Source of the DNA: Paenibacillus sp. FSL R5-0766
Lineage (GTDB): Bacteria; Bacillota; Bacilli; Paenibacillales; Paenibacillaceae
Assembly: GCF_037971845.1 (NCBI RefSeq)
Contig: NZ_CP150227.1
Coordinates: 2,604,001 to 2,668,000, forward strand
Length of the DNA: 64,000 bases
Direction: 5' to 3'
Positions 1-64,000 of this stretch are shown in pieces; the first letter of the stretch is position 1; each line of letters begins with the position of its first letter. The notes beneath the pieces were generated by a model. That model was not told the DNA's origin and did not search any database. It saw only the letters and a program-made list of their open reading frames with translations. A program made the translations under genes and the position numbers.

Positions 1-270
1 ATAGATTTATGTAATCAGATTTTAAGTGACGAGGAGAAACATGTTCAGTTTCAATCCGAAACACTTCATAAATTTGCTCAAAATAGAAACGTCTTCTTTA
101 ACAGAATAGTTTATACCCTTCGTAGAATTCTTTTTGAAGGAACGCTAATTATAGTGTGGTATCAACATAAGCCTGTATTTAAAGCTGGGGGATATAAACT
201 CAAAAGTTATTACTATGAATGCCGCCATGAGTTTAACTTAACAAAGAAGATTATAGCTAGTTTACAGTAG
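1..270 (+). CDS. Ferritin-like domain protein, C-terminal part (partial)
   Basis: An open frame runs in from the left edge and ends at TAG 268-270, giving the last 89 residues of a protein. The residues DEEKHVQFQ followed by a helix-rich tail resemble the last metal-binding helix of ferritin-like or rubrerythrin-like proteins, where E and H of an ExxH pair bind iron. The rest of the protein lies outside the window, so the family call is tentative. Thirteen bases after the stop the first structured repeat begins (GATAAC at 283), so this is the left-most gene of the cassette-like array. Confidence 0.5.
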   Translation: MDLCNQILSDEEKHVQFQSETLHKFAQNRNVFFNRIVYTLRRILFEGTLIIVWYQHKPVFKAGGYKLKSYYYECRHEFNLTKKIIASLQ

Positions 271-282
271 AGGTTTATGTCA

Positions 283-450
283 GATAACATTATATCCATA
301 CTTTAGGTCCTGACGCTCCCTCGGTCAGCCCGAAGGGAATTGGCAGGGAAGTGGAATCTGGCGGACACATCCGCACCGACTAACCGCATCGCGTTCGCCC
401 CGAACGTGGCTTAAGTCGGTGGGGCGTCGTGATACAGTAACGTTATAGGA
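283..450 (+). repeat. attC-like structured element 1
   Basis: The left end reads GATAACATTATATCC and the right end GATACAGTAACGTTATAGG, so ATAAC.TTA and TAACGTTAT face each other as inverted arms. Inside are the shared blocks GGCAGGGAAG, GGACACATCCGC, GACTAACCGC and CTTAAGTCGG; CCGACT and AAGTCGG can pair as a hairpin. Type B of the family, closely similar to elements 6 and 10. A gene with its own ribosome site starts 57 bp further on. Confidence 0.75.
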
Positions 451-506
451 AATCAGCGTATAAAAATACAAAATAAATTATTCAAACTCTGAATAGGAGT
501 GAAATC

Positions 507-1166
507 ATGCTGGAAGCGGTTATTTTCGATATGGATGGTACACTATTTCAAACAAACAAAATCTTAGAGTTATCGTTAGAAGAAACGTTTTCTATCTTGA
601 GGTCTCGTAATGAATGGTCGAGTGAGACTCCAACTCAAAAATATCGTGAAATTATGGGAGTTCCTCTACCAGTTGTTTGGGAAACGTTATTGCCGAACCA
701 TTCAAATGAAATCAGACGAATTGTGGATGAGATCTTCCTTGAGAAGTTAATTGCAAATATTAATAATGGCAATGGCGCCCTATATCCGCATGTCAAAGAA
801 ATTTTTAATTACTTGAAAGATGAAGGCTATTTCATTTTTATTGCAAGTAATGGACTAAACGAATACCTTAATGCCATCGTTAACTGCTATAAATTAGATA
901 AGTGGGTGGCAGAAACTTATAGCATCCAACAAATAGGAACTCAAAATAAGGATGACTTAGTCGGTCATATTCTTAAAAAACATCACATCAGCAATGCAAC
1001 TGTAGTTGGGGACAGGATTTCTGATTTCAATGGCGCAAAAAACAATGGGTTGAAGGCTATTGGTTGTCGATTTGATTTTGCCCAAGAAGGGGAGCTTGCA
1101 CAAGCGGATTTTATTATTGACGACTTACTTGAATTAAAAAATATATTTAGACATCAGGGAAAATAG
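507..1166 (+). CDS. HAD-superfamily phosphatase
   Basis: 219 aa. Motif I is FDMDGT with the nucleophile Asp8 and acid/base Asp10, and the late acidic motif GDRISD (about residues 168-173) binds Mg2+. The helical segment between them looks like a C1 cap, as in phosphoglycolate phosphatase and nucleotidase-like HAD enzymes. The substrate cannot be read from the sequence. AGGAGTG stands about 8 bp before the ATG. The gene lies alone between two structured elements, like a cassette, and is AT-rich compared with them. Confidence 0.85.
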   Translation: MLEAVIFDMDGTLFQTNKILELSLEETFSILRSRNEWSSETPTQKYREIMGVPLPVVWETLLPNHSNEIRRIVDEIFLEKLIANINNGNGALYPHVKEIFNYLKDEGYFIFIASNGLNEYLNAIVNCYKLDKWVAETYSIQQIGTQNKDDLVGHILKKHHISNATVVGDRISDFNGAKNNGLKAIGCRFDFAQEGELAQADFIIDDLLELKNIFRHQGK

Positions 1167-1205
1167 AATACTTTTGTAATTATATCGATGAAGACGCTGA
1201 AGTCC

Positions 1206-1311
1206 TATAACACCATAGTTAAGCTACGGTTACCCCTTGGTCACAATGATGTTTTTGGCTGATTTATGTGACAACTTGCTGCGTAAGTTTGGGAACACAA
1301 AAAAGTTAGCA
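1206..1311 (+). repeat. attC-like structured element 2 (degenerate)
   Basis: The left end ATAACACCATAG and right end AAAAGTTAGC flank the shared internal block ACCCCTTGGTC. The GTGAATAC arm is missing, so this copy is diverged and its limits are approximate. It fills the space between the HAD gene and the peptidase-like gene, as every element in the array does. Confidence 0.4.
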
Positions 1312-1373
1312 AAAATCAGGGGAATGCTTAATTAAAAGATTAGATAAACTATTAGTTAAGGACGGGGATTTCA

Positions 1374-2000
1374 ATGAGTAGCTTGTTACTAACCTCTTGT
1401 GGTTTTTATACAGATGATATTAAAAATCAATTTCTGGATTTTATTGATGGAGATATTTCTCAATTAAAAGTCTCAATTATTACAACAGCATCCCCTAGAA
1501 AAGAAACTAATAGATATGCACAAAGAGCAATGCAAGAGTTTAAGGACATGGGATTTCAGCATATCAATTTTGTAGATATTGAATTTGATGACCCGCAAAT
1601 TCTCTTACATAGAGATGTTATATATATTAATGGTGGAAATCCATTTACACTATTGTATTACGCTAAGAAAAGTGGTGCTGATGAAATTATCAGAACACTG
1701 GCCGCACAGAATGTAATTATAGTTGGAGTAAGTGCAGGAACGTTATTACTGGGGCCGAATATTAACATTGTCGATTTCTTTACTCCACAGATGAACACAA
1801 TGAATTTAACGGATTTTAAGGCATTAGGTGTAACAGACAAGCTTATTTTTCCTCACTATGATCGAGAGGACATATTTAAAGATCGTACTAATAAAACAAT
1901 CGAAGAGAGAATAGTAGAATTTGAATGCAATGAGAAATGTAAGGTGACAAGGCTTAAAGATGAAGAATATATCTCAATCTTAATGAACCAAGCACATTGA
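1374..2000 (+). CDS. Peptidase E-like / type 1 glutamine amidotransferase-like protein (S51 family)
   Basis: 208 aa. INGGNPF (residues 85-91) and GVSAG with Ser120 match the S51 (PepE) fold, in which this serine in the nucleophile elbow cleaves Asp-X dipeptides or related substrates. Length fits the family (200-235 aa). GGGGAT lies before the ATG. It is the single gene of its unit between elements 2 and 3. Many S51 homologues in Bacillota are uncharacterised, so the substrate is open. No signal peptide, so cytoplasmic. Confidence 0.8.
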   Translation: MSSLLLTSCGFYTDDIKNQFLDFIDGDISQLKVSIITTASPRKETNRYAQRAMQEFKDMGFQHINFVDIEFDDPQILLHRDVIYINGGNPFTLLYYAKKSGADEIIRTLAAQNVIIVGVSAGTLLLGPNINIVDFFTPQMNTMNLTDFKALGVTDKLIFPHYDREDIFKDRTNKTIEERIVEFECNEKCKVTRLKDEEYISILMNQAH

Positions 2001-2048
2001 AAGTGATAAATTCATTGAAAGTAGCTCGAAGAAGACCCTAAAATCTTG

Positions 2049-2201
2049 CCAACACCGTATTCACGCTGCGGGGCTACGCCTCTTGGTCTGCCAGTGGGGG
2101 GTCGAGGAAGTGGTATCCAGCAGACAACTCCTGTGAGGATAAGTCTTCGACCCAGTCGCCCCATTAAGTCTCTCGGGTTCGTGAATACAACAACGGTAGA
2201 T
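2049..2201 (+). repeat. attC-like structured element 3
   Basis: Best-preserved type A copy. GTATTCACG (2057-2065) and CGTGAATAC (2180-2188) form a perfect 9-bp inverted repeat about 115 bp apart. Outside them are AACACC on the left and AACAACGGTAGA on the right. Internal blocks: GCTGCGGGGCTACGCC, CTTGGTCTGCC, CGAGGAAGT, CAACTCCTG, TCTCGGG. The open frame of the following HAD gene runs on through this element, but that extension is not coding. Confidence 0.75.
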
Positions 2202-2237
2202 AAAATAACGAAGAAGTTTATATTGGGAGTTGATTCA

Positions 2238-3017
2238 TTGAAGTATTCAACTGTAGTTCTTGACTTGGACGGAACATTATTAAATTCAAAAAAAGAAGTA
2301 TCTAAGAGAAACGTAGATGCGATCTTATCTTGTTATCAGAAAGGAATGAGAATAATATTTGCAACAGCTCGACCGCCCAGGGCGGTTAATTGGTTGCTTC
2401 CACAAGGATTAGTAGATATCGGGGCTTTTGTATATTACAACGGAGCTCAAGTGATATGTAAGGAAACCAAGATAGAAATTAATGAATCAATCCCTGCTAA
2501 TGTAACTACAGAAATTCTTGATTACTGTTTGAAGTGTGACCCTCAAATTGAGCTGACTATGGAAGTGAAGGATGAGTGGTTTAGTTTAAGAGAGCTTGAT
2601 TATATGAGCTCAATGAACACACAATCAAACCCCATAGTAAAACCCTTAAAAGAATTAAAGCAATATGATGCTACGAAGATACTTCTGACTGGCAATAATC
2701 ACAATTCTGGATTGTTTGAAAAATTCGAGGGTAGAGTGAATATACTAATTACGGATAATAATAAATTAGTACAAATCATGCCTCTTCTGGCATCTAAGGA
2801 AATGGCAATTACTAAACTCTGTGAATTATATAATGTAGAATTGGATTCCGTTATTGTATTTGGGGATGATCATAATGATGTAGGCCTCTTTAAGATGGCG
2901 GGATATTCTATTGCTATGGGAAATGCGATTAGGGAATTGAAGGAAATCGCTGATGAAATAACCGTTAATAATGATGAAAACGGTGTTGCTGTAAGTCTAG
3001 AAAGATTTTGTGGGTAA
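2238..3017 (+). CDS. Cof-type HAD-superfamily hydrolase (Cof/YidA-like)
   Basis: 259 aa from TTG 2238, preceded by GGGAG at 2225-2229. An upstream ATG at 2046 would add 64 residues encoded by the structured element, so it was rejected. Motif I DLDGTLL is close to the N-terminus, and GDDHNDVGLFKMAGYSIAMGNA near the C-terminus is split by the family's usual GDDxND Mg2+ site. The middle is a C2 cap, typical of Cof-type phosphatases that act on sugar phosphates, FMN or other small phosphoesters. Single gene of its unit. Confidence 0.85.
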   Translation: MKYSTVVLDLDGTLLNSKKEVSKRNVDAILSCYQKGMRIIFATARPPRAVNWLLPQGLVDIGAFVYYNGAQVICKETKIEINESIPANVTTEILDYCLKCDPQIELTMEVKDEWFSLRELDYMSSMNTQSNPIVKPLKELKQYDATKILLTGNNHNSGLFEKFEGRVNILITDNNKLVQIMPLLASKEMAITKLCELYNVELDSVIVFGDDHNDVGLFKMAGYSIAMGNAIRELKEIADEITVNNDENGVAVSLERFCG

Positions 3018-3040
3018 CTCAAGGTTACTTTATCTAAGAG

Positions 3041-3187
3041 TACATTCATACACCGTCGCACTTGCTCCTCGGTCGCCAAGAAGGATATCGGAGAAGTTGA
3101 TTAAGGCGACACACTCAATCAGCTAAGTCTATTAACTCGTTCCTACGGTAAGCTGCTTGAACGTCGTGAATACAACAACGTTAGCTG
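3041..3187 (+). repeat. attC-like structured element 4
   Basis: Right end GTCGTGAATACAACAACGTTAGC is the type A arm plus the AACGTTA terminus. The left arm is ACATTCATAC (partly matching ATTCAC). Internal CTCCTCGGTCGCC recalls the CTTGGTCTGCC block of its relatives. The gene that follows starts 30 bp after the element. Confidence 0.6.
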
Positions 3188-3217
3188 AAAGAAGTTCTTA
3201 TTTTAGGAGGGGTCTAT

Positions 3218-3988
3218 ATGATATTAGGAAAAGTTATAAATAAAATTACCATACAAAGTGAATATAAGGATTTAGTTGATAAGTATGTGGATCATATTCT
3301 TAACGAATTCAAAGATAAGATTCATAGCATTTATATGTGTGGCTCGATTCCAAAAGGAACGGCTCAACCTTTTAAGTCAGATGCAGACTTTACTATTGTA
3401 TGTGCAAATCCCGAAGATATTGATTACGAAAGATTGTCAATGATTAAAGACAGGCTTTTGGAAGAATATCCATTCGTCACTAAAATGGATACGATCATTT
3501 GCTCGATTGATGATGTATTAAGTAGACCGAATGATTGGGGTTTTTGGATTAAGATCATTTGTGTTTGCATACATGGGGAGGACATTGGTGAAAAAGTACC
3601 CCCGATCATAATTTCTCCAGAATTCATTTTAGAGTTAAATACAGATACCAAGGAGGAAGTAGATCGTGTACATCGTTCACTTTCTAATGTCAGTGATGAC
3701 TCAATGAAAACTAGATATATTAAAGGTTACTCTAAGAGATTAATTCGTGCATTATACTCTTTGGTTTTAGAAGATACAGGGGTATGGGAAGATGAAATCA
3801 TTAAGATGAAGAATGCCATATTAAACTATTGTGAGATTAACGCCGCTTTAGTTGAATATCTATATGCTTGTTACTTGGATAGTAGCAATGTACTTGTTGA
3901 AGAGTTTTTGAGAATTGCAGATGAAGTATATCGCTATTTTGAGAACGCTTTAAATACAATGGCTGCTTCCAGAAATTCATTTGGCTAA
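3218..3988 (+). CDS. Nucleotidyltransferase-domain protein (aminoglycoside adenylyltransferase-like)
   Basis: 256 aa. CGSIPKGTAQ (41-50) followed by SDADFTIV (54-61) is the pol-beta nucleotidyltransferase signature, GS...DxD, with Asp55 and Asp57 as the likely metal ligands. The C-terminal half is helical, as in streptomycin/spectinomycin adenylyltransferases and kanamycin nucleotidyltransferase. The family transfers NMP from NTP to a hydroxyl group; an antibiotic substrate is possible but not shown. GGAGGGG lies 9 bp before the ATG. Single gene of its unit; its stop codon is inside the left end of element 5. Confidence 0.75.
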   Translation: MILGKVINKITIQSEYKDLVDKYVDHILNEFKDKIHSIYMCGSIPKGTAQPFKSDADFTIVCANPEDIDYERLSMIKDRLLEEYPFVTKMDTIICSIDDVLSRPNDWGFWIKIICVCIHGEDIGEKVPPIIISPEFILELNTDTKEEVDRVHRSLSNVSDDSMKTRYIKGYSKRLIRALYSLVLEDTGVWEDEIIKMKNAILNYCEINAALVEYLYACYLDSSNVLVEEFLRIADEVYRYFENALNTMAASRNSFG

Positions 3989-4081
3989 CAATATATTAAC
4001 GATCGTAATCACCTTGAGAAGCGAGTGACCACATCCAGCCCCTAATCCCGTCGGGACATCGCCAATACAAAACGTTATCGG
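3984..4081 (+). repeat. attC-like structured element 5 (short)
   Basis: Only about 98 bp. The left end GGCTAACAATA includes the stop codon of the nucleotidyltransferase; the right end CAATACAAAACGTTATCGG has the typical terminus. CCACATCC and CGTCGGGACATCG stand between. A compact copy: the end sequences are kept while the centre is shortened. Confidence 0.6.
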
Positions 4082-4117
4082 AAATCAGTTAAAATCAATA
4101 TCAATATGAGGTGCGTA

Positions 4118-4920
4118 ATGGATCGTAAGATTATTCAAACCGCAAAAGAGATTGCAATAAGAATTATTCGCGAAGCAGGTCTAATCTCTAAAGAGAAGTT
4201 TGATAACTTTGTTGAACTGAGATCTAAAGATGAATTTGGGGATGTGGTTACTGAAGTAGATCATATCTGTGAAGAAATGATTATCAAACAAATCCAAGAC
4301 GTATTTCCAAATCATCAGATACACAGTGAAGAGGCAGGGCTTATCGGAACTAAGCACGATTGGTTATGGTTAATTGATCCTTTAGATGGAACTAATAATT
4401 TTGCGATTGGTTTACCTGTTTTTGCGATATCAATTACCTTAATGTATAAAAAAGATCCTGTGCTTGGAGTGGTCTATGAACCTCTAACAGAACGTTTATT
4501 TGTATCTGTTATTGGTGAAGGGACAAGCTGCAATAATCGACAAATACAAATTAAGAGTAACCCGAATATTTTCAAAGGAAATATAGGTTGGATTCAAGGT
4601 CACAGAGTACAAAACGACCCACAAGCAGTAAAACTAAGACAACACATTGATATTAGATATAAACGAATGTTAAGATTATGGGCTCCAACGATTCAATGGT
4701 GTATGTTGGCCAAAGGAGATATTGATGGAATTATTCTGTACAATTCTGAAGGTGATGACTTGTATTCAGGTATCTTAATGGTTAAGGAAGCAGGGGGGGG
4801 CTTGTTATAGATTTTGAAGGAAATAAGTTTAATGGAATGAAAGAAGAACCTTATCTAATTGCATGTCACCCAGACCACAAAGAAGAACTATTGCAAATTG
4901 TAAGAGAAGGATTGAGCTAA
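4118..4920 (+). pseudogene. Inositol monophosphatase family protein, frameshifted in a G8 tract
   Basis: Start ATG 4118 after GAGGTG (4108-4113). EEAG (71-74) and DPLDGTNNF (87-95) are the Mg2+-binding motifs of the IMPase/FIG superfamily, which removes phosphate from inositol or related sugars and nucleotides. The frame stops at 4810 just after a run of eight G (4793-4800). Adding one G restores KEAGGGLVIDFEG and an open frame to TAA 4918-4920, giving the family's normal length of about 265 aa. The break may be a real mutation, a slippage (phase-variable) site, or a base-calling error in a homopolymer. As written, the second C-terminal part is lost. Confidence 0.85.
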
Positions 4921-4942
4921 CACCTAGAAGCAACTGACTTCA

Positions 4943-5110
4943 TTTAACATTATATCCACGTTTTGGAGCCTGACAGTTCCTCTGTCCACGAGAAGCAATC
5001 GGCAAGGAAGAGAATCAGCGGACACATCCGCCCTGACTAACCGTTTCATGGCCGGACTATTGAGGGTCCTTAAGTCGGTTGGACGTCGTGGATACAGGAA
5101 CTTTATACGA
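4943..5110 (+). repeat. attC-like structured element 6
   Basis: Type B copy, very similar to element 1: left end TTTAACATTATATCCACG, internal GGCAAGGAAG, CGGACACATCCGC, GACTAACCG and CTTAAGTCGG, right end CGTCGTGGATACAGGAAC followed by TTTATACGA where others have GTTATCGGA. The terminus has therefore lost the G of GTTAT. Confidence 0.7.
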
Positions 5111-5166
5111 CAAACTCTAATTATATTTATGTGGGCTAATTGCATAGAAGCAGGGAGGACATATTA

Positions 5167-5628
5167 ATGATTAGAACAGTTTCACTTTGTGTTATCCGAA
5201 GAGGGGATGAACTACTGTTAGAAGAGTTTTTTGATGAGGCTGTAGGCATAACTTATTATCGACCTATAGGGGGAACCGTTGAATATGGAGAAAGTAGTAA
5301 AATCACCGTAATTCGTGAAGTCAAAGAAGAAATTGATGCAGATATTTCAGAACCTATCTTGATTGGTGTAATTGAGAATATATTCAACTATCGGGATCAA
5401 ATTGGGCATGAAAATGATTTTATTTATGAGGCTGAACTTATGAATAGATCACTTTACGATTTGGAAGAAATAGATGGTATAGAAGGAAGTAAACCCTATA
5501 AAGCAGTTTGGAAACCACTAAATTATTTTAAGGGGAATTTGACAGTAAAACTGGTACCAGATGGGTTACTAGAGTTGCTTCAAGACGGAACAGATGGAAG
5601 ATATATTAAACACTTAAGTAAACGATAG
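5167..5628 (+). CDS. Nudix hydrolase
   Basis: 153 aa from ATG 5167, which has AGGGAGG 9 bp upstream; an in-frame ATG at 5140 has no such site. The Nudix box GGTVEYGE...REVKEEID spans residues 35-57, with the REVKEE glutamates that bind Mg2+; the final Gly of the consensus is replaced by Asp. Nudix enzymes hydrolyse nucleoside diphosphates linked to another group; the substrate is not predictable here. Single gene of its unit, between elements 6 and 7. Confidence 0.85.
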   Translation: MIRTVSLCVIRRGDELLLEEFFDEAVGITYYRPIGGTVEYGESSKITVIREVKEEIDADISEPILIGVIENIFNYRDQIGHENDFIYEAELMNRSLYDLEEIDGIEGSKPYKAVWKPLNYFKGNLTVKLVPDGLLELLQDGTDGRYIKHLSKR

Positions 5629-5654
5629 CTTGAGGGATTTGAAGAAGATGGGGC

Positions 5655-5806
5655 TTATAACAACGTATTCACTCTGCGTGCTAACACCTTAGGCCCGGCC
5701 GAAGTTATGGCAGGGAAGTGAAAACAGCCTGACAACCCTGCGAGCATAAGTGCGGCGCCCCGCTTTATTCGGTCACTTAAGACTTTCGAGTCGTGAAGAA
5801 AGAATA
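5655..5806 (+). repeat. attC-like structured element 7
   Basis: The left arm TTATAACAACGTATTCAC (5655-5672) is the clearest type A left end in the window. Inside are GCTAACACCTTAGGC, GGCAGGGAAG and CACTTAAGACT. The right arm is degenerate: AGTCGTGAA is kept, but the AACGTTATC terminus is replaced by AT-rich sequence. Confidence 0.6.
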
Positions 5807-5831
5807 AATTTATTCGAAAGATGGTGAAGCG

Positions 5832-6815
5832 ATGAGTGCTATAAATACTAAATCCGTACAAAACGAAATTATAAAAGATATCGAAACAAAATATGGGTGG
5901 ATTGTATATGCAGTTGAATCAAACTATTTGGGTCATGGTAATTTAAAGTGGATTATGACAACTAATATTGGGCCCATCTTCGTTAAACAATATTGCAAGA
6001 TAAGGTATCGACGCGGATTAGATGGGGTTCGAGACGCATTGAAGTATCAACATCTTATGCATCTTGATGGAATTCCTTGTCAGCCAGTATATAGTTACAA
6101 CAGTGAGTATATTCATACCACATTTTCCGGCGAGGATTATATGATTTCTGGTGTTAGCACAGGACATTTGATAAAAGCAGGGCAATTAAACAGTCTTCAG
6201 ATGTATAGTCTTGGCGAGGCTACTGGTCGTATGCATATGTGGATGAAAACACATATGCCGAAATTACCATACTTACAGTGGGAGTTGCCTTCAAAGGCAA
6301 AGATGTTTGAAAAGATACAAGCAAATCTAAATGAAATGAAAAAAATGACTAATCAAAGATACATAGAAGCTATAGAGAATCAAAGAATTATTCTTAAAGA
6401 ATTAGATTTGGATATATTCAATGAGTGTGCTAAAGGATGGGCGCATTGGGATATGCATGTCGACAATTTATTATTTCACGAAGATCGGTTAGTAGATATT
6501 TTAGATTTTGATAGACTACACTACGTATATTCAGATTTCGACATTTCCCGCGCAATACTCTCAAGTGCACTTTTAGATGACGGGAAATTAAATGTTGAGT
6601 CAACTAGGGCATATATTGATGGTTATAGAATTCATACTAATCTCACGATAGAACAGTTGGTACTATCGATTAAATTAACTTGGTACAAAGAGTTTAAGTG
6701 GGTACATGAAAAGTACAGTCAAGATAGAGCAATGAGTCGGTTTATCGAGGAAATGATTTGGATAGGGAATGAGTGGGAGAATCTCGAAGAGATATTCACA
6801 ACTATCTTTAAATAA
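5832..6815 (+). CDS. Aminoglycoside phosphotransferase (APH)-family kinase-like protein
   Basis: 327 aa. HWDMHVDN (205-212) is the catalytic loop of APH/choline-kinase-like enzymes, with Asp207 as the base; the usual HGD is HWD here. LDFD (224-227) supplies the Mg2+-binding Asp. The N-terminal lobe has the small-kinase fold pattern GHGNLKW then VKQY. The family phosphorylates hydroxyls on aminoglycosides, choline, homoserine or other metabolites, so resistance is only one possibility. GGTGAAGCG lies before the ATG. Single gene of its unit. Confidence 0.8.
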   Translation: MSAINTKSVQNEIIKDIETKYGWIVYAVESNYLGHGNLKWIMTTNIGPIFVKQYCKIRYRRGLDGVRDALKYQHLMHLDGIPCQPVYSYNSEYIHTTFSGEDYMISGVSTGHLIKAGQLNSLQMYSLGEATGRMHMWMKTHMPKLPYLQWELPSKAKMFEKIQANLNEMKKMTNQRYIEAIENQRIILKELDLDIFNECAKGWAHWDMHVDNLLFHEDRLVDILDFDRLHYVYSDFDISRAILSSALLDDGKLNVESTRAYIDGYRIHTNLTIEQLVLSIKLTWYKEFKWVHEKYSQDRAMSRFIEEMIWIGNEWENLEEIFTTIFK

Positions 6816-6824
6816 TGATTGTGG

Positions 6825-6929
6825 GTCAATTCGGACTAGTCAGCGTCAGCCCTGAGAGGTTAAATCCGTTGGACCCGGAGCGATATATCTTACGCCTCTC
6901 GGGTTCTTAGATACGGGAACGTTATCGGA
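6825..6929 (+). repeat. attC-like structured element 8 (short)
   Basis: About 105 bp. It keeps CTCTCGGGTTC (the block before the right arm in elements 3 and 9), then TAGATACGGGAACGTTATCGG as the right end. CAGCCCTGAGAGG and CCTCTCGGG can pair. The left arm is not clear. Confidence 0.55.
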
Positions 6930-6969
6930 AATATTCGTAAATACTTTATTTTTTGGGGGCATCTCAAGG

Positions 6970-7512
6970 ATGAGTGAAAAAACAATAATTATTGAAGATT
7001 ACAACAATGAAATGCCTGAAATGTTTTCTGATCTGAAATCCATCATAGAACAAAGACTCGGGGATCTAGTACTTAGAATTGAGCACGTTGGTAGTACCGC
7101 AGTATCTGGACTAGCGGCAAAACCTATTTTAGATATTGATGTAGTAATTGATTCTATGGACTTGCTTCCAGATGTAATTCAAGGATTAGAAAGTTTAGGT
7201 TACTATCATGAAGGGAATTTGGGTGTTGAGAACAGAGAAGCTTTTGCAAGAAAAGATGCAAATGTTCCTTATAGTATAGTAAAAATACAGAAACCTAAAC
7301 ATCATTTATATGTTTGTAATAAATAGAGCAAAGAGTTACTAAGACATATATCCTTCAGAGATGCACTAATTAGCAATCCCGAATTTGTAGTCGAATATGG
7401 CAATCTAAAGAAAGAACTTGCTATTAAATATGGAGAAAATCGTCAGTCTTATACGGATGGGAAGACCGAATTTGTAAATAAAGTACTTAATGAATATGGA
7501 AAGAACTTGTAG
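6970..7512 (+). pseudogene. GrpB (UPF0157) family protein with an in-frame amber codon
   Basis: The reading starts MSEKTIIIEDYN and carries the family hallmarks HVGSTAV...AKPILDIDVV (about residues 39-58), placing it in the GrpB/UPF0157 group of the nucleotidyltransferase superfamily. The frame stops at TAG 7324-7326 after HLYVCNK. Translation continues in the same frame without another stop to TAG 7510-7512, through KELLRHISFRDAL, exactly where intact relatives continue, so a single GAG-to-TAG change would explain it. Total potential length 180 aa. Likely inactive unless the amber codon is suppressed. Confidence 0.85.
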
Positions 7513-7539
7513 GTTGCTCAATGGGATTAAAACATCCGA

Positions 7540-7695
7540 TAGCAAATTATTCACGCTGCGGGGCTAACGCCCCTTGGCCTGCCAGAGATGTTTCGAGGAA
7601 GTCGTATCAGACGACAACTCCTACGAGGCTAAGTTTTCGACCCATCGCTGGTGCTCTTTAAGCTCTCGGGTTTGTGAATACAACAACGTTATCGG
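7540..7695 (+). repeat. attC-like structured element 9
   Basis: Type A, close to element 3: ATTATTCACGCTGCGGGGCTAAC at the left, then CCCCTTGGCCTGCC, CGAGGAAGTCGTATC, CAACTCCTACGAGG, CTCTCGGG, and GTGAATACAACAACGTTATC plus GG at the right. TATTCAC and GTGAATA pair across about 120 bp. It follows the stop of the broken GrpB gene by about 30 bp. Confidence 0.75.
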
Positions 7696-7719
7696 AAATC
7701 TTACAAAGGATATGAAAAC

Positions 7720-8370
7720 GTGAATATTAAAGATTTTAGAAAGCTAATTAGGGTGTATTTTGCTCCAAAACTACATGAGGTTGGGTTTATGGGAACCGAT
7801 CACCATTTTGTGAAGACAACTGATAATCACTTTATTTACACTCTGGTGATTCAGGCAGATAAATCCGGTGGATCTTGTGTTATGGAGATGGGGGTGCATC
7901 TAGATTTTCTTCCTAATTCTATTGGTGAATTTAAGTCTTCAAATGAAATCACGACCTATGATTGTGAATTCAGAAAACGTCTTAATAAAAAAGCAAATTG
8001 GCTGAAGAGATTTTTTACTGTGGAGCATGAAAGATGGTTTCAATACGGAAAAACAGAGGATGATGCAATAGTTACTATAAATGAAATGAAAAAGTTGTTT
8101 TTGGATCAAGGAATGAGTTATTTTTCTCAATTTAATGATCCTAGGATGATTACATCAATTTCATTGGCCGAGATAATAGCTAGATCTAAGAAGATTGAAG
8201 ATTTTGGAGCTCCACTTGATTTAAGGCTGGTTTTGTTAATTGCACGAACGCATAAATTTCTAGGTAATGATAGGGACGCGAAAGTTTATGCTCATTGGGG
8301 ATTAAATAATATTGGGGAAGCAAAAGGACTCATTAAGGACTTTAAGACCATAGGTCTAGGGAGTTTCTAA
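7720..8370 (+). CDS. DUF4304-domain protein
   Basis: 216 aa from GTG 7720 (AAAGGA at 7705-7710; the ATG at 7713 is out of frame and closes at once). The N-terminal half, with LRP-like FAPKLHEVGF, HHFVKTT and the following VMEMGVHLDFLP, resembles DUF4304, a soluble domain of unknown function common in small accessory genes. No transmembrane segment or catalytic motif is visible. Its stop codon lies inside the left end of element 10 (CTAACATAATATCC), the tight packing expected of a cassette. Confidence 0.65.
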   Translation: MNIKDFRKLIRVYFAPKLHEVGFMGTDHHFVKTTDNHFIYTLVIQADKSGGSCVMEMGVHLDFLPNSIGEFKSSNEITTYDCEFRKRLNKKANWLKRFFTVEHERWFQYGKTEDDAIVTINEMKKLFLDQGMSYFSQFNDPRMITSISLAEIIARSKKIEDFGAPLDLRLVLLIARTHKFLGNDRDAKVYAHWGLNNIGEAKGLIKDFKTIGLGSF

Positions 8371-8531
8371 CATAATATCCGTGCTTCGGCGCCTAAAGGC
8401 TCCACGGTCCGCGAGAAGCAATCGGCAGGGGAGAGAACTAGCGGACACATCCGTAAGACTAACCGCATCGCGGTCGCTCCAATTGGTCGCTTAAGTCGGT
8501 GGGAGGGTCATGGATACAACAACGTTATGCC
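8366..8531 (+). repeat. attC-like structured element 10
   Basis: Type B: CTAACATAATATCCGTG at the left overlapping the preceding stop codon, GGCAGGGGAG, GGACACATCCG, GACTAACCGC, CTTAAGTCGG, and GGATACAACAACGTTATG at the right. Strongly similar to elements 1 and 6 over its whole length. Confidence 0.75.
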
Positions 8532-8575
8532 CCATTATCGGTAAATATCAAAGATAATATTTAAGGAGATAATTT

Positions 8576-9229
8576 ATGAAAGGTAAGATACTCTTCTTAT
8601 TATTTATTGCGATAGTGTTTTCATCTTGCCAAAATAGTAGTCAATTGACTACCATGAACAGCGAAACTAAATCAATAATGAATTCTGAACTGCCTCCTGA
8701 TGTAGTGAGTAAAGGTGATGGAACAGAATCGAAAGAAATAACTGAAAGTCAATCAGATGCTTCTAACAATGAAGTGTTATCCATGAGCATTGGGAACTAT
8801 GAATTGAAAGGAGAATTTTATGATGAAATGCTTCGAAATCCTATAGATCATGATTATGAAGTGGAATTTAATGAGGCTCAAAATTCAAAAGAGATTATTA
8901 CAACAATGGGATGGGGGGCGTTGGAAAGCAAATATACAGAGATTTGGGATAAAGAGTTGAATCAAATATATAAAAAGCTTCGTTCTAAGTTGGATAGAGA
9001 ACCAAGAGAAGCACTAATCGAATCGCAGAAAGAATGGTTACAGTATCACTTAAAGGAAACAAAATTTGTAGAGAAGGCATTTATTAATAATGGTTACCTT
9101 GGATCAAAAGGTTCGGTAAGCCTAGGCACGGTTATACGGGAGAGAATTAGGGAAAGAACAATGCAATTATTTGAATATCGATATTTGCTAGATGGTGAAG
9201 TTGAGTTTTTATACCAAAGTAAAAAATAG
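8576..9229 (+). CDS. Lipoprotein with LprI-like (DUF1311) domain
   Basis: 217 aa. A short lysine-containing N-terminus, a hydrophobic stretch LFLLFIAIVF and the lipobox FSSC (Cys19 or so) mark it as a membrane-anchored lipoprotein. A Ser/Thr/Glu-rich linker follows. The C-terminal part, with EIWDKELNQIYKKL and KEWLQYH, fits the DUF1311/LprI family; a few LprI members inhibit lysozyme, but that role is not shown for this group. AAGGAGA precedes the ATG by 9 bp. The only exported product in the cassette-like array. Confidence 0.75.
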   Translation: MKGKILFLLFIAIVFSSCQNSSQLTTMNSETKSIMNSELPPDVVSKGDGTESKEITESQSDASNNEVLSMSIGNYELKGEFYDEMLRNPIDHDYEVEFNEAQNSKEIITTMGWGALESKYTEIWDKELNQIYKKLRSKLDREPREALIESQKEWLQYHLKETKFVEKAFINNGYLGSKGSVSLGTVIRERIRERTMQLFEYRYLLDGEVEFLYQSKK

Positions 9230-9280
9230 AGTTGGAATCTGAATCAAAGGTTTTAGGTGATGCTTCGAAGTCAGTAACGG

Positions 9281-9428
9281 CATATAACAATGTATTAAGT
9301 TGCAGGGATACCATACCTTGGTTATTAGATGTATAATCATGGAAGAAAACTCAGAAAACACGACTCAGCCTAAGATAAGAGCTATCCAAGGCTGGGTATT
9401 TTCGTGAACGTGCAGGACGTTATACAAC
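9281..9428 (+). repeat. attC-like structured element 11 (diverged)
   Basis: Left end CATATAACAATGTATTAAG resembles ATAACAACGTATTCAC of element 7. Inside is ATACCTTGGTTATT, and AGCC...AAGGCT can pair. Right end TTTTCGTGAACGTGCAGGACGTTATAC keeps CGTGAA and ACGTTATA. It lies between the lipoprotein and the small regulator gene. Confidence 0.55.
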
Positions 9429-9493
9429 AGAATCAAAAACAATAGGAAAAGAGAGTTTTATAACCCCAGAAGATAGAATTATGGAGGGGAAGC

Positions 9494-9715
9494 ATGAACA
9501 TAATCAAGTGTAATATACGAGAACTCATGGCAGAACATCGAATAGATGATATAACAGAGTTGATGGCAAAATCGGGCTTAAGTCGGAATTCGATCAATAA
9601 GCTCTATAGGGAAACAAATATAGAAACAACAAAGTTGGAAACCTTATTCAAGCTATGCGATACATTTAATTGTAAATTATCTGATTTGATCGAATACGTG
9701 CCAGGAGAAAAATAA
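9494..9715 (+). CDS. Small XRE-family transcriptional regulator (YozG-like)
   Basis: 73 aa. The whole protein is one helix-turn-helix domain: IRELMAEH, then ELMAKSGLSRNSINKLY (recognition helix) and KLETLFKLCDTFNCKLSDLIEYVP, the ending shared by the Cro/CI-type HTH_26 group such as YozG. GGAGGGG lies 8 bp before the ATG. It is alone in its unit. Such small regulators often control neighbouring genes or act as antitoxins; no partner is visible here. A paralogue is at 10855. Confidence 0.8.
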   Translation: MNIIKCNIRELMAEHRIDDITELMAKSGLSRNSINKLYRETNIETTKLETLFKLCDTFNCKLSDLIEYVPGEK

Positions 9716-9717
9716 AT

Positions 9718-9807
9718 AGTGAGGTCCGGAGCCTTGGTCTGTGGATGGAGTTTGAGAAGGAATTTCAGAGCCCCCCCTTTGGGTTCAAGAATACAGAAAC
9801 GTTATCC
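9718..9807 (+). repeat. attC-like structured element 12 (short)
   Basis: Starts at the stop of the regulator. GGAGCCTTGGTCTGTGG is the shared internal block, followed by GAGAAGGAATTTCAG, TTTGGGTTCAAGAATACAG and the terminus AACGTTATCC. It keeps the core and right end but lacks an obvious left arm. Confidence 0.55.
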
Positions 9808-9846
9808 AATACTCCCAATCAAAACAACAAGCATAGGAGCAATATT

Positions 9847-10248
9847 ATGACAATCATTTTCAAAGAAGTAAAAGACATTGATACACAAGCAATTCAAGAA
9901 CTGTTTCACTCGGTTGACTGGAAATCAGGAGATTTCCCAGAAGATCTTAGACAAGCAATAAACAACTCGCATACGGTTATTACTGCATGGGATGATAACA
10001 AATTAGTTGGTTTAATAAATGCATTGTCTGACGGCGTGATGACAGTATATTTTCATTACATGTTAGTACACAAAGAATATCAATCATTAGGAATTGGAAA
10101 GAGCATGATGGAACAAATGCTTAGTCGATATTCTAATGTCAAAACAAAAGTACTTATATCCTATGATAGTGCAGAAAAATTCTATGGAATATTTGGATTT
10201 AAGCCAGAAGAAGGAACTAAAGCCATGTTTATTTCAGATATGGTATAG
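9847..10248 (+). CDS. GNAT-family N-acetyltransferase
   Basis: 133 aa from ATG 9847, with AGGAG at 9835-9839; an in-frame ATG at 9745 would translate element 12 and was rejected. VHKEYQSLGIGKSMMEQML (about residues 78-96) holds the Q/RxxGxG/A acetyl-CoA pyrophosphate loop, and EKFYGIFGFKP is the usual C-terminal Tyr-containing segment. The acceptor substrate is unknown. Single gene between elements 12 and 13. Confidence 0.85.
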   Translation: MTIIFKEVKDIDTQAIQELFHSVDWKSGDFPEDLRQAINNSHTVITAWDDNKLVGLINALSDGVMTVYFHYMLVHKEYQSLGIGKSMMEQMLSRYSNVKTKVLISYDSAEKFYGIFGFKPEEGTKAMFISDMV

Positions 10249-10363
10249 CATTAAGAGGAATTTCGGTAGCAAGGAATCACAGTCATTGGACACATCCGCA
10301 CAGCGGCCGAATTAAAACGGGGACTTAAGTCGGTGGGGCGTCGTGAATACAGGAACGTTTCGA
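10249..10363 (+). repeat. attC-like structured element 13
   Basis: Type B core without a clear left arm: GTAGCAAGGAATCAC, TTGGACACATCCGCAC, GACTTAAGTCGGTGGGGCG, then TCGTGAATACAGGAACGTTTCGAC at the right. The terminus is AACGTTTCG in place of AACGTTATC. It starts right at the GNAT stop codon. Confidence 0.6.
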
Positions 10364-10395
10364 CAGACTCAAATGAAAAGAGAGCCATTTGGCTC

Positions 10396-10683
10396 TCAAT
10401 TAGATGATATATTTAATTCATTATGTAATTGAAGAGCATCCTTAAAACCTTGTAAGTAGATTTCACGTTCTAAGATTGCTTGAACAGAAAGGTCTGCGTC
10501 ATCGTAAAGAAATAGAGTTTTATGCATATCCTGAGGTAAAAGCTCATGTAACTGTTTGAAGTAAAGATTCCGATCTGAGGAGTATTGATTATAGATGGAG
10601 TTATTTTTGAGAAGATCGATATATAGAGCTTCAATCCGATTACGTATCAAAGAATCAAGTAGGACTTCTAAAGAATTGTGCAT
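10396..10683 (-). CDS. Hypothetical 95-aa protein, antisense to the array
   Basis: 95 aa on the minus strand with GGTGATC before the ATG. No recognised family with certainty; the ending REIYLQGFKDALQL and the charged helical pattern recall small uncharacterised Paenibacillus proteins (DUF6809-like), a weak resemblance. It is the only gene in the array that points left. It diverges from the regulator at 10855, and an AT-rich 170-bp stretch between them could hold promoters for both. The two genes share one unit between elements 13 and 14. Confidence 0.55.
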   Translation of the reverse strand: MHNSLEVLLDSLIRNRIEALYIDLLKNNSIYNQYSSDRNLYFKQLHELLPQDMHKTLFLYDDADLSVQAILEREIYLQGFKDALQLHNELNISSN

Positions 10684-10854
10684 AAAAGATCACCATCCGT
10701 TATGTTTTATTTTGCGAATAAAAATTTAACTTATTGAATATTATTTTATCATAACGAAAATCATATTCAAGTCATATCAAAGATATTTTTGATTAAGAAA
10801 AAATACTTTCATATAATTAAAGAAAAATTCAATTCGAATATGAAGGGATACCAG

Positions 10855-11058
10855 ATGATAAGTTATAAACCATTTCAAAAATTATTGATTGACAGGGAGA
10901 TTAAGAAGCAGGATTTATTAAAAATCACAGGGATCTCATCGGCAACGATGGCAAAACTCAATACGAATGAGTATGTATCTTTAGAAGTAATTGATAAATT
11001 ATGTACGGCATTGGGATGCCAGCCTGGAGATCTATTGGAGCATATAGCAGATCAATGA
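10855..11058 (+). CDS. Small XRE-family transcriptional regulator (YozG-like)
   Basis: 67 aa from ATG 10855, preceded by AAGGGA (10843-10848); the open frame extends upstream to 10789 without a ribosome site. Domain: FQKLLIDREIKKQDLLKITGISSATMAKL, then VIDKLCTALGCQPGDLLEHI, the HTH_26 pattern seen also at 9494. It diverges from the 95-aa gene at 10396, suggesting that it may regulate that gene or itself. Confidence 0.75.
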   Translation: MISYKPFQKLLIDREIKKQDLLKITGISSATMAKLNTNEYVSLEVIDKLCTALGCQPGDLLEHIADQ

Positions 11059-11064
11059 TGGGAC

Positions 11065-11200
11065 GATAACATCTGCTGTTAACCAAAATTGAGATTCCGT
11101 CGTATGACATAAAGCAACGGCTCCTAACGGAGCCTTGGTCTGCTAAATGGATTTCAAAGTTGATATTTTGGCAGACACCTCCGAGAGTTTGTTGAACTGC
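11065..11200 (+). repeat. attC-like structured element 14 (degenerate)
   Basis: GATAACATC at 11065-11073 gives the left end. CGGCTCC and GGAGCC make a short hairpin, next to GGAGCCTTGGTCTGC, the shared core, and GCAGACACCTCCGAGAG. The right terminus is not recognisable before the ribosome site of the next gene. Confidence 0.5.
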
Positions 11201-11257
11201 ATAAAAAAGGAAGGTGATTAGAAATCACTGCAATAAATTAAAAAGGAGAAGCTAATT

Positions 11258-11782
11258 ATGTCTAGACCTTTAAGAATTCATATTATAGGTTCAACTGGTA
11301 GCGGAAAAACATACCTTGGTCAAGTTTTGTCAGAGAAGTTACATATAAAAATTTACGAACTAGATACAGTCATGTGGAGCAGTAAAGTGGAGTTTTCAGG
11401 AAAGAATTCTCCAGACGTGAGAGATAAATTACTACATAAAATAATTGATAATGATAGTTGGATTGTAGAGGGAGTATATTATAAATGGCTTTCTGATAGC
11501 TTTTCAAGAGCAGATGTAATTTATTACCTAGACACTAATGTTTTGATTCGACATTTTAGAATTATCATGAGATTTGTTAAACAAAGAATAGGCGCAGAAA
11601 GATCTATATACAAGCAAACATTAAGAGGACTAATTGAAATGCTTATTTGGAATCATAAATTTAATAGTACAAATCGGAAAGAAATCTGTAGTTTCTTGTC
11701 CCCTTATAAAGACAAAGTGATAATCTTAAAAACCAACAGGCAAATGATAAGTTTACTCAATGAAGGCAGGGAAATCACATAA
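11258..11782 (+). CDS. P-loop kinase-like protein (FlaR/topology-modulation family)
   Basis: 174 aa. The P-loop GSTGSGKT (11-18) is near the N-terminus. YELDTVMW, then SWIVEGVYYKW and a basic lid FVKQRIGAER follow the adenylate-kinase-like pattern of the group often annotated as DNA topology modulation protein FlaR. It is likely a small-molecule kinase; no substrate is known. AAGGAGAAG lies 7 bp before the ATG. A clear paralogue lies at 40983 (GSCGSGKS, YELDNLIWD, WIVEGV). Its stop is inside element 15. Confidence 0.75.
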   Translation: MSRPLRIHIIGSTGSGKTYLGQVLSEKLHIKIYELDTVMWSSKVEFSGKNSPDVRDKLLHKIIDNDSWIVEGVYYKWLSDSFSRADVIYYLDTNVLIRHFRIIMRFVKQRIGAERSIYKQTLRGLIEMLIWNHKFNSTNRKEICSFLSPYKDKVIILKTNRQMISLLNEGREIT

Positions 11783-11842
11783 CTACGCATTCACACACCC
11801 AGCATATGCTGGGTCTTATATACAGAAAAGTATGTGAAATCG
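11778..11842 (+). repeat. attC-like structured element 15 (compact, 65 bp)
   Basis: Left end ATAACTACGCATTCACA (overlapping the stop codon of the kinase gene) matches ATAACAACGTATTCAC of element 7 with one inserted base. Right arm TGTGAAATCG pairs with ATTCACA. In the centre is a perfect palindrome CCCAGCATATGCTGGG. The size is close to that of the shortest known attC sites. The AACGTTAT terminus is not preserved. The palindrome could also act as a weak terminator. Confidence 0.5.
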
Positions 11843-11868
11843 ACGAAACTATTTAATGAGGGTGAACG

Positions 11869-12039
11869 ATGAAGATAATAAGAGATAGGGAAGAACTTGA
11901 AGGAACTGGTTATATTGAAGTTTTACCCGGGAAGTACCTTGGGCAATTTTGGAATGAGGACTCAATTTACTTTGATGAGGAAGTATTCGGCTTTGTAGAG
12001 AAAACAATAGAAAATATATTTTCTGGATATGATCATTAG
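11869..12039 (+). CDS. Hypothetical 56-aa protein
   Basis: Short frame ATG 11869 to TAG 12037-12039 with GAGGGTG at the right distance. The product is acidic (EDSIYFDEEVFGF) with no known motif. It was accepted because of the ribosome site, its position directly after element 15 and codon use like its neighbours. It may belong to the same unit as the small gene at 12088. Confidence 0.5.
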   Translation: MKIIRDREELEGTGYIEVLPGKYLGQFWNEDSIYFDEEVFGFVEKTIENIFSGYDH

Positions 12040-12087
12040 GCATTTAACGAAATACATCGAAAAACGTGGGAGGTGATCCTTGAGGAT

Positions 12088-12297
12088 TTGAAAACGCTTG
12101 CTAATCTCCTTGATGAAAAAGTAACAATGGAATTAATAAATGAACATGTATATTTCTTCTTTGGCAGTTCTAAAGATGAGTTTCAACAAGATTTTCTCAA
12201 TAGTGTTCAGAGACTTCGTGAATTAATCATAGAGTTTGTTGTATGGGTTGAAAAGCAATTAACAACTCAAGATTTTGTTTCAGTTCTAGGCATTTAG
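12088..12297 (+). CDS. Hypothetical 69-aa protein
   Basis: The frame is open from GTG 12073, but that codon lies in the ribosome site GGGAGGTGAT (12068-12077); TTG 12088 is the better start. The product is acidic and helical (ELINEHVYFFFG, QRLRELIIEFVVWVEKQL) without a recognised family. It is the last small gene before the IS element. A hairpin GTGGTT-ATTTA-AACCAC (about 12319-12336) follows and could end transcription. Confidence 0.45.
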   Translation: MKTLANLLDEKVTMELINEHVYFFFGSSKDEFQQDFLNSVQRLRELIIEFVVWVEKQLTTQDFVSVLGI

Positions 12298-12381
12298 CTA
12301 TTCCATTCGAGGAAGAGTGGTTATTTAAACCACCATAGGAGCCATTCCTGTAATGAAGTAATTTGAGCTTTGAATGAAAAA

Positions 12382-12449
12382 TGCGCCTTTAGTATACTGG
12401 GAATCGTTGTTCCGACCAAAGAACAATACCCACACACGAAAAGAGGCGC
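12382..12449 (+). promoter_or_regulatory. Long hairpin just upstream of the IS110 transposase
   Basis: GCGCCTTT (12382-12389) pairs with AAGAGGCGC at the other end (about 12441-12449), and inside TGGG...TTGTTC pairs with GAACAA..CCCA around the loop CGACCAAA. The ribosome site of the transposase (AGAGG) lies in the right arm, so the fold could limit its translation. It may also be a recombination end structure or part of the element's guide RNA. Confidence 0.5.
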
Positions 12450-12453
12450 ACAA

Positions 12454-13752
12454 ATGAAGTATAAGATGAAACAGAAACAGAATCAACGTATTACGCGAAT
12501 TACAGAAGATACGCTAGTCATTGGAGCAGACATTGCCAAAAAGATTCACGTAGCTAGAGCGGTAGATTTCCGTGGCATTGAATTAGGAAAAGACTGCGTG
12601 TTCTACAACGATCAGGAAGGGTTAACTAGGCTAGTAACATGGATGAAAGAACTTCAGGAGGTTCATCTGAAAACGGACATTGTTTTCGGAATTGAGCCTA
12701 CCGGGCACTACTGGTTTCCGCTAGCCGCTTTCCTGGAAGCTCGAGATATCAAGATCGTCATTGTGAACCCGCATCACGTAAACAAGAGCAAGGAACTTGA
12801 GGATAACTCGCCGACGAAGAGTGACTATAAGGATGCCAAAGTCATTGCAGATCTCATTCGAAACGGGAAGTACTCGGAGCCCAAATTGCCGGCAATGGAA
12901 TATGCCGAACTACGCATCCTCATGAATTTCCGTGAGAAGGTTATGGTGAGTTTAAACCAAGTCAAGGCACGTGTGCATAATTGGTTCGACCGCTATTTTC
13001 CAGAGTATTTGAGCGTGTTTAAAGATTGGGAAGGCAAAACTTCCTTGATGACCATGCGCCAGTTTCCGACACCGGAAGAGATCGTCTCTACAGGCGCCAG
13101 AGGCGTTCTCGCACACTGGAAAACGGAAGTGAAGCGTGGAGTTGGTATCAAGAGAGCGGAAAAGCTCTTTGCAACAGCCGGGATATCCATCGGGCTTACC
13201 GAAGGGTTACGAGCTGCGAGACTGGAGCTTCTGAGCTTGCTCGACCAGTATGAGCTTTTCTCTAAACAGGTGGAAACGACCATGAAACAGGTCATGGATA
13301 TCTTGAGTGAGATACCGGGAACGACGCAGATGTTGAATATCCCAGGCGTTGGCGCGGTTACCGTTGCAGGATTTCTGGCTGAGGTTGGCGATCTGAGTCA
13401 TTACGACCACGGGCAACAAATCATCCGGTTGGCGGGCTTGAATCTAAAAGAAAATAGTTCTGGTAAGCGTAAGGGTAAAACGGGCATTACCAAGCGTGGA
13501 CGATCTCGACTAAGAGCCCTATTGTTCCGTTGCGTCATGCCAATGGTAGCTAAGAATGAGGAGTTCAAGGCCCTTCACAAGTATTTCACAACACGAAGTC
13601 AAAATCCGCTGAAGAAAAAGCAGTCGCTCATCGCGCTCTGCGGCAAACTGATACGCGTCCTGCACACGCTGGGGACGAAGGAAATAGAGTACAACGCAAA
13701 CGAAGTTCTTGGTCCTGTACGACAAGCGCAGTTACAACAGATTGCAGCTTAG
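12454..13752 (+). CDS. IS110-family DEDD transposase
   Basis: 432 aa from ATG 12454 with AGAGG upstream; a TTG at 12370 in the same frame was rejected because it precedes the hairpin. The N-terminal RuvC-like domain shows GADIAKK, then FGIEPTGHYW, then KSDYKDAKVIADL, the D-E-D-D residues of the family. The C-terminal Transposase_20 domain has LNIPGVGAVTVAGFLAEVGD, followed by IRLAGLNLKENSSGKRKGKT with the conserved serine. Together with a bridge RNA the enzyme joins target and donor DNA. The GC content is higher than in the flanking cassettes, which fits later arrival. It appears intact. Confidence 0.95.
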   Translation: MKYKMKQKQNQRITRITEDTLVIGADIAKKIHVARAVDFRGIELGKDCVFYNDQEGLTRLVTWMKELQEVHLKTDIVFGIEPTGHYWFPLAAFLEARDIKIVIVNPHHVNKSKELEDNSPTKSDYKDAKVIADLIRNGKYSEPKLPAMEYAELRILMNFREKVMVSLNQVKARVHNWFDRYFPEYLSVFKDWEGKTSLMTMRQFPTPEEIVSTGARGVLAHWKTEVKRGVGIKRAEKLFATAGISIGLTEGLRAARLELLSLLDQYELFSKQVETTMKQVMDILSEIPGTTQMLNIPGVGAVTVAGFLAEVGDLSHYDHGQQIIRLAGLNLKENSSGKRKGKTGITKRGRSRLRALLFRCVMPMVAKNEEFKALHKYFTTRSQNPLKKKQSLIALCGKLIRVLHTLGTKEIEYNANEVLGPVRQAQLQQIAA

Positions 13753-14060
13753 TTCAAAGAATCAATAGCCTGAAATCTCCACTCGTTCACAGATGTATAA
13801 CGAGACAATTGAAGCACCGGAGAAGCCGAAGAATACCATTCCATAAGGGCAACGACCCCGTTTAGGAGCAAGAATCGGCCTCCACCCCTTGGCAGGTAGA
13901 ACGAAGGAATGTAAGGGCAATGACCCCGCGTGACATGGGAGGGTGAACCCCGAGGGAGATGTGGAGATCCACTGTGCGATCATAAGCATGACCACAGTTT
14001 GGATAAAAAATGGAGTCCAAGCTCTGTTCCCGTCACCGGTCATTACAGCAAAATCTGGTT
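13753..14060 (+). ncRNA. Right non-coding end of the IS110 element; candidate bridge RNA region
   Basis: About 300 bp without a credible gene. AAGGGCAACGACCCCG (about 13846-13861) is repeated with one change as AAGGGCAATGACCCCG (about 13914-13929), and both can fold GGG...CCC. Other parts (GGGAGGGTGAACCCCGAGGGAG) are also G/C-clustered. IS110 relatives encode a guide (bridge) RNA in a non-coding end, in the IS1111 subgroup on the right. The call rests on position and structure only. Confidence 0.4.
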
Positions 14061-14162
14061 CTGAACCAATATTCCTCCATCAATCCAAGATGTCGAGGTT
14101 GTAAATCTACGAATGGACGAGAAAACAGGCGAAAACGTTACTTTATAGTGGGAGGAATTAGA

Positions 14163-14564
14163 ATGAAATTTATCGTTTCTGCTAGTGTAATCGTTCTCAA
14201 TGAACATAATGAGATTTTACTCATGAAAGGTCGAAGAGGTTGGGAAATGCCTCAAGGTTGTGTTGAAGAAGGAGAGACTATTAGGCAGGCAGCAGTTAGA
14301 GAAGTGAAAGAGGAAACAGGGATTGACATTGAATTAATTAAATTTTGTGGTTTGTATCAGAACATAACGCGCGGTGTATGCAACAATATATTTACTGGGA
14401 AACCGATTGGTGGAGCTTTAACTACCAGTGATGAAAGTGAAGAGGTGGGCTACTTTACTTTAGAAGAAGCTGGGCAAATGATAACATGGGGAAATTTCTA
14501 TAACAGAATTCATAATGCATTAGATGAGAAAAGCCATCCTTTTTTGATTGAATTTTCAGAATAA
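14163..14564 (+). CDS. Nudix hydrolase
   Basis: 133 aa from ATG 14163, with GGGAGGAAT 6 bp upstream; the open frame begins at 14010 in IS sequence. The Nudix box GCVEEGE...REVKEETGI spans residues 32-54 and is complete. It resembles bacterial MutT/NUDIX proteins of the ADP-ribose or dNTP hydrolysing type; the substrate is not predictable. AACGTTAC 23 bp before the ribosome site suggests that this gene was the next cassette before the IS element inserted. Confidence 0.85.
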   Translation: MKFIVSASVIVLNEHNEILLMKGRRGWEMPQGCVEEGETIRQAAVREVKEETGIDIELIKFCGLYQNITRGVCNNIFTGKPIGGALTTSDESEEVGYFTLEEAGQMITWGNFYNRIHNALDEKSHPFLIEFSE

Positions 14565-14862
14565 GGTCACTCATTATGGTAGACTCCACCATAAAGTCGC
14601 TCCTCTCTTGGTTGGTGATGTTCTAGACAAGCACCATTCTACCCAAGATAGGGGCGCTTCTTATATAATTGTACCTTCGTAACTCAGGTTTAATTGTGCT
14701 AGTTTTCTAATCCAAATACAGATATGAGAGTAGTGTAATATAAGGAGCAGCCCGAGAATAAAGGTTGCTTCTTTTTTGCTTTTATACTTCGCAAATGGAA
14801 CATTGTGGGTTATATTGGATATGATTTGGTTCTATAGTAGAGAAATGGAGAGGTGGTCAACC
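14565..14862. other. 298-bp non-coding stretch with a short hairpin
   Basis: TTATGGT-AGACTCC-ACCATAA (about 14574-14594) is a good stem-loop directly after the Nudix gene, without a long T run. CCAAGATAGGGGCGCTTC and GGAGCAGCCCGAGAATAAAGG follow. No gene or clear array element was found. The region could be the right edge of the array. Confidence 0.4.
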
Positions 14863-15390
14863 TTGGATGAAAATGTAAGCTTTCCGATAGGACACTTTGA
14901 GCCAATTCTTAAATTCTCTAATGAGGACAGAATCCACATCATAGGTCAAATTCCCGGAATTACGAAGACCTTAAGAGAGATTACACAACATCTCAATGAT
15001 GATCAACTTTGTACTCCTTATCGTGATGGCGGTTGGACGATCATACAGATTGTGCACCACCTTGCGGACAATGACATGAACGTTTATATCAGATTTAAGA
15101 GAGCCTTGACTGAAGATGAACCGGTGGCAAGCTCATATCGAGAGGATTTATGGGCATCATTACATGATTACAGGAATACGCCCATCGAAGATTCAATTTT
15201 GCTGATGGAGATACTGCACAAGCGATTTCTCACGTTGCTACATGGTTTACATCCCGATCAGTTTAGACGAACAATTCAAACAGAAGTGTTAGGTACAATT
15301 TCATTGGATATCGCGATTCAAAGATTTGTATGGCACGGGCAGCATCATATTGCTCAAATTAAATCTTGTATAACATCGCAGAGATGGTAG
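14863..15390 (+). CDS. DinB-superfamily putative metal-dependent hydrolase (YfiT/BstA-like)
   Basis: 175 aa from TTG 14863 with GGAGAGGTGG (14848-14857) in front. FPIGHFEP at the start, WTIIQIVHHLADNDMN (metal His) and RFVWHGQHHIAQI at the end (His ligands HGQHH) match the YfiT group of four-helix DinB-like proteins. Some members are bacillithiol S-transferases (BstA), which would suit a Bacillota host. Cytoplasmic. It starts a run of plus-strand accessory genes. Confidence 0.85.
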   Translation: MDENVSFPIGHFEPILKFSNEDRIHIIGQIPGITKTLREITQHLNDDQLCTPYRDGGWTIIQIVHHLADNDMNVYIRFKRALTEDEPVASSYREDLWASLHDYRNTPIEDSILLMEILHKRFLTLLHGLHPDQFRRTIQTEVLGTISLDIAIQRFVWHGQHHIAQIKSCITSQRW

Positions 15391-15423
15391 GTCTTATACA
15401 CATCTCAAGTGTGGAGGTAACAT

Positions 15424-15819
15424 ATGGGGAATGGAAGGATTCTGGGCATAGCATATAATGTAATTCCAGTGAAAGATTTAGAAGTGTCAGCCGCTTGGTT
15501 TGTAAAGCATTTTGGATTTAACATTCGCCACCAACGCGAAGGATATTTGAGTTTATTTCGGGGGAATCGCCCAATTTTGGACTTGATCCAAAGCGATAAT
15601 GAAACACGAGCGACATTTGAAGTGCATCAGAAAAAGAGATGGGTCATTACATTTTTCACTGATGACATTGCTTCTTTACATGACTACTTAACATCAGAGA
15701 ATGTGAAAGTAGGGGATATTAGTGATGAGAGACACTATGGGAAGTTTTTTGTGTTAGAAGATCTGGACGGTAACTTATTTGATGTGTGGGAACACCATGA
15801 TTGTAAATTGAATTTCTGA
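15424..15819 (+). CDS. VOC-family (glyoxalase/bleomycin resistance-like) protein
   Basis: 131 aa. The paired beta-alpha-beta-beta-beta pattern is visible: YNVIPVKDLEVSAAWFVKHFGF in the first half and FFTDDIASLHDYL, then VLEDLDGNLFDVWE in the second. The last glutamate is a typical metal ligand. Possible roles are glyoxalase, dioxygenase or drug binding; none can be chosen. GGAGGT precedes the ATG, 34 bp after the BstA-like gene, so it is probably cotranscribed. Confidence 0.85.
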   Translation: MGNGRILGIAYNVIPVKDLEVSAAWFVKHFGFNIRHQREGYLSLFRGNRPILDLIQSDNETRATFEVHQKKRWVITFFTDDIASLHDYLTSENVKVGDISDERHYGKFFVLEDLDGNLFDVWEHHDCKLNF

Positions 15820-15821
15820 GG

Positions 15822-15870
15822 AGCCTTGGGCTGCTGCTATCATTTACCGAATTAGGCTCAGCTTTCTATT
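15822..15870 (+). repeat. Possible remnant of an attC-like element
   Basis: GGAGCCTTGGGCTGC directly after the VOC stop codon resembles GGAGCCTTGGTCTGC/T of elements 12 and 14, and GAATTAGGCTCAGC follows. Neither arm is present. It may be a decayed element outside the present array or a chance likeness. Confidence 0.25.
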
Positions 15871-15918
15871 GTATGAAGATCAGAAAGGTATTTTTGAAAA
15901 CAAAGGAGTGAAAGACCA

Positions 15919-16575
15919 ATGGATATCAAAAACAAAAGCGGAGATGTGCTTGGAAAGATTCAAATTGAATCCTTACGCAATGATAATGCGATTGACCGGG
16001 TCGTCATTAACTTAAAGCCTGGTGAGGGGAAGGCGATATACACCGCAGATGTTATAGAGAACCAATTCACGCAACAGACCAATTATGCACCCATTCCATG
16101 GGAAGACGGTTTGGAACGATTGCAACAACATTACTCTCCATGGCAGCCGAAATTTCCGATTGATTCTGATATAGATGCCATTCATGTATTTTATGGATTT
16201 GATAATTTAACTTCGCAAGAAATCGATGAAATGATTGAAGAAAGTAACAGGTCAGGCAGAAATGTAGTGATTCGAGACTTGAAGCCCAATAAGAAGGTTG
16301 TGGGCATCAGCATCACGTATAAAGAATACGGTGGTTATAAACTTAATATTTTCGGGACAACAAAGAGCCGGATCGCATTGCCTGATCATGATGGTACTAA
16401 GGTTAAACAAGCAGCCATCCGTGGCGTCGAAGCATTTTATATTTTCAATAACGAAACTTCCCAATTGGTATGGATCGAAGAGGACGTGCATGGGAAGGCG
16501 TTGCAATACGAGATCATTGGCAGAAATATGTCAGAAGATCTTGTGATGAAGATTGCGAAGTCAATGAACGGATAA
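15919..16575 (+). CDS. DUF4367-like protein
   Basis: 218 aa. The C-terminal third (GVEAFYIFNNETSQLVWIEEDVHGKALQYEII, then MSEDLVMKIAKSM) has the pattern of DUF4367, a domain usually found after a transmembrane helix in Bacillota proteins. No signal or membrane segment is visible here, and the N-terminus MDIKNKSGDVLGKIQ starts inside a beta-rich region. The gene may thus be a truncated form or a soluble variant. AAAGGAGTG lies before the ATG. Function unknown. Confidence 0.6.
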   Translation: MDIKNKSGDVLGKIQIESLRNDNAIDRVVINLKPGEGKAIYTADVIENQFTQQTNYAPIPWEDGLERLQQHYSPWQPKFPIDSDIDAIHVFYGFDNLTSQEIDEMIEESNRSGRNVVIRDLKPNKKVVGISITYKEYGGYKLNIFGTTKSRIALPDHDGTKVKQAAIRGVEAFYIFNNETSQLVWIEEDVHGKALQYEIIGRNMSEDLVMKIAKSMNG

Positions 16576-16605
16576 ATTTTATATTAATCTGAGTGAGGTG
16601 CAACG

Positions 16606-17088
16606 ATGAGTTATAAAGCTATTCTCATAGACCAATTAAATGCCTGTTATCATGACAAGAGCTGGTTTATACCGCTTCATGATATTTTGACAGACCTCAA
16701 TGCGGCGGAGGCCGCTTATGTAAAGAATGAGGGAGAGCATTCCATTTGGGCGCTCGTCAATCATCTTATCTTCTGGAATGAGAGGTGGCTTGCGAGATAT
16801 GTTGCCGAAAAGGTCGACGGGCAGCATTCAGTGAATAATGAGGATACATTCGAGATAGATCCGTCTAACCTGAATGATGTGGAGTGGGGCAAGACATTAC
16901 ATAGACTAAAAACCGTCTTTGGTGATTGGAACAGGGCACTTGAAGATAGCGAAGAACATAAATTGACCCGTGAAATCCCTTCCTATTTCAACGCGCCATG
17001 GTGGGGAGTTGTATCCAATCTATGTATTCATAATGCCTATCATATTGGCCAGATCATGCTGCTCAAAAAATCAATGAAACACACGTAG
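16606..17088 (+). CDS. DinB-family protein
   Basis: 160 aa. HSIWALVNHLIFWNERWL (metal His in the first part) and LCIHNAYHIGQIMLLKK at the end fit the DinB/YfiT fold with three His ligands (H..., HNAYH). Members include thiol transferases and damage-induced proteins of unknown role. GTGAGGTG precedes the ATG. Runs in the same direction as its neighbours with 30-bp spacing. Confidence 0.85.
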   Translation: MSYKAILIDQLNACYHDKSWFIPLHDILTDLNAAEAAYVKNEGEHSIWALVNHLIFWNERWLARYVAEKVDGQHSVNNEDTFEIDPSNLNDVEWGKTLHRLKTVFGDWNRALEDSEEHKLTREIPSYFNAPWWGVVSNLCIHNAYHIGQIMLLKKSMKHT

Positions 17089-17142
17089 TACATGCTGTAT
17101 TACATTTATAAAATTATACTTAAGCAAAGGAAGATGACTATC

Positions 17143-17652
17143 ATGGAAAAAGGCAAAATTATATTTTTGAACGGTGTAACCAGCTCTGGGAAAACGTCAA
17201 TTGTAGAGGCGATGCAATCATACGATGATCCGTTTTTCTATGTTGTGGCTAATGATTTATTTGAAAATACGATCGGTGATAAACATCTTCAGACGGATTA
17301 CTGGAAGTATCTGAGTGAAGCGATTGTAATGATGTATCATACGGCAAAAGTATTTTCAGACCATGGCAAGCATGTTCTGATCGATGGCATACTTGTGGAA
17401 AGACCAGAGCTCGCGCCGCATTATGAACAAGTCAAACAGATTTTTGAAGGGTATCCACTGGATATTGTGGAACTGCACTGTCCTCTCGATATCTGTCGTC
17501 AGCGGAACATTGAACGTGGTGATCGAAGAGAAGAGCAATCGGATGAGCAGCATCAAATCATGGCCCAAAACATCAACTATAGCTATTCAATTGATACAAG
17601 TATGAACACACCGGAAGAATGTGCGGAGAGGATCATTGCAGCGCTGTTTTAA
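17143..17652 (+). CDS. Chloramphenicol phosphotransferase-like P-loop kinase
   Basis: 169 aa from ATG 17143; AAAGGAAG (17126-17133) fits this start better than ATG 17134. GKIIFLNGVTSSGKTSI carries the P-loop GVTSSGKT (11-18), followed by VLIDGILVE and LDIVELHCPLDICRQRNIERGDR, the order seen in CPT family enzymes, which phosphorylate chloramphenicol in Streptomyces. In Bacillota this family is mostly untested, so resistance should not be assumed. Confidence 0.75.
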   Translation: MEKGKIIFLNGVTSSGKTSIVEAMQSYDDPFFYVVANDLFENTIGDKHLQTDYWKYLSEAIVMMYHTAKVFSDHGKHVLIDGILVERPELAPHYEQVKQIFEGYPLDIVELHCPLDICRQRNIERGDRREEQSDEQHQIMAQNINYSYSIDTSMNTPEECAERIIAALF

Positions 17653-17672
17653 ACACAACGTTATGGGAGGTG

Positions 17673-18146
17673 GTGACCATTCGTTCCGCATACTGGAGGT
17701 ATTTTCTATATGTTGTTGAGCATAAATTGAACGTGCTGATCGAATGTTGGCAAGAAGGTCTTTATGTGCAAGGTTTAATTCATGATATATCCAAGTTTTT
17801 TCCGCAAGAATTTATTCCCTATGCAATTCATTTTTATTCAGAACAGAAGGATGAAGACTCCCATCTAAGATGGAAGAATGCATGGCTCCATCACCAAAAT
17901 CATAATAAACATCATTGGGAGTATTGGATTGTAAATAGGAATACAAAAGAAACTCTGCCCATGCCTACAAAATATTTGATAGAAATGGTATGTGATTGGA
18001 GGTCTTTTTCAAGAAAATGGGGACGTAAAGTGAAAGATTCTAATCTGGTAGAACGAATGATAAATTCACAAGATATTATTTTACATCCAGTGACGAGAGA
18101 AGAGCTTGAACAGTTATTTATTAGAAAGGATGGGAAGTTCATATGA
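17673..18146 (+). CDS. DUF5662-family protein
   Basis: About 157 aa. SAYWRYFLYVVEHKLNV, GLIHDISKF and AWLHHQNHNKHHWEYW give a His-rich pattern (HDxxK, HHxNHNKHH) like the HD-type DUF5662 family; a metal-dependent phosphohydrolase activity is conceivable. The start is uncertain. GGGAGG (17665-17670) stands 2 bp before GTG 17673 and 8 bp before ATT 17679, so a rare ATT start is possible. The frame also overlaps the end of the previous gene. Confidence 0.7.
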   Translation: MTIRSAYWRYFLYVVEHKLNVLIECWQEGLYVQGLIHDISKFFPQEFIPYAIHFYSEQKDEDSHLRWKNAWLHHQNHNKHHWEYWIVNRNTKETLPMPTKYLIEMVCDWRSFSRKWGRKVKDSNLVERMINSQDIILHPVTREELEQLFIRKDGKFI

Positions 18147-18235
18147 TCATGGAAGCAGATCGTTATTGCAAATAAAGATACTCGATACTGTAGTAATTAA
18201 GCAAAAAGCTGAATTCCGAAACTGTGGAGGTTATG

Positions 18236-19171
18236 ATGACCATTCATACGATTGAATTAACTCAGGAAAATCTGATCGGTTCATTTACCAATGAGGTAAC
18301 CCCCATTTTGAGCGTGAAATCTGGTGACTCCATTCGTTTTCAGACGCTGGATGCGGGCTGGGGAACGGGTGTGAGTTATGCGGAACGCATGAAACCTTTT
18401 GATCGACAAGGTGAAAAAGATGGAGGTCATGCCTTAATCGGTCCGATCTATATCGATGAGGCGAAGCAAGGACAGACGTTGGAGATTGTTTTCAATGAGA
18501 TCGTACCCGGGAGTTATGGGTTTACTTCCGCTGGCGGATATCCGAACTGGCAGAACCAGAAGTTACATCTAACAGAGATTGAAGAACTGTCGCTGAACTG
18601 GACACTTGATCGCCAAACGATGAGTGGAACCTGTGAAGTACACGGGAAATCCTTCACGGTATCTCTCTCGCCGTTTATGGGTGTAGTGGGCATGCCGCCA
18701 GAGTCAGGTGGAATTCATACGACTTGGCCGCCTCGCTATTGTGGAGGGAACATCGACTGCAAGGAACTGGTGCAGGGAAGTAAATTATATTTACCTATCC
18801 CCGTAGACGGGGGTTATCTCGCGATTGGTGATGGTCATGCACGGCAGGGAGACGGTGAAGTCAGCTGTCAGGCCATTGAATGTCCGATGAAAGTGGTGGA
18901 TGTTACACTTAATGTGATTGATGATATGATTTTGACCAATCCTCGTGCACATACGCCATCCGGCTGGATTACCTTCGGTTTTCATGAAGATCTGAATGAG
19001 GCTACGGTTCAAGCATTAGACGGGATGCTCAATCTGATGGGTGAGTTGTACGGACTAGATCGAGTGGAAGCGATTGCACTTGGAAGCGCGGTAATTGACC
19101 TGCGTATCACTCAAATTGTGAATGGCGTTAAGGGTGTGCATGCTGTCCTTCCGCATGATGCTTTTAAGTAA
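18236..19171 (+). CDS. Acetamidase/formamidase family protein
   Basis: 311 aa from ATG 18236 (GTGGAGG 5 bp upstream; ATG 18233 is too close). VKSGDSIRFQTLDAGWG, GPIYIDEAKQGQTLEI, GVVGMPP..SGGIHTTWPPRYCGGNIDCKEL and the late GDGHARQGDGEV are signatures of FmdA/AmdA amidases, which release ammonia from formamide or acetamide. Two metal-binding and active-site acid positions (GDGHA) are kept. Length fits the family. The gene probably serves nitrogen scavenging; no transporter is nearby. Confidence 0.9.
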   Translation: MTIHTIELTQENLIGSFTNEVTPILSVKSGDSIRFQTLDAGWGTGVSYAERMKPFDRQGEKDGGHALIGPIYIDEAKQGQTLEIVFNEIVPGSYGFTSAGGYPNWQNQKLHLTEIEELSLNWTLDRQTMSGTCEVHGKSFTVSLSPFMGVVGMPPESGGIHTTWPPRYCGGNIDCKELVQGSKLYLPIPVDGGYLAIGDGHARQGDGEVSCQAIECPMKVVDVTLNVIDDMILTNPRAHTPSGWITFGFHEDLNEATVQALDGMLNLMGELYGLDRVEAIALGSAVIDLRITQIVNGVKGVHAVLPHDAFK

Positions 19172-19219
19172 CTTAAGGCCTGTTATACGTCGTATTAGAT
19201 GAACTTGGGGGTCGATAAA

Positions 19220-19816
19220 ATGATAGGCAGACCACAGATCGTTTTAGATATCGCAGGGGTTTTGTTAAGTAATATATCGTTAACGTGCTGGAAAGATATG
19301 AGTGAGGAAACCAACCTATCGGCAGAATCTTTGAAAGTACATTTTGCAGGAATCAAACGAAAGCTCTGGACAGGAATGATGAGGGAAGAAGAGTTCTGGC
19401 AATCGTTGAAGGAGATGTATCCTGAATTATCAATAAGCCGAGCGAAGGACATCTTATACAATTCTATTGTTCCCTTACCAGCCGCTCAATACCTTGAGCG
19501 ATGGAGTGAGTCCGCCGATATCCATCTACTCAGCAATCATTGTAAGGAATGGATTGAGCCGAATCTGAGCCGTTTAAGCTCATTTACCAAAAGTGTAACT
19601 ATCTCTAATCAAGTAGGTTTATGCAAACCTGAGATTGAGATATACCAACGGGTAGAGACCTTCCTGGCAGATGGAGAAGAGGTTCTATTTATAGATGATC
19701 AAGAGAAAAATTTACATTCTGCTAAGCTACTTGGCTGGGAGACTTTACTGGCTGACGAAGAAGGAGACTGGGTTAATGAAGTTGAGTCATTGCTAAGGAA
19801 GTTCATCAATGAATAA
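19220..19816 (+). CDS. HAD-superfamily protein with altered motif I
   Basis: 198 aa from ATG 19220 with GGGGGT upstream. HAD elements are visible: motif I VLDIAGVLL, motif II LLSNH, CKPEIEIY (Lys) and DDQEKNLHSAKLLG. In motif I the second Asp of DxDG is Ala. Haloacid dehalogenases and YihX-like enzymes also vary here, but an Ala would reduce phosphatase chemistry. It may be a non-phosphatase HAD or a weak enzyme. Helical cap present. Confidence 0.75.
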   Translation: MIGRPQIVLDIAGVLLSNISLTCWKDMSEETNLSAESLKVHFAGIKRKLWTGMMREEEFWQSLKEMYPELSISRAKDILYNSIVPLPAAQYLERWSESADIHLLSNHCKEWIEPNLSRLSSFTKSVTISNQVGLCKPEIEIYQRVETFLADGEEVLFIDDQEKNLHSAKLLGWETLLADEEGDWVNEVESLLRKFINE

Positions 19817-19858
19817 CAAGTATAATCCATAATTTCCAAAAAAATGTTCGTTTACGAA

Positions 19859-20308
19859 TCACACTCCAAATTGCTTTAGATGATGATCTAAATGTTTATA
19901 GATGCCTATACCCCATTGCTCAGGTGTTAATCTTCCGAAAAAAGGATGGGGGTGAGAGGAGCATTTTCTTGGACCAAGACTTTGGAAAGTTGTAATCTTT
20001 TGTTTCAGTTTCTCTTTCTCTACGATAAACTCTCTGTTGTCTTCTATAATAATCGTTGGGATGGTCGACATATTATGCGGTAATGGCTTTTCGTTATAAA
20101 ACATCGGTTTGGCGAACCTTCCAACGAGCCTTCCTAGCAATCCTCTAGGTGGAAAAGCATTCCCCATGGGAATGTCTTGAAATGCCGAGCAGTGAGCCAG
20201 CATTTGAGGGACCTGCATGTTTCCCCATTCAGGCTTGCAATTTGCACTGAGTCTATCAATACGCTCTACGATTTCCACAGCATGCGTTTTAATGAAGATA
20301 CTTTTCAT
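19859..20308 (-). CDS. DUF1569-family (DinB-like) protein
   Basis: 149 aa on the minus strand. MLAHCSAFQDIPMG near the start and HPHPFFGRLTPEQWGIGIYKHLDHHLKQFGV at the end match DUF1569, a DinB-like helical domain with conserved His residues. Role unknown. It lies just downstream of the MarR gene (41-bp gap), in the same direction, so the two are probably cotranscribed and MarR-controlled. Confidence 0.75.
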   Translation of the reverse strand: MKSIFIKTHAVEIVERIDRLSANCKPEWGNMQVPQMLAHCSAFQDIPMGNAFPPRGLLGRLVGRFAKPMFYNEKPLPHNMSTIPTIIIEDNREFIVEKEKLKQKITTFQSLGPRKCSSHPHPFFGRLTPEQWGIGIYKHLDHHLKQFGV

Positions 20309-20349
20309 AAGAACACCCCAATCATTGTTTTGGATTAGATTAAGCTTCT

Positions 20350-20823
20350 CTACTCATTCACCTTATCGCTAAACTGTGTAATTTCCTTTTCTAAAATTTG
20401 CCCGACTTGGCCGAGAGCATTCGTTATATCTAATAATTGCTTCGGATCAAGGTGAGCCATAATATACTGGTTCCATTCATCGTACTGTGTATAGATCGCT
20501 TCCAGCACTTCTTCTCCTTTCGCCGTTAATTCAAGTAACTTGGTTCGTCGGTCTGTCGGATGGTCTTTGTACATAGTGAGCCCTTCATCGGTTAATACAT
20601 CTGCAATGCGCTGTACACTTTGGCGGGCTAGCCCCATATCACGGGCGATTTTGGCTACTGTCGGTGTACCATGTCCAATGCGACCCAATACCTGCCATCG
20701 GGCACTGCTCTGATGGAGTGAACGTGTAACGATATCCCCCGAACGCATCAATAATCCATGAATGTGAAAGATGTGAAGGGAAAACTTGCTTAGTGGATCT
20801 TCTATATTTTGGTTGTATTTCAT
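20350..20823 (-). CDS. MarR-family transcriptional regulator
   Basis: 157 aa. The winged-helix part reads WQVLGRIGHGTPTVAKIARDMGLARQSVQRIADVLTDEGLTMYKDHPTDRRTKLLELTAKG, split here only by context, with the wing DRRT typical of MarR. Members bind palindromic operators as dimers and release them on ligand binding. TTGACAG-TGTG-CTGTCAA, 18 bp upstream, is the likely operator. No ribosome site precedes the ATG, and the predicted promoter would start the RNA almost at it. Confidence 0.9.
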   Translation of the reverse strand: MKYNQNIEDPLSKFSLHIFHIHGLLMRSGDIVTRSLHQSSARWQVLGRIGHGTPTVAKIARDMGLARQSVQRIADVLTDEGLTMYKDHPTDRRTKLLELTAKGEEVLEAIYTQYDEWNQYIMAHLDPKQLLDITNALGQVGQILEKEITQFSDKVNE

Positions 20824-20829
20824 ATGTTT

Positions 20830-20858
20830 ATCTTAATTCATTGACAGTGTGCTGTCAA
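20830..20858 (-). promoter_or_regulatory. MarR promoter with overlapping palindromic operator
   Basis: TTGACAG-TGTG-CTGTCAA (20841-20858) is a perfect 7+7 palindrome. Read on the minus strand, it supplies the -35 box TTGACA (20858-20853), 17 bp before TAAGAT (20835-20830), a good sigma-A promoter for the MarR gene. On the plus strand TTGACA (20841) with TGATAT 18 bp later could drive the rightward genes. The overlap suggests autorepression and control of both directions. Confidence 0.7.
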
Positions 20859-21025
20859 TATATCTGATATATCCTTATTGCTTCTGAGATATAGAAGGTT
20901 GTTCATGCTAAAATCAAGAATAGAAAGATAGGGGAATTTTCGTTAATCCAGAAGAGTTATATAAAATTCGAGCTATAAATAGATCAATTACGTCATGATC
21001 CAAACCATAAGGAGACGAGTTATCT

Positions 21026-21109
21026 ATGACAAAATTGCATGTTCGTGAAGCTGTTTCTACAGATGCTCAAGCAGGGGAACAATTGAATCATAAGGATGCT
21101 TTTTTCTAG
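21026..21109 (+). pseudogene. 27-aa remnant, probably the N-terminus of a GNAT acetyltransferase
   Basis: ATG 21026 to TAG 21107-21109, with AAGGAGACGAG 7 bp upstream. MTKLHVREAVSTDAQ looks like the first strand and helix of a GNAT protein, but the frame ends at residue 27. No continuation was found in other frames. It lies between the MarR promoter and the methyltransferase gene. It could be a leftover from a deletion or a leader peptide. Confidence 0.4.
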
Positions 21110-21170
21110 GGAAGAAAAAGGTCTAAGAATATATGTTTTTATTAATCTACTTAAGAACAGGAGAGAATAT

Positions 21171-21998
21171 ATGAGTGATCCGCGTTCAACATACAGTATC
21201 CAAACGGCAGTTTTAAGTTTACAAGAGGAATTAGAAAGGTTAAAGATACAGGCGGTAATGGGGTGGTCCAAAGAATTCCGAAATCTAGAATGGTATGGTT
21301 TGAAAAATGGAATGCGTGTATTGGAGGTCGGAAGCGGACCAGGTTATATCACAGAGCAATTAGTGAACAGTCTGCCGGACAGCGAGCTTACCTCACTTGA
21401 GATTGATCATTCACTGCAAGCACAAGCTAAAGAACGGCTTAAAGATATTCCTTCCAAGCGATTGCAATTTGTAGAGTCTTCCATTTACCAGATGGATCTA
21501 CCTGATGATTCTTTTGATTTTGTCGTGGCAAGACTTATCTTTCTTCATTTGAACAATCCTGACGAAGCTGCACAAGAGATATATCGTGTACTGAAGCCTG
21601 GCGGCTGTCTTGCCATTATTGATGTAGATGACGGCGTTTTTGGAGCAGTGAATCCTGATGTTCCTGCTTTGCATACGGTATTAATGAAAATTTCGGACTA
21701 TGCGGCACAACACGGCGGTAATCGTTTAATTGGTAGAAGTCTGCCGCGTCTCCTTACTGAGAGCGGATACATCGATGTTGACATTGATTCTGTCCTTCAA
21801 CATAGTGATCTGTTAGGCATAGAAGGGTTTAAGCACCAGTTTAATCTTAATCGTTTTGTACATTTTGCTGAAAAAGGTGTGATCAGTTCGGAGGAATTTG
21901 CTCAGCTGCAACAAGCTTCTGAAGCGATAAATCATTCGCCGGAAGCCTATGCCATGATGAATTTCATTACAGCTTGCGGTACGAAGCCATTGACATAG
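21171..21998 (+). CDS. Class I SAM-dependent methyltransferase
   Basis: 275 aa from ATG 21171 with AGGAGAG upstream. Motif I LEVGSGPGY (51-59) binds S-adenosylmethionine; LEIDHS is the acidic loop, DDSFDFVVARLIFLHL the post-motif and VLKPGG the motif III turn. The substrate is not clear. The gene stands divergent from MarR, with the MarR operator between them, so it may belong to the same regulon. Confidence 0.9.
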   Translation: MSDPRSTYSIQTAVLSLQEELERLKIQAVMGWSKEFRNLEWYGLKNGMRVLEVGSGPGYITEQLVNSLPDSELTSLEIDHSLQAQAKERLKDIPSKRLQFVESSIYQMDLPDDSFDFVVARLIFLHLNNPDEAAQEIYRVLKPGGCLAIIDVDDGVFGAVNPDVPALHTVLMKISDYAAQHGGNRLIGRSLPRLLTESGYIDVDIDSVLQHSDLLGIEGFKHQFNLNRFVHFAEKGVISSEEFAQLQQASEAINHSPEAYAMMNFITACGTKPLT

Positions 21999-22032
21999 CT
22001 GGGTTGAAACTAATTAGGGACGGAGGATGGGG

Positions 22033-22965
22033 ATGAATATCGTTCATTCTTTTCAGGAATTAGTAGTTCGAGGGGATCATCAGGGTATGATTGAGTTACT
22101 GAAAAACTACGAACAATCCAGACCATTATCTGTTAATGAACAGGGCTGGGTCTACTGGAATATTTCCGATGGTTATGCCTTGTTAAGAGAACCTGAACTG
22201 CTTTATGCCAATCACCGGGTATTCTTCGAATGGGGGAAAGAAAACCTAGCCCCGGAGCAGTTACACTGGATTGTTTCGGATTCGACCCAAGCGTTGTCAT
22301 TATCTCTGGGCAACTACTTTGATCATTGGATGGATTGGTACCAATATGCTTGTGATCATGCCCCGAAGTTGGATACCAACCGAGGTGCTCGATTCGAGAG
22401 TCATCGGGCTTTGGGTGGTTCGCTTTGGGTTTTGGAGAGATACAGTGAAATGGACAGTGTGCTTGAAAATATGAACCAGCTCATACAAGAAGATGAGACA
22501 TGGTCCAATATTCTTTTTGCCCGGATTACATACAACAAACAGCGTCTGGCCTATCTGTATCATGCCGGGGAGGTTAGAGAAGTAAATCTGCTTCTGGATG
22601 AAACGCTGAATTTGATAAACAAGATCGACTGGTCAGCATTAGATCCAATAAAAAATCAGGAAGTTGTAGGTAGCTGGAGACAATTGAATTCATCCAGTAA
22701 CTCACAGAGAAATGTTCACATCGCGATGAACAATCTGGCATGTATTTTGACAGATATTGAAAAGGTAGAGGAAAGTGTGGGGTTATTCAGACGGCTACAG
22801 GACAGTGGATATGCTTTGAATGGGTATGCTTTTTCTAAATATGTCTGTTCGGTCTGGAAGTCAGAGGGGGTTGAAGCTGTTAAGGAAGTGTTAGGTGCCA
22901 ATAAATCTTTTGAAATCGCTGAACTGATTAAACATAGTCCTATGCTTTCAGAGATCGAAGATTAG
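22033..22965 (+). CDS. Hypothetical helical-repeat (TPR-like) protein
   Basis: 310 aa from ATG 22033 (CGGAGG 6 bp upstream; ATG 22027 too close). Rich in helices with regular spacing of Trp, Tyr and Leu (VYWNISDGYALLREPELLYA, NLACILTDIEKVEESVGLFRRL), which suggests tetratricopeptide-like repeats. No catalytic motif, signal or membrane segment is visible. Family not recognised. It lies 34 bp after the methyltransferase gene and is probably cotranscribed with it. Confidence 0.6.
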   Translation: MNIVHSFQELVVRGDHQGMIELLKNYEQSRPLSVNEQGWVYWNISDGYALLREPELLYANHRVFFEWGKENLAPEQLHWIVSDSTQALSLSLGNYFDHWMDWYQYACDHAPKLDTNRGARFESHRALGGSLWVLERYSEMDSVLENMNQLIQEDETWSNILFARITYNKQRLAYLYHAGEVREVNLLLDETLNLINKIDWSALDPIKNQEVVGSWRQLNSSSNSQRNVHIAMNNLACILTDIEKVEESVGLFRRLQDSGYALNGYAFSKYVCSVWKSEGVEAVKEVLGANKSFEIAELIKHSPMLSEIED

Positions 22966-23016
22966 GTTTGAGGTTGTCTAATAGAGGACTGAACTTCAAG
23001 GACTAAGAAAGAAGGA

Positions 23017-23868
23017 ATGCATGAAGTGAACCATGACATCTTGTTAAACAGATTTCCGAATGTGAACATTGTTAAACTAACAGGTGGTTATACCAATACG
23101 ACCCTTTTACTTGAGGGAACTGATCCGCAGATGATTGCTAAAATCTATCATGTAGAAAATACAGATGCAAGGACAGAAATAAGCGCGTTAAGGTTGTTAA
23201 ATCATTCTGGCGTGACTCCGCGAGTGCAGGATTATTTTGAAAAAGAAAACTGGCTGTTTGTTATGATGGATTACGTTCCAGGAATAAACGCACAGAGGCT
23301 GCTGGATCAAGATGGAGTTGACCAAGGTAGGAAAATTTATGAGCAGCTTGGTATATATCTCGCCAGAGACGTGCACTCCATCAAACGATATGATTGCGAA
23401 GCAGAGCTGCCAGTCATAACGAAGTCCGCTAATGATGTGGAGGAACTTGAGTTTGTACCCTCCGGAATCAAAAGCATGGTAAAAGAAGTGTTGGACATTT
23501 CCGATCATGGGGAGCAAACTCTGATTCACGGAGATTACGGACCACATAATGTCATGTTATCCAACGATTTAATGTTCATTTTGGACTGGGAGTGGGCAGG
23601 ATGGGGCAATCCGTTGTTTGATATCGCATGGGTGGTCTGGTTTGTGCATCTTCATTACCCTCACATGGCAAAGGATCTGTCAGAAGTCTTCTTAAATGCA
23701 TATACAGAACGTACAAATATTGATGTAACAAATGATCTAATTCGGGCATATTCCACATCCAAAGTAATACAGATCATGAACCGAATCAAGAATGCTCATC
23801 CAGATGTACATAGGGAATGGCTCCGCAGATTAGAATGGACACTGCAAGCGAGCTTTAACAAGTCTTAA
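23017..23868 (+). CDS. Aminoglycoside phosphotransferase (APH)-family kinase-like protein
   Basis: 283 aa. LIHGDYGPHN with His171, Asp173 and Asn178 is a canonical APH catalytic loop, and ILDWEWAGWGN (Asp190) supplies the Mg2+ ligand. The N-terminal lobe GGYTNTTLLLEG resembles the ATP-binding loop. Substrate unknown. GAAGG precedes ATG 23017; GTG 23026 is an alternative. Related proteins in this window are at 5832 and 48088. Confidence 0.85.
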   Translation: MHEVNHDILLNRFPNVNIVKLTGGYTNTTLLLEGTDPQMIAKIYHVENTDARTEISALRLLNHSGVTPRVQDYFEKENWLFVMMDYVPGINAQRLLDQDGVDQGRKIYEQLGIYLARDVHSIKRYDCEAELPVITKSANDVEELEFVPSGIKSMVKEVLDISDHGEQTLIHGDYGPHNVMLSNDLMFILDWEWAGWGNPLFDIAWVVWFVHLHYPHMAKDLSEVFLNAYTERTNIDVTNDLIRAYSTSKVIQIMNRIKNAHPDVHREWLRRLEWTLQASFNKS

Positions 23869-24048
23869 TCGTGAAATTTCGTTGAAACGCTGAAATATAC
23901 GTGAGAGGAGTGATGTGATATGAGAAACAATACGAATCTGAAAAGTAGAAATGAAGTTACAAGAGGTGTTTTTGTCTAGCGCAGAGGACCCAAGGAAGTC
24001 TTCAGTGGGATTCCTCTGTGTAATTTTCACTAGGAGGAGTTTCAATTT

Positions 24049-24495
24049 ATGATTCAATTAAAAAATGTGTCGGTGGATAATTGGTATGCATGTACTCAAC
24101 TGAATGTAACGGAAGAACAGAAAAAAAGTTTTCCCGCGCCGGTTGTATATTGGATTGCTGAATCCAAGGTCGTGACCGATTTTCGACCCATGGCCATCTA
24201 TTATGATTCGGATCTGGTTGGATTTGCTGTGTACTCAGATAAGCCGGATCATGAGGATAACTACTGGCTTCTTGCTCTAATGATAGATACAAAATATCAG
24301 GGCAGAGGTTATGGAAGAGAAGCATTGAGGAAGTTAATTGATCTAATGAAAGAATCGCAGAATTGCAAACGCATCATGATTGGACACAGGCCGGAAAATG
24401 GTATCGCCGGAAATCTGTATGAATCCCTTGGTTTTCGGAGAGTAAGTGAAGGGCTGATTGATGGCGAAGTCGTTCGGCTTCTAAGATGCAAGTAG
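24049..24495 (+). CDS. GNAT-family N-acetyltransferase (BltD/spermidine acetyltransferase-like)
   Basis: 148 aa. MIDTKYQGRGYGREALRKLIDLM (about residues 84-106, read in two parts) holds the acetyl-CoA loop QGRGYG, and AGNLYESLGFR is the C-terminal signature. The layout, with NWYACTQLNVTEEQ at the start and DNYWLLALMID, resembles BltD-type polyamine acetyltransferases. A related gene is at 41546. AGGAGG lies 7 bp upstream. Confidence 0.85.
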   Translation: MIQLKNVSVDNWYACTQLNVTEEQKKSFPAPVVYWIAESKVVTDFRPMAIYYDSDLVGFAVYSDKPDHEDNYWLLALMIDTKYQGRGYGREALRKLIDLMKESQNCKRIMIGHRPENGIAGNLYESLGFRRVSEGLIDGEVVRLLRCK

Positions 24496-24534
24496 TGCCA
24501 AAACGCACGCGATTTGGATTGTAAAGGAGGTAGC

Positions 24535-24864
24535 TTGTCTTTGAAGCATGTACACATTATTTTCTCATTACTCTTTATCATGTTAGGCATTGTGATTATT
24601 ACGATCTCGAAAATGATTGAAGAGGTGATTCCCAAGCTAGGGTATGCAGCATTCCAGTCAGCAGCAGCTGGCAGTTATGATTCGAGTGCTTATCAAGTGA
24701 ATTTTGAACTGAATTATTGGATAGGCGCGATATGCGTTTTGGGTGGAGTTATCTGTTTATTAGCTAGAATGAATTGGGTTCAGAACTCCATCCGTGAAAT
24801 GAATATAAGAAACAAAGCGTTTGATGAAACTCATAATTATGACGACACAAGAGAACTGAAATAG
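24535..24864 (+). CDS. Small membrane protein, two transmembrane segments
   Basis: About 109 aa from TTG 24535, after AAAGGAGG (24523-24530); TTG 24541 is an alternative. Two hydrophobic stretches (IIFSLLFIMLGIVIITI and YWIGAICVLGGVICLLA) flank a polar loop. Family not recognised. A protein of like design (two segments around a 40-residue loop) is at 47794. The sense of the C-terminal tail (charged, NYDDTRELK) suggests a cytoplasmic end. Confidence 0.6.
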   Translation: MSLKHVHIIFSLLFIMLGIVIITISKMIEEVIPKLGYAAFQSAAAGSYDSSAYQVNFELNYWIGAICVLGGVICLLARMNWVQNSIREMNIRNKAFDETHNYDDTRELK

Positions 24865-24902
24865 GTTATGATATGACATAAAAAAAGAAGGGGCGGATAC
24901 AC

Positions 24903-25427
24903 ATGATTACATTCCAATACTTTGAACCGGAAGATTTTGATCAACTGATCGAATGGAGTGGGGATGAAGCATTTCTGCTCCAGTGGGCCGGCCCTCAGTT
25001 CCAATATCCACTTTCCAGAGAGCAGCTATCGGATTATTTGCATGGTGCCAATGATAAGAACACTTCAAATAAGTTCATTTATAAAGTGATGGATGAATCG
25101 ACTCAGGAGATTGTAGGTCATATTGCTCTTGGCGGTATCGATCGATATAATCGTTCAGGGCGTATCGGTAAGGTGCTTCTTGGTAAGCCATATCAGGGTA
25201 AGGGTTATGGGAAGCAAATGATCGATGAGGCACTTCGCATTGGATTTGAAGAGGAGAAGTTGCACCGGATCAGTCTGGGCGTATTTGATTTTAATGTCTC
25301 AGCCATCCGATGTTATGAAAAAGCGGGCTTTGTACAAGAAGGACTTATTCGTGATGCGAGAAGATATGAAGATACATTCTGGAATCTAATCGAAATGAGC
25401 ATACTAGAAAACGAATGGAAAAAATGA
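24903..25427 (+). CDS. GNAT-family N-acetyltransferase (RimJ/RimL-like)
   Basis: 174 aa. GRIGKVLLGKPYQGKGYGKQMIDEAL has the QGKGYG acetyl-CoA loop (about residues 98-103), and NVSAIRCYEKAGFVQEG with DTFWNLIEMSIL is the RimJ/RimL-type end. Possible substrates are protein N-termini or small amines. GGGGCGG lies upstream. It ends the plus-strand run; the convergent minus-strand locus begins after a strong terminator. Confidence 0.9.
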   Translation: MITFQYFEPEDFDQLIEWSGDEAFLLQWAGPQFQYPLSREQLSDYLHGANDKNTSNKFIYKVMDESTQEIVGHIALGGIDRYNRSGRIGKVLLGKPYQGKGYGKQMIDEALRIGFEEEKLHRISLGVFDFNVSAIRCYEKAGFVQEGLIRDARRYEDTFWNLIEMSILENEWKK

Positions 25428-25518
25428 CTTCTCAAAAGGATCATCATACTTGAGAGTCATCTTTCTTGAGAAACACTTCCATGAACGGATGTAATAACTA
25501 CGTGTACGAAAATTTAAA

Positions 25519-25562
25519 AGGGGATGTCCGCCTGTCATCAGAATGACAGGTGGACATCCCCT
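25519..25562 (-). terminator. Strong terminator of the minus-strand sensing locus, possibly bidirectional
   Basis: GGGGATGTCC-G-CCTGTCAT and ATGACAGG-T-GGACATCCCC form an almost perfect 19-bp stem with loop CAGA. On the minus strand the stem is followed by TTTTAAATTT, a T-rich tail that fits termination of the gene at 25562. On the plus strand it also follows the GNAT gene. Confidence 0.85.
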
Positions 25563-26527
25563 TAATTGCTTTCTTTCTGATTTATTTCAATGATCCCCGT
25601 ATCAATAAATTCCTTCACAGGCACACCGTCGCTTGCAAGTAACAGGGTCTCCATCATTTTGGCACCCCAGACTCCTTCATTCTGCGAAATAACGGCAGAC
25701 AATTGACCGTTAAGTAACCCGTTTTCACTGGTCGGGCTATCACCGAACGCGATTAAATGCCGGTTAAGGCCTTTTGCTTTCCAGATCAGGGTAGAAGCAG
25801 AGACAGAAACAAAATCGAGCCCGATAATCGCATTGAAGTGAGGGTGAGCTTGAATCATGTTCTCCATATCGGACATGGCTTGATCTTCATTCCCTTGATG
25901 ATAACGAACTTCCAAGATTTCGATGTCTGTTTCACTGCGGATATAGTCAATGAATCCATTAAGCCGCTGCTGCAAACCTTGCATCTCCTCCAAGCCGTTC
26001 TCGACAAGAATCATACCTTGATTATGCAGGAGTCGTGTAGTCGTCATCGCGAACTGCTGGCCAGTGCGATAGTTATCTGCGCCAACATAAGCGATTCGAT
26101 GACTGGATGGGACATCTGACTCAAATGTAATGACAGGAATACCCGCAGCTTGGGCTGCATCAATAACGGGTGTAAGTGCAGCAGCATCCACAGGAGATAT
26201 AGCTATCCCGTCCACATGCTGTTTGATCATATTTTCCATGATACGGATCTGTTGTTCGGTATTGGCTTCATCAGGTGCGTTTACAATTAACGTGATATTG
26301 TGTTTCCCTGCATACTCCGTTGCATCCTTCGTGATCATCTCATAGGTTGGATACGTCATTGGATAGATAATACCGAAAGTTTTGCTCGCTGCAGATTTCT
26401 CTACAGGTGAAGTTGCAGGAAGTGTTGCAGCCATTTGCTGTGGCCGAATGTGTGCCGAACCGGATGAAATGATCGTCGGGAACAGAAGTATTAGTGTAAG
26501 TAAAAGTGCAAATCTGGCTTTATTCAT
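25562..26527 (-). CDS. Periplasmic-binding-type sugar sensor protein
   Basis: 321 aa. A signal-type N-terminus (ARFALLLTLILLFPTIIS) without a lipobox precedes a Peripla_BP_4 (RbsB/LacI-like) domain: FGIIYPMTYPTYEMITKDA, DGIAISPVDAAALTPVIDAA, GIPVITFESD, IAYVGADNYRTGQQ. Its gene overlaps the YesN-like regulator by 8 bp, so it is more likely a ligand-sensing partner of the YesM/YesN pair than a transport protein. The ligand is probably the sugar imported by the divergent ABC system. Confidence 0.8.
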   Translation of the reverse strand: MNKARFALLLTLILLFPTIISSGSAHIRPQQMAATLPATSPVEKSAASKTFGIIYPMTYPTYEMITKDATEYAGKHNITLIVNAPDEANTEQQIRIMENMIKQHVDGIAISPVDAAALTPVIDAAQAAGIPVITFESDVPSSHRIAYVGADNYRTGQQFAMTTTRLLHNQGMILVENGLEEMQGLQQRLNGFIDYIRSETDIEILEVRYHQGNEDQAMSDMENMIQAHPHFNAIIGLDFVSVSASTLIWKAKGLNRHLIAFGDSPTSENGLLNGQLSAVISQNEGVWGAKMMETLLLASDGVPVKEFIDTGIIEINQKESN

Positions 26528-28118
26528 ACATTGGCTCTTTTCTCATATCTGATGGTCTGGCCTGCGATTCCGCGGTTCCTTGAGTTCGATATTCTCTTGG
26601 CGTAAAACCTGTTGTTTTCTTGAATATATTAGAAAAATAGTGAGAATCGTTGTAACCAACTTTGTAAGCAATCTCAAAGGTTTTGTTGTTGGTTGTTTTC
26701 AGCAGCTCCTTGGCTTTGCCGATTCGAATCTGGGTTAGATACTCCGTTATCGTTTGACCAGTTTCCTGACTGAAAATCTTGCTTAGATGACTTGGACTGA
26801 TTCTGACATGTGCAGAAATCATCTTTAACGAGACCTGTTCGTTATTGTATTCACGGGATACATAGGCTTTCACCTGATCAATGACATCACTGTATTTTCC
26901 AGAGCAAGCTGCTCTTCTCTGCCATAACAAGTTAAGCAGGGAACACAGATATTGGGTGCAGTCCTCCCAGCACGTGATCTTCCGGATCGTCTGCTGTAGG
27001 GAAGTAATGTTCTCATCCGAATGGTCACTCATGCGGAACAGCTGATTCGCAAGCCGGAACGACTCCAGCGTAAGATCATTCAACAGATAGAAGCCATACG
27101 ATGAGGACTTCCAGTCGAAGGACTGTAATGGAGCAGCAAACTCCTGCACAAAATGGTCACGCAGATTGAGACTGCCGATTTTGAGAAATTCAAGAAACGA
27201 ATTCCTGTCGAGGAAAAGAGTCGTTTGCTCATCCAGGTTAATTTCATGTAGAGAAGCTCTGTTCTGAAGGGTGAGTCGATTAATATATTTATCCTCCTCC
27301 GCTTCCAGATACGAGACATGAATTCCTTGCAGCCGCTCCTGCTGACTGCCGATGCCCAGAATAATATTACATTTGAACGTATGCTCAAGTTCCATACGAA
27401 CCCGCCCGCGAAGCTGCTCCAGATATACGGATATGCTGTCATCGGAGTGATACTTGAGCAGAAGCACCAACTCGGTCCGGCTTCGAATATAGGGAAGAAG
27501 TTCCACGTGGGGATCACGAGTTTCCTCCAGTACGGGAAGCAGTTTCTTCATCAGGGATTCCGGGTCCCGGGAGTCATCTGTTAATCGAACGTCGATAATG
27601 ACAATTGTATAATACCGGGCCGAGAGTGGAAGTGAGAGTTGTTTGGCTGATTCAATCGCATCGGTTGTACCGATGAGTCCTCCGCACAGATCGGCCAGCA
27701 GTTTTTCTTTGGTGATCGTCCGGTTTGTCATGCGTTGATGTTCTTCATCCATTTGTTTGCTGACCTTATGAAGCATTTGGATTAGCTCTGCTGCACTAAT
27801 GGGCTTTAGACAGTACTCGGTCACACCAAGTCGGATAGCCTCCTGGGCATAGCTGAATTCATCATGACCGCTCATGATAATGATTTTGATATCAGGTTGT
27901 TGAGTGCGAACGATGGAGGTCAGTTCCAATCCGTTCATAAATGGCATTTTGATATCCGTAATCAGAATATCCGGAGCCCATTCATGAATTAAAGGTAACG
28001 CAAGCTCGCCGTCGGGTGCATCCCCGCAATAGTGAAAACCTTCCTTTTCCCAATCAATGCAGCTCCGTATATTCTCCCGAATTCCAATTTCGTCATCCAC
28101 AATCATCACCTTTTTCAA
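26520..28118 (-). CDS. YesN-type response regulator with AraC DNA-binding domain
   Basis: 532 aa. N-terminal receiver: VMIVDDE, phosphoacceptor Asp55 in LITDIKMPF, then IIMSGHDEFSYAQEA. A long central region follows, and two AraC-type HTH motifs close the protein (KMISAHVRISPSHLSKIFSQE, AYKVGYNDSHYFSNIFKK). The start codon overlaps the stop of the kinase gene (ATGA, 28115-28118). It should activate the divergent ABC transporter when the sugar is present. Confidence 0.9.
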   Translation of the reverse strand: MKKVMIVDDEIGIRENIRSCIDWEKEGFHYCGDAPDGELALPLIHEWAPDILITDIKMPFMNGLELTSIVRTQQPDIKIIIMSGHDEFSYAQEAIRLGVTEYCLKPISAAELIQMLHKVSKQMDEEHQRMTNRTITKEKLLADLCGGLIGTTDAIESAKQLSLPLSARYYTIVIIDVRLTDDSRDPESLMKKLLPVLEETRDPHVELLPYIRSRTELVLLLKYHSDDSISVYLEQLRGRVRMELEHTFKCNIILGIGSQQERLQGIHVSYLEAEEDKYINRLTLQNRASLHEINLDEQTTLFLDRNSFLEFLKIGSLNLRDHFVQEFAAPLQSFDWKSSSYGFYLLNDLTLESFRLANQLFRMSDHSDENITSLQQTIRKITCWEDCTQYLCSLLNLLWQRRAACSGKYSDVIDQVKAYVSREYNNEQVSLKMISAHVRISPSHLSKIFSQETGQTITEYLTQIRIGKAKELLKTTNNKTFEIAYKVGYNDSHYFSNIFKKTTGFTPREYRTQGTAESQARPSDMRKEPMYE

Positions 28119-29941
28119 CGGTTAACCTCCTTGCTTTTGGGGATACGAATCATAAATGTGCTGCCTTCCATATAGGTACTTTCCATTTCAACACCATAAG
28201 CTGGTCCGAAATAGAGTCGAATCCGGTGATGTACATTGAGCAGACCAAATCCGCCTTCCTGCTCGTCATCTTGGGGTGAACGGGAACCGGCCGGCTTCTC
28301 CAGCTCTTCACGTAATTGTGCCAATCGATCCGCAGACATGCCGATTCCGTTATCCTGTACGGTGAGAATGATGCTATTGTCCTCTACATATCCGTGAATG
28401 GATATCAACCCTTGACCGCGTTTGTTCTTGATCCCATGGTAGAGCGCGTTTTCAATCAGGGGCTGCAGCGTCATTTTCAAAATGGGATAATCCTGAAGCT
28501 CACGATCAACGCTGATCTCGTAGGTGAGAATATCGTGGTACCTCATCTGTTGAATAACCAAGTAACTCCGCGCATGCTCAAGCTCGGTTTGAATGGATAC
28601 CCAGTCGAATCCTTTGTTCAGACTCAACCGAAAGAACTTCGAGAGGGCCTGCACAAGTTTGATTACATTTTCTTTTTTCTCTGCTTCAGCCATCCATAGA
28701 ATAGATTCCAACGTGTTATACAGGAAATGAGGGTTGATCTGAGCTTGCAGCGTACGTAGTTCAGCTATTTTCACCTGTTCATTCTCTCGAATGCTCTTTT
28801 CGATTAGCATTTTGAGCTTATCCAGCATCACATTGAAACTTTTGCCCAGATCAGCAATTTCGTCCGAGCCGTGTGGTGTGACTTTGGCTTCCAAGTAACC
28901 GTTTGCAGCTTTACGCATCTTGTTCATCAGAATCCGGATGGGAAGAATCAGTCGATTATTCAGGAAAAAATATAACGATATCGCAAAGAAAGCACTTAAC
29001 AAAACGGTAATGATGATCAATTGGCGAATGCTATTGGCCTCTGCAATGATTTCCTGATAAGGAGCTACCCCGATCATTTTCCATCCGGTCTGTTCTGAGG
29101 TGCTGTATACAACAAACTGGGGCTTGGATCCTGCAGACAGGATAAAGCTGTCGTGCTGTAGATGTAAAGGGACCGATCGGATCTGATCCATCATGGTTAT
29201 GGATGCCGGGGTGGCATCCGGCCTGAAGAGTGTATTTCCGTATTGATCACTAATATAGAAAAAACCGGAATCCTTAATAGGGGTATTCGTCAAAAAATCA
29301 TCAATGAACGAATCATTCAAATCAATTACTATGAACCCGATGACCTCATGCGTAATTCGCTCTTTGACCGTGGTTATAATTGAAAGCGCATTCTGTTTAG
29401 GGTAAGCAAACCCATCCAGCCTGTTATATTCGGCATAGGCTGCAGAATGAGGGATGCGCAGAATGGCATCCGGATACTGTATCAGATACTTGAAGTACGG
29501 GTTACGCAGCGGATTTCGTTCCAGCTTGAACACGCCTTTTCGTTCACTTATGCCTTTTCCATAGAAATTCACGAACGAGATATTAAGTACCTTGTCATAC
29601 TTGTAGGTTTCCCGATAAAGATTGTATGTCTGAAGGATGGCTTTGGCTTCCGGGTAGGACTCCGATTGAGAATACAGGTATTGAAGCACTTGCGGGTTCT
29701 TGCCCAGTTCGAGCAGCCGTTCCGTATCCTCAAACAAGATGTCAATGTTTCTGGCAAGCTGGTCGGCAACCAGTTGTGTCGAGGCCTTGTTATGATTGGA
29801 TACGACCGTATAGGATTTGTGGTAAGAAATCAATCCAACCACGATCAGTGGTACTGAACTGAGGATGATAAACATGCTGAGTAATTTAAGCCTGAGGCTT
29901 GAAGCAATCCATTGAATGAGTTTCAACGTATTCCACTCCAT
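28115..29941 (-). CDS. YesM-type sensor histidine kinase
   Basis: 608 aa. First membrane segment LLSMFIILSSVPLIVVGLI, an extracellular dCache-like domain (about residues 40-290), a second membrane segment LIIITVLLSAFFAISLYFF, a HAMP linker, the His_kinase motif QINPHFLYNTLE and HATPase boxes NALYHGI, DNGIGM and GGFGLLNV. It autophosphorylates on the His of NPHFLYN and passes phosphate to the YesN-like partner. First gene of the three-gene minus-strand operon. Confidence 0.92.
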   Translation of the reverse strand: MEWNTLKLIQWIASSLRLKLLSMFIILSSVPLIVVGLISYHKSYTVVSNHNKASTQLVADQLARNIDILFEDTERLLELGKNPQVLQYLYSQSESYPEAKAILQTYNLYRETYKYDKVLNISFVNFYGKGISERKGVFKLERNPLRNPYFKYLIQYPDAILRIPHSAAYAEYNRLDGFAYPKQNALSIITTVKERITHEVIGFIVIDLNDSFIDDFLTNTPIKDSGFFYISDQYGNTLFRPDATPASITMMDQIRSVPLHLQHDSFILSAGSKPQFVVYSTSEQTGWKMIGVAPYQEIIAEANSIRQLIIITVLLSAFFAISLYFFLNNRLILPIRILMNKMRKAANGYLEAKVTPHGSDEIADLGKSFNVMLDKLKMLIEKSIRENEQVKIAELRTLQAQINPHFLYNTLESILWMAEAEKKENVIKLVQALSKFFRLSLNKGFDWVSIQTELEHARSYLVIQQMRYHDILTYEISVDRELQDYPILKMTLQPLIENALYHGIKNKRGQGLISIHGYVEDNSIILTVQDNGIGMSADRLAQLREELEKPAGSRSPQDDEQEGGFGLLNVHHRIRLYFGPAYGVEMESTYMEGSTFMIRIPKSKEVNR

Positions 29942-30108
29942 CTGAAGGGATCAAAATGTATCATTAGTATAACATGATTTTCTAATATGTAAGAGAATCG
30001 CTAAATACTACACAATTAAACAAAGAAATTACACGTTCTAAATTTCATTTTTTTGAAATTACTAAATTATTACATAAATAAAGTATGAGACTCCATATAA
30101 GCTCGGAA

Positions 30109-30139
30109 TGAAAGCGTTCTATAATGTGGTCACACCACA
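30109..30139 (+). promoter_or_regulatory. Promoter region of the sugar ABC operon with cre-like site and palindrome
   Basis: TGAAAGCGTTCTAT (30109-30122) matches the CcpA cre consensus at 12 of 14 places. It overlaps the -10 box TATAAT (30120-30125). Next comes TGTGGT-CAC-ACCACA (30125-30139), a perfect 6+6 palindrome, a possible operator or 5' leader hairpin. The -35 box is weak, as expected of a promoter needing the AraC-type activator. Catabolite repression is inferred. Confidence 0.55.
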
Positions 30140-30169
30140 AGGTGAAACGAAAAAAGGGAGGATCACAAC

Positions 30170-31192
30170 ATGCGAACCAAAAAAAAGTGGGGACTTGCCA
30201 TAACATTGGCTATGGTGATGCTGGTCAGCACGGCATGTAGCAGTACCAATGGAGGAGCAGGCTCCGATAATGAAACTTCAACGAGTGGGAATGGCAGTAC
30301 ACCTGCCAGCGCCAAAACAATTACGCTTGGTTTTTCACAGGTTGGTGCGGAGAGTGGTTGGCGTTCGGCGAATACCAAGTCGATTCAGGATTCAGCCAAA
30401 GAAGCGGGTTATGATTTGAAATTCTCCGATGCGCAGCAGAAGCAGGAAAATCAAATCAAAGCTTTGCGCTCCTTCATACAACAGAAGGTGACGGTGATTG
30501 CTTTTTCCCCTGTTGTAGAATCCGGTTGGGATACCGTATTGAAGGAAGCGAAGGATGCAGGAATTCCCGTGATTTTGACGGACCGTGCTGTGGATTCGCC
30601 GGATAAAACCCTCTACAAAACCTTTATTGGTTCCGACTTTGTAGAAGAAGGACGCAAAGCAGGTCAGTGGCTTAGTGACCAATACAAGGACACACAAGAC
30701 GAGATCAACATTGTTGAGCTGCAGGGTACAACAGGCTCCGCACCAGCGAATGACCGTCAAGAGGGCTTTATGGAATTGATTGCTTCCAACTCGAAGCTTA
30801 AAGTGATTGCTTCACAATCGGGTGACTTTACACGTGCCAAAGGCAAAGAAGTCATGCAAGCTTTCCTCAAAGCACATAAAAAAATAGATGTTCTCTATGC
30901 ACATAATGACGATATGGCACTTGGTGCAATTCAGGCCATTGAAGCGGCAGGATTGAAACCAGGCGTAGATATTACCATTATCTCTGTGGATGCCGTGAAG
31001 GATGGTATGCAGGCTGCTGCTGATGGCAAAATCAACTTTATCGTTGAATGTAATCCGTTGTTAGGACCTCAATTAATGGAAGCGGTTCAAGCGGTAGTGG
31101 ACGGGAAAGACATCGAACCCCGAATCGTTACGGATGAGACGACCTTCACATCGGAGCAAGCCAAAGAAGCATTGCCAACACGTGAATATTAA
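30170..31192 (+). CDS. ytfQ: Sugar ABC transporter substrate-binding lipoprotein (YtfQ-like)
   Basis: 340 aa. Lipoprotein signal ending in STAC (Cys about 23), then a Ser/Gly-rich linker. LGFSQVGAESGWRSANTKSI, SFIQQKVTVIAFSPVVESGW, IPVILTDRAVD, GSDFVEEGRKAG and ELQGTTGSAPANDRQ match E. coli YtfQ, which binds galactofuranose. The likely ligand is a furanose form of galactose or arabinose. GGGAGG lies upstream of the ATG. A paralogue stands at 34844. Confidence 0.9.
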   Translation: MRTKKKWGLAITLAMVMLVSTACSSTNGGAGSDNETSTSGNGSTPASAKTITLGFSQVGAESGWRSANTKSIQDSAKEAGYDLKFSDAQQKQENQIKALRSFIQQKVTVIAFSPVVESGWDTVLKEAKDAGIPVILTDRAVDSPDKTLYKTFIGSDFVEEGRKAGQWLSDQYKDTQDEINIVELQGTTGSAPANDRQEGFMELIASNSKLKVIASQSGDFTRAKGKEVMQAFLKAHKKIDVLYAHNDDMALGAIQAIEAAGLKPGVDITIISVDAVKDGMQAAADGKINFIVECNPLLGPQLMEAVQAVVDGKDIEPRIVTDETTFTSEQAKEALPTREY

Positions 31193-31213
31193 AAGCAGAT
31201 TCGTATAACACCG

Positions 31214-31256
31214 AAAAGTCATTTTTCGACCAGGCTGTCGCTAAATGACTTTTTTT
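31214..31256 (+). terminator. Attenuating terminator between binding-protein and ATPase genes
   Basis: AAAAGTCATTT and AAATGACTTTTTTT pair across a loop of 18 bases and end in a T run. The position inside the operon would let the binding protein be made in excess over the membrane parts, a known arrangement in ABC loci. The ATPase start (31278) lies 22 bp further on. Confidence 0.75.
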
Positions 31257-31277
31257 CATAACAAAGGAGAGGGTTAT

Positions 31278-32789
31278 ATGGCCGAGCAAGCACCCATTTT
31301 ACAAATGACAGGCATCACCAAACAATTTCCCGGGGTTAAAGCACTGTCCAGCGTCAGCTTTCGCTTGTTTCCGGGCGAGATTCATGCCTTGATGGGTGAG
31401 AACGGAGCGGGGAAGTCAACGCTTATTAAAGTTCTGACCGGCGTTTATTCCATTGACGAAGGAACGGTAACGATGGATAACCGGGATCTTTCGATCTCCG
31501 GTCCGCTTGAAGCGCAAAAGGCGGGAATCAGTACCGTTTATCAAGAGGTCAATCTCTGTCCAAACTTAACGGTTGCTGAGAATATTTTCATCGGGCGGGA
31601 GCCGATGCGATTTGGCAAAATCAATTGGAAGCAAATGAACAAAGATGCGGAGAACCTTCTGCGAGACAGATTACATCTGTCCATCGACGTTAAGGCTCCT
31701 TTACAGACCTATTCGGTCGCGATGCAACAACTGATTGCAATTGCAAGAGCACTCAGCATCTCGGCAAAAGTGCTCATATTGGATGAACCCACATCCAGTC
31801 TGGACAAAAACGAGGTTCAGCAACTGTTTCGTATTATGCACAAATTAAAGAGTGAAGGTCTCGCAATTCTTTTTGTTACTCATTTTCTTGATCAGGTATA
31901 CGAAATGTCGGATCGTCTAACGGTACTCCGTAACGGGGAATTGGAAGGAGAGTACATAGCCGCAGAACTTCCACGCATGGAACTGGTGCTCAAGATGATC
32001 GGAAAGGAGCTTGAGGTGCTTGAGGAGCTTCCGAAGGAAGCGGATGCTGCCCAGGCGGAGGCGGGAGAACTGTTAATTACCGCTAAGGCACTTGGACGCA
32101 AAGGAGCAATTGAGCCATTTGATCTGGACATTCGCAAAGGAGAAGTCGTGGGCTTGGCTGGGTTATTGGGGTCTGGTCGTACCGAAATCGCTCGCCTTTT
32201 CTTTGGTGCAGATCGTTCAGATGTAGGCAAGCTGCTCGTTGTAGATACAGGAAGTACGGTCAAGTCGCCGCGTCATGCAATTGATCAGAATATTGCTTTT
32301 TGCTCCGAGAACCGTAAAACCGAAGGCATAATCGATGATTTGACCATTCGGGAGAACATTATTCTGGCTTTACAAGCGACAAGAGGCTGGTCCAAACCAA
32401 TCTCACGCAAGAAACAGGATGAGATCGCCGAAAAGTACATCAACCTGTTAAATATCCATCCGAAAAACCCGGAGCATTTAATTAAAAATCTGAGCGGCGG
32501 TAATCAGCAAAAGGTGTTGCTTGCACGGTGGTTGCTGATGAACCCCGATCTGTTGATTCTCGATGAACCTACGCGTGGAATTGATATCGGTGCCAAGACT
32601 GAAATACAGAAGCTGGTGCTCTCTCTGTCGAAGCAGGGCATGGCCGTGCTGTTCATTTCGTCCGAGCTGGAAGAAGTGATTCGTGTCAGCCACCGGATTG
32701 CCGTAATCCGGGACCGCAAAAAAGTGCAAGAACTTAGCGGGGATCAGATCCATCAACAGCAAATCATGAAAGCAATGGCAGGAGGTTAA
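31278..32789 (+). CDS. ytfR: Sugar ABC transporter ATP-binding protein (YtfR-like)
   Basis: 503 aa from ATG 31278 with GGAGAGGG upstream; an ATG at 31245 lies in the terminator. Two ABC domains. First: Walker A GENGAGKST (40-48), Walker B LILDEPTSS, with a signature weakened to YSVAMQQ. Second: Walker A reduced to GLLGSGRTE, signature LSGGNQQK intact, Walker B LLILDEPTRG. So one complete composite site is expected, as in other RbsA/YtfR-type ATPases. Confidence 0.92.
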   Translation: MAEQAPILQMTGITKQFPGVKALSSVSFRLFPGEIHALMGENGAGKSTLIKVLTGVYSIDEGTVTMDNRDLSISGPLEAQKAGISTVYQEVNLCPNLTVAENIFIGREPMRFGKINWKQMNKDAENLLRDRLHLSIDVKAPLQTYSVAMQQLIAIARALSISAKVLILDEPTSSLDKNEVQQLFRIMHKLKSEGLAILFVTHFLDQVYEMSDRLTVLRNGELEGEYIAAELPRMELVLKMIGKELEVLEELPKEADAAQAEAGELLITAKALGRKGAIEPFDLDIRKGEVVGLAGLLGSGRTEIARLFFGADRSDVGKLLVVDTGSTVKSPRHAIDQNIAFCSENRKTEGIIDDLTIRENIILALQATRGWSKPISRKKQDEIAEKYINLLNIHPKNPEHLIKNLSGGNQQKVLLARWLLMNPDLLILDEPTRGIDIGAKTEIQKLVLSLSKQGMAVLFISSELEEVIRVSHRIAVIRDRKKVQELSGDQIHQQQIMKAMAGG

Positions 32790-32793
32790 AGAG

Positions 32794-33837
32794 ATGGCGG
32801 GCAAGATGCGTAAACATCATTTGTTTTGGCCGTTATGTATGCTTGGTTTACTTTTAATCTTTAATTTGCTGTACTCTCCGGATTTCTTCTCCCTCGTCAT
32901 GCGTGAAGGGAATCTGTATGGCAGCTTGATTGATATTCTCAATTTTGGAGCGCCTTTAATTCTGGTATCGATCGGTATGACACTGGTGATTGCGACCGGA
33001 GGTATCGATTTGTCTGTAGGCTCCATTGTAGCAATCTCCGGTGCCGTGGCTTGTATGAGCATCAGCAGAGGAGTGGATCAGAGTTCGCTCTGGCTTGTGT
33101 TGGGTGCACTTGGATTATCTATAGGTCTCTCACTGATCTTGGGCATATGGAACGGGGCGCTGGTTTCGGTTGCCAGAATCCAGCCCATTATTGCAACGCT
33201 TATACTGATGGTAGCCGGACGTGGGATTGCGCAATTGATTACGAGTGGACAGATTATTACTGTATCCAACGCGAACTACGCCTATATCGGGGCAGGTTCG
33301 CTTGCAGCATTACCTTTTTCCATCTTCATCGTATTAACTGTGCTGCTTGTTGCCTCATTGCTGACGAGAAAAACGGCACTTGGACTGTTTATTGAATCGG
33401 TTGGAAGTAACGCAAACGCGAGCCAACTGGCAGGTATTCGTTCAAAAACAGTTATTCTCACGGTATACGTCTTCTGTGGTCTGTGTGCCGGCATTGCCGG
33501 GCTTATTCTTAGCTCGAATGTATCCAGTGCGGATGGCAATAACGCAGGTCTGTGGTATGAACTTGATGCCATTCTTGCTGTAGTCATCGGGGGCACTTCG
33601 CTCAATGGTGGTCGTTTCTATCTAATGGGTACCGTCGTTGGAGCACTCATTATCCAAACCTTAACAACGACGATCTATATGATTGGAGTCCCGCCAGAAG
33701 TTACGTTGGTTGTCAAAGCCTTTGTTGTACTGGCCGTATGTTTGATTCAATCCGATTCATTCCGCAATTCCATGGTGATCCGTTGGAAAAAACGGAAGTT
33801 TCCAGCCGAACAGGGGGTTAACCGCCATGTTTCTTAA
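32794..33837 (+). CDS. ytfT: Sugar ABC transporter permease (YtfT-like)
   Basis: 347 aa. Eight or more hydrophobic segments; the repeat TLVIATGGIDLSVGSIVAISG and the late LDAILAVVIGGTSLNGGRFYLMGTVVGALII are typical of BPD_transp_2 permeases of the ribose/galactofuranose type. It forms the channel together with the next permease. It starts 4 bp after the ATPase stop and overlaps the next gene by 11 bp, so all are translated together. Confidence 0.92.
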   Translation: MAGKMRKHHLFWPLCMLGLLLIFNLLYSPDFFSLVMREGNLYGSLIDILNFGAPLILVSIGMTLVIATGGIDLSVGSIVAISGAVACMSISRGVDQSSLWLVLGALGLSIGLSLILGIWNGALVSVARIQPIIATLILMVAGRGIAQLITSGQIITVSNANYAYIGAGSLAALPFSIFIVLTVLLVASLLTRKTALGLFIESVGSNANASQLAGIRSKTVILTVYVFCGLCAGIAGLILSSNVSSADGNNAGLWYELDAILAVVIGGTSLNGGRFYLMGTVVGALIIQTLTTTIYMIGVPPEVTLVVKAFVVLAVCLIQSDSFRNSMVIRWKKRKFPAEQGVNRHVS

Positions 33838-34801
33838 TCGTAAGTATCTCCCGGTCTTTGTCACCTTCGGTTTGCTGGCCGTGATGTTTGCCATAGGCTC
33901 TTTCCGGTATACGGGGTTCTTCTCCACACAGGTACTGCTTAATCTTCTCATTGATAACGCATTTCTGATTATCACGGCGATTGGCATGACTTTTGTGATT
34001 GTATCGGGAGGAATCGACCTGTCGGTAGGTTCTGTCATTGCGCTGACGACCATCATTAGCGCAAGTCTGGTCGAGAAGCAAGGGTGGTCGCCTGCGATCG
34101 TTATACCTATGGTGCTTGTGATGGGTGCGTTGTTTGGCACAGTCATGGGGGCGATCATCCACTTTTTCAAAATCCAGCCTTTCATCGTGACACTGGCAGG
34201 CATGTTTTTGGCGCGGGGGTTGTGTTATGTCATCAGTCTCGACACCATTACCATTACGAATCCATTTTACACACAGGTTGCGCAGGCGAAAATCTCCCTG
34301 CCAGGGGGCAGCTTTGTCTCCATTAATGTGATTATTGCACTGGTTATTGTACTGCTCGCGATCTACCTGGCACATTACACCCGGTTCGGGCGCAACGTTT
34401 ACGCCATCGGCGGAAGCGAGCAATCCGCGCTGCTCATGGGACTGCCGGTTGCACGTACCAAAATCCTGGTGTACACGTTCAGCGGTTTGTGCTCCGCGCT
34501 TGCCGGTGTTGTCTTCACCTTCTATATGTTATCCGGTTATGGATTACACGCCATGGGTCTTGAACTTGATACCATCGCGGCTGTTGTAATAGGAGGCACC
34601 TTGTTAACAGGTGGTGTGGGGTATGTGGCGGGAACCTTTATTGGTGTATTGATCCAGGGGGCTATCCAAACTATAATTAGCTTTGAAGGTACGCTCAGCT
34701 CATGGTGGACCAAGATTGTGATTGGCCTGATGCTGTTTGTTTTTATTTTGTTCCAGCGACTTCTTAGCGGGCGGCGAGTATCCTCGAAATCACTGCATTA
34801 A
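33827..34801 (+). CDS. yjfF: Sugar ABC transporter permease (YjfF-like)
   Basis: 324 aa. Same family as the previous permease: TFVIVSGGIDLSVGSVIALTT near residue 50-70, FFKIQPFIVTLAGMFLARG, IAAVVIGGTLLTGGVGYVAGTFIGVLIQG. Two different permeases are expected for a YtfQRT-YjfF importer. The stop is 42 bp before the second binding-protein gene. Confidence 0.92.
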   Translation: MFLNRKYLPVFVTFGLLAVMFAIGSFRYTGFFSTQVLLNLLIDNAFLIITAIGMTFVIVSGGIDLSVGSVIALTTIISASLVEKQGWSPAIVIPMVLVMGALFGTVMGAIIHFFKIQPFIVTLAGMFLARGLCYVISLDTITITNPFYTQVAQAKISLPGGSFVSINVIIALVIVLLAIYLAHYTRFGRNVYAIGGSEQSALLMGLPVARTKILVYTFSGLCSALAGVVFTFYMLSGYGLHAMGLELDTIAAVVIGGTLLTGGVGYVAGTFIGVLIQGAIQTIISFEGTLSSWWTKIVIGLMLFVFILFQRLLSGRRVSSKSLH

Positions 34802-34843
34802 GTTGATCGAATTAAATGAAATATGGAGATGGGGGATACGTGA

Positions 34844-35896
34844 GTGAGAAGACATGTGAACTGGTTGTGTTTGTTCATTCTACTGCTGCTTGTCGGTTGC
34901 ACAGCCCCTGAGTCTGAATCTGTTCCTTCTCCCATCTCGTCTAACAACTTAGAAACTCTTCCCTCCGTTGAGGAATGGATGGAATCAGCGGTAGCAAGGG
35001 ATACCTCTACGAAACCGATTGTCTTGGGTTTTTCACAACTGGGCAGAGAGAGTGCCTGGCGTTTGGCAAACTCCACGTCTATTCGGAATGCTGCGGCTGA
35101 ATCGGGAATCTCCCTTGTCATAAAAAATGCAGAACAGTCTCAGACGAAACAGTTCGAGGCTGTTCGGTCGTTCATCAGGCAAAAGGTAGATGTCATTGCC
35201 ATTGCACCAGTCGTGGAATCGGGCTGGGATGGTATTCTTCAGGAAGCCAGGGATGCAGGTATACCTGTGATCATCGTAGACCGGTCCGTTGATGTCAAGG
35301 ACACTTCACTTTTTGTGACAACGATTGGATCGGACTTTTATGAGGAAGGTGTGAAGGCCGGGAAGTACATTAAGGATCGGATGCGAAATCATCCGGGTTT
35401 GATACGGATTGCCGAACTGCAAGGCACGAGTGGTTCTACACCCTCCATCCAGCGTGGCGAGGGCTTTAGAAGCATTTTCGACACCAGAGCAGATATCATC
35501 TTCTCACAAAGTGCTCCTGCCGATTTTACGGAGGACAATGGCAAACAAGTGATGAAAGAATTCCTTCAGGTTCCGGAACACAAACGGCCGCAGGTTCTTT
35601 TTGCCCATAATGATGAAATGGCTTTTGGCGCCATACAAGCGATAGAAGAAGTTGGGCTGAAGCCGGGAGAGGACATTATCATTGTCTCGGTGGACGGCTC
35701 CCGCAAAGCACTTGAAATTCTGGCGAGTGGGAAAATCAATGCTGTGGTGGAATGTAACCCGCTGCTTGGTCCTCAGCTTATGCAGGCTACAAAAGAAATT
35801 ATTGCAGGGCGTACACTGCCAAAGCGCATGGTGCCCCCGGAGGATATTTTTACACAGGAGAGTGCTAAACGGGAGATGTACAACAGGCGATTCTAG
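34844..35896 (+). CDS. Second YtfQ-like substrate-binding lipoprotein
   Basis: 350 aa from GTG 34844 with GGAGATGGGGG upstream. Lipobox LVGC at about residues 16-19. LGFSQLGRESAWRLANSTSI, IRQKVDVIAIAPVVESGWDGIL, IPVIIVDRSVD, GSDFYEEG and AELQGTSGSTPSIQRGEGF repeat the YtfQ pattern of the 30170 gene. The two differ mainly in linker and ligand-contact regions, so they may bind different sugars for one channel. No further transport genes follow. Confidence 0.88.
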   Translation: MRRHVNWLCLFILLLLVGCTAPESESVPSPISSNNLETLPSVEEWMESAVARDTSTKPIVLGFSQLGRESAWRLANSTSIRNAAAESGISLVIKNAEQSQTKQFEAVRSFIRQKVDVIAIAPVVESGWDGILQEARDAGIPVIIVDRSVDVKDTSLFVTTIGSDFYEEGVKAGKYIKDRMRNHPGLIRIAELQGTSGSTPSIQRGEGFRSIFDTRADIIFSQSAPADFTEDNGKQVMKEFLQVPEHKRPQVLFAHNDEMAFGAIQAIEEVGLKPGEDIIIVSVDGSRKALEILASGKINAVVECNPLLGPQLMQATKEIIAGRTLPKRMVPPEDIFTQESAKREMYNRRF

Positions 35897-35934
35897 AATT
35901 CGTAAAAAAATAGAACATTTTGGATAAAATTCAA

Positions 35935-36038
35935 TTTACTTTAAATAGAGGTATCGTTTATACTGAACTCACCTTGAACTAAAGCTCTTATCTATGAGAA
36001 AGGACGCAGTGGATTACGTTCATTTGAAAGCGCTTTTT
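35935..36038 (+). promoter_or_regulatory. Promoter and cre-like site before the acetylxylan esterase
   Basis: TTTACT (35935-35940) and TATACT (35959-35964), 18 bp apart, make a plausible sigma-A promoter. Further on, TGAAAGCGCTTTTT (36025-36038) matches the cre consensus at 12 of 14 places in the likely leader. CcpA roadblock repression by glucose is inferred. Confidence 0.45.
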
Positions 36039-36114
36039 TCGAGGGTGAAAGTCCGATAAAGAGAGGGAGTGTAGAAGGTATTGTGCTGTGAATATAATAT
36101 GAGGAGGTAATTTT

Positions 36115-37179
36115 ATGTTCAAAGTAAAGCTGGCAAAGGCGGTAATATCTCTCGCACTTTTCGGTACCTTGTTTTCTATTCCGGCGGTGCCCGATGCTCG
36201 TGCTGCAGATGCAAGTTGTCCGAATGGTTATGTAGGTCTGACGTTTGATGATGGCCCAACTGGAAATACAACAAACATGCTTAATGCGTTGAAGCAGGCT
36301 GGCTTACGGGCAACGATGTTCAATGTTGGACAAAATGCGCAAAATAATAAATCTCTGGTTACTGCACAGGTGGCGGCTGGTATGTGGATTGGCAATCATT
36401 CCTATACACATCCGAATATGACTACATTAAACAGTTCTCAGATGTCGTCAGAGATTACTCGGACACAACAGACGATCCAGTCCATTACCGGAAGTTCACC
36501 TAAACTGTTCAGACCTCCTTACGGTGCGACAAATGCGACCTTGAAATCCGTTGTGAGCCAAAACGGCCTGAAGGAAGTACTGTGGAACGTAGATTCCAAA
36601 GACTGGAATGGTGCCAGCGCAGCCCAGATCGTGGCAGCTGTGAACACGATGAAAAGTGGTGACGTCATTTTAATGCATGATCAGTACCAGACGACACTTC
36701 AGGCCATTCCGCAGATTGCACAAAATCTGAAGAATCGTGGCCTATGCTCCGGCATGATCTCATCAACTACCGGTCGGGCAGTCGCACCCGATAATGGCAC
36801 TACTAATCCCCCGAGTAACGGAACAAAAGTGGAAGCTGAGAACATGACCAAAGGAGGACAATACACCGGCAATATCAGTTCTCCTTTCAATGGTGTGGTC
36901 CTTTATGCCAACAATGATTTGGTTAAATACACTCAGAATTTTGCAACGAGCACTCATAATTTCTCGCTTCGTGGAGCTTCAAACAATGCCAACATGGCTA
37001 GAGTTGATTTGAAGATTGGCGGACAGACGAAGGGAACCTTTTACTTTGGCGGAAGCGCTCCAGCGGTTTATACCCTGAATAATATTAGCCATGGGACGGG
37101 AAATCAGGTCATTGAGTTGGTTGTAACAGCCGATGACGGGACATGGGATATATACATCGATTACTTGGAAATACATTAA
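36115..37179 (+). CDS. Secreted acetylxylan esterase: CE4 polysaccharide deacetylase + CBM36
   Basis: 354 aa. Signal peptide to about residue 30 (ending DARAAD). NodB/CE4 domain: TFDDGPT (Asp45, Asp46), HSYTHP (His95, His99 bind metal), RPPYG (133-137), and ILMHD near the end. After a Pro/Asn/Thr linker, VEAENMTKGGQY to WDIYIDYLEI is a CBM36 module, a Ca2+-dependent xylan binder known from Paenibacillus. The enzyme should remove acetyl groups from xylan outside the cell, helping the GH10 xylanase at 60355. GGAGG lies 8 bp upstream. Confidence 0.88.
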   Translation: MFKVKLAKAVISLALFGTLFSIPAVPDARAADASCPNGYVGLTFDDGPTGNTTNMLNALKQAGLRATMFNVGQNAQNNKSLVTAQVAAGMWIGNHSYTHPNMTTLNSSQMSSEITRTQQTIQSITGSSPKLFRPPYGATNATLKSVVSQNGLKEVLWNVDSKDWNGASAAQIVAAVNTMKSGDVILMHDQYQTTLQAIPQIAQNLKNRGLCSGMISSTTGRAVAPDNGTTNPPSNGTKVEAENMTKGGQYTGNISSPFNGVVLYANNDLVKYTQNFATSTHNFSLRGASNNANMARVDLKIGGQTKGTFYFGGSAPAVYTLNNISHGTGNQVIELVVTADDGTWDIYIDYLEIH

Positions 37180-37213
37180 CAAGCTTAGGTTGATTGAAAA
37201 ATAATGCACTATA

Positions 37214-37257
37214 ATGAAATCCCGTTGGGTTGACCCAATGGGATTTCATCATGTTTT
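37214..37257 (+). terminator. Rho-independent terminator after the acetylxylan esterase
   Basis: ATGAAATCCC-G-TTGGG and CCCAA-T-GGGATTTCAT pair with a loop TTGA, with GTTTTT shortly after the stem. The stem is almost symmetric, so leftward transcripts could stop too. Confidence 0.85.
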
Positions 37258-37369
37258 TAGCCATTTTGTAACACAAAAGTAGAAGGAAAACATTTATAAT
37301 GGATGAAATTGTATATGAAAAGAATTGTTTCTATTGAAAAATTTCATTGAATGGGAGTGAAAGGATCAA

Positions 37370-37894
37370 ATGATTATTATGATAAACGGAGCGTTTGGTT
37401 CGGGAAAAACTTCTGCAGCAGAAGCACTTCAGCCCTTAATTGCAAATAGCATGATCTACGATCCTGAAGAAATAGGTTATATGCTGAGAAAACTTCTCCC
37501 GGAGAATTGTAGAGAGGAGAGGGAACGGACGGATGATTTTCAAGATATCGAACTTTGGAAAATTCTAACCGTAAAGACGGCAAAAGAAGTAAAGCAGAAA
37601 TACAACAGACACTTAATTATCCCCATGACCATCTATAAAGAGGAAAACTTTCATTATATTTATAACGGGTTGAAAGAGATCGATCAGGACATTCATCATT
37701 TTTGCTTAACGGCTACAGAAGAAACGATTTATCATCGTTTGGCTAAACGAGGGGATGAATATGGAGGCTGGCAATATCAACAAGCACCAAAGTGTGTTGA
37801 AGCTTTCAAGGATGAACAATTTCAAACTCGCATTATTACCGATCATCTGGAGACCAGTGAAATCATCGAAATTATTTTGAAGAAAATGAACTGA
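37370..37894 (+). CDS. TmrB-like P-loop ATPase/kinase
   Basis: 174 aa. MIIMINGAFGSGKTSAAEAL has the P-loop GAFGSGKT (7-14), the same opening as B. subtilis TmrB, which gives tunicamycin resistance. DPEEIGYMLRKLLP and the late GDEYGGWQYQQAPKC follow the family. Whether it acts on tunicamycin is not known. GGGAGTG lies upstream. First gene of the second small-enzyme island. Confidence 0.78.
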   Translation: MIIMINGAFGSGKTSAAEALQPLIANSMIYDPEEIGYMLRKLLPENCREERERTDDFQDIELWKILTVKTAKEVKQKYNRHLIIPMTIYKEENFHYIYNGLKEIDQDIHHFCLTATEETIYHRLAKRGDEYGGWQYQQAPKCVEAFKDEQFQTRIITDHLETSEIIEIILKKMN

Positions 37895-37910
37895 AGAGGA
37901 TGTATCGTAC

Positions 37911-38405
37911 TTGACGACTGTGACTTTTGAAGAGGTAACCGAACAGCACCTCCCTGAAATTAGAGAGATTTATAACTATTATGTAATGAATACAACGATT
38001 TCGTTTCATACGGAGGAATTAGATCTTGATCAGATTAAATCCTCTGTGATGAACAAGGATACACGGTATAAAACTTACGTAATTTTCGAAAACGATCAAA
38101 TGATGGGTTATGTTCTGATCACCCAATATAAGAGTAAACAGGCATATGATATTTGTGGTGAAGTCACCATATATTTAAAACCCGATATTTTGGGAAAAGG
38201 CTTGGGGAAACAAGCACTACATTTTATTGAGAAGATTGCAAAAGAACAAGGATTCCATACCTTAATTGCGACGATTTGCATGGAGAATACAAGAAGTAAA
38301 TCATTATTTGAGAGAAATGGTTATGAACAATGTGCTCTGTTTAAAGAGATCGGATATAAATTCGACAGAAAACTGGATATTGGAAGTTTCCAAAAGATAT
38401 TGTAA
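37911..38405 (+). CDS. GNAT acetyltransferase (phosphinothricin acetyltransferase-like)
   Basis: 164 aa from TTG 37911. ITEIRE-type opening EQHLPEIREIYNYYVMNTTISFHTEE resembles the Pat/Bar group, where IYNYYV and T-I-S-F follow each other. The acetyl-CoA loop is GKGLGKQ, and NTRSKSLFERNGYEQ the C-terminal motif. It may acetylate phosphinothricin-like amines or methionine sulfone. It begins 16 bp after the TmrB-like gene. Confidence 0.85.
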   Translation: MTTVTFEEVTEQHLPEIREIYNYYVMNTTISFHTEELDLDQIKSSVMNKDTRYKTYVIFENDQMMGYVLITQYKSKQAYDICGEVTIYLKPDILGKGLGKQALHFIEKIAKEQGFHTLIATICMENTRSKSLFERNGYEQCALFKEIGYKFDRKLDIGSFQKIL

Positions 38406-38417
38406 GGAGAATACGAA

Positions 38418-38948
38418 ATGAGTAGAAACCTATATATTATATCTGGACCCCCTGGAGTAGGGAAATCTACAACTTCCAAGCTGCTGGTTCAGACTTTAGA
38501 TAAAAGTGCTTACATTTCTGGAGATGCAGTTAGTCACTTTCCGGTCAAAGGGCGAGGTAAACCCTGGCTTGATAAGGATACAAATGACTTAACTTGGAAA
38601 AATATATCTAGTCTAGTGAAAAACTTATTGGATTATAAATACGATGTAGTGCTGGACTATGTGGCCTTTCCGGAAGACATTGATGGATTAATGACAGAAT
38701 TGGCAGACTATCATGTTCGCATAATCTATGTTGTATTAATGGTTGATCGTCAAACCATTATTCGTAGAGACCGTCTAAGAGCGGAAGAATATCAAATGAA
38801 AGAAAGAAGTATAATTCTGCTGGATGAGTTTGAAAATCATCCGGATCTGAGAGTAGATAACAAGCTGTGTACTAATCATTTTACAGAAGCACAATTACCT
38901 GAAATAGTAAGTGGAATTATAAATAATGAGAAGTATCGGGTGAAATAA
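38418..38948 (+). CDS. P-loop kinase-like AAA protein
   Basis: 176 aa. YIISGPPGVGKSTTS has the P-loop GPPGVGKS (10-17), then YISGDAVSHF, VVLDYVAFPEDID and a basic lid RRDRLRAEE. It belongs to the broad zeta-toxin/gluconate-kinase-like group of small kinases. The substrate is unknown. GTAAGGAG lies before the ATG; the gene starts 12 bp after the GNAT gene, so it is part of the same operon. Confidence 0.75.
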   Translation: MSRNLYIISGPPGVGKSTTSKLLVQTLDKSAYISGDAVSHFPVKGRGKPWLDKDTNDLTWKNISSLVKNLLDYKYDVVLDYVAFPEDIDGLMTELADYHVRIIYVVLMVDRQTIIRRDRLRAEEYQMKERSIILLDEFENHPDLRVDNKLCTNHFTEAQLPEIVSGIINNEKYRVK

Positions 38949-38996
38949 CTGAACTGTTATTATGCTTTGAATTGAAAATGATAAGAGGGTGAGCAG

Positions 38997-39464
38997 ATGA
39001 ACAGAGGAATACGTTTTGAAATACCAAATGCCTATGGTCGCTTTCTTGGGGAGATTTTAAAACCAATGGAAGTATCTAATTTCGATTGGTTTATTGGTGA
39101 GGAGGAGTCCTATTTCGTTGTTGATGATACGTTAGGGGATAGTCTTTTTCCAAATATGATTATTGGTATGAATGGAGAAGAATTACAGAAGGTTATTGAT
39201 AACAACGAGTATTATTTAATATTTGCAAATTTAAAAGCATTTCCAAAAGGCACACAAGTAACAGATGTAATCACCTATGAAGATTATGTGGAGAGTGAGT
39301 GTCAGATGGCTCTTCTTGTGATCGATAGTATCTACGTCACGGTTTATTGTAAAGATCTAGAAAAAGTCGAGGAATTATATAAACATATAAATAGACAGGG
39401 ATTTGAATCTCTCGCATATTTAACGGATGAGAATGATGCGAGGACAAAACTATCGGTCTGGTGA
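38997..39464 (+). CDS. DUF2691-family protein
   Basis: 155 aa. MNRGIRFEIPNAYGRFLGEIL and the pattern NFDWFIGEEESYFV are typical of DUF2691, a small soluble family found in Bacillota. Function unknown; no catalytic motif, membrane segment or signal. AGAGGGTGAG lies before the ATG. Last gene of the 37-39.5 kb group. Confidence 0.65.
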   Translation: MNRGIRFEIPNAYGRFLGEILKPMEVSNFDWFIGEEESYFVVDDTLGDSLFPNMIIGMNGEELQKVIDNNEYYLIFANLKAFPKGTQVTDVITYEDYVESECQMALLVIDSIYVTVYCKDLEKVEELYKHINRQGFESLAYLTDENDARTKLSVW

Positions 39465-39943
39465 TAAAGGAGCATGGGATTAACTGCTAAGGTTTGATAG
39501 AACTTCCCATGCTTTCGTTGTTATGCATTAGCATAGCGTTGAGTTTAGTGTTAGGGGTTAAACGCTAACGAACCTGACACGTCTTATTGAGGGATTTGAA
39601 ACGCCCTCCGAAATCTAAGGAATCTGAGACACGCTATACCAGAAAAAATAGCCTTTTGTTTGTTTTTGTCAGATGATTTTGGGAAATAAAATGTCTCATG
39701 TTCCTTACAATTCTAAAAGAGGACCTGAAGACCGAATAAGATGTCCTGTGTTCCTTAGAAAATCGCCTGGCGATTCGCCAGCATCAGTCACTCTGAACTT
39801 CAGCAATTTTCGGACGGTAAGCTGGCACCCATCACGGTTCACTTGCCTGAGTTTGAAGACACACTCTAGTTCGTTTCCCCATGATATTTGAATGTTTATG
39901 AATATGATTACATCTTATGAATGAAAAAGGAGTTGAGAGAAAG
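39465..39943. repeat. Intergenic cluster of short inverted repeats
   Basis: About 480 bp without a credible gene. Four related words recur in both directions: AACCTGACACGTCTTATT, AAGGAATCTGAGACACGC, then ATGTCTCATGTTCCTTA and ATGTCCTGTGTTCCTTA, the last two being reverse complements of the first kind. A small open frame at 39673-39891 lies inside the repeats and is probably not coding. Similar dispersed words may occur elsewhere in the genome. Confidence 0.5.
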
Positions 39944-40441
39944 ATGGAGACAGAACGACTTATATTTCGGAAATATACTAAAAATGATTTCGATTTACTT
40001 TTTGAGATGACACGTGAGCCCAATATGATGAAATTTATAAGACATGGAGGACCTTGGACCAAGGAAGAAACCATGCAAAGCCTGGAAAAGTTCATCAACT
40101 GGAATAAAGACGATAAAGGGCTGTTCCTCGCATTTAATAAAGAGGATAACAAGTTAATTGGAACCTCTGGACTGATTCCTCAAATCATTGAAGGCACTGA
40201 TGAGCTTGAAGTTGGTTACTGGGTTATAGAGCAATACTGGGGAATGGGTTACGGATATGAACAAGCAAAAGCGTGGAAAGAATATGGCATGGATCACTTG
40301 AAGCAGAAAAGATTAATATCTTTAATTCAACATGGCAATGTGGGTTCTATGAAAGTCGCGCAAAAGAATGGCATGAAACACGAGAAGGACGTAGACATCA
40401 TTGGGAAAAATGTAGCAGTGTACTCGATTGAGGTGAAGTGA
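39944..40441 (+). CDS. GNAT-family N-acetyltransferase
   Basis: 165 aa from ATG 39944; the upstream in-frame ATG at 39917 precedes the ribosome site AAAAAGGAG. METERLIFRKYTKNDFDLLFEMTREPNMM is a RimJ/RimL-type opening; the acetyl-CoA loop is YWGMGYGYEQ. NVGSMKVAQKNGMKHE closes the domain. Its stop overlaps the start of the next gene (GTGA, 40438-40441). Confidence 0.88.
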   Translation: METERLIFRKYTKNDFDLLFEMTREPNMMKFIRHGGPWTKEETMQSLEKFINWNKDDKGLFLAFNKEDNKLIGTSGLIPQIIEGTDELEVGYWVIEQYWGMGYGYEQAKAWKEYGMDHLKQKRLISLIQHGNVGSMKVAQKNGMKHEKDVDIIGKNVAVYSIEVK

Positions 40442-40986
40442 ATATGACTCCTTTTCCTGAACTTGAAACCAAAGGACTGCTGTTAAGAGAGATTAAACAG
40501 AGTGATTCCCAAGACATATTTCATATTTTTTCTTCAGATGAAGTTACAAAATTCTACGATGTAGAAAGTTTTAAGAATACAAAACAAGCAGAAGAACTCA
40601 TACAAAGATGGACTGAACGATTCGAGAATGGTCAGGTCATCCGCTGGGGAATTGCTTTGAAATCGGATAACAGAATTGTTGGAACATGCGGATTTCATGG
40701 TTGGATGAAACAACATCATAAAGCTGTGTTGGGATATGAGTTAGCACCGGAGTTCTGGCGGCAGGGTTACATGACCGAGGTAACTCAGAAAATCGTTGAA
40801 TATGGATTCAAGAACCTTGAATTAAACAGAATTGAAGCATTTGTAGAGCCAGAGAACGCGGGATCAAGGAAGTTGCTTGAGAAAATTGGGTTCAGTGAAG
40901 AAGGCATATTGAAAGAACATTATTATTGGAAAAATCGATTTGTTGATAATGTCATCTATGCATTTCTGAAGAAAGAATATGTATGA
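40438..40986 (+). CDS. GNAT-family N-acetyltransferase (RimJ/RimL-like)
   Basis: 182 aa from GTG 40438. LETKGLLLREIKQSDSQDIFHIFSSDEV, YELAPEFWRQGYMTEVTQ (loop RQGYMTE) and NAGSRKLLEKIGFSEEGILKEH form a complete RimJ/RimL-type domain. Substrate unknown. It overlaps both neighbours by four bases, so translation is coupled. Confidence 0.9.
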   Translation: MNMTPFPELETKGLLLREIKQSDSQDIFHIFSSDEVTKFYDVESFKNTKQAEELIQRWTERFENGQVIRWGIALKSDNRIVGTCGFHGWMKQHHKAVLGYELAPEFWRQGYMTEVTQKIVEYGFKNLELNRIEAFVEPENAGSRKLLEKIGFSEEGILKEHYYWKNRFVDNVIYAFLKKEYV

Positions 40987-41552
40987 GAATACGAATTATT
41001 GGATCTTGTGGCAGTGGGAAATCAACATTAGCCAAAGAATTATCGGATAAATATGGTATTCCTTCCTATGAATTAGACAATCTCATATGGGACAGAAGCG
41101 CCGAAAATCTGAGATATCCTGAAAGTGTTAGGGATGAATTGGTCCAATCTATTGTCAGTTCAGAGGCTTGGATTGTAGAAGGAGTGCAGTGCAAAGATTG
41201 GACCGTTAAGTCCATCCAGGAAGCGGATTTGATTTTTGTATTAGCTCCAAATGTTTTCATTAGAGATTATCGGATTATAAAAAGGTTTGTATTGTCCAGA
41301 ATGGGTTTGCAACCGTGGAATTACAAGCAGTCCTTCAAGAACTTATGCAAGATGATTGTGAAATGGAACCATCAATATAATTTAGAAGAAGTTATATGTA
41401 CAATTAACAAAAACCATAAGACTGCAACAATCACGAAGAATAAAAAACAAGTGATACAGTTGATTGAACATCATTTGGAAGTGGTTGTAAGTGAAAGTGA
41501 AAAGAACCTTAGAGGTAATCAAAGATTATCGAAAGAGGAGATACAGTGGTGA
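40983..41552 (+). CDS. P-loop kinase-like protein (FlaR/topology-modulation family)
   Basis: 189 aa. IIGSCGSGKSTLAKEL has the P-loop GSCGSGKS (7-14), then YELDNLIWD, AWIVEGVQ and a basic region RFVLSRMGLQPW. The same family as the cassette gene at 11258, giving a paralogue pair inside the window, one in the array and one outside. Substrate unknown. It overlaps the previous and next genes. Confidence 0.78.
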   Translation: MRIRIIGSCGSGKSTLAKELSDKYGIPSYELDNLIWDRSAENLRYPESVRDELVQSIVSSEAWIVEGVQCKDWTVKSIQEADLIFVLAPNVFIRDYRIIKRFVLSRMGLQPWNYKQSFKNLCKMIVKWNHQYNLEEVICTINKNHKTATITKNKKQVIQLIEHHLEVVVSESEKNLRGNQRLSKEEIQW

Positions 41553-42007
41553 ATATCAAGATACAACCAGTCACACGAGAGAATTGGGAAGAGGCGCTGA
41601 AGATCTCTTTGTATGAACACCAAGTCTCATTAGTTCCATCTGTTATTGAGGGGATCGCTTACGCCTATATAAAACCGTGGGATGAAGCGTTTGATCCTTA
41701 CGTACTTGAGATTGATGGTAAGGTATTTGGTTTCTTTTATCTGAGTTATACGCCAGATAGTACAGATAATTACTGGATTGGTGGTTTTCAACTCGATAAA
41801 TCTTATCAAGGTAAAGGAATGGGAAAGCCCGCTTTAAGAGCCATTCTAGATTACATTACGAAACAGCATCCGTTGTGCAAGGTTATTTCATTAACGGTTG
41901 AACGGGATAACGAAATAGCACAGAAGTTGTACAAGAGCATGTCCTTCATTAGTGAGAACAGAACCAATTCAGATGATGAAGTGATCTACAGGTTGGCAAT
42001 AGAATGA
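41546..42007 (+). CDS. GNAT-family N-acetyltransferase (BltD-like)
   Basis: 153 aa from GTG 41546 (GTG 41549 also possible; AGAGGAG upstream). DNYWIGGFQLDKSYQGKGMGKPALRAIL carries the loop QGKGMG, and EIAQKLYKSMSF ends the domain. It resembles the acetyltransferase at 24049 in design (NYW then loop), so a polyamine or similar substrate is possible. Fourth gene of a four-gene overlapping operon. Confidence 0.85.
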   Translation: MVNIKIQPVTRENWEEALKISLYEHQVSLVPSVIEGIAYAYIKPWDEAFDPYVLEIDGKVFGFFYLSYTPDSTDNYWIGGFQLDKSYQGKGMGKPALRAILDYITKQHPLCKVISLTVERDNEIAQKLYKSMSFISENRTNSDDEVIYRLAIE

Positions 42008-42162
42008 TAGACCCAGCATTTCAGAGGGCAATATATCTTTGTTAACCAAAAGCGAGGATTGGTTGCGGTATTCACAATGATTATATCCGATGATAGCTTG
42101 TTACCACTTCAATGGTTTAACAATTATATATTGAAAGAATAGTTGTTTATGGGAGAGATAAC

Positions 42163-42630
42163 ATGAGCCACTGGTTTGATCTAGATGAACTTGATCCGGA
42201 GTTAATCAATTTTGCAGTTATGATCGCTAAATACAATAATAAATTCATCATTATAAAAAATAGGAAAAGAGGAGGTTGGGAGATCCCAGGAGGCAACAAA
42301 GAAATAGGGGAAACCATTTTACACACGGCAAGTCGAGAACTCTATGAAGAGACAGGGGCAGTACACTTCGAATTAATACCTTATGGTGTATATGAATGGA
42401 ATGGGAGCTTGGGTATGGTCTCTTATGCTGAGGTTAAATTGCTGGAGAGCTTACCGGAGTCTGAAATCGATGAAATAAAGCTTGTGGATGTATTACCTGA
42501 AGGGATGAACTTCGGAGATATGTTTTATCGTTTCTCAGACAGATGGGATGGACTTGAGAACCATAAGCTTAAGAAATACACTATCGAAATAAATCATTTG
42601 AATGAGTTACCTGAAATTAAAATAAGCTGA
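42163..42630 (+). CDS. Nudix hydrolase
   Basis: 155 aa. Nudix box GGNKEIGE...RELYEETGA (about residues 44-66), complete with the three acidic residues of REXXEE. The opening VMIAKYNNKFIIIKNRKRGGWEIPGG is typical. Substrate unknown. GGGAGAG precedes the ATG. Third Nudix gene of the window. Confidence 0.88.
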   Translation: MSHWFDLDELDPELINFAVMIAKYNNKFIIIKNRKRGGWEIPGGNKEIGETILHTASRELYEETGAVHFELIPYGVYEWNGSLGMVSYAEVKLLESLPESEIDEIKLVDVLPEGMNFGDMFYRFSDRWDGLENHKLKKYTIEINHLNELPEIKIS

Positions 42631-42662
42631 TTTAAGTATCGCGAACAACAATAGCCGTTCCA

Positions 42663-42761
42663 ATGGATATGTCAAAACTAATTGAAGAGAACAAGGAATA
42701 CACTATTTTGTACGATAAAAGGGTCTTTGATAAATACAGACTTCGATCTATAAAGCCATAG
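42663..42761 (+). pseudogene. 32-aa fragment, possibly of a nucleotidyltransferase
   Basis: ATG 42663 to TAG 42759-42761. SKLIEENKEYTILYDKRV recalls the segment after the active site in streptomycin 6-adenylyltransferase-like proteins (LEKYL..D...KVLLDKD). No ribosome site, and no other part of such a gene is present. It is probably debris from a deletion. Low certainty. Confidence 0.3.
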
Positions 42762-42790
42762 GATCTTAGAAATAACATGAGGAAGGAGAG

Positions 42791-43336
42791 ATGGCAACAA
42801 CCATGATAACGTATAGAACGTTGACCCTTGATGATGTGAATCAGCTGCAGGAAATAGATCGTTCGGAACATATTGATCTCATTTATGAAATGAGAGAGAA
42901 CCGATTGGTTGAACTTGAACAAAATCATGAATGCTCAAACTGGGATGAGATGCTTTTGAAAGAGATTCAAAATCGATATGTGTACGAATTAGAACAAGGT
43001 GGCATGGCATATGGCGCGTTTGCTGGCGATCAATTAATCGGATTTGGAGTACTGGCACATCAATATAGAGGAAAAGAACGAAATCAATTACAAGTTGACT
43101 TGATGTATGTCTCACGCGGGTACAGAAGACAAGGCGTTGGAAAACGTATTCTAAACGAGTTAGGTGAAGAGGCTAAGAAACGTGGTGCACAGTATCTGTA
43201 TATCTCCTCCACAGAGACGGAATCAGCGGTATCCTTTTATAGAAGTCAGGGCAGTCAGATTGCAAGTGAGATTGATCAAGAACTCTATGACAAAGAGCCG
43301 AACGATATACATATGATAAAGGAGCTGGGCACATGA
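42791..43336 (+). CDS. GNAT-family N-acetyltransferase
   Basis: 181 aa; ATG 42791 lies close to GGAAGGAG, ATG 42803 is an alternative. MYVSRGYRRQGVGKRILNEL has the loop RRQGVG, and ESAVSFYRSQGSQI is the C-terminal motif. It resembles GNAT proteins grouped with tabtoxin-like resistance, but this is not firm. Overlaps the next gene by ATGA (43333-43336). Confidence 0.85.
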   Translation: MATTMITYRTLTLDDVNQLQEIDRSEHIDLIYEMRENRLVELEQNHECSNWDEMLLKEIQNRYVYELEQGGMAYGAFAGDQLIGFGVLAHQYRGKERNQLQVDLMYVSRGYRRQGVGKRILNELGEEAKKRGAQYLYISSTETESAVSFYRSQGSQIASEIDQELYDKEPNDIHMIKELGT

Positions 43337-43968
43337 CAACGGTTGGGATACTCGGAACCATTCATAATCCTGAACTCAGGGAGCGATATCGTTGTTCCCT
43401 TTCTCTTTACAAGGATGTGATTACTGAGTTTAAACCAGATCTCATTTGTGGTGAAGTTCATCCGCAGAGTTGGTTGAGGTATCTTAAGGACAAACATGAT
43501 AGAGGATACTGGGGAGAACCAGCCAGTGAGTATTGGGAATTGGTCTTCCCTTTATGCGAGGAGCATAACATCCCATTTGTCCCTATTGACTGGTTTGAAT
43601 TGGATGTGTGGAATGCTTTTGATCCATTCAACGGTTATTCGGACGTGGAACGCAAAGAACTTGAACAACGGGATGATCATTGGTTTGCAGAGCAAATGGA
43701 GACGTATCAGTTTGGCGAGATTCCTTTTAATTCAAAGGAGTTCGATCGTGTAACCAGACAAAAATATGAATGGTTGCATCAGGTAAACGCGAAGGCACAG
43801 AACTTTCGCTGGGTGGTCCGTAATCAGATTATGGTTCAAAGAGTCAAAAATACAATTGAAGCTCATCCAGGAAAACGAATCCTCTGTATCGTTGGAGCCG
43901 ATCACAATTACATCTTCCACGAAGAGCTGATGATAGAACCCGTTGAATTGTTGTATCCGTTACGATAA
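43333..43968 (+). CDS. TraB/TIKI-like putative metalloprotein
   Basis: 211 aa. GILGTIHN (His11) and LICGEVHP (Glu41, His43) near the start, and IVGADHN (His191) near the end, follow the layout of the TIKI/TraB/EreA/ChaN superfamily, whose members use an N-terminal GxxH/E pair and a C-terminal GxxH, including erythromycin esterases and Wnt-cleaving proteases. No signal peptide, so cytosolic. This reading comes from motif placement only. It is translationally coupled to the GNAT gene before it. Confidence 0.5.
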   Translation: MTTVGILGTIHNPELRERYRCSLSLYKDVITEFKPDLICGEVHPQSWLRYLKDKHDRGYWGEPASEYWELVFPLCEEHNIPFVPIDWFELDVWNAFDPFNGYSDVERKELEQRDDHWFAEQMETYQFGEIPFNSKEFDRVTRQKYEWLHQVNAKAQNFRWVVRNQIMVQRVKNTIEAHPGKRILCIVGADHNYIFHEELMIEPVELLYPLR

Positions 43969-44018
43969 AGGAACCGTTGGTAGAATTACAAATGAAACTT
44001 ATATTTAGGGAGCATTAC

Positions 44019-45047
44019 ATGCGCAAAAAAATACGTAAAACACTCAAATACAGCATATTCAGTATTATTTTAATGGTTATAGTAGCTCTGATATTTCCCA
44101 CATGGACACCCAAAATTAAAGGTGAAAACAGCATCAGCATGTTAGAACAGGTCGAAATTAACGGTACAGGACATGAAGTCATGATCAGGGGTGTTGATCG
44201 GACTAACCCTATCCTGATTTTTGTGCATGGCGGGCCGGGGTGCTCGGAGATTCCATACGTAAGGAAGTATCAGAAAGAGCTTGAGCAACACTTCACGGTG
44301 GTGCATTACGATCAACGTGGGAGTGGAAAGTCCTATCACTTTTTTGAGGATTACTCGAATCTCACAACAGATGTATTAGTAGATGATTTGTTAGCGTTAA
44401 GGGATTATGTATCTAAGGAGTTAAAACAAGAGAAGGTTATATTAATTGGTCATTCATTTGGTACATACATCGGGATGAAAGCTGCGGCTAAAGCACCTGC
44501 TCAGTTTCACGCTTATATAGGCATTGGACAGATGGCTAATACACTTCAGAGCGAACTGGAAAGTTTGGAGTACACGTACGAGCAAGCGAAACAAGCCGGT
44601 AATGAAGAAGATGTTAAAAAACTGGAGCTAATCCGCAGCTCGATCGAGCAAGGAAAGGAACTTACGCCTAGAATTTTGTTGCAAAAGTACGGTGGTGCAG
44701 CCAGACTAATCAACGAGAATAGAGATTATATTTCAGGATTCCTTTTAAATCCCGAATATAATGGGCTGGATATGATTCGCTTTTATTCAGGGCTGTTCAG
44801 TTCACAAGACATCTTACTGAGGGAAGCATTTGATCATAATTTACCCGAAATTGTTGATCATCTGGAGATTCCTACCTATTTTGTAACGGGTAAATATGAT
44901 TATATGACCACTGCGAAGGCAGCACGTGATTATTTTGATGTATTGGATGCACCAATCAAAGACTTCATTGTATTCGACGAGTCGGCGCATTACCCACAGT
45001 TTGAAGAGAAAGAAAAATTCGTAAAGTGGTTAAATGAGCTATTTTAA
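44019..45047 (+). CDS. Membrane-anchored alpha/beta hydrolase (proline iminopeptidase-like)
   Basis: 342 aa from ATG 44019 with AGGGAG upstream; an earlier in-frame start at 43977 lacks a site. A lysine-rich start and one hydrophobic segment (YSIFSIILMVIVALIF) anchor it. HGGPG (70-74) is the oxyanion motif, GHSFG holds the nucleophile Ser146, GKYDYMTT gives the acid and ESAHYPQFE the catalytic His. The family includes proline iminopeptidases and related hydrolases. Confidence 0.85.
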   Translation: MRKKIRKTLKYSIFSIILMVIVALIFPTWTPKIKGENSISMLEQVEINGTGHEVMIRGVDRTNPILIFVHGGPGCSEIPYVRKYQKELEQHFTVVHYDQRGSGKSYHFFEDYSNLTTDVLVDDLLALRDYVSKELKQEKVILIGHSFGTYIGMKAAAKAPAQFHAYIGIGQMANTLQSELESLEYTYEQAKQAGNEEDVKKLELIRSSIEQGKELTPRILLQKYGGAARLINENRDYISGFLLNPEYNGLDMIRFYSGLFSSQDILLREAFDHNLPEIVDHLEIPTYFVTGKYDYMTTAKAARDYFDVLDAPIKDFIVFDESAHYPQFEEKEKFVKWLNELF

Positions 45048-45073
45048 TATGCATTGAGAGGAGTAAGATCATA

Positions 45074-45490
45074 TTGTTAAATGAATTCATTGAGCTTGAA
45101 GAAGAGAGTGATGAGAGTTACCGGTGTTACACTCTGCAAAATACTGTGCAAATATTTAAACATTGCATACAGGATGAGGATTTAAATGACGTGCGAATAT
45201 ATGTGTCCACTAATACACCGTTAGATTCAATTGCTCATAAAATAGAAGATTACATTAAGTGGTTTTCAACTTGTGAGACTGTCTTTCGAGATTATTATGA
45301 GAATGAACTTCAGGAAAAAGTACATCAGAATTGGTTTAATGAGATTGAAGTCTATCGTGTGGATATCACATTTAACAGTATAGCCGACTACGGCACAACA
45401 ATATCATGCGGAGATCATATTTTGCGCGATCACATCATGATTATTGATTTTGATAGAGAACAAATCCAAGCAATCCACTTGAACGGATAG
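45074..45490 (+). CDS. Hypothetical 138-aa protein
   Basis: 138 aa from TTG 45074, with GAGAGGAGTAAG some 10 bp in front. Very acidic N-terminus (ELEEESDES). No family recognised. DVRIYVSTNTPLDSIAHKIEDYI and VYRVDITFNSIADYGTTISCGDHI look like a compact alpha/beta protein. It stands directly after the hydrolase gene. Confidence 0.55.
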   Translation: MLNEFIELEEESDESYRCYTLQNTVQIFKHCIQDEDLNDVRIYVSTNTPLDSIAHKIEDYIKWFSTCETVFRDYYENELQEKVHQNWFNEIEVYRVDITFNSIADYGTTISCGDHILRDHIMIIDFDREQIQAIHLNG

Positions 45491-45697
45491 ATGGATTATT
45501 TTGTAGTAAATAGTCACAAAAAACAATAAAGATATCGCTTTATTTTCCATAAATGTGTTATTATGTTGGTGGTGAACGAAGAATTCATTTGTTTGATCGA
45601 TAGAGAGAGGAGGCACGTATTCTCGAATCATTCAATCTGTATGGATAGATTAACTGCACTGCTTGTTAAAAATAATAGAATAAGCGGAGGTATGGTT

Positions 45698-46885
45698 ATG
45701 TTCAAAAAATGGAAGAAATTCAGCATCAGCAGCTTGGCGCTTGTGTTAGTGGCTGCCGTGGCCTTTACCGGATGGAGCCCTAAAGCATCAGCAGCAGACG
45801 CTTCGCAAGTGGTGGCTGAGATGGGTGCAGGATGGAATCTCGGCAATCAGCTGGAAGCATCGGTGAACGGTACACCGAATGAGACAGCTTGGGGCAATCC
45901 TGCGGTAACTCCAGAGTTAATCAAAAAGGTGAAAGCGGCAGGCTTCAAATCCATTCGTATTCCCGTTTCCTATTTGAGCAACATTGGAAGCGCTCCCAAT
46001 TATACAATCAATGCGGCATGGCTGAATCGAATTCAGCAAGTCGTGGATTATGCGTACAATGAAGGTCTGTATGTGATCATCAATATTCATGGTGATGGGT
46101 ATAATTCCGTACAGGGTGGATGGCTACTCGTGAATGGTGGCAATCAGACTGCCATTAAGGAAAAATATAAGAAGGTGTGGCAGCAGATTGCCACCAAGTT
46201 TAGCAACTACAATGACCGTCTTATTTTCGAATCCATGAACGAAGTATTCGATGGTAACTATGGCAATCCAAACTCGGCTTATTACGCCAATCTGAACGCA
46301 TACAATCAAATCTTCGTGGATACGGTTCGTCAGACTGGAGGTAACAACAATGCCAGATGGTTGCTGATTCCAGGCTGGAATACCAATATTGACTACACTG
46401 TTGGTAATTATGGCTTTGCTCTTCCGACAGATAATTACAGATCCTCGGCTATTCCTAGTTCGCAGAAGAGAATCATGATCTCGGCACATTATTACTCTCC
46501 GTGGGATTTTGCAGGTGAGGAAAACGGTAATATCACACAGTGGGGTGCAACTTCTACGAATCCTGCCAAAAAGTCTACTTGGGGACAAGAGGATTATCTT
46601 GAATCACAGTTCAAGTCCATGTACGACAAATTTGTGGCTCAGGGCTATCCCGTAGTGATTGGTGAGTTCGGTTCCATTGATAAAACGTCCTACGATTCCA
46701 GCAACAATGTATATCGTGCTGCTTATGCCAAAGCAGTTACAGCAAAAGCCAAGAAATACAAAATGGTTCCTGTGTATTGGGATAACGGGCATAACGGTCA
46801 ACATGGATTCGCCTTGTTTAACCGTTCGAACAAAACCGTGACGCAGCAAAATATCATTAATGCCATCATGCAAGGTATGCAATAA
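45698..46885 (+). CDS. Secreted GH5 endoglucanase (cellulase)
   Basis: 395 aa from ATG 45698 with GCGGAGG 7 bp upstream; the frame is open from 45563. Signal peptide to about residue 32 (PKASAAD). GWNLGNQLEA, IRIPVS, INIHGDGY, the acid/base in ESMNEVFDG (Glu182), HYYSPWDF, and nucleophile in VVIGEFGS (Glu323) are all present, giving a complete GH5 barrel. There is no carbohydrate-binding module. Beta-1,4-glucan or a mixed-linkage glucan is the likely substrate. Confidence 0.9.
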   Translation: MFKKWKKFSISSLALVLVAAVAFTGWSPKASAADASQVVAEMGAGWNLGNQLEASVNGTPNETAWGNPAVTPELIKKVKAAGFKSIRIPVSYLSNIGSAPNYTINAAWLNRIQQVVDYAYNEGLYVIINIHGDGYNSVQGGWLLVNGGNQTAIKEKYKKVWQQIATKFSNYNDRLIFESMNEVFDGNYGNPNSAYYANLNAYNQIFVDTVRQTGGNNNARWLLIPGWNTNIDYTVGNYGFALPTDNYRSSAIPSSQKRIMISAHYYSPWDFAGEENGNITQWGATSTNPAKKSTWGQEDYLESQFKSMYDKFVAQGYPVVIGEFGSIDKTSYDSSNNVYRAAYAKAVTAKAKKYKMVPVYWDNGHNGQHGFALFNRSNKTVTQQNIINAIMQGMQ

Positions 46886-46910
46886 ATTACTGTCTGGCTG
46901 TATCCGTGTA

Positions 46911-46947
46911 AACGGCGTGTTCCTGTAAAAGGGACATGCCGTTTTTT
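46911..46947 (+). terminator. Rho-independent terminator after the GH5 gene
   Basis: AACGGC-G-TGTTCC and GGGACA-T-GCCGTT pair around TGTAAAA, followed by TTTTTT. It stands 26 bp after the stop codon. Confidence 0.85.
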
Positions 46948-47090
46948 GTGCTACCCAGAGATAAAGTTGAACAACATTTACCAATGCATTTTACATAAGC
47001 CACATACAGAATTCATTAAATCCCACAATAGCTTTTATATACTTAATTTGCTTGATATAGCGAACTAAAAGGACTAGGTGGTAGACAGAA

Positions 47091-47628
47091 TGTTAAAAAA
47101 CGTGATTTGCAGGAATGCCTTTCACTGTACAGCTTAATGATGGACCCCGCAGTTTTTCCCTACGTTCGTTATGCATGCCAATCGTATGAGGAATATCTAT
47201 TCCTGACCAAACAATTGATGGCCGAAGAAGAGCAAAAAACGGTGATTTCTCGAACGATTTTGAATGAAACAGGGCAGCCTATTGGAACCATTGATCTATA
47301 TCATATTGAGCATCAAACCGGTTTTTTAGCCACATGGATTGGATCACCGTTTTTTGGAAATGGGTATAGCCAAAGAGCCAAATCAGCCTTTTTTGTTGAA
47401 TTGTTTCTGGAACATGGGATTGAAACGGTATTTATGAAGATACGCAAGCAGAATATAAGATCCAGAAAAGCGGTACAAAAACTGCCTTATGTAAAATTAG
47501 CCAATGATGTGTATCCAGATGTATATCAACGGATTAATATGAATGAACAGATGTATGATCTGTATTATGTTGAACGGTCAGCCTTTTTCGAAAATAGTAT
47601 GGATCTGCACCAAGTGGTAGCTACGTAA
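47091..47628 (+). pseudogene. GNAT acetyltransferase with an N-terminal frameshift in an A6 run
   Basis: The main frame is open from TTG 47107 to 47628, but no ribosome site fits that codon. ATG 47091 begins ATG TTA AAAAAAC; adding one A to the run at 47095-47100 gives MLKKRDLQECLSLYSLM in frame with the rest, a common opening for this GNAT subgroup. WIGSPFFGNGYSQRAK is the acetyl-CoA loop and RSRKAVQKLPYVKL the end. A real indel, slippage or a base-calling error would all explain it. Confidence 0.7.
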
Positions 47629-47793
47629 CTTATACAGAGAGCGTTAATAGCGGCGTCAGTGATGACACCGCTATTTGATATGATGATATAGGAACGGACT
47701 GTTAATATAACATGCAGGAATATAGACTAGAGAATCGAAAGACATTAAGTAGTAACCTCATAAAAAGTGTGCGGTTAATGTAGGAGGCGTGAA

Positions 47794-48069
47794 ATGAATA
47801 ATATTAACAAGATTTTGGGTGTAGTCCTCATGCTTGGCAGTGTGTTTATTTCAACGATGGAGAGAATTTCAATCCGAGTCTCTGTCGCTATAGTAGAAGC
47901 AGGATATGCGTCAGGAGGGACGAACGTACCCCAGTTTGCTCAGATGAACGAGCATCCAACAGGTCTACTCGTATACTTCATGTTCTTCGTTGGATTCATA
48001 CTATTGGTCGCGGGATTCCCGGGGAGTTATAAGAAAAATCGTAATCATGGTCATAACAAGGAAGTTTAG
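47794..48069 (+). CDS. Small membrane protein, two transmembrane segments
   Basis: 91 aa. ILGVVLMLGSVFISTM and LLVYFMFFVGFILLVAGF are hydrophobic and flank a 40-residue polar loop; the tail is basic (YKKNRNHGHNKEV). Family not recognised; design similar to 24535. GGAGGCG lies before the ATG. It may be cotranscribed with the phosphotransferase gene 18 bp downstream. Confidence 0.6.
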   Translation: MNNINKILGVVLMLGSVFISTMERISIRVSVAIVEAGYASGGTNVPQFAQMNEHPTGLLVYFMFFVGFILLVAGFPGSYKKNRNHGHNKEV

Positions 48070-48087
48070 CTTGAGGAGGGATGAAAG

Positions 48088-48882
48088 TTGGCCGAACAGG
48101 AGGAAGTGTTGTCGGGAGGTAATGTGAATCAGGTCGTCAGAATAGGCGAGACGGTTCGCCGGCATGCGAAACCAAATCCATATGTGCTTGAATTGCTTTT
48201 ACATCTCGAAAAAGTTGGTTATGATCATGCCCCTCGATTTCTGGGAATAGATGAACAGGGGCGAGAAACGCTCTCTTACCTCGAAGGCATCGTTCCAGGC
48301 AATGACTACCCTGATCTAGAAGAGTATATGTGGTCAGACGAATCTTTGATTGAAGTCGCAAAACTGTTGAGAAGTTACCATGATGCGACCGTTGGATTTA
48401 CAACAACATCAGTTTCAACGAACAGATATCCAGGCATAACAGAAGATGATGTTGTATGTCATAACGATTTTGCGCCGTATAATGTGGTGTACAAGGATGG
48501 CCGTCCTCAAGGCATTATTGATTTTGATATGGCGGGTCCGGGTCCGCGAATGTGGGATATCGCCTATGTCTTGTATACATCCGTTCCACTCGCAGATTTC
48601 TCACCAGATATGGACGGAAAGGGTGTAATGCCATACGCCAGCCAGGCGCACGGAACTATTCGGAAAGAACGGATTGCCTTATTTATGGCTACGTACGGGC
48701 TGAGTGTTCCAGCAGATTTGAAGGATTGGGTCATATCCCGTATCCGTTTCATGTGTAAAACACTGACTGATCGTGCGGCTGATGGAGATGTCGCTTTTAT
48801 GAAGATGGTCGAAGAGGGTCATCTGGCCCACTATGAGAAAGAAGTCATTTTTCTTGAAAACCATTGGGATGAATGGGTTTGA
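48088..48882 (+). CDS. Aminoglycoside phosphotransferase (APH)-family kinase-like protein
   Basis: 264 aa from TTG 48088 with GAGGAGGG upstream. VVCHNDFAPYNVVY has the catalytic loop with His125, Asp127 and Asn132; IIDFDMAGPGPRMWDIAYV provides Asp145. GNVNQVVRIGETVRR is the short N-terminal lobe. The group is widespread in Bacillota as untested phosphotransferases. Third APH-like gene in this window. Confidence 0.85.
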   Translation: MAEQEEVLSGGNVNQVVRIGETVRRHAKPNPYVLELLLHLEKVGYDHAPRFLGIDEQGRETLSYLEGIVPGNDYPDLEEYMWSDESLIEVAKLLRSYHDATVGFTTTSVSTNRYPGITEDDVVCHNDFAPYNVVYKDGRPQGIIDFDMAGPGPRMWDIAYVLYTSVPLADFSPDMDGKGVMPYASQAHGTIRKERIALFMATYGLSVPADLKDWVISRIRFMCKTLTDRAADGDVAFMKMVEEGHLAHYEKEVIFLENHWDEWV

Positions 48883-49050
48883 AAGGTAATGCTAATGGAC
48901 TGCGTGATAGCCTACGGGCTGGACAGCGGTTTTTTTTGTGTCCATCTTTCGAATCCCTATGAATTCCATTCTATTCATTTTCAACAATTGTGATCAACAA
49001 TACAGCAATATTGTTCGGATTAGATCGAAATAACTGTGATACAATTCATT

Positions 49051-49064
49051 GTAAAGCGCTATCA
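49051..49064 (+). promoter_or_regulatory. cre-like site before the AraC/ABC locus
   Basis: GTAAAGCGCTATCA matches the CcpA cre consensus at 12 of 14 places, the mismatches being at the first two. It lies 57 bp before the AraC gene. Glucose repression of the downstream pectin-type operon is inferred. Confidence 0.4.
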
Positions 49065-49120
49065 TTGTAAATTATTAAACTATATTGCTTTTTATATTCT
49101 GGGAAGGGAGATCTTTACTG

Positions 49121-50002
49121 ATGCTAACCATACACACCCCGACGAATATTGCTTTGCAGGAAAATGAAGTTTATGTGCGATCAGAAGCAGATAATTTTCA
49201 GGATGAATGGCCTGTTCATACGCATAATGGGTATGAGATACATTATTTTATTCAAGGAGATGCAACCTTCTTAATCGGTGACCGAATATATAAGCCGCTG
49301 CCTGGAGATATGTTTATATTCAGAGGCGGTGTGCCCCACCGAATCAATCCTTCAAGAGAAATCGTGTACAAGCGAAGTTTCGTCAATTTCACGGAATTAT
49401 TGCTTTTGGACATGCTTGCTGTCAGTCAGTTAGAGAATCTGATGTCCATATTCCGTCATCCCAATGGGTTATTGGTGCATTGGCCTCCAGAGGAGCGTGA
49501 GCATATCACAGGTATATTTAAGGGAATCAAGGAGGAGATGGGGGCAGGAAATACAGGGTACAAAACAATGGTCAAATTAAGTCTTACCCAATTGCTACTG
49601 CGGATTTACCGGAAAACGACCAGTGAGCAATCCGCCAATCCTATCTTATGTTCTTCCCAGAAGCAAACAAGCGTAAGCCGGGTTCTTCATTATTTAAACC
49701 AGAACTACACGGAGAATGTTTCATTGGATGAACTGTCCAAAACACTCCATTTGAATAAGTACTACATTTGTCATTCTTTCAAAGAGACAACGGGATATAC
49801 CATAAGCAATTATGTTATACGGAAAAGAGTTGCAGAGGCCAAAAAATTGTTGCTGTCTACGGATGCGCCGATTTTGTCCATATCTGAGACGCTAGGTTTT
49901 AACACACCTGTATATTTTAGCAGGGCCTTTAAACAATATGTGGGTGTATCACCACAGTTATTCCGTAAAAGTGAATTGCTCAACGAAGCCAAAATTCATT
50001 AG
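49121..50002 (+). CDS. AraC-family transcriptional regulator with cupin sensor domain
   Basis: 293 aa from ATG 49121 (GGGAAGGGAG 10 bp upstream). The N-terminal AraC-binding cupin has WPVHTHNGYEIHYFIQGDATF and PGDMFIFRGGVPHRI (about residues 29-90). Two HTH motifs follow at the C-terminus: SLDELSKTLHLNKYYICHSFKE and ISETLGFNTPVYFSRAFKQ. It probably senses a breakdown product and activates the operon that starts 22 bp downstream. Confidence 0.9.
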   Translation: MLTIHTPTNIALQENEVYVRSEADNFQDEWPVHTHNGYEIHYFIQGDATFLIGDRIYKPLPGDMFIFRGGVPHRINPSREIVYKRSFVNFTELLLLDMLAVSQLENLMSIFRHPNGLLVHWPPEEREHITGIFKGIKEEMGAGNTGYKTMVKLSLTQLLLRIYRKTTSEQSANPILCSSQKQTSVSRVLHYLNQNYTENVSLDELSKTLHLNKYYICHSFKETTGYTISNYVIRKRVAEAKKLLLSTDAPILSISETLGFNTPVYFSRAFKQYVGVSPQLFRKSELLNEAKIH

Positions 50003-50024
50003 AACCTTCCGAGGAGATGTTGAT

Positions 50025-51296
50025 ATGACAAGAAGAACAACGTTTAAGCTCATCACTAGCATGGTATTGGTCATGTTACTCATCGTATTGACTGCTTGCG
50101 GAAATTCAGGTACCAATGCTAACCCAAAACAAACAACCCTGGATTTCCTGTGGTTCTCTGACGGAAAAGAAGGAGAAGTCATCAAGGAAATCATTAAAGA
50201 GTATGAGCAGACCAATACCAAGGTTAAAATCAACCTGATTGAAGTTGGCTTCAAGGATATCCAAACCAAATTAAAAACAATGTTATCCGGTGGAAAGCCA
50301 CCTGCCCTGAGCCGGGTCACGGATACTGGATCATTTGCTAATCAGGCGGTTGATCTGACACCTTACGTGGACAATGCGGACCAATTCGAGGATCAATTTA
50401 TTGACTCACTTAAACCTTATTATGTTATTAATGACAAGCTGGTAGCGGCGCCTATGGATGTTACAGCGAATGGGCTTATTTATAACAAAACCTTATTTGA
50501 TAAAGCTGGCGTCAAAGTACCGACCTCTCCTGACCAGGTATGGACGTGGGATGAATACACAGCTGCGTTAAAAGAGGTTATGGACAAAGGCGGAGCACGA
50601 TATGGCATGGTATGGGATGTCACACCGCATAGATGGTCCACTCTTTTGTATCAGAATGGCGGAAGCATCTTAACAGAGGATGGCACTGCAGCAGCGATTA
50701 ACAGTGAAGCCGGAATCCGCAGCATGGAGCAGTTCAAGCAGCTTCATCAAGAAGGGATCATGCCCGAATCCGTATGGCTCGGAGGGGAAAATCCAAACAA
50801 CCTGTTCCGTTCCGGGACGGTGGCTACCCACTGGGCTGGCAACTGGATGATCAGTAATTACAAGGATATCACCGATTTTGAATGGGGAGTCACCTATATG
50901 CCAAAAGGAACACAACGTTCTTCAGTACCCGGCGGGAAGTTTCTGATGGCTTTCAAAGGCAGCGGATATGAGCAGGAGGCGGCAGAATTTATTGAATACT
51001 TAACGTCCAAAGAAGTGAATTCAAAATATAACCAGGAATCATTGTTTATGAGTCCTCGGAAGGACAGCTCTGTATTGAATTATGAATTCGGCAAGGAGAT
51101 GTTTGAAATTTTCGCGGATGAACTGAAGAACAGTTCACCTCTTGCAGCTAATGACTGGTCCAGACAGACCATTATATCCAAAATTTCAACGGACCTGAAA
51201 AATAATATTGTTGAAGTTCTATCCGATAAGGCAACTCCGCAGGAGGCATTGGATCGAACAGCCAAGCTGATTAACGAGGCTATTGGCAGTCAATAA
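50025..51296 (+). CDS. Sugar ABC transporter extracellular substrate-binding lipoprotein
   Basis: 423 aa from ATG 50025 with GAGGAG upstream; the longer frame from 49938 overlaps the regulator. Lipobox LTAC at about residues 23-26. LDFLWFSDGKEGEVIKEIIKEYEQ and later APMDVTANGLIYNKTLFDKAG place it in the SBP_bac_1 (MalE-like) group used for oligosaccharides. The ligand is probably an unsaturated oligogalacturonide or rhamnogalacturonide, judged from the GH105 gene downstream. Confidence 0.9.
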   Translation: MTRRTTFKLITSMVLVMLLIVLTACGNSGTNANPKQTTLDFLWFSDGKEGEVIKEIIKEYEQTNTKVKINLIEVGFKDIQTKLKTMLSGGKPPALSRVTDTGSFANQAVDLTPYVDNADQFEDQFIDSLKPYYVINDKLVAAPMDVTANGLIYNKTLFDKAGVKVPTSPDQVWTWDEYTAALKEVMDKGGARYGMVWDVTPHRWSTLLYQNGGSILTEDGTAAAINSEAGIRSMEQFKQLHQEGIMPESVWLGGENPNNLFRSGTVATHWAGNWMISNYKDITDFEWGVTYMPKGTQRSSVPGGKFLMAFKGSGYEQEAAEFIEYLTSKEVNSKYNQESLFMSPRKDSSVLNYEFGKEMFEIFADELKNSSPLAANDWSRQTIISKISTDLKNNIVEVLSDKATPQEALDRTAKLINEAIGSQ

Positions 51297-51387
51297 ACGT
51301 AAAGCCATGTGGTTCATTCGTATACGGGGGCTTAGCGATTCCTGTGAAGCCTCTCTTTCGAATAACGCATAAGGAAGGGGCAAGCAG

Positions 51388-52293
51388 ATGAGTGAAGGAC
51401 AACGATTAAACAAAAATACGCTGGCAAAACAGAACAGGAAGCTCGTTATTGCTCCTTATCTGTTTATATTACCCAACCTCCTGATCTTTGGAACCTTTAT
51501 CGTATTTCCATCTTTATTGGGCCTATATTATTCCTTCCATGTCTATGATGGATTGAACCCGATGAAGTTCAACGGGCTGGACAATTATATCAAAATTATA
51601 GGAGATCGGGAATTTTGGTCGACCATCGGACGAACGGGGATTTATGCAGCAATTGTTGTCCCGCTAATATATGCAGCAGCATTAGGCATTGCTTTGCTGC
51701 TTGCGCGCGAGATTAGAATGCGCGGGTTCTTCAGGGCCGTATTTTACTGGCCGACCATGATTTCTTACATTATCGTAGGATTGACCTGGAAGTGGATTTT
51801 CGGAGATTCATTTGGCATTTTGAATCATCTGTTAACCGTGGTTGGTGTGGAACCTGTAGGTTTTTTAACCTCTTCCTTTTGGGCAAATACGGCTGTAATC
51901 ATCGCGACAGTATGGTCACGTGCAGGCTTTTTCATGGTCATTTTTATCGCGGGTTTGCAGGCTATACCTACGGATTATTATGAGGCTGCCCGCTTGGACG
52001 GGGCAACGGGAATGAAGGTGTTTCGCTATATCACGCTCCCGCTTTTGAAGCCCACAAGCTTGCTTGTTGTTATGCTGACTCTGATTGATGCGTTCAAAGC
52101 ATTTCCACTTATGTTTGCGCTTACAGGTGGTGGTCCGGGCAAAGATACCACCTATATTGTTCAATATATTTATGAGATTGGCTTTAACAGACAGGAGCTC
52201 GGTCTGGCCAGTGCCATGTCGGTGATACTGTTTATCCTTATTGGTGGATTCTCGGCTCTGCAATTCCGTCTATCAAAAGGAGGGGCTACGTAA
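51388..52293 (+). CDS. Sugar ABC transporter permease (MalF/LplB-like)
   Basis: 301 aa with six predicted membrane segments (LFILPNLLIFGTFIVFPSLL first). EAARLDGATGMKVFRYITLPLLKP is the EAA loop that docks with the ATPase. GGAAGGGG lies before the ATG. No ATPase gene is in the locus, so a shared MsmX-type ATPase elsewhere is likely. Confidence 0.92.
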   Translation: MSEGQRLNKNTLAKQNRKLVIAPYLFILPNLLIFGTFIVFPSLLGLYYSFHVYDGLNPMKFNGLDNYIKIIGDREFWSTIGRTGIYAAIVVPLIYAAALGIALLLAREIRMRGFFRAVFYWPTMISYIIVGLTWKWIFGDSFGILNHLLTVVGVEPVGFLTSSFWANTAVIIATVWSRAGFFMVIFIAGLQAIPTDYYEAARLDGATGMKVFRYITLPLLKPTSLLVVMLTLIDAFKAFPLMFALTGGGPGKDTTYIVQYIYEIGFNRQELGLASAMSVILFILIGGFSALQFRLSKGGAT

Positions 52294-53117
52294 TGGTAAT
52301 GAAACCTATGGTCAAAATCTTCATCTACAGTCTGTTAAGTGTTGCCGCAGTGGTGTGGCTCCTGCCTGTCCTGTGGGTCGTGATTTCTGCTTTGAAAACG
52401 AATAGCGATCTGTACAGCTTCCCTCCCAAGCTATGGCCGCAGCCAATCACCTTCGAGCATTTCAAGGAGGCATTCAGTAAAGGTGATTTTGGCTTGTATT
52501 TTATGAATAGTACGATCGTAACTGTAAGCTCAACGCTGCTACTGTTATTGATTAACTCCATGGCAGGTTTTGCATTGGCGAAATATCGCTTCCGCGGAAG
52601 CGCGATCATATTAATTGCTTTTGTCTCAACACTCATGATTCCGATTGAGGTAATCATGATTCCTATATTCAAAGTGCTGAGTGCACTGGGGTTGTATAAT
52701 AGCCTGCTCGCGATTATTATCCCGCCAGCAGCAACCCCAACAGGTGTGTTCCTTATGCGGCAGTATTTGTTGAGCGTACCGGATGAGCTGTTGGAAGCTG
52801 CCCGGATGGATGGAGCGGGCGAATGGAAAATTTACTGGAGCATTATTCTTCCGATAGCGAAGCCAATTCTTGCGGTGCTCGCAATCTTCTCCTTCATGTG
52901 GAGATGGGATGATTTTGTATGGCCGTTAATTGCGATTAGTGATCCATCGAAATATACGATTCAGCTTGCGCTCTCTAATTTTATTGGAGAATACAACGTG
53001 GATTGGGGAAGTTTGCTTGCGATGTCCGTCATCACGATGCTTCCGGTACTCATTGTTTTTATGGTTTTCCAGCGGTATTTTGTCAGCGGTATGATTACTT
53101 CAGGAATGAAAGGATGA
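52293..53117 (+). CDS. Sugar ABC transporter permease (MalG-like)
   Basis: 274 aa; the start ATG overlaps the previous stop (TAATG). Six membrane segments; EAARMDGAGEWKIYWSIILPIAKP is the EAA loop. With the previous gene it forms the transmembrane pore. FMNSTIVTVSSTLLLLLINSMAGFALAKY is typical of MalG/UgpE-like proteins. Confidence 0.92.
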   Translation: MVMKPMVKIFIYSLLSVAAVVWLLPVLWVVISALKTNSDLYSFPPKLWPQPITFEHFKEAFSKGDFGLYFMNSTIVTVSSTLLLLLINSMAGFALAKYRFRGSAIILIAFVSTLMIPIEVIMIPIFKVLSALGLYNSLLAIIIPPAATPTGVFLMRQYLLSVPDELLEAARMDGAGEWKIYWSIILPIAKPILAVLAIFSFMWRWDDFVWPLIAISDPSKYTIQLALSNFIGEYNVDWGSLLAMSVITMLPVLIVFMVFQRYFVSGMITSGMKG

Positions 53118-53122
53118 GTTGA

Positions 53123-55678
53123 ATGTCAGATACCACCGGGAGTGGGATGGATACCTTGAATTATAAACCTATGAAATTAGGTCACAATCAGGTCATTAAT
53201 CATTGGATGATCAGCGGCATATATACAAAGCCTGTTGCCTTTGTTCCAACAACGATGGAGGGAGATATTAATGATTGGCTTATCGATGGTTTTGCCATTC
53301 ATGAGAATCCATGCAGAAAGGAATTTGTAGAACATCGGAGAACGCAGCCTGTGAACCGATTTTTTGATCAATGGAGCGAGTTTCCTAGCCCGGGAGACGA
53401 CTTCCTTGGAGAAGAAAACGGAATGCCTTGGGCACTGTATTCTCCTTGGAATAATCCACGGGTGGAGCAATCAGGATTTTGGTTTGTACCGACACATCTG
53501 CGCAGTTACGCGGCGACAAGACTCATTTCTCCGACTGCTCATACCGCCTCTTTGCGGATTAAGACCTATGGCAGTCTGACGTTGTGGGTGAATGGGGAAA
53601 TGGTAACGGATTTTGCGCCACTCATGCGTAACAAGGAGCAGGAAATCGTTATTAAAGCTGAACTTGTAGCTGGAATCAATGAGATCTATGCCTGCTGGGA
53701 GGATCTGGCTGAGCGGGATACCATGTATGCTTTTGCGGTGGAATATCTGGGAGACGAGGAATTGGTGATTTCCCTGCCTATTGCTCCTCATTTGGCGGAG
53801 TCTGTAAAATCCGCAGAGGAAGCCCTCGAACAGGCTTATTTTCCTTCGGATCTCTTCAAAGGTGAGCAGATTAAGCTCAAGCTACCGCTTCCTCTACCGG
53901 ACATCGTTAGAGAGGTTGATATTCAGTATGGCAATTTTTTTGACGGTACCGAAAATAAGACGATACACATAGCCGAAAAGGAAACGGACCTGGTCCTGGC
54001 ACATACGAATCAACTCGGTCATCATTACGTATACTTCACGCTGGCTATTTCAGTTTCAAATGTTGTACTAACCAAGAAGTTTGGCTGCCAATCCTATGAT
54101 ACCAGCTATGATGAGGGAGCTCAGCAAGCTGCGGATATTGAAGCACGCAAATCCCTGGCTCTGCGATGTATTGCCGAGAAGGGCAGTCCCAATATTCATA
54201 AGGCCATCGCCATGCTGAAAACAGGAGGTAATCTGCAAGAAGCGGAGAACATTTTGCTTGATGGTGTGGAAGGGATTGAGCAACGGAAGGATTGCAGTGA
54301 CTTCTATCTGGTGGGACTGTTCCGTCTTTGGAGAGATGAACGAAATAGTGGTCTGTTCAGTGAATCGTTCTGGGATCGGGTAAAAGCAAGCATTCTGGGC
54401 TATCGATATTGGATTGATGAACCTGGCGATGATGTGATGTGGTTCTTCAGTGAGAACCATGCCTTGTTGTTCCATACCAATGAACTGTTAGCCGGACAGC
54501 TGTTTGGGGATGAAACGTTCAGCAACAGTGGTGAATCCGGTGAAGTACACCGTCAAAAAGCAGAGCAGAGGCTTGCATTATGGTTTGAGCGCTTTTTGGA
54601 TGAGGGATTGGCAGAATGGAATTCAAGTGCATACATTCCGATTGATGCGGTTGGGTTGTTGCATATCTATGAATTTGCCCATAATGAACAGCTCAGGCAG
54701 CAAGCCAAAAAGGCAATGGACCTGTTATTCTATTATATTACCGTTCAGATGCATCAAGGAGTCTTGTCCACAACGTTTGGGCGCAGCTATGAGAAGGAAC
54801 TGCTGGGTGGTTATGCAGCGGGAACCACTTCAATGTGCTGGATCGCTTACGGCGTTGGCAATGTAAACAATTATTCAATAAGCAATGTTGCCTTGAGTTT
54901 ATCCGATTACAGTCCTCCAGCAGCATATCAGGAGCATCTGTTGCTTGGGGAGAATCAGCAATTGGTGTTCGCTAATCAGCAGGGCAAGGGAGGTTACGCC
55001 AAGCTCTATCATTGTCGGACCAGGGAATACTCCTTATCCTCAATCATTCGCTTCCGTCCAGGCAAGCCAGGTTATCAGGAGCATGTCCAGCATTTATCTC
55101 TGTCACCTGAGGCGCTGATCTGGGTGAATCATCCGGCAGAAATATACAAGCATGGGGATGGTCGACCTTGCTTCTGGGCTGGGAATGGGGTATTGCCCGA
55201 TGTTGTTCAGCATGAGGGGATCGCTTTGATGATGTTTGATATTCCTGCGGATAACAACTCTGACTGGACACATGCTTATTTTCCTACGCACTCCTTCACG
55301 GAATGGGTAAGGCATGAGAACTGGCACTTTGCCCGTTTGGATAAGGGTTATGCAGCTATATATGCGGCCAACGGGACGAGTATGGAGAGCAGCGGGGTGA
55401 CAAGAAAACGTGAGCTTATTTCACCTGGCTTGCGTAACGCCTGGATTATAAGAGCAGGAAGCGAACAGCAATTCGGGTCATTTGACGCTTTTATCAACCA
55501 AGTTCGTTCTGCAAGCCCGCAATTCGATAATCAAGCTTTAACTCTCACTCTAACAGACCCGGTATATGGTCCAATTCAATGGGGAATGAACAAACCTTTT
55601 CTTATTAAAGAAGAGGAAATTATACACGAAGGTTATGGAGTGAAGGGACAACTGAAGTTACTGGACATGGAGCGCTGA
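53123..55678 (+). CDS. Large protein of unassigned family (851 aa), probable carbohydrate-active
   Basis: 851 aa, no signal peptide, so probably cytoplasmic. The N-terminal part (about 90-215) reads like a jelly-roll or sugar-binding module (LRIKTYGSLTLWVNGEMVTDFAP), as in beta-galactosidase-like enzymes. The middle (about 370-620) is helical with Trp and His clusters (WFSENHALLFHTNELLAGQLF; LAEWNSSAYIPIDAVGLLHIYEFA), consistent with an (alpha/alpha)6 barrel as in polysaccharide lyases and GH88/105 enzymes. The C-terminal part is beta-rich. Candidate for acting on imported oligosaccharide before GH105. No known family could be named. Confidence 0.6.
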   Translation: MSDTTGSGMDTLNYKPMKLGHNQVINHWMISGIYTKPVAFVPTTMEGDINDWLIDGFAIHENPCRKEFVEHRRTQPVNRFFDQWSEFPSPGDDFLGEENGMPWALYSPWNNPRVEQSGFWFVPTHLRSYAATRLISPTAHTASLRIKTYGSLTLWVNGEMVTDFAPLMRNKEQEIVIKAELVAGINEIYACWEDLAERDTMYAFAVEYLGDEELVISLPIAPHLAESVKSAEEALEQAYFPSDLFKGEQIKLKLPLPLPDIVREVDIQYGNFFDGTENKTIHIAEKETDLVLAHTNQLGHHYVYFTLAISVSNVVLTKKFGCQSYDTSYDEGAQQAADIEARKSLALRCIAEKGSPNIHKAIAMLKTGGNLQEAENILLDGVEGIEQRKDCSDFYLVGLFRLWRDERNSGLFSESFWDRVKASILGYRYWIDEPGDDVMWFFSENHALLFHTNELLAGQLFGDETFSNSGESGEVHRQKAEQRLALWFERFLDEGLAEWNSSAYIPIDAVGLLHIYEFAHNEQLRQQAKKAMDLLFYYITVQMHQGVLSTTFGRSYEKELLGGYAAGTTSMCWIAYGVGNVNNYSISNVALSLSDYSPPAAYQEHLLLGENQQLVFANQQGKGGYAKLYHCRTREYSLSSIIRFRPGKPGYQEHVQHLSLSPEALIWVNHPAEIYKHGDGRPCFWAGNGVLPDVVQHEGIALMMFDIPADNNSDWTHAYFPTHSFTEWVRHENWHFARLDKGYAAIYAANGTSMESSGVTRKRELISPGLRNAWIIRAGSEQQFGSFDAFINQVRSASPQFDNQALTLTLTDPVYGPIQWGMNKPFLIKEEEIIHEGYGVKGQLKLLDMER

Positions 55679-55713
55679 ATCGTGTGCAAGAAACCAAGGG
55701 AGTGATAACCAAC

Positions 55714-56784
55714 ATGCTGAATCAAATGGTGCTACAGGAGAGAATAAGCAAGGTATCCCAAGCGATGGAGTCTATGAAAAACACAAGCATCAATGAACAG
55801 TTTCCCATCGGACTAATCGACATACATCTATGGGAATGGCCGCAAGGTGTCGGTCTGTATGGCTTGCTTCAGCTCCATGAGGCAACGAAAGATCCCAAAG
55901 TGCTAGAATTTCTGGAATCATGGTATAATGCAAGGCTGATGGAAGGGTTACCGGAAAAAAATGTGAACACCTGCGCTCCGCTCCTTACTTTGATCTCATT
56001 ATGCGAGCTGACCGGAAACAAGGAGTACGAACAGGTCTGTGAGGAGTGGAGCAGTTGGATCATGGATGGACTGCTGCGAACCGGAGATGGTGCGTTTCAA
56101 CATATGATCACGGGAGATGCCAATGATGGTCAAATTCTGATTGATACCCTGTTTATGACGGTGCTATTTTTGGCCAAGGCAGGGGTATACTTCAAGAAAC
56201 CCGACATGGTGGAAGAAGCCAAACGACAGTTCCTTGTTCATATCAAATATCTATATAACAAGAAAACCGGATTGTTCTATCATGGCTGGGATTTCAATGA
56301 AAATCATAACTATGGTGCTGTTCATTGGGGAAGAGGCAATGCATGGTATACGGCGGGAGTTATGGATTTCCTGAATATCATTCCGATCGAAGACGGGCTA
56401 AAGGCATATCTGTTGGATACAGCAACCGCTCAAGTCAGAGCACTGAGCAAGCTTCAAGGTGAGGATGGCATGTGGCACACTGTGCTGGATGATCCAACCT
56501 CTTACAAAGAAACCTCGGCAACGGCAGCGATTGGATACGGCATTCTCAAGGGAATCCGGTATGGATACCTGGATGAATCCTATCGCCAGAATGGCTTGAG
56601 TGCGCTTGAAGCGGTGTTGAAACAAATTGATGATCACGGAGTTGTACAGCAGGTGTCCTATGGTACACCTGTGGGGCAGGATGCTCAGTTTTATAAAGAT
56701 ATAGCGATCAGTCCGATGGGATATGGACAAGCACTTACGTTGTTTATCCTGATTGAGGGCTTACGGGTTCCAACCGCCGACTAG
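55714..56784 (+). CDS. Unsaturated glycuronyl (rhamnogalacturonyl) hydrolase, GH105 family (YteR-like)
   Basis: 356 aa from ATG 55714 with GGGAG upstream. GLIDIHLWEWPQGVGLYGLLQLHE, DANDGQILIDTLFMTV with Asp144 at the place of the YteR catalytic Asp, and HGWDFNENHNYGAVHWGRGNAW (His190 onward, read in parts) are the signatures. The enzyme hydrates the double bond of unsaturated glycuronic acid left by pectin lyases. Cytoplasmic, last gene of the operon that begins at 50025. Confidence 0.9.
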   Translation: MLNQMVLQERISKVSQAMESMKNTSINEQFPIGLIDIHLWEWPQGVGLYGLLQLHEATKDPKVLEFLESWYNARLMEGLPEKNVNTCAPLLTLISLCELTGNKEYEQVCEEWSSWIMDGLLRTGDGAFQHMITGDANDGQILIDTLFMTVLFLAKAGVYFKKPDMVEEAKRQFLVHIKYLYNKKTGLFYHGWDFNENHNYGAVHWGRGNAWYTAGVMDFLNIIPIEDGLKAYLLDTATAQVRALSKLQGEDGMWHTVLDDPTSYKETSATAAIGYGILKGIRYGYLDESYRQNGLSALEAVLKQIDDHGVVQQVSYGTPVGQDAQFYKDIAISPMGYGQALTLFILIEGLRVPTAD

Positions 56785-56802
56785 AATCAGGTGGACTTGT
56801 AC

Positions 56803-56838
56803 GGAGGATGGGGGATACAGTTTCCTGTATCCTCCTTT
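56803..56838 (+). terminator. Terminator between the GH105 gene and the convergent oxidoreductase gene
   Basis: GGAGG-ATGG-GGGATACAG and CTGTATCCTCC pair around TTTC; TTTTTGTTTT follows. The rightward operon ends here. The convergent gene ends at 56844. Confidence 0.85.
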
Positions 56839-56843
56839 TTGTT

Positions 56844-59093
56844 TTAGTAAGCTCGAATCTCGATTAATTCCGCATATCTGCTGCCATTTGTGGCATCAAT
56901 TATGATTCTCAGAGCCTGAGCTGACACAGGGACTTCCAGGGAATGAATAACTTTTCTTTTGTGATTTTCTTGCACACTTGCGACTTGTGTCCATTCGCCA
57001 GCCGGAGTCAGTACCTCCACGTGATAATCACACACCAGCTCAGGCATCACACGGAATGTTGTGTGATGGTGATGTAAATTAACCAGATCCTCGTTCACAT
57101 CATCATTAAACGTCAAGTGCAATTCAGCCAAGGTTTGTGGTTCTTCCCATGTCAGTTGTACCCATTCCGGCTTGCCAGACTGCATCGGCTGCGACATCCA
57201 CTGTTGCGGCCCACCGTAAGGGCGATGATAACCGTTAATCGTGTTGTCCGCTGAATAGGCCGTGGTCTCAGAGAGGGTACGACAGCAGAAGGGCTGACGC
57301 GCCAACCCCAGCATGGACCATAATACGACAGGCTGATCCGTGGCATGATCCTCCAGATTTTTGGACACGTGGTTTTCTTCTGTTTTGAAGAAGATCAGCA
57401 CGCCGCTGTGTGCTTCTGTCGAATGATAGAGTGAGACGGCTTTATTGGAGCGGATGATTATAAAAGCATTCTGCGGTTCTTCCGGTCGCCATTCGAGCGG
57501 CAGCTTCACCCACTGCGCAGTTCCTGTTGTAACGTTAACAGTCGCCGTAACTTGTAACAAATGCGGGACGTAGTTCTCCTTCCGCCCCGTATCCCACAGC
57601 TCTACCGTCAGCGCGGTATCGCTGGATGCATCCAGTAGCAGCTCCAGGCCGCTGAGCACTGGATGCACAGGCAACAGCAGGGCAACATCCGTACCCAGCG
57701 GGTACGTCTCGCCAGGCTGCTCAAGGGCGATGCCCGTCAGCGTGCTGGAGGCTGTAGCCTTGGCACGCCGGGCCAGATCCAGCTCATCGTGGCTGCGCAC
57801 CCCGATGATGGAAGCGTCCTGCCGCAACAACGTTTGCTGCAGCACCGCCAGATGCCTCGCGTGCAGCTCGCGCGGCGACACCCCCATGGCCGCGCAGAGC
57901 GCCGCGCCTGTACCCGCGGCTTCGCCGATGACCGCGCATGTTGCCATGACGCGCGTTGTGCCGAAGGCGACATGTGATGCACTGATGTCGCGCCCGGCCA
58001 TGAGCATATTCCGCACATTTGCGGAATACAACGAGCGGAACGGCACGTGATATACGCCATGAGCATGCATATGCTTCGAGCCACTCGCTTCGGCGTACAT
58101 GCCCTGCGGGGGATGCAGGTCAATGGACCAGCCGCCAAAGGCAACGGCATCCGGGAACTCCCGCTGTCTGATAATATCGTTCTGGGTGAGCACATAGTCA
58201 CCCGTGAAGCGGCGGTACTCCCTTTTGCCAGGTAGAGAACCAATCCACTCCAGCGTCATATGATCTGCATCAAACTTGCCGGAGTTCTTGATATAGTCCC
58301 AGATCCCGTAGATCACGGACCACAGTTCATCACGGATCAGCTCATTGTCATGAACGGTGTCATGTTCACCGCCCCATTCAATCCACCAATAATGACAACC
58401 GGAATCCCCGCTGCGAATGACCCGGCGAATCGGAATACTCGTCTGTGTAATATCCTTGGCAAAAGAAGGCGGGATATAACGGACAGGCGCACCAGCATCC
58501 TTGGTATAGAAGAGAAGTGTACTGCCCAGCGTGATCTGATCAGCCACGTCTGGTGCCCACTCTTCGCCATATTCGCTGCGGGCTTCCCGACCGAGTGCAA
58601 ACTTGGCACCTGCCAGAAAGCCAACCAATCCATCGCCCGTACAGTCCAGATAGATCTGACTTTCGAATCGGATTTTGCGCTCAGAACCCATCATCCACCC
58701 GGTAACGGAGGTGATCATGCGTTCATCCCCATCCCCAGTGGCCTCGACTTCATGTACATCCGTGTTCAGGTACAGGCTGATGTTGGATTCAGCCCGAACG
58801 GCTTCCAGAATGATCAAGTCCCAGAGATAAGGATTGCCCTCTGGATTACGATACTGATTCTCTACAAATAGTTCTCCCATAATACCCGTTTCCCGGGCAT
58901 AACGGTTAATCCCGTGGGCGGTGGCACCGCACACCCAGACCCGAACCTCGCTGCTGGAATTGCCGCCAAGCACGGGGCGATTCTGCACCAGCGCCACCTG
59001 CTGCCCCATGCGGGCAGCGGCTATCGCGGCGCATACACCAGCAAGTCCTCCGCCGATGACGGTGATGTCGTATTGTACATGCTCTTGTTTCAT
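56844..59093 (-). CDS. FAD-dependent oxidoreductase with C-terminal discoidin-like domain
   Basis: 749 aa from ATG 59093, preceded by AAGGAGGT (59108-59101); an upstream ATG at 59126 is not supported. VIGGGLAGVCAAIAAARMG (residues 12-30) binds FAD; GGNSSSEVRVWV, YLDCTGDGLVGFLAGA and NVRNMLMAGRDISASHVAFGTTRVMATCA are typical of the FAD_oxidored (PF12831-like) group. The last 150 residues look like an F5/8C discoidin fold (WVQLTWEEPQTLAELHLTF). No signal peptide. Substrate unknown; its position suggests a sugar or uronate. Confidence 0.85.
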   Translation of the reverse strand: MKQEHVQYDITVIGGGLAGVCAAIAAARMGQQVALVQNRPVLGGNSSSEVRVWVCGATAHGINRYARETGIMGELFVENQYRNPEGNPYLWDLIILEAVRAESNISLYLNTDVHEVEATGDGDERMITSVTGWMMGSERKIRFESQIYLDCTGDGLVGFLAGAKFALGREARSEYGEEWAPDVADQITLGSTLLFYTKDAGAPVRYIPPSFAKDITQTSIPIRRVIRSGDSGCHYWWIEWGGEHDTVHDNELIRDELWSVIYGIWDYIKNSGKFDADHMTLEWIGSLPGKREYRRFTGDYVLTQNDIIRQREFPDAVAFGGWSIDLHPPQGMYAEASGSKHMHAHGVYHVPFRSLYSANVRNMLMAGRDISASHVAFGTTRVMATCAVIGEAAGTGAALCAAMGVSPRELHARHLAVLQQTLLRQDASIIGVRSHDELDLARRAKATASSTLTGIALEQPGETYPLGTDVALLLPVHPVLSGLELLLDASSDTALTVELWDTGRKENYVPHLLQVTATVNVTTGTAQWVKLPLEWRPEEPQNAFIIIRSNKAVSLYHSTEAHSGVLIFFKTEENHVSKNLEDHATDQPVVLWSMLGLARQPFCCRTLSETTAYSADNTINGYHRPYGGPQQWMSQPMQSGKPEWVQLTWEEPQTLAELHLTFNDDVNEDLVNLHHHHTTFRVMPELVCDYHVEVLTPAGEWTQVASVQENHKRKVIHSLEVPVSAQALRIIIDATNGSRYAELIEIRAY

Positions 59094-59239
59094 ATCTGTG
59101 ACCTCCTTAACTGAAGTTAGATCCACCTTGACTCCAACTACATATCTATAATTTCATCTTAGATTTATATATTCACTTTTTAAATGCACTATACTATCAT
59201 CAAACATATACTTTATTTCACAGAAAGGGTGGTCAAGTC

Positions 59240-60004
59240 ATGGAGCTGCTTAACCACATCTACTGGAAGCAAAAAGGGGAATTTGCTCTTACGGAAGATA
59301 TCTATACGACTTGGGTGGCTTTTGCCGTCGAAGAGGGAATATTCCATTATGAGATTGGGGGTCAGATCGGAGAAGCGAGTTTTGGCGATCTGGTGCTGTG
59401 CCCCCCGGCGGTTCCTTTTCGGCGGACAGTCATTACCCCACTAACATTTCACTATTTACAGTTTAGCAGTAGCCTGGAGGAGGAGGAGCTTCTGCCACCA
59501 GCCGGAAAATCGCTGATTAATGACACGAAGCGGTTAGCCTCGACGTACGCTTATTTACGCCAGGACAGTGAGGAGAATAAGGGGGAAGTTGTCCGTTGGA
59601 AGACACATTTTATGATGGATTTGTGGCAGTTGTATCAGGTGGAACGCAGACAGAATCGCTTAAAGGAGCGGAGATTTACCGAAGACGCACGAATGGCTGA
59701 AGCGGCAGCGCTGCTGGAGGAGCGGGCGGAAGAGGAGATCAGCCTTCAGGAATTGGCACAGCGACTGGCCTTGAGTCCGGTGCAGTTGACAAGGCGTTTC
59801 CGGGAAGCTTTTCAGGAGACGCCATCAGGCTATCTCAAACGGGTCCGTCTGAAAAAAGCGCAGAACCTCTTGGCTGACAGCAGCCTGACCCTTAACCAAA
59901 TTGCCGAGCGATGCGGATATGAGAACGGTTTTTATCTGAGTAGAGTGTTCTCCAAAACGTTGGGCATAAGTCCATCTGAGTATCGCAGGAGACACAGGGT
60001 GTAA
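59240..60004 (+). CDS. AraC-family transcriptional regulator
   Basis: 254 aa. The N-terminal part (TWVAFAVEEGIFHYEIGG, GDLVLCPPAVPFRR) is a cupin-like sensor; two C-terminal HTH motifs are ISLQELAQRLALSPVQLTRRFRE and LNQIAERCGYENGFYLSRVFSK. GGGTGG lies before the ATG. It diverges from the oxidoreductase gene, with about 146 bp between them, and is probably its regulator. Confidence 0.9.
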   Translation: MELLNHIYWKQKGEFALTEDIYTTWVAFAVEEGIFHYEIGGQIGEASFGDLVLCPPAVPFRRTVITPLTFHYLQFSSSLEEEELLPPAGKSLINDTKRLASTYAYLRQDSEENKGEVVRWKTHFMMDLWQLYQVERRQNRLKERRFTEDARMAEAAALLEERAEEEISLQELAQRLALSPVQLTRRFREAFQETPSGYLKRVRLKKAQNLLADSSLTLNQIAERCGYENGFYLSRVFSKTLGISPSEYRRRHRV

Positions 60005-60354
60005 GCTGAAAGAAGAGAGCAGAAAGATTTGAAGACAACTTTTGAAGCCAGCGGAGCACTAGGTATACACCTTCGTTACGGGTTGCCCAGATTATGGAGG
60101 AGCTGGTGTGAATGAATGCAGAAGCAACGGATACTACATTTCTAACCGAAATTAGAGGGGAAGTACATTTCAGTTGTAGATCATAGACGATTTATACTAT
60201 AATTTACCATATGGAGTCCTTATCCGAACGTATGCCCCCCGTATCCGTTTGAATGAGGACTCTGATTTTATAACTAAAACCAAGGAGGTGGATATGGCCT
60301 TAGCCTTTGGAATAAGGAATTCATCCTAATATTCGATAAAGGAGAATGGAAGCG
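60005..60354 (+). promoter_or_regulatory. 350-bp leader of the xylanase gene with promoter and short peptide frame
   Basis: TTGTAG (60174-60179) and TATAAT (60198-60203), 18 bp apart, form a good sigma-A promoter. Downstream AAGGAGGTGG is followed by an 11-codon frame (MALAFGIRNSS, 60294-60329) with an ideal ribosome site; its stop lies 25 bp before the xylanase start. The short frame may be a leader peptide or couple translation. Nothing else was seen in the first 160 bp. Confidence 0.5.
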
Positions 60355-62688
60355 ATGAAGAAAATGATATTTTTGAAAGCGCTTAAATTTGTTTTGATGA
60401 TAACTTTGTTAGTTCCTTTGTATTGGGCAGCTCCATCTGTTCATGCGGCAGAAGAGGAGAATACCTTGATTCTGAGTCATGATTTTGAAGACGGCACGGT
60501 CCAGAGCTGGAGCGGACGCGGTGAAGTAGAAACGCTTCATGCAAGCGCCGTTGCAGCTCGTACCGGAGATTATGGACTGGAAGTGAGCGGGCGTGCTATG
60601 ACATGGCATGGGCCAGCGCTGGATGTGACAGAACTTTTGGAGGTGGGACAGACGTATGTGTTCACTGGCTGGGTGAAGCTTCCGGCGGGAGCGTCCAGCA
60701 CAAACCTCAATATGTCTTTACAGCGTACCCTGCCAGATACAACACATTATGAAAATTTAACATTCGGTACCGCATCCGCAGGCGGATGGACCAAGCTTAC
60801 TGCACAGTTTAAAATGCTGGAACCAGCGAATCAGTTATCGGTTTATTTTGAAGTGCCAGACCGTGCCACAGCTTCTTTTTATGTGGATGATTTCCGATTG
60901 GAGAAGCTGCCAGATCTCGGACCCATTGTGATCGAAGAAGACATTCCTTCCCTACAGGATGCTTTTGCGGGCAAGTTTCGAATTGGGACGGCCTTCACGA
61001 ACAATGAACTGCTGACCGAACCGGACAAGCAGCTGCTTACGAAGCATTTTGATAGTCTGACACCAGGCAATGTTCTGAAATGGGACAGTACCGAGCCGCA
61101 AGAGGGTATGTATAATTTCAGCGGGTCGGATGCCGCAGTTGCTTTTGCAGCAGCGAACGGACAAGAAATACGCGGGCATACCCTCGTTTGGCATACACAA
61201 ACTCCGGATTGGGTATTTCACGATGCCAACGGCAATCTGGTGAGCAAAACGGTGCTGTATGAACGGATGCAGCAGCATATTGAGACGGTAATGGAGCGTT
61301 ATCAAGGCCAGATCTACGCTTGGGACGTTGTGAATGAAGTCATTGATGCCTCCGAGCCGGATGGCCTGCGGCGCAGTCTGTGGTACCAGATTGCCGGGGA
61401 AGAATATATTGAGAAAGCATTTGAATTCGCCCATGCAGCCGACCCGGATGCCAAGTTGTTTATTAATGACTACAATACCCATGAGCCGGCCAAAAGCCAG
61501 GCCCTCTACAATCTGATCACTCGCCTTCAAGCCAAGGGTGTGCCTATTGACGGAGTCGGCCATCAAACACACATCAGCCTCTTTTATCCAACCCTTTCGG
61601 AAATTGAGAGTTCCATTGTTAAATTTAAGGCGCTGGGCCTCGAAACACATATTACTGAGCTTGATGTAAGTGTATATTCCAATGATTCGCAATCTTATGA
61701 TATCTTCCCGGAAGAACTGAAGACACAGCAGGCGGCGCTGTACAAGTCCCTGTTCCAGATCTTCCTGAGGCATACGGACACAGTCAAAAATGTTACCTTG
61801 TGGGGCAAGGATGATGCCAATACCTGGCTACGAACCTTCCCGGTCGCCCGCAACAACTGGCCGCTGCTTTTCGACGAGCGACTCCAGTCCAAGCCAGCCT
61901 ATTGGTCCGTATTAGAGACGGTTCAGGTCGAGGCAGTACCAGCCGCTCCCCAGAATCTGACCGCCACTGCGGTTAGCGACAACAGCATCAATCTAAGCTG
62001 GAGTGCATCTGCAAGTGCGACCTCCTATACGGTAAACAGGTCGCTGACAGCAGCCGGACCGTATACATCTGTGGCCGCTGTATCGGGAACAAGCTATAAG
62101 GATATGGCGGTATCTGCTGGAACCACCTACTACTATGTGGTGAATGCGGTTAACAGCGTTGGGAAGAGTGTGAACTCCGTTCAAGCTTCCGCAAAGGTCC
62201 AGGGTGGAGGGCCGCCAGAGCCTGCTGGCAATCTGACTCTAGCCTATCGTGCAGGGGATACAAATCTGCTCGATAACCAAATGAAACCGCAGTTTGTCAT
62301 TCACAACAACGGTACCTCCACAGTTAGCCTGAATGAACTGACAATTCGTTACTGGTATACAGTGGACGGGGAGAAACAACAATCCTTTTTCTGTGATTAT
62401 GCACAGCTTGGAGGCAGTCAGATCAGCGGCAGCATAGTGAAACTGCCTGGACCTGTTCCTGGAGCGGACCATTATCTGGAACTGAAGTTCGGTACCGGAG
62501 CAGGCGTGATCCCGGTCGGAGGAACCTCTGGGGAGATACATACCCGGTTGCACAAAGCGGACTGGTCCAATTACAGCGAAGGGGATGATTATTCCTTTAA
62601 CCCGCTGCAGACCTCTTTTGCCGATTGGACCAAGGTAACTCTTTACCGGAACGGCGAGCTTGTCTGGGGAGTGGAGCCTATATCCTAA
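60355..62688 (+). CDS. Secreted modular GH10 endo-xylanase (CBM22/4-9-like, GH10, FN3, CBM3)
   Basis: 777 aa from ATG 60355 (AAAGGAG 10 bp upstream; ATG 60346 too close). Signal peptide to about residue 32. Residues about 37-185: a CBM4_9/CBM22-type module (HDFEDGTVQSWSGRG). About 195-525: GH10 with GHTLVWHTQTPDW, acid/base Glu328 in DVVNEVID, and nucleophile Glu435 in THITELDV. About 530-620: FN3 (PQNLTATAVSDNSINLSW). About 630-777: CBM3 (LTLAYRAGDTNLLDNQMKPQFVI in parts), a cellulose binder. It cuts xylan in plant walls and holds on to cellulose. Confidence 0.93.
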   Translation: MKKMIFLKALKFVLMITLLVPLYWAAPSVHAAEEENTLILSHDFEDGTVQSWSGRGEVETLHASAVAARTGDYGLEVSGRAMTWHGPALDVTELLEVGQTYVFTGWVKLPAGASSTNLNMSLQRTLPDTTHYENLTFGTASAGGWTKLTAQFKMLEPANQLSVYFEVPDRATASFYVDDFRLEKLPDLGPIVIEEDIPSLQDAFAGKFRIGTAFTNNELLTEPDKQLLTKHFDSLTPGNVLKWDSTEPQEGMYNFSGSDAAVAFAAANGQEIRGHTLVWHTQTPDWVFHDANGNLVSKTVLYERMQQHIETVMERYQGQIYAWDVVNEVIDASEPDGLRRSLWYQIAGEEYIEKAFEFAHAADPDAKLFINDYNTHEPAKSQALYNLITRLQAKGVPIDGVGHQTHISLFYPTLSEIESSIVKFKALGLETHITELDVSVYSNDSQSYDIFPEELKTQQAALYKSLFQIFLRHTDTVKNVTLWGKDDANTWLRTFPVARNNWPLLFDERLQSKPAYWSVLETVQVEAVPAAPQNLTATAVSDNSINLSWSASASATSYTVNRSLTAAGPYTSVAAVSGTSYKDMAVSAGTTYYYVVNAVNSVGKSVNSVQASAKVQGGGPPEPAGNLTLAYRAGDTNLLDNQMKPQFVIHNNGTSTVSLNELTIRYWYTVDGEKQQSFFCDYAQLGGSQISGSIVKLPGPVPGADHYLELKFGTGAGVIPVGGTSGEIHTRLHKADWSNYSEGDDYSFNPLQTSFADWTKVTLYRNGELVWGVEPIS

Positions 62689-62714
62689 TTTGCTAAGTCG
62701 TTATATCTAGCCTA

Positions 62715-62747
62715 GCCGGAGATCCCAGATCTCCGGCAGTTTTTTTA
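62715..62747 (+). terminator. Rho-independent terminator after the xylanase gene
   Basis: GCCGGAGAT and ATCTCCGGC pair around CCCAG, followed by AGTTTTTTT. A strong GC-rich stem with a T run, 27 bp after the stop. Confidence 0.9.
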
Positions 62748-62889
62748 ATTCAATAGAACAAATCTGTGTATCCCTATCCCGTCCCTGGCAACTGGTATCA
62801 CATATCCATGCGAATGAGCCCGGCCCCGGCCGAAGCGGGGGAACTGATGGTATAATGATCTAAATAATTGCAGGGGGAGCGCTGAGGGG

Positions 62890-64000
62890 ATGACAAAGCC
62901 CGACTGGAAGACCTTTTTGCCGCATAAGCTCAGGTATCGGCTGTTTGGTGCGTTTGTGGTGTTGATTCTGCTGCCATTCAGCGTACTTAATGTCTACAAC
63001 TATGGACAGATCGAATCTCTGGTTGAGCAAAAAATCAGCGAACAGAGCCACGAGCAACTGGTGCAGATATATGGTTCTCTGGAGGACCAGATGAGTATTG
63101 CATTCAAAACCCTGATTTTTCTGGAACAGGATTCAGCCGTAAGAAACGTCCTGACTTCTCCAGACAATCGTTCTCCGCTTGAGAATAAGTCGTTGGTGGA
63201 AGAGAAGTTCAAGATGATCAACAACAGCTTTTTTCTATATAATCCTTCCGTGTACTTCACGCTGTTAGATTTTCATGATAACGTTTACACTTCGTATTTG
63301 CCCAAAAAAGCTCTGGCCTATGGCCCTTATCGGGAACAATTTCGCAAGCATCTTGGAGAAATGACCTTCATCAAAGGCAACACTGATTCAAACTCGTTTC
63401 CATCAGAAGAGTTGCTCTACCGCTGGGATGCCCGGGATACCAACCATGTCCTGCGGGAGCTATCCTCCAGCCCGTATCTGTTGTCCCTCTATGCGTATAT
63501 GAAGGACAGTGGCGGCAAAAGGTACGGAATGGCACGGATCAGCATCGATTATTCGTACTGGTTTCAGTCTATGCTGAAGGATTCGCAGAGCAATCAGGAG
63601 TATTTCCTGATTACTGGCAATGGGGAAACGATTGCCCGCTCGTCCGAAAAAGCGGTACTTTCCCCAGATGTGACCCGGGAAATTGCACTTCATCCGGCAG
63701 AGGCCTATCTGACGGATAATGATTCAGATACGCTGATTAACTACGTATACATCGAGTCACTGGACTGGTACATGGTAAATCGTATTCCACTAGCTGTGTT
63801 GTTTACGGAGATATCGGGGCTTAAGCAGCGCTATTTTTTAACGTTTTTTGGCTTCACAGCAGCATTTGTGCTCATGGCCTTTATGATCTCGGCGACGTTC
63901 ACTCGGCCTTTATCACATCTGCAGAACCAGATGAAGGAGGTTGTACGCAAAAACCTCAAGGTCCGTATCCCTGAAGGCCGCAGCCGCGGAGAAGTGCTGG
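62890..64000 (+). CDS. YesM-type sensor histidine kinase, N-terminal part (partial)
   Basis: The frame from ATG 62890 is open to the right edge (370 codons). A membrane segment (LFGAFVVLILLPFSVLNVYNY), an extracellular sensing region (about residues 40-300), a second segment (FLTFFGFTAAFVLMAFMI) and a HAMP linker (FTRPLSHLQNQMKEV) are visible; the kinase domain is outside the window. GAGGGG precedes the ATG. It probably controls the xylanase or the genes that follow. Confidence 0.85.
   Translation, partial: MTKPDWKTFLPHKLRYRLFGAFVVLILLPFSVLNVYNYGQIESLVEQKISEQSHEQLVQIYGSLEDQMSIAFKTLIFLEQDSAVRNVLTSPDNRSPLENKSLVEEKFKMINNSFFLYNPSVYFTLLDFHDNVYTSYLPKKALAYGPYREQFRKHLGEMTFIKGNTDSNSFPSEELLYRWDARDTNHVLRELSSSPYLLSLYAYMKDSGGKRYGMARISIDYSYWFQSMLKDSQSNQEYFLITGNGETIARSSEKAVLSPDVTREIALHPAEAYLTDNDSDTLINYVYIESLDWYMVNRIPLAVLFTEISGLKQRYFLTFFGFTAAFVLMAFMISATFTRPLSHLQNQMKEVVRKNLKVRIPEGRSRGEVL

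Follow-up and report, generated by a model that had tools for sequence, protein, structure and literature searches.

In the chromosomal (sedentary) integrons of Vibrio, one-gene cassettes carrying palindromic attC sites, together with an attI site, are recombined by the tyrosine recombinase IntI with a G|TT crossover. According to the IntegronFinder 2.0 report, integrons are exceedingly scarce in Firmicutes, the one complete example being that of Limnochorda pilosa, alongside a few CALIN (PMC9024848). Here we analysed a 64,000-nucleotide stretch of the chromosome of Paenibacillus sp. FSL R5-0766 (the window), one region of which very probably represents the array of cassettes in a chromosomal integron of divergent type. 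The genomes compared suggest that Paenibacillus, like many other Bacillota, has an integron type of its own.

A first-pass annotation, made from the sequence alone, had placed an integron-type cassette array at positions 283-11842. The array is real, and both reading and repeat finding confirmed that repeated GC-rich elements separate nearly all its genes, on the plus strand throughout, with left ends of the ATAAC type and right ends of the AACGTTA type. It actually begins outside the window, where an attI-like site is situated 3.6 kb to the left of base 1 (motif at 16378-16401 of locus L006, similarity from about 16310, predicted crossover after L006 16398). Four further elements, A1-A4, lie left of the window across L006 16982-19519 (16982-17140, 17900-18016, 18760-18876 and 19362-19519), which gives an array of about 15.4 kb ending at window position 11842. 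One plus-strand gene per unit, as first described, is the rule nearly throughout, except for an open reading frame on the minus strand (10396-10683); the element length of 65-170 bp gave way to several size classes of about 96 to 190 nt. An IS110-type transposase lies to the right of the array.

Within the window all array features except that frame are on the plus strand; bit scores below are those of the covariance model R1, built from 12 elements, eight of them from the window (1, 3-7, 9 and 10), and E-values given for genes are Pfam matches. The end of a cassette begun further left (1-282) is followed by element 1 (283-449; 117 bits; predicted G|TT crossover at 442|443) and a HAD-family hydrolase gene (507-1166; HAD_2, 3.2e-19). 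Element 2 (1199-1310) is degenerate with an uncertain left end and acts as a boundary, since homology to genomes G022 and G008 resumes at position 1302, its right end; it precedes a gene for a family S51 peptidase (1374-2000; 9.1e-27). Element 3 (2048-2202; 122.3 bits) leads to a second HAD-family hydrolase (Hydrolase_3; 2238-3017; 3.2e-54), element 4 (3033-3187; 121.5 bits) to a nucleotidyltransferase-like protein (3218-3988; NTP_transf_2, 1e-4), and the short element 5 (3984-4081; 49.4 bits), which overlaps a stop codon, to an inositol monophosphatase family gene whose frame ends after a G run (4118-4810; 8.4e-46). Element 6 (4943-5109; 122.8 bits) precedes a NUDIX gene (5167-5628; 4e-6), element 7 (5656-5816; 89.1 bits) a phosphotransferase family gene of the APH fold (5832-6815; 2.6e-9), and element 8 (6795-6928; 23.8 bits, E 0.0036) a GrpB family gene with an early stop (6970-7326; 7.6e-25). 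Then come element 9 (7538-7695; 125.9 bits) with a DUF4304 gene (7720-8370; 3.2e-12), element 10 (8366-8530; 120.7 bits) with a gene for an LprI-domain protein (8576-9229; 2.2e-11), and the diverged element 11 (9283-9426; 14.9 bits, E 0.39, a weak match) with a Cro/C1-type HTH gene (9494-9715; HTH_26, 2.9e-18). The short element 12 (9712-9806; right end AACGTTATCC), recognised from the sequence and through repeat family D1, precedes a GNAT acetyltransferase gene (9850-10248; 2.8e-13). Element 13 (10248-10359), with a degenerate left arm, scored 31.4 bits over 10216-10359 (E 6.5e-5); beyond it lie the minus-strand frame and a further Cro/C1-type HTH gene (10861-11058; HTH_26, 6.9e-23). Of element 14 only the inner part is present (11119-11184; partial match to R1 positions 23-86, 30.2 bits, E 1.2e-4), followed by a gene with an AAA_18 domain (11258-11782; 1.1e-5, 26.3 bits, below the Pfam cut-off of 29.4). 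Element 15 (11786-11842), recognised by sequence, is a degenerate remnant in which one cloverleaf arm is kept (ACCCAGCATATGCTGGGT).

R1 thus matches 12 of the 15 listed window elements, eight by construction; elements 8, 11 (weakly), 13 and 14 (in part) were matched from outside the training set, elements 2, 12 and 15 gave no match, and the rest of the 64-kb window held no further match at E <= 1. That the elements are not due to chance rests on independent evidence, namely their presence in 45 of 58 other genomes searched. Because the RNAalifold consensus of a mixed-size alignment comprised just 12 pairs, the size classes were split for folding. The short elements adopt a cloverleaf fold with strong covariation (140 double-change cells vs 48 +/- 7 after shuffling and 4-20 after sliding), and in 75 of them the outer R and inner L arms are complementary around a variable head, with 98.0% and 97.3% of cells paired. 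Folding of the bottom strand, suggested earlier as a check, was favoured in 213 of 364 elements vs 143 for the top strand, which points weakly to its use, and wobble counts (40 vs 51, p = 0.29) do not discriminate between the strands. GTTA, which was built into the search pattern, occurs in nearly all elements; the following base is T in 65% of them, so that the RRR of the canonical attC R box consensus (RYYYAAC / GTTRRRY) is broken. The right end runs on as GTTAnnnGAAA, with GAAA outside the pattern. Elements were searched for by a script using this consensus pattern, and conservation within it, A.C positions included, is therefore partly built in.

The attI-like motif was found 3' of the integrase stop codon at 41 of 45 loci, compared with 16 of 824 control windows; of the 52 loci for which elements were listed, the check covered 45 (all but L112, L123, L135, L138, L152, L155 and L165). 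A copy of the motif with three substitutions marks where the window's array begins on the left, and there our sequence and that of G022 diverge directly after GATG|TTA. As for a Pc promoter, which would drive the first cassettes, the attI of L127 contains TTCGCA-17-TATCAT, one of five consensus matches in 301 bases, shuffled sequences giving a mean of 1.1. A tyrosine recombinase left of base 1, which the first-pass annotation had proposed to look for, was found neither in the 60 kb to the left, where the integrase of G022 gave chance matches only, as it did in the window, nor as an intact member of the family in the whole genome. A whole-genome Pfam search for recombinases yielded XerD-, XerC- and XerS-like genes, one other integrase and one fragment, at five places that all lie away from the array. 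At the site where a close relative keeps its integrase, just a 14-residue match is left. Judging from G022, the integrase of this strain has been lost and would once have been encoded about 0.86 Mb from the array; since the strain lacks an integrase of the family and keeps its attI and attC sites, the array could be changed solely by an integrase acting in trans.

Comparison between strains, another check proposed at the outset, showed that cassette content varies, and in one comparison the order as well. When species are compared, the similarity of their cassettes extends as far as an AACG|TTA core at either end and stops there, at 21 left and 17 right boundaries. Breakpoint pairs have loci in common and so do not count as independent; eight named loci duplicating G-loci were excluded from pair and element counts. 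The left flank up to attI is shared with four relatives, the last blocks being 91.5-95.8% identical, so that five genomes in all have one flank and different cassette sets. The Hydrolase_3 cassette is present in G008 and was not found at the same place in G022, G011 or G016. Both P. taichungensis and P. periandrae have counterparts of the nucleotidyltransferase-like cassette, 88-90% identical to it and flanked by different neighbours. Left of the window, a cassette at 18009-18869 of the strain's own locus (OWN) matches, at 98.8% identity, a cassette that another genome carries in an array with an integrase, and over most of its length it shares 92.6% identity with part of the integrase locus of G022. 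These comparisons indicate that cassettes are exchanged as units, with the crossover resolved to AACG|TTA. Elements at fixed places, or RNA genes unlinked to mobility, which would have spoken against the initial annotation, were both looked for and neither was found, the elements being tied to cassette mobility.

In the relatives, a dedicated tyrosine recombinase is encoded just upstream of the arrays and codirectional with them, with 293 of 304 elements downstream and on its strand, in 49 of 79 integrase loci; in the other 30 the script search found no downstream element, many of these loci ending at contig ends and others belonging to other phyla. Residues R230, K255, H320, R323, H346 and Y355, which we take to be the catalytic residues, are invariant in 11 of 11 integrase rows, and the N-terminal domain gives weak matches of a HARP-like kind. 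A5 omits L124, L131, L136, L137, L143, L145 and L146, whose integrase rows are interrupted by internal stops, as well as L121 and open L108. The overall layout, described at first as best known from Proteobacteria, could suggest a classical IntI-type integron or an orphan array acquired from that phylum, and the best solved match, also the top structural match of the integrase model, is IntI4 (2a3v). The integrase nevertheless falls outside the IntI family of Proteobacteria. The curated TIGR02249 score of 265 bits was reached in 0 of 59 genomes (five family proteins score 181.6-209.3 bits), and the IntI-specific region has lost or never had about 42 residues, with 17 where IntI4 has 59; an additional domain around patch III is described for the IntI family (PMC9668308). 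Seven IntI rows form their own starred clade (100/100), separate from the family, in a tree that left out L179 (internal stop) and the IntI2 stretch of R721 (L279). A single clade of 27 family rows with IntI was rejected (p 0.0014), and one of 24 Paenibacillaceae rows with IntI was not (p 0.063). Nine relatives do group with IntI; four of them were inspected for repeats, and none of the repeat families displayed formed a clear array. The system is, moreover, widespread in the order. All in all, a classical IntI-type integron or orphan array acquired from Proteobacteria is highly improbable.

Scarcely more credit is due to a mobilisation of gene modules by host XerC/XerD at dif-like sites, or by a transposon with the elements as non-autonomous copies, the recombinase being incidental. 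The family is Xer-like, its best NCBIfam match being NF040815 XerA (curated score of 220 bits exceeded by three of five proteins), and the transposase right of the array would fit; the elements, however, are folded and far larger than a dif site, all but 11 of the 304 lie downstream on the strand of the recombinase, and what moves is gene plus element rather than the element alone. If the elements were structured RNAs placed after genes (terminators, attenuators or an RNA family) and the gene changes ordinary horizontal transfer, their position after stop codons would be expected, and the cloverleaf indeed forms on the top strand too. Yet Rfam gave one unrelated weak match in the window and none to any element, homology units stop at one fixed place inside the right end of the element, the attI-like site beside the recombinase has a similar core, and conserved A.C mismatches of the top strand become G.T pairs on the bottom strand, although those letters were in the search pattern. 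We regard an RNA origin as very unlikely.

An integron-type mechanism may thus be outlined from the relatives, whose sequences place a recombinase with an extra N-terminal domain just upstream of an attI-like site and array. A cassette, as a rule a single short gene together with its attC-like site, would expose the bottom strand of that site as a hairpin with the R and L arms at its base and, as head, a three-arm cloverleaf (shown by covariation in the short class) or a longer branched form. The integrase would cut at G|TT of AACG|TTA, the core within which comparison places the homology break, although the exact base and the reaction are presumed. Cutting might free circular cassettes for insertion at attI or between attC sites, and the HARP-like domain, to judge from weak matches, probably helps grip folded or forked DNA. 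It is fairly likely that these loci represent a second integron class in Bacillota, widespread in Paenibacillales and scattered elsewhere, whose recombinase never had or has lost the IntI-specific domain and carries a HARP-like domain recognising junctions in folded single-stranded DNA.

The covariance model that the first annotation had called for found elements in 46 of 59 genomes (36/36 of the genus and 10/23 others of the order). Among 296 Paenibacillales genomes, at least 190 hold arrays and 104 encode the integrase family; related integrases with attC-like arrays were present at six of the 12 other Bacillota loci examined, which did not include L324-L327. Applied to 27 integrase loci without listed matches, R1 gave just four weak matches, and hence barely reaches other phyla. 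A generic attC scan detected nothing in L312, L314, L318, L143, L157, L156 and L174, and nothing on the integrase strand of L281; it returned two sites each in L313, L319 and L158, three in L321 (1.3 in shuffled sequence), four per strand in L150, and in L145 a single site on the strand of the integrase compared with four on the opposite one. On the window itself the scan was weak, with four plus-strand and two minus-strand sites where shuffled sequence averaged 1.8.

Provided that these integrons work, a large system for gene capture in Bacillota has escaped notice, perhaps because the models used for searching require IntI. The cassettes also make readily available a range of small, as yet unstudied enzymes. 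If Bacillota do hold a second integron class, site-specific cassette capture would have two enzymatic solutions, of separate origins or derived from a shared ancestor that predates IntI. The missing IntI region together with the HARP-like domain would allow a direct test of what a recombinase needs for folded single-stranded DNA and of integron origins. The family resembles the 'site-specific tyrosine recombinase/integron integrase' XerA of NF040815, and with three of five members above that cut-off NCBI may already use the name for them; the solved archaeal XerA-like 4a8e differs in that it aligns just with the part that follows the N-terminal domain. The window's array lacks an integrase, like a CALIN (an attC cluster lacking the integrase); unlike one, it has retained an attI-like site on its left, and the close relative G022 keeps the integrase at another locus. 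The integron of Limnochorda pilosa, the only complete one reported for Firmicutes (PMC9024848), comes from the same phylum. The Paenibacillus systems have in common with Vibrio-type integrons tandem one-gene cassettes, imperfectly palindromic attC sites, an attI next to a tyrosine recombinase, the (here predicted) G|TT crossover, strain-variable cassette content and orphan arrays; they differ in a recombinase without the IntI-specific region, with an extra N-terminal domain and codirectional with the array, in the cloverleaf heads of the short attC sites, and in the right end GTTAnnnGAAA.

Sequence reading and repeat finding revealed repeated elements alternating with small genes at window 283-11842, the window being bases 2604001-2668000 in a genome consisting of a single contig of 7.0 Mb. 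A covariance model of these attC-like elements (R1), trained on 12 elements, matched 16 when the window and 60 kb to its left were searched, 12 of which are its own training elements and four (E8, E11, E13 and E14) independent of training. Twelve of the 16 lie in the window and four (A1-A4) in the DNA to its left (L006); the array therefore starts beyond the window, and the left limit at 283 set by the first-pass annotation has to be moved. The same annotation had listed fifteen elements, twelve of which were recovered by the model, while elements 2, 12 and 15 were missed. Within the array, an inositol monophosphatase frame stops right after a run of G (window 4794-4810) and a longer frame apparently continues in another register, a break that seems to reflect phase variation, decay or sequence error. 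The GrpB cassette gene, with an early TAG at window 7324-7326 and a Pfam match ending about two thirds along the profile, is probably a decayed cassette gene. Directly right of the array lies an IS110-family transposase (window 12370-13752), in a block shared with the relative G022.

Comparison of cassette order between strains agreed with the mobile array originally proposed. In all four relatives' genomes compared (G022, G011, G016 and G008), homology of the left flank stops at the attI-like site, OWN 16396-16408 (OWN denoting the window's genome), the last flank blocks being 95.7%, 92.9%, 91.5% and 95.8% identical, respectively. Past this site each genome has its own selection of the window's cassettes, interspersed with others, and cassette content differs among the five genomes, the order being the same bar one G011 block, which matches window 10817-11184 (86.6%) and is located elsewhere. 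The array's first cassette, a GNAT gene with element A1, is missing at this place in G022; both genomes have TTACGAAGTTCGTATATATGATG|TTA (the bar marks the inferred crossover) and diverge immediately after it.

In many relatives such arrays adjoin a family of divergent tyrosine recombinases, the candidate integrases. Allowing up to seven errors, the conserved motif ACGAAGTTCGTAAATAAGACG|TTA was found 3' of the integrase stop at 41 of 45 loci, including the probably spurious L108, versus 16 of 824 control windows drawn from these loci. The window's array begins on its left with the same motif, carrying three substitutions (L006 16378-16401), and the resemblance to the attI of locus L127 spans about 100 bases there; the array thus possesses an attI-like site without an integrase. 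An intact integrase frame is present in G022 at 1.657 Mb, and the flank ahead of it has 94-95% identity in the window's genome, where the only good trace of the integrase at that locus matches 14 residues at its end. In a search of the window's whole genome for the family integrase, the sole hits were Xer-like proteins plus a fragment, with identities of 31-40%. These comparisons indicate that the integrase has been lost from this genome. A second, decayed cluster of elements lies near the lost integrase locus (L072 11079-11128; L073 202-336, 2833-2883 and 8069-8164; 1.736-1.753 Mb of the genome), and an extra weak element occurs on the minus strand at 4.03 Mb (L074 9304-9456).

Among 345 cassettes from 62 arrays, we found 57 similar pairs across genomes, with a usable boundary on the left in 25 and on the right in 22, the neighbours differing in 21 and 17 of these. 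At these differing boundaries, identity in five-base blocks amounts to 0.85-1.00 (left) and 0.80-0.98 (right) within the cassettes, versus 0.18-0.34 (left) and 0.13-0.32 except one block of 0.56 (right) outside the conserved core. The change falls within AACG|TTA, the right end of the elements; the strong conservation of these letters prevents the exact crossover base from being pinpointed. In P. taichungensis and P. periandrae, cassettes with different neighbours share 88-90% identity with window 3180-4074. Likewise, OWN 18009-18869 shares 86.5% identity with a Saccharibacillus sp. JS10 cassette (L109) that has different neighbours, and 98.8% with one of an integrase-bearing array in Paenibacillus sp. 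PAMC 26794 (L087/L124), a pair standing outside the 21 because the likeness includes the left-hand element (OWN 17900-18883). The integrase-bearing array of PAMC 26794 and its copy of the window's flank are on separate contigs.

Matches to R1 at E <= 0.01 were present in 46 of 59 genomes, comprising all 36 from the genus, among them the window's own, and 10 of the 23 from elsewhere in the order, and element lengths fell into classes of about 96, 117, 145, 160 and 190 nt. Across 296 genomes sampled evenly from the order, at least 190 (spanning 26 of 48 genera) held a match at E <= 1e-6, a lower bound because just nine candidates per genome were scored; the integrase family reached E <= 1e-60 in 104 of the 296, from 23 of 48 genera, counting a number of copies that are truncated or contain stops. 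Scanning named genomes gave 79 family loci, the majority in Paenibacillus, Saccharibacillus, Cohnella and Gorillibacterium and the remainder weaker relatives elsewhere. These loci hold 342 R1 elements, at least 52 of them having elements among the best 300 of the 342 matches, and the remaining 27 loci gave four weak matches. A script search with approximate integrase ends placed 293 of 304 elements on the integrase's strand and downstream of it, seven upstream and four on the opposite strand. At L178 (697-5210) elements also lie upstream on the same strand, so one array may flank its integrase on both sides.

The short class of sites was aligned gap-free as 75 distinct 90-base elements, from relatives plus one from the second cluster of this genome. 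It folds as a cloverleaf with an R arm of four pairs, an L arm of eight and hairpins of 4, 7 and 7 pairs, 95.6% of cells being paired; 16 pairs changed on both sides, with 140 such cells versus 48 +/- 7 in shuffled controls and 4-20 with partners slid. Two further positions carry conserved top-strand A.C mismatches equivalent to bottom-strand G.T pairs (70/75 and 71/75), letters that were part of the search pattern. Of 364 elements, DNA energies made the bottom strand the more stable for 213 and the top strand for 143 (p = 2e-4); wobble counts did not separate the strands. GAAA, three bases past GTTA, is conserved at 85-95% (395 elements). For the larger classes, which include most window elements, the outer arm covaries in 12 elements, the deep covariation result covering the short class.

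A search with TIGR02249 for classical integron integrases (IntI) yielded none above cut-off in 59 genomes, and exposed tyrosine recombinases matched in two pieces, with frames of about 360-420 residues, near arrays in many relatives. Domain scans of six showed an N-terminal part (about 100 residues at most; shortened in L086 by start codon choice), a SAM-like domain and a catalytic domain. Five proteins scored 194-225 bits with XerA/NF040815 (cut-off 220, three above) and 182-209 bits with TIGR02249 (cut-off 265). The closest solved structure is IntI4 (2a3v), also the top structural match of the P. xylanilyticus integrase model (pLDDT 84, pTM 0.56; E 2.3e-16). Alignment to 2a3v leaves out IntI4 residues 180-238, 59 residues versus 17 in the family, at the location of the special domain of known integron integrases. 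Such an extra domain is ascribed to known integron integrases in passages of PMC9668308.

Modelled alone (pLDDT 82), the N-terminal part had as top matches the SMARCAL1 HARP domain (E 0.1, probability 0.92) and the N-terminal half of XPB (E 0.13, probability 0.94), the structure search giving no match at E <= 0.001. Pfam HARP was detected in 7 of 28 family members; the best E was 5e-4, and the single score listed falls below Pfam's cut-off. HARP domains bind forked DNA. A 61-row tree places the seven IntI rows in a single starred clade, joined with nine relatives from Patescibacteria and other bacteria (99/98) and apart from the family. The family's main clade (support 80/67) comprises 27 of the 28 family rows and two relatives; the Mangrovibacterium row (L174) lies outside it. 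Two origins for the family and IntI are possible, albeit not proved, because a single clade with IntI was rejected for the 27 family rows (p 0.0014) but not for 24 Paenibacillaceae rows (p 0.063).

Beyond the order, a sample of 398 Bacillota genomes (266 genera) contained 31, from 27 genera, that carried the family at E <= 1e-80, two of the 31 in the window's genus. Twelve loci from other Bacillota were scanned model-free for TAAC - arm - arm - GTTA. Integrase-strand sites numbered 5, 6, 5, 5, 3 and 9 at L315, L316, L317, L320, L322 and L323, versus shuffled means of 0.1-1.0, a few being upstream of the integrase or chance-like, and many have GTTAnnnGAAAT as their right end; the other six loci gave zero (three loci), two (two loci) and three sites (one locus, versus 1.3 shuffled). 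Pseudobacteroides L150 has four sites and repeats of like design after the integrase, with four hits on the opposite strand too. On a Dehalococcoidia contig (L145 7089-10362), a related integrase with an internal stop accompanies six repeats that resemble AGCCGTAAATGCTCTGTTATCTGAAGT and lie 286-885 bases apart, possibly the same kind of array in Chloroflexota; it may run in either orientation, since one site on the integrase strand and four on the other came out of the generic scan. A Chryseobacterium plasmid (L281 2980-7020) bears a related recombinase followed by small genes, with a 188-base repeat whose copies at 4128 and 6223 are 97% alike, the generic scan finding no attC-like sites on its integrase strand.

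Full-text literature searches, mostly of work outside subscription journals and preprints, listed no paper with Paenibacillus integrons as the topic of its title or abstract opening and none combining 'HARP domain' with 'tyrosine recombinase'. For Firmicutes, extracts of the IntegronFinder 2.0 report mention one complete integron and a few CALIN, clusters of attC sites lacking an integrase (PMC9024848). Taken together, the comparative evidence indicates that the system described here is a real integron, divergent from those known both in its enzyme and in the architecture of its sites, and that the window holds an orphaned array of that system.
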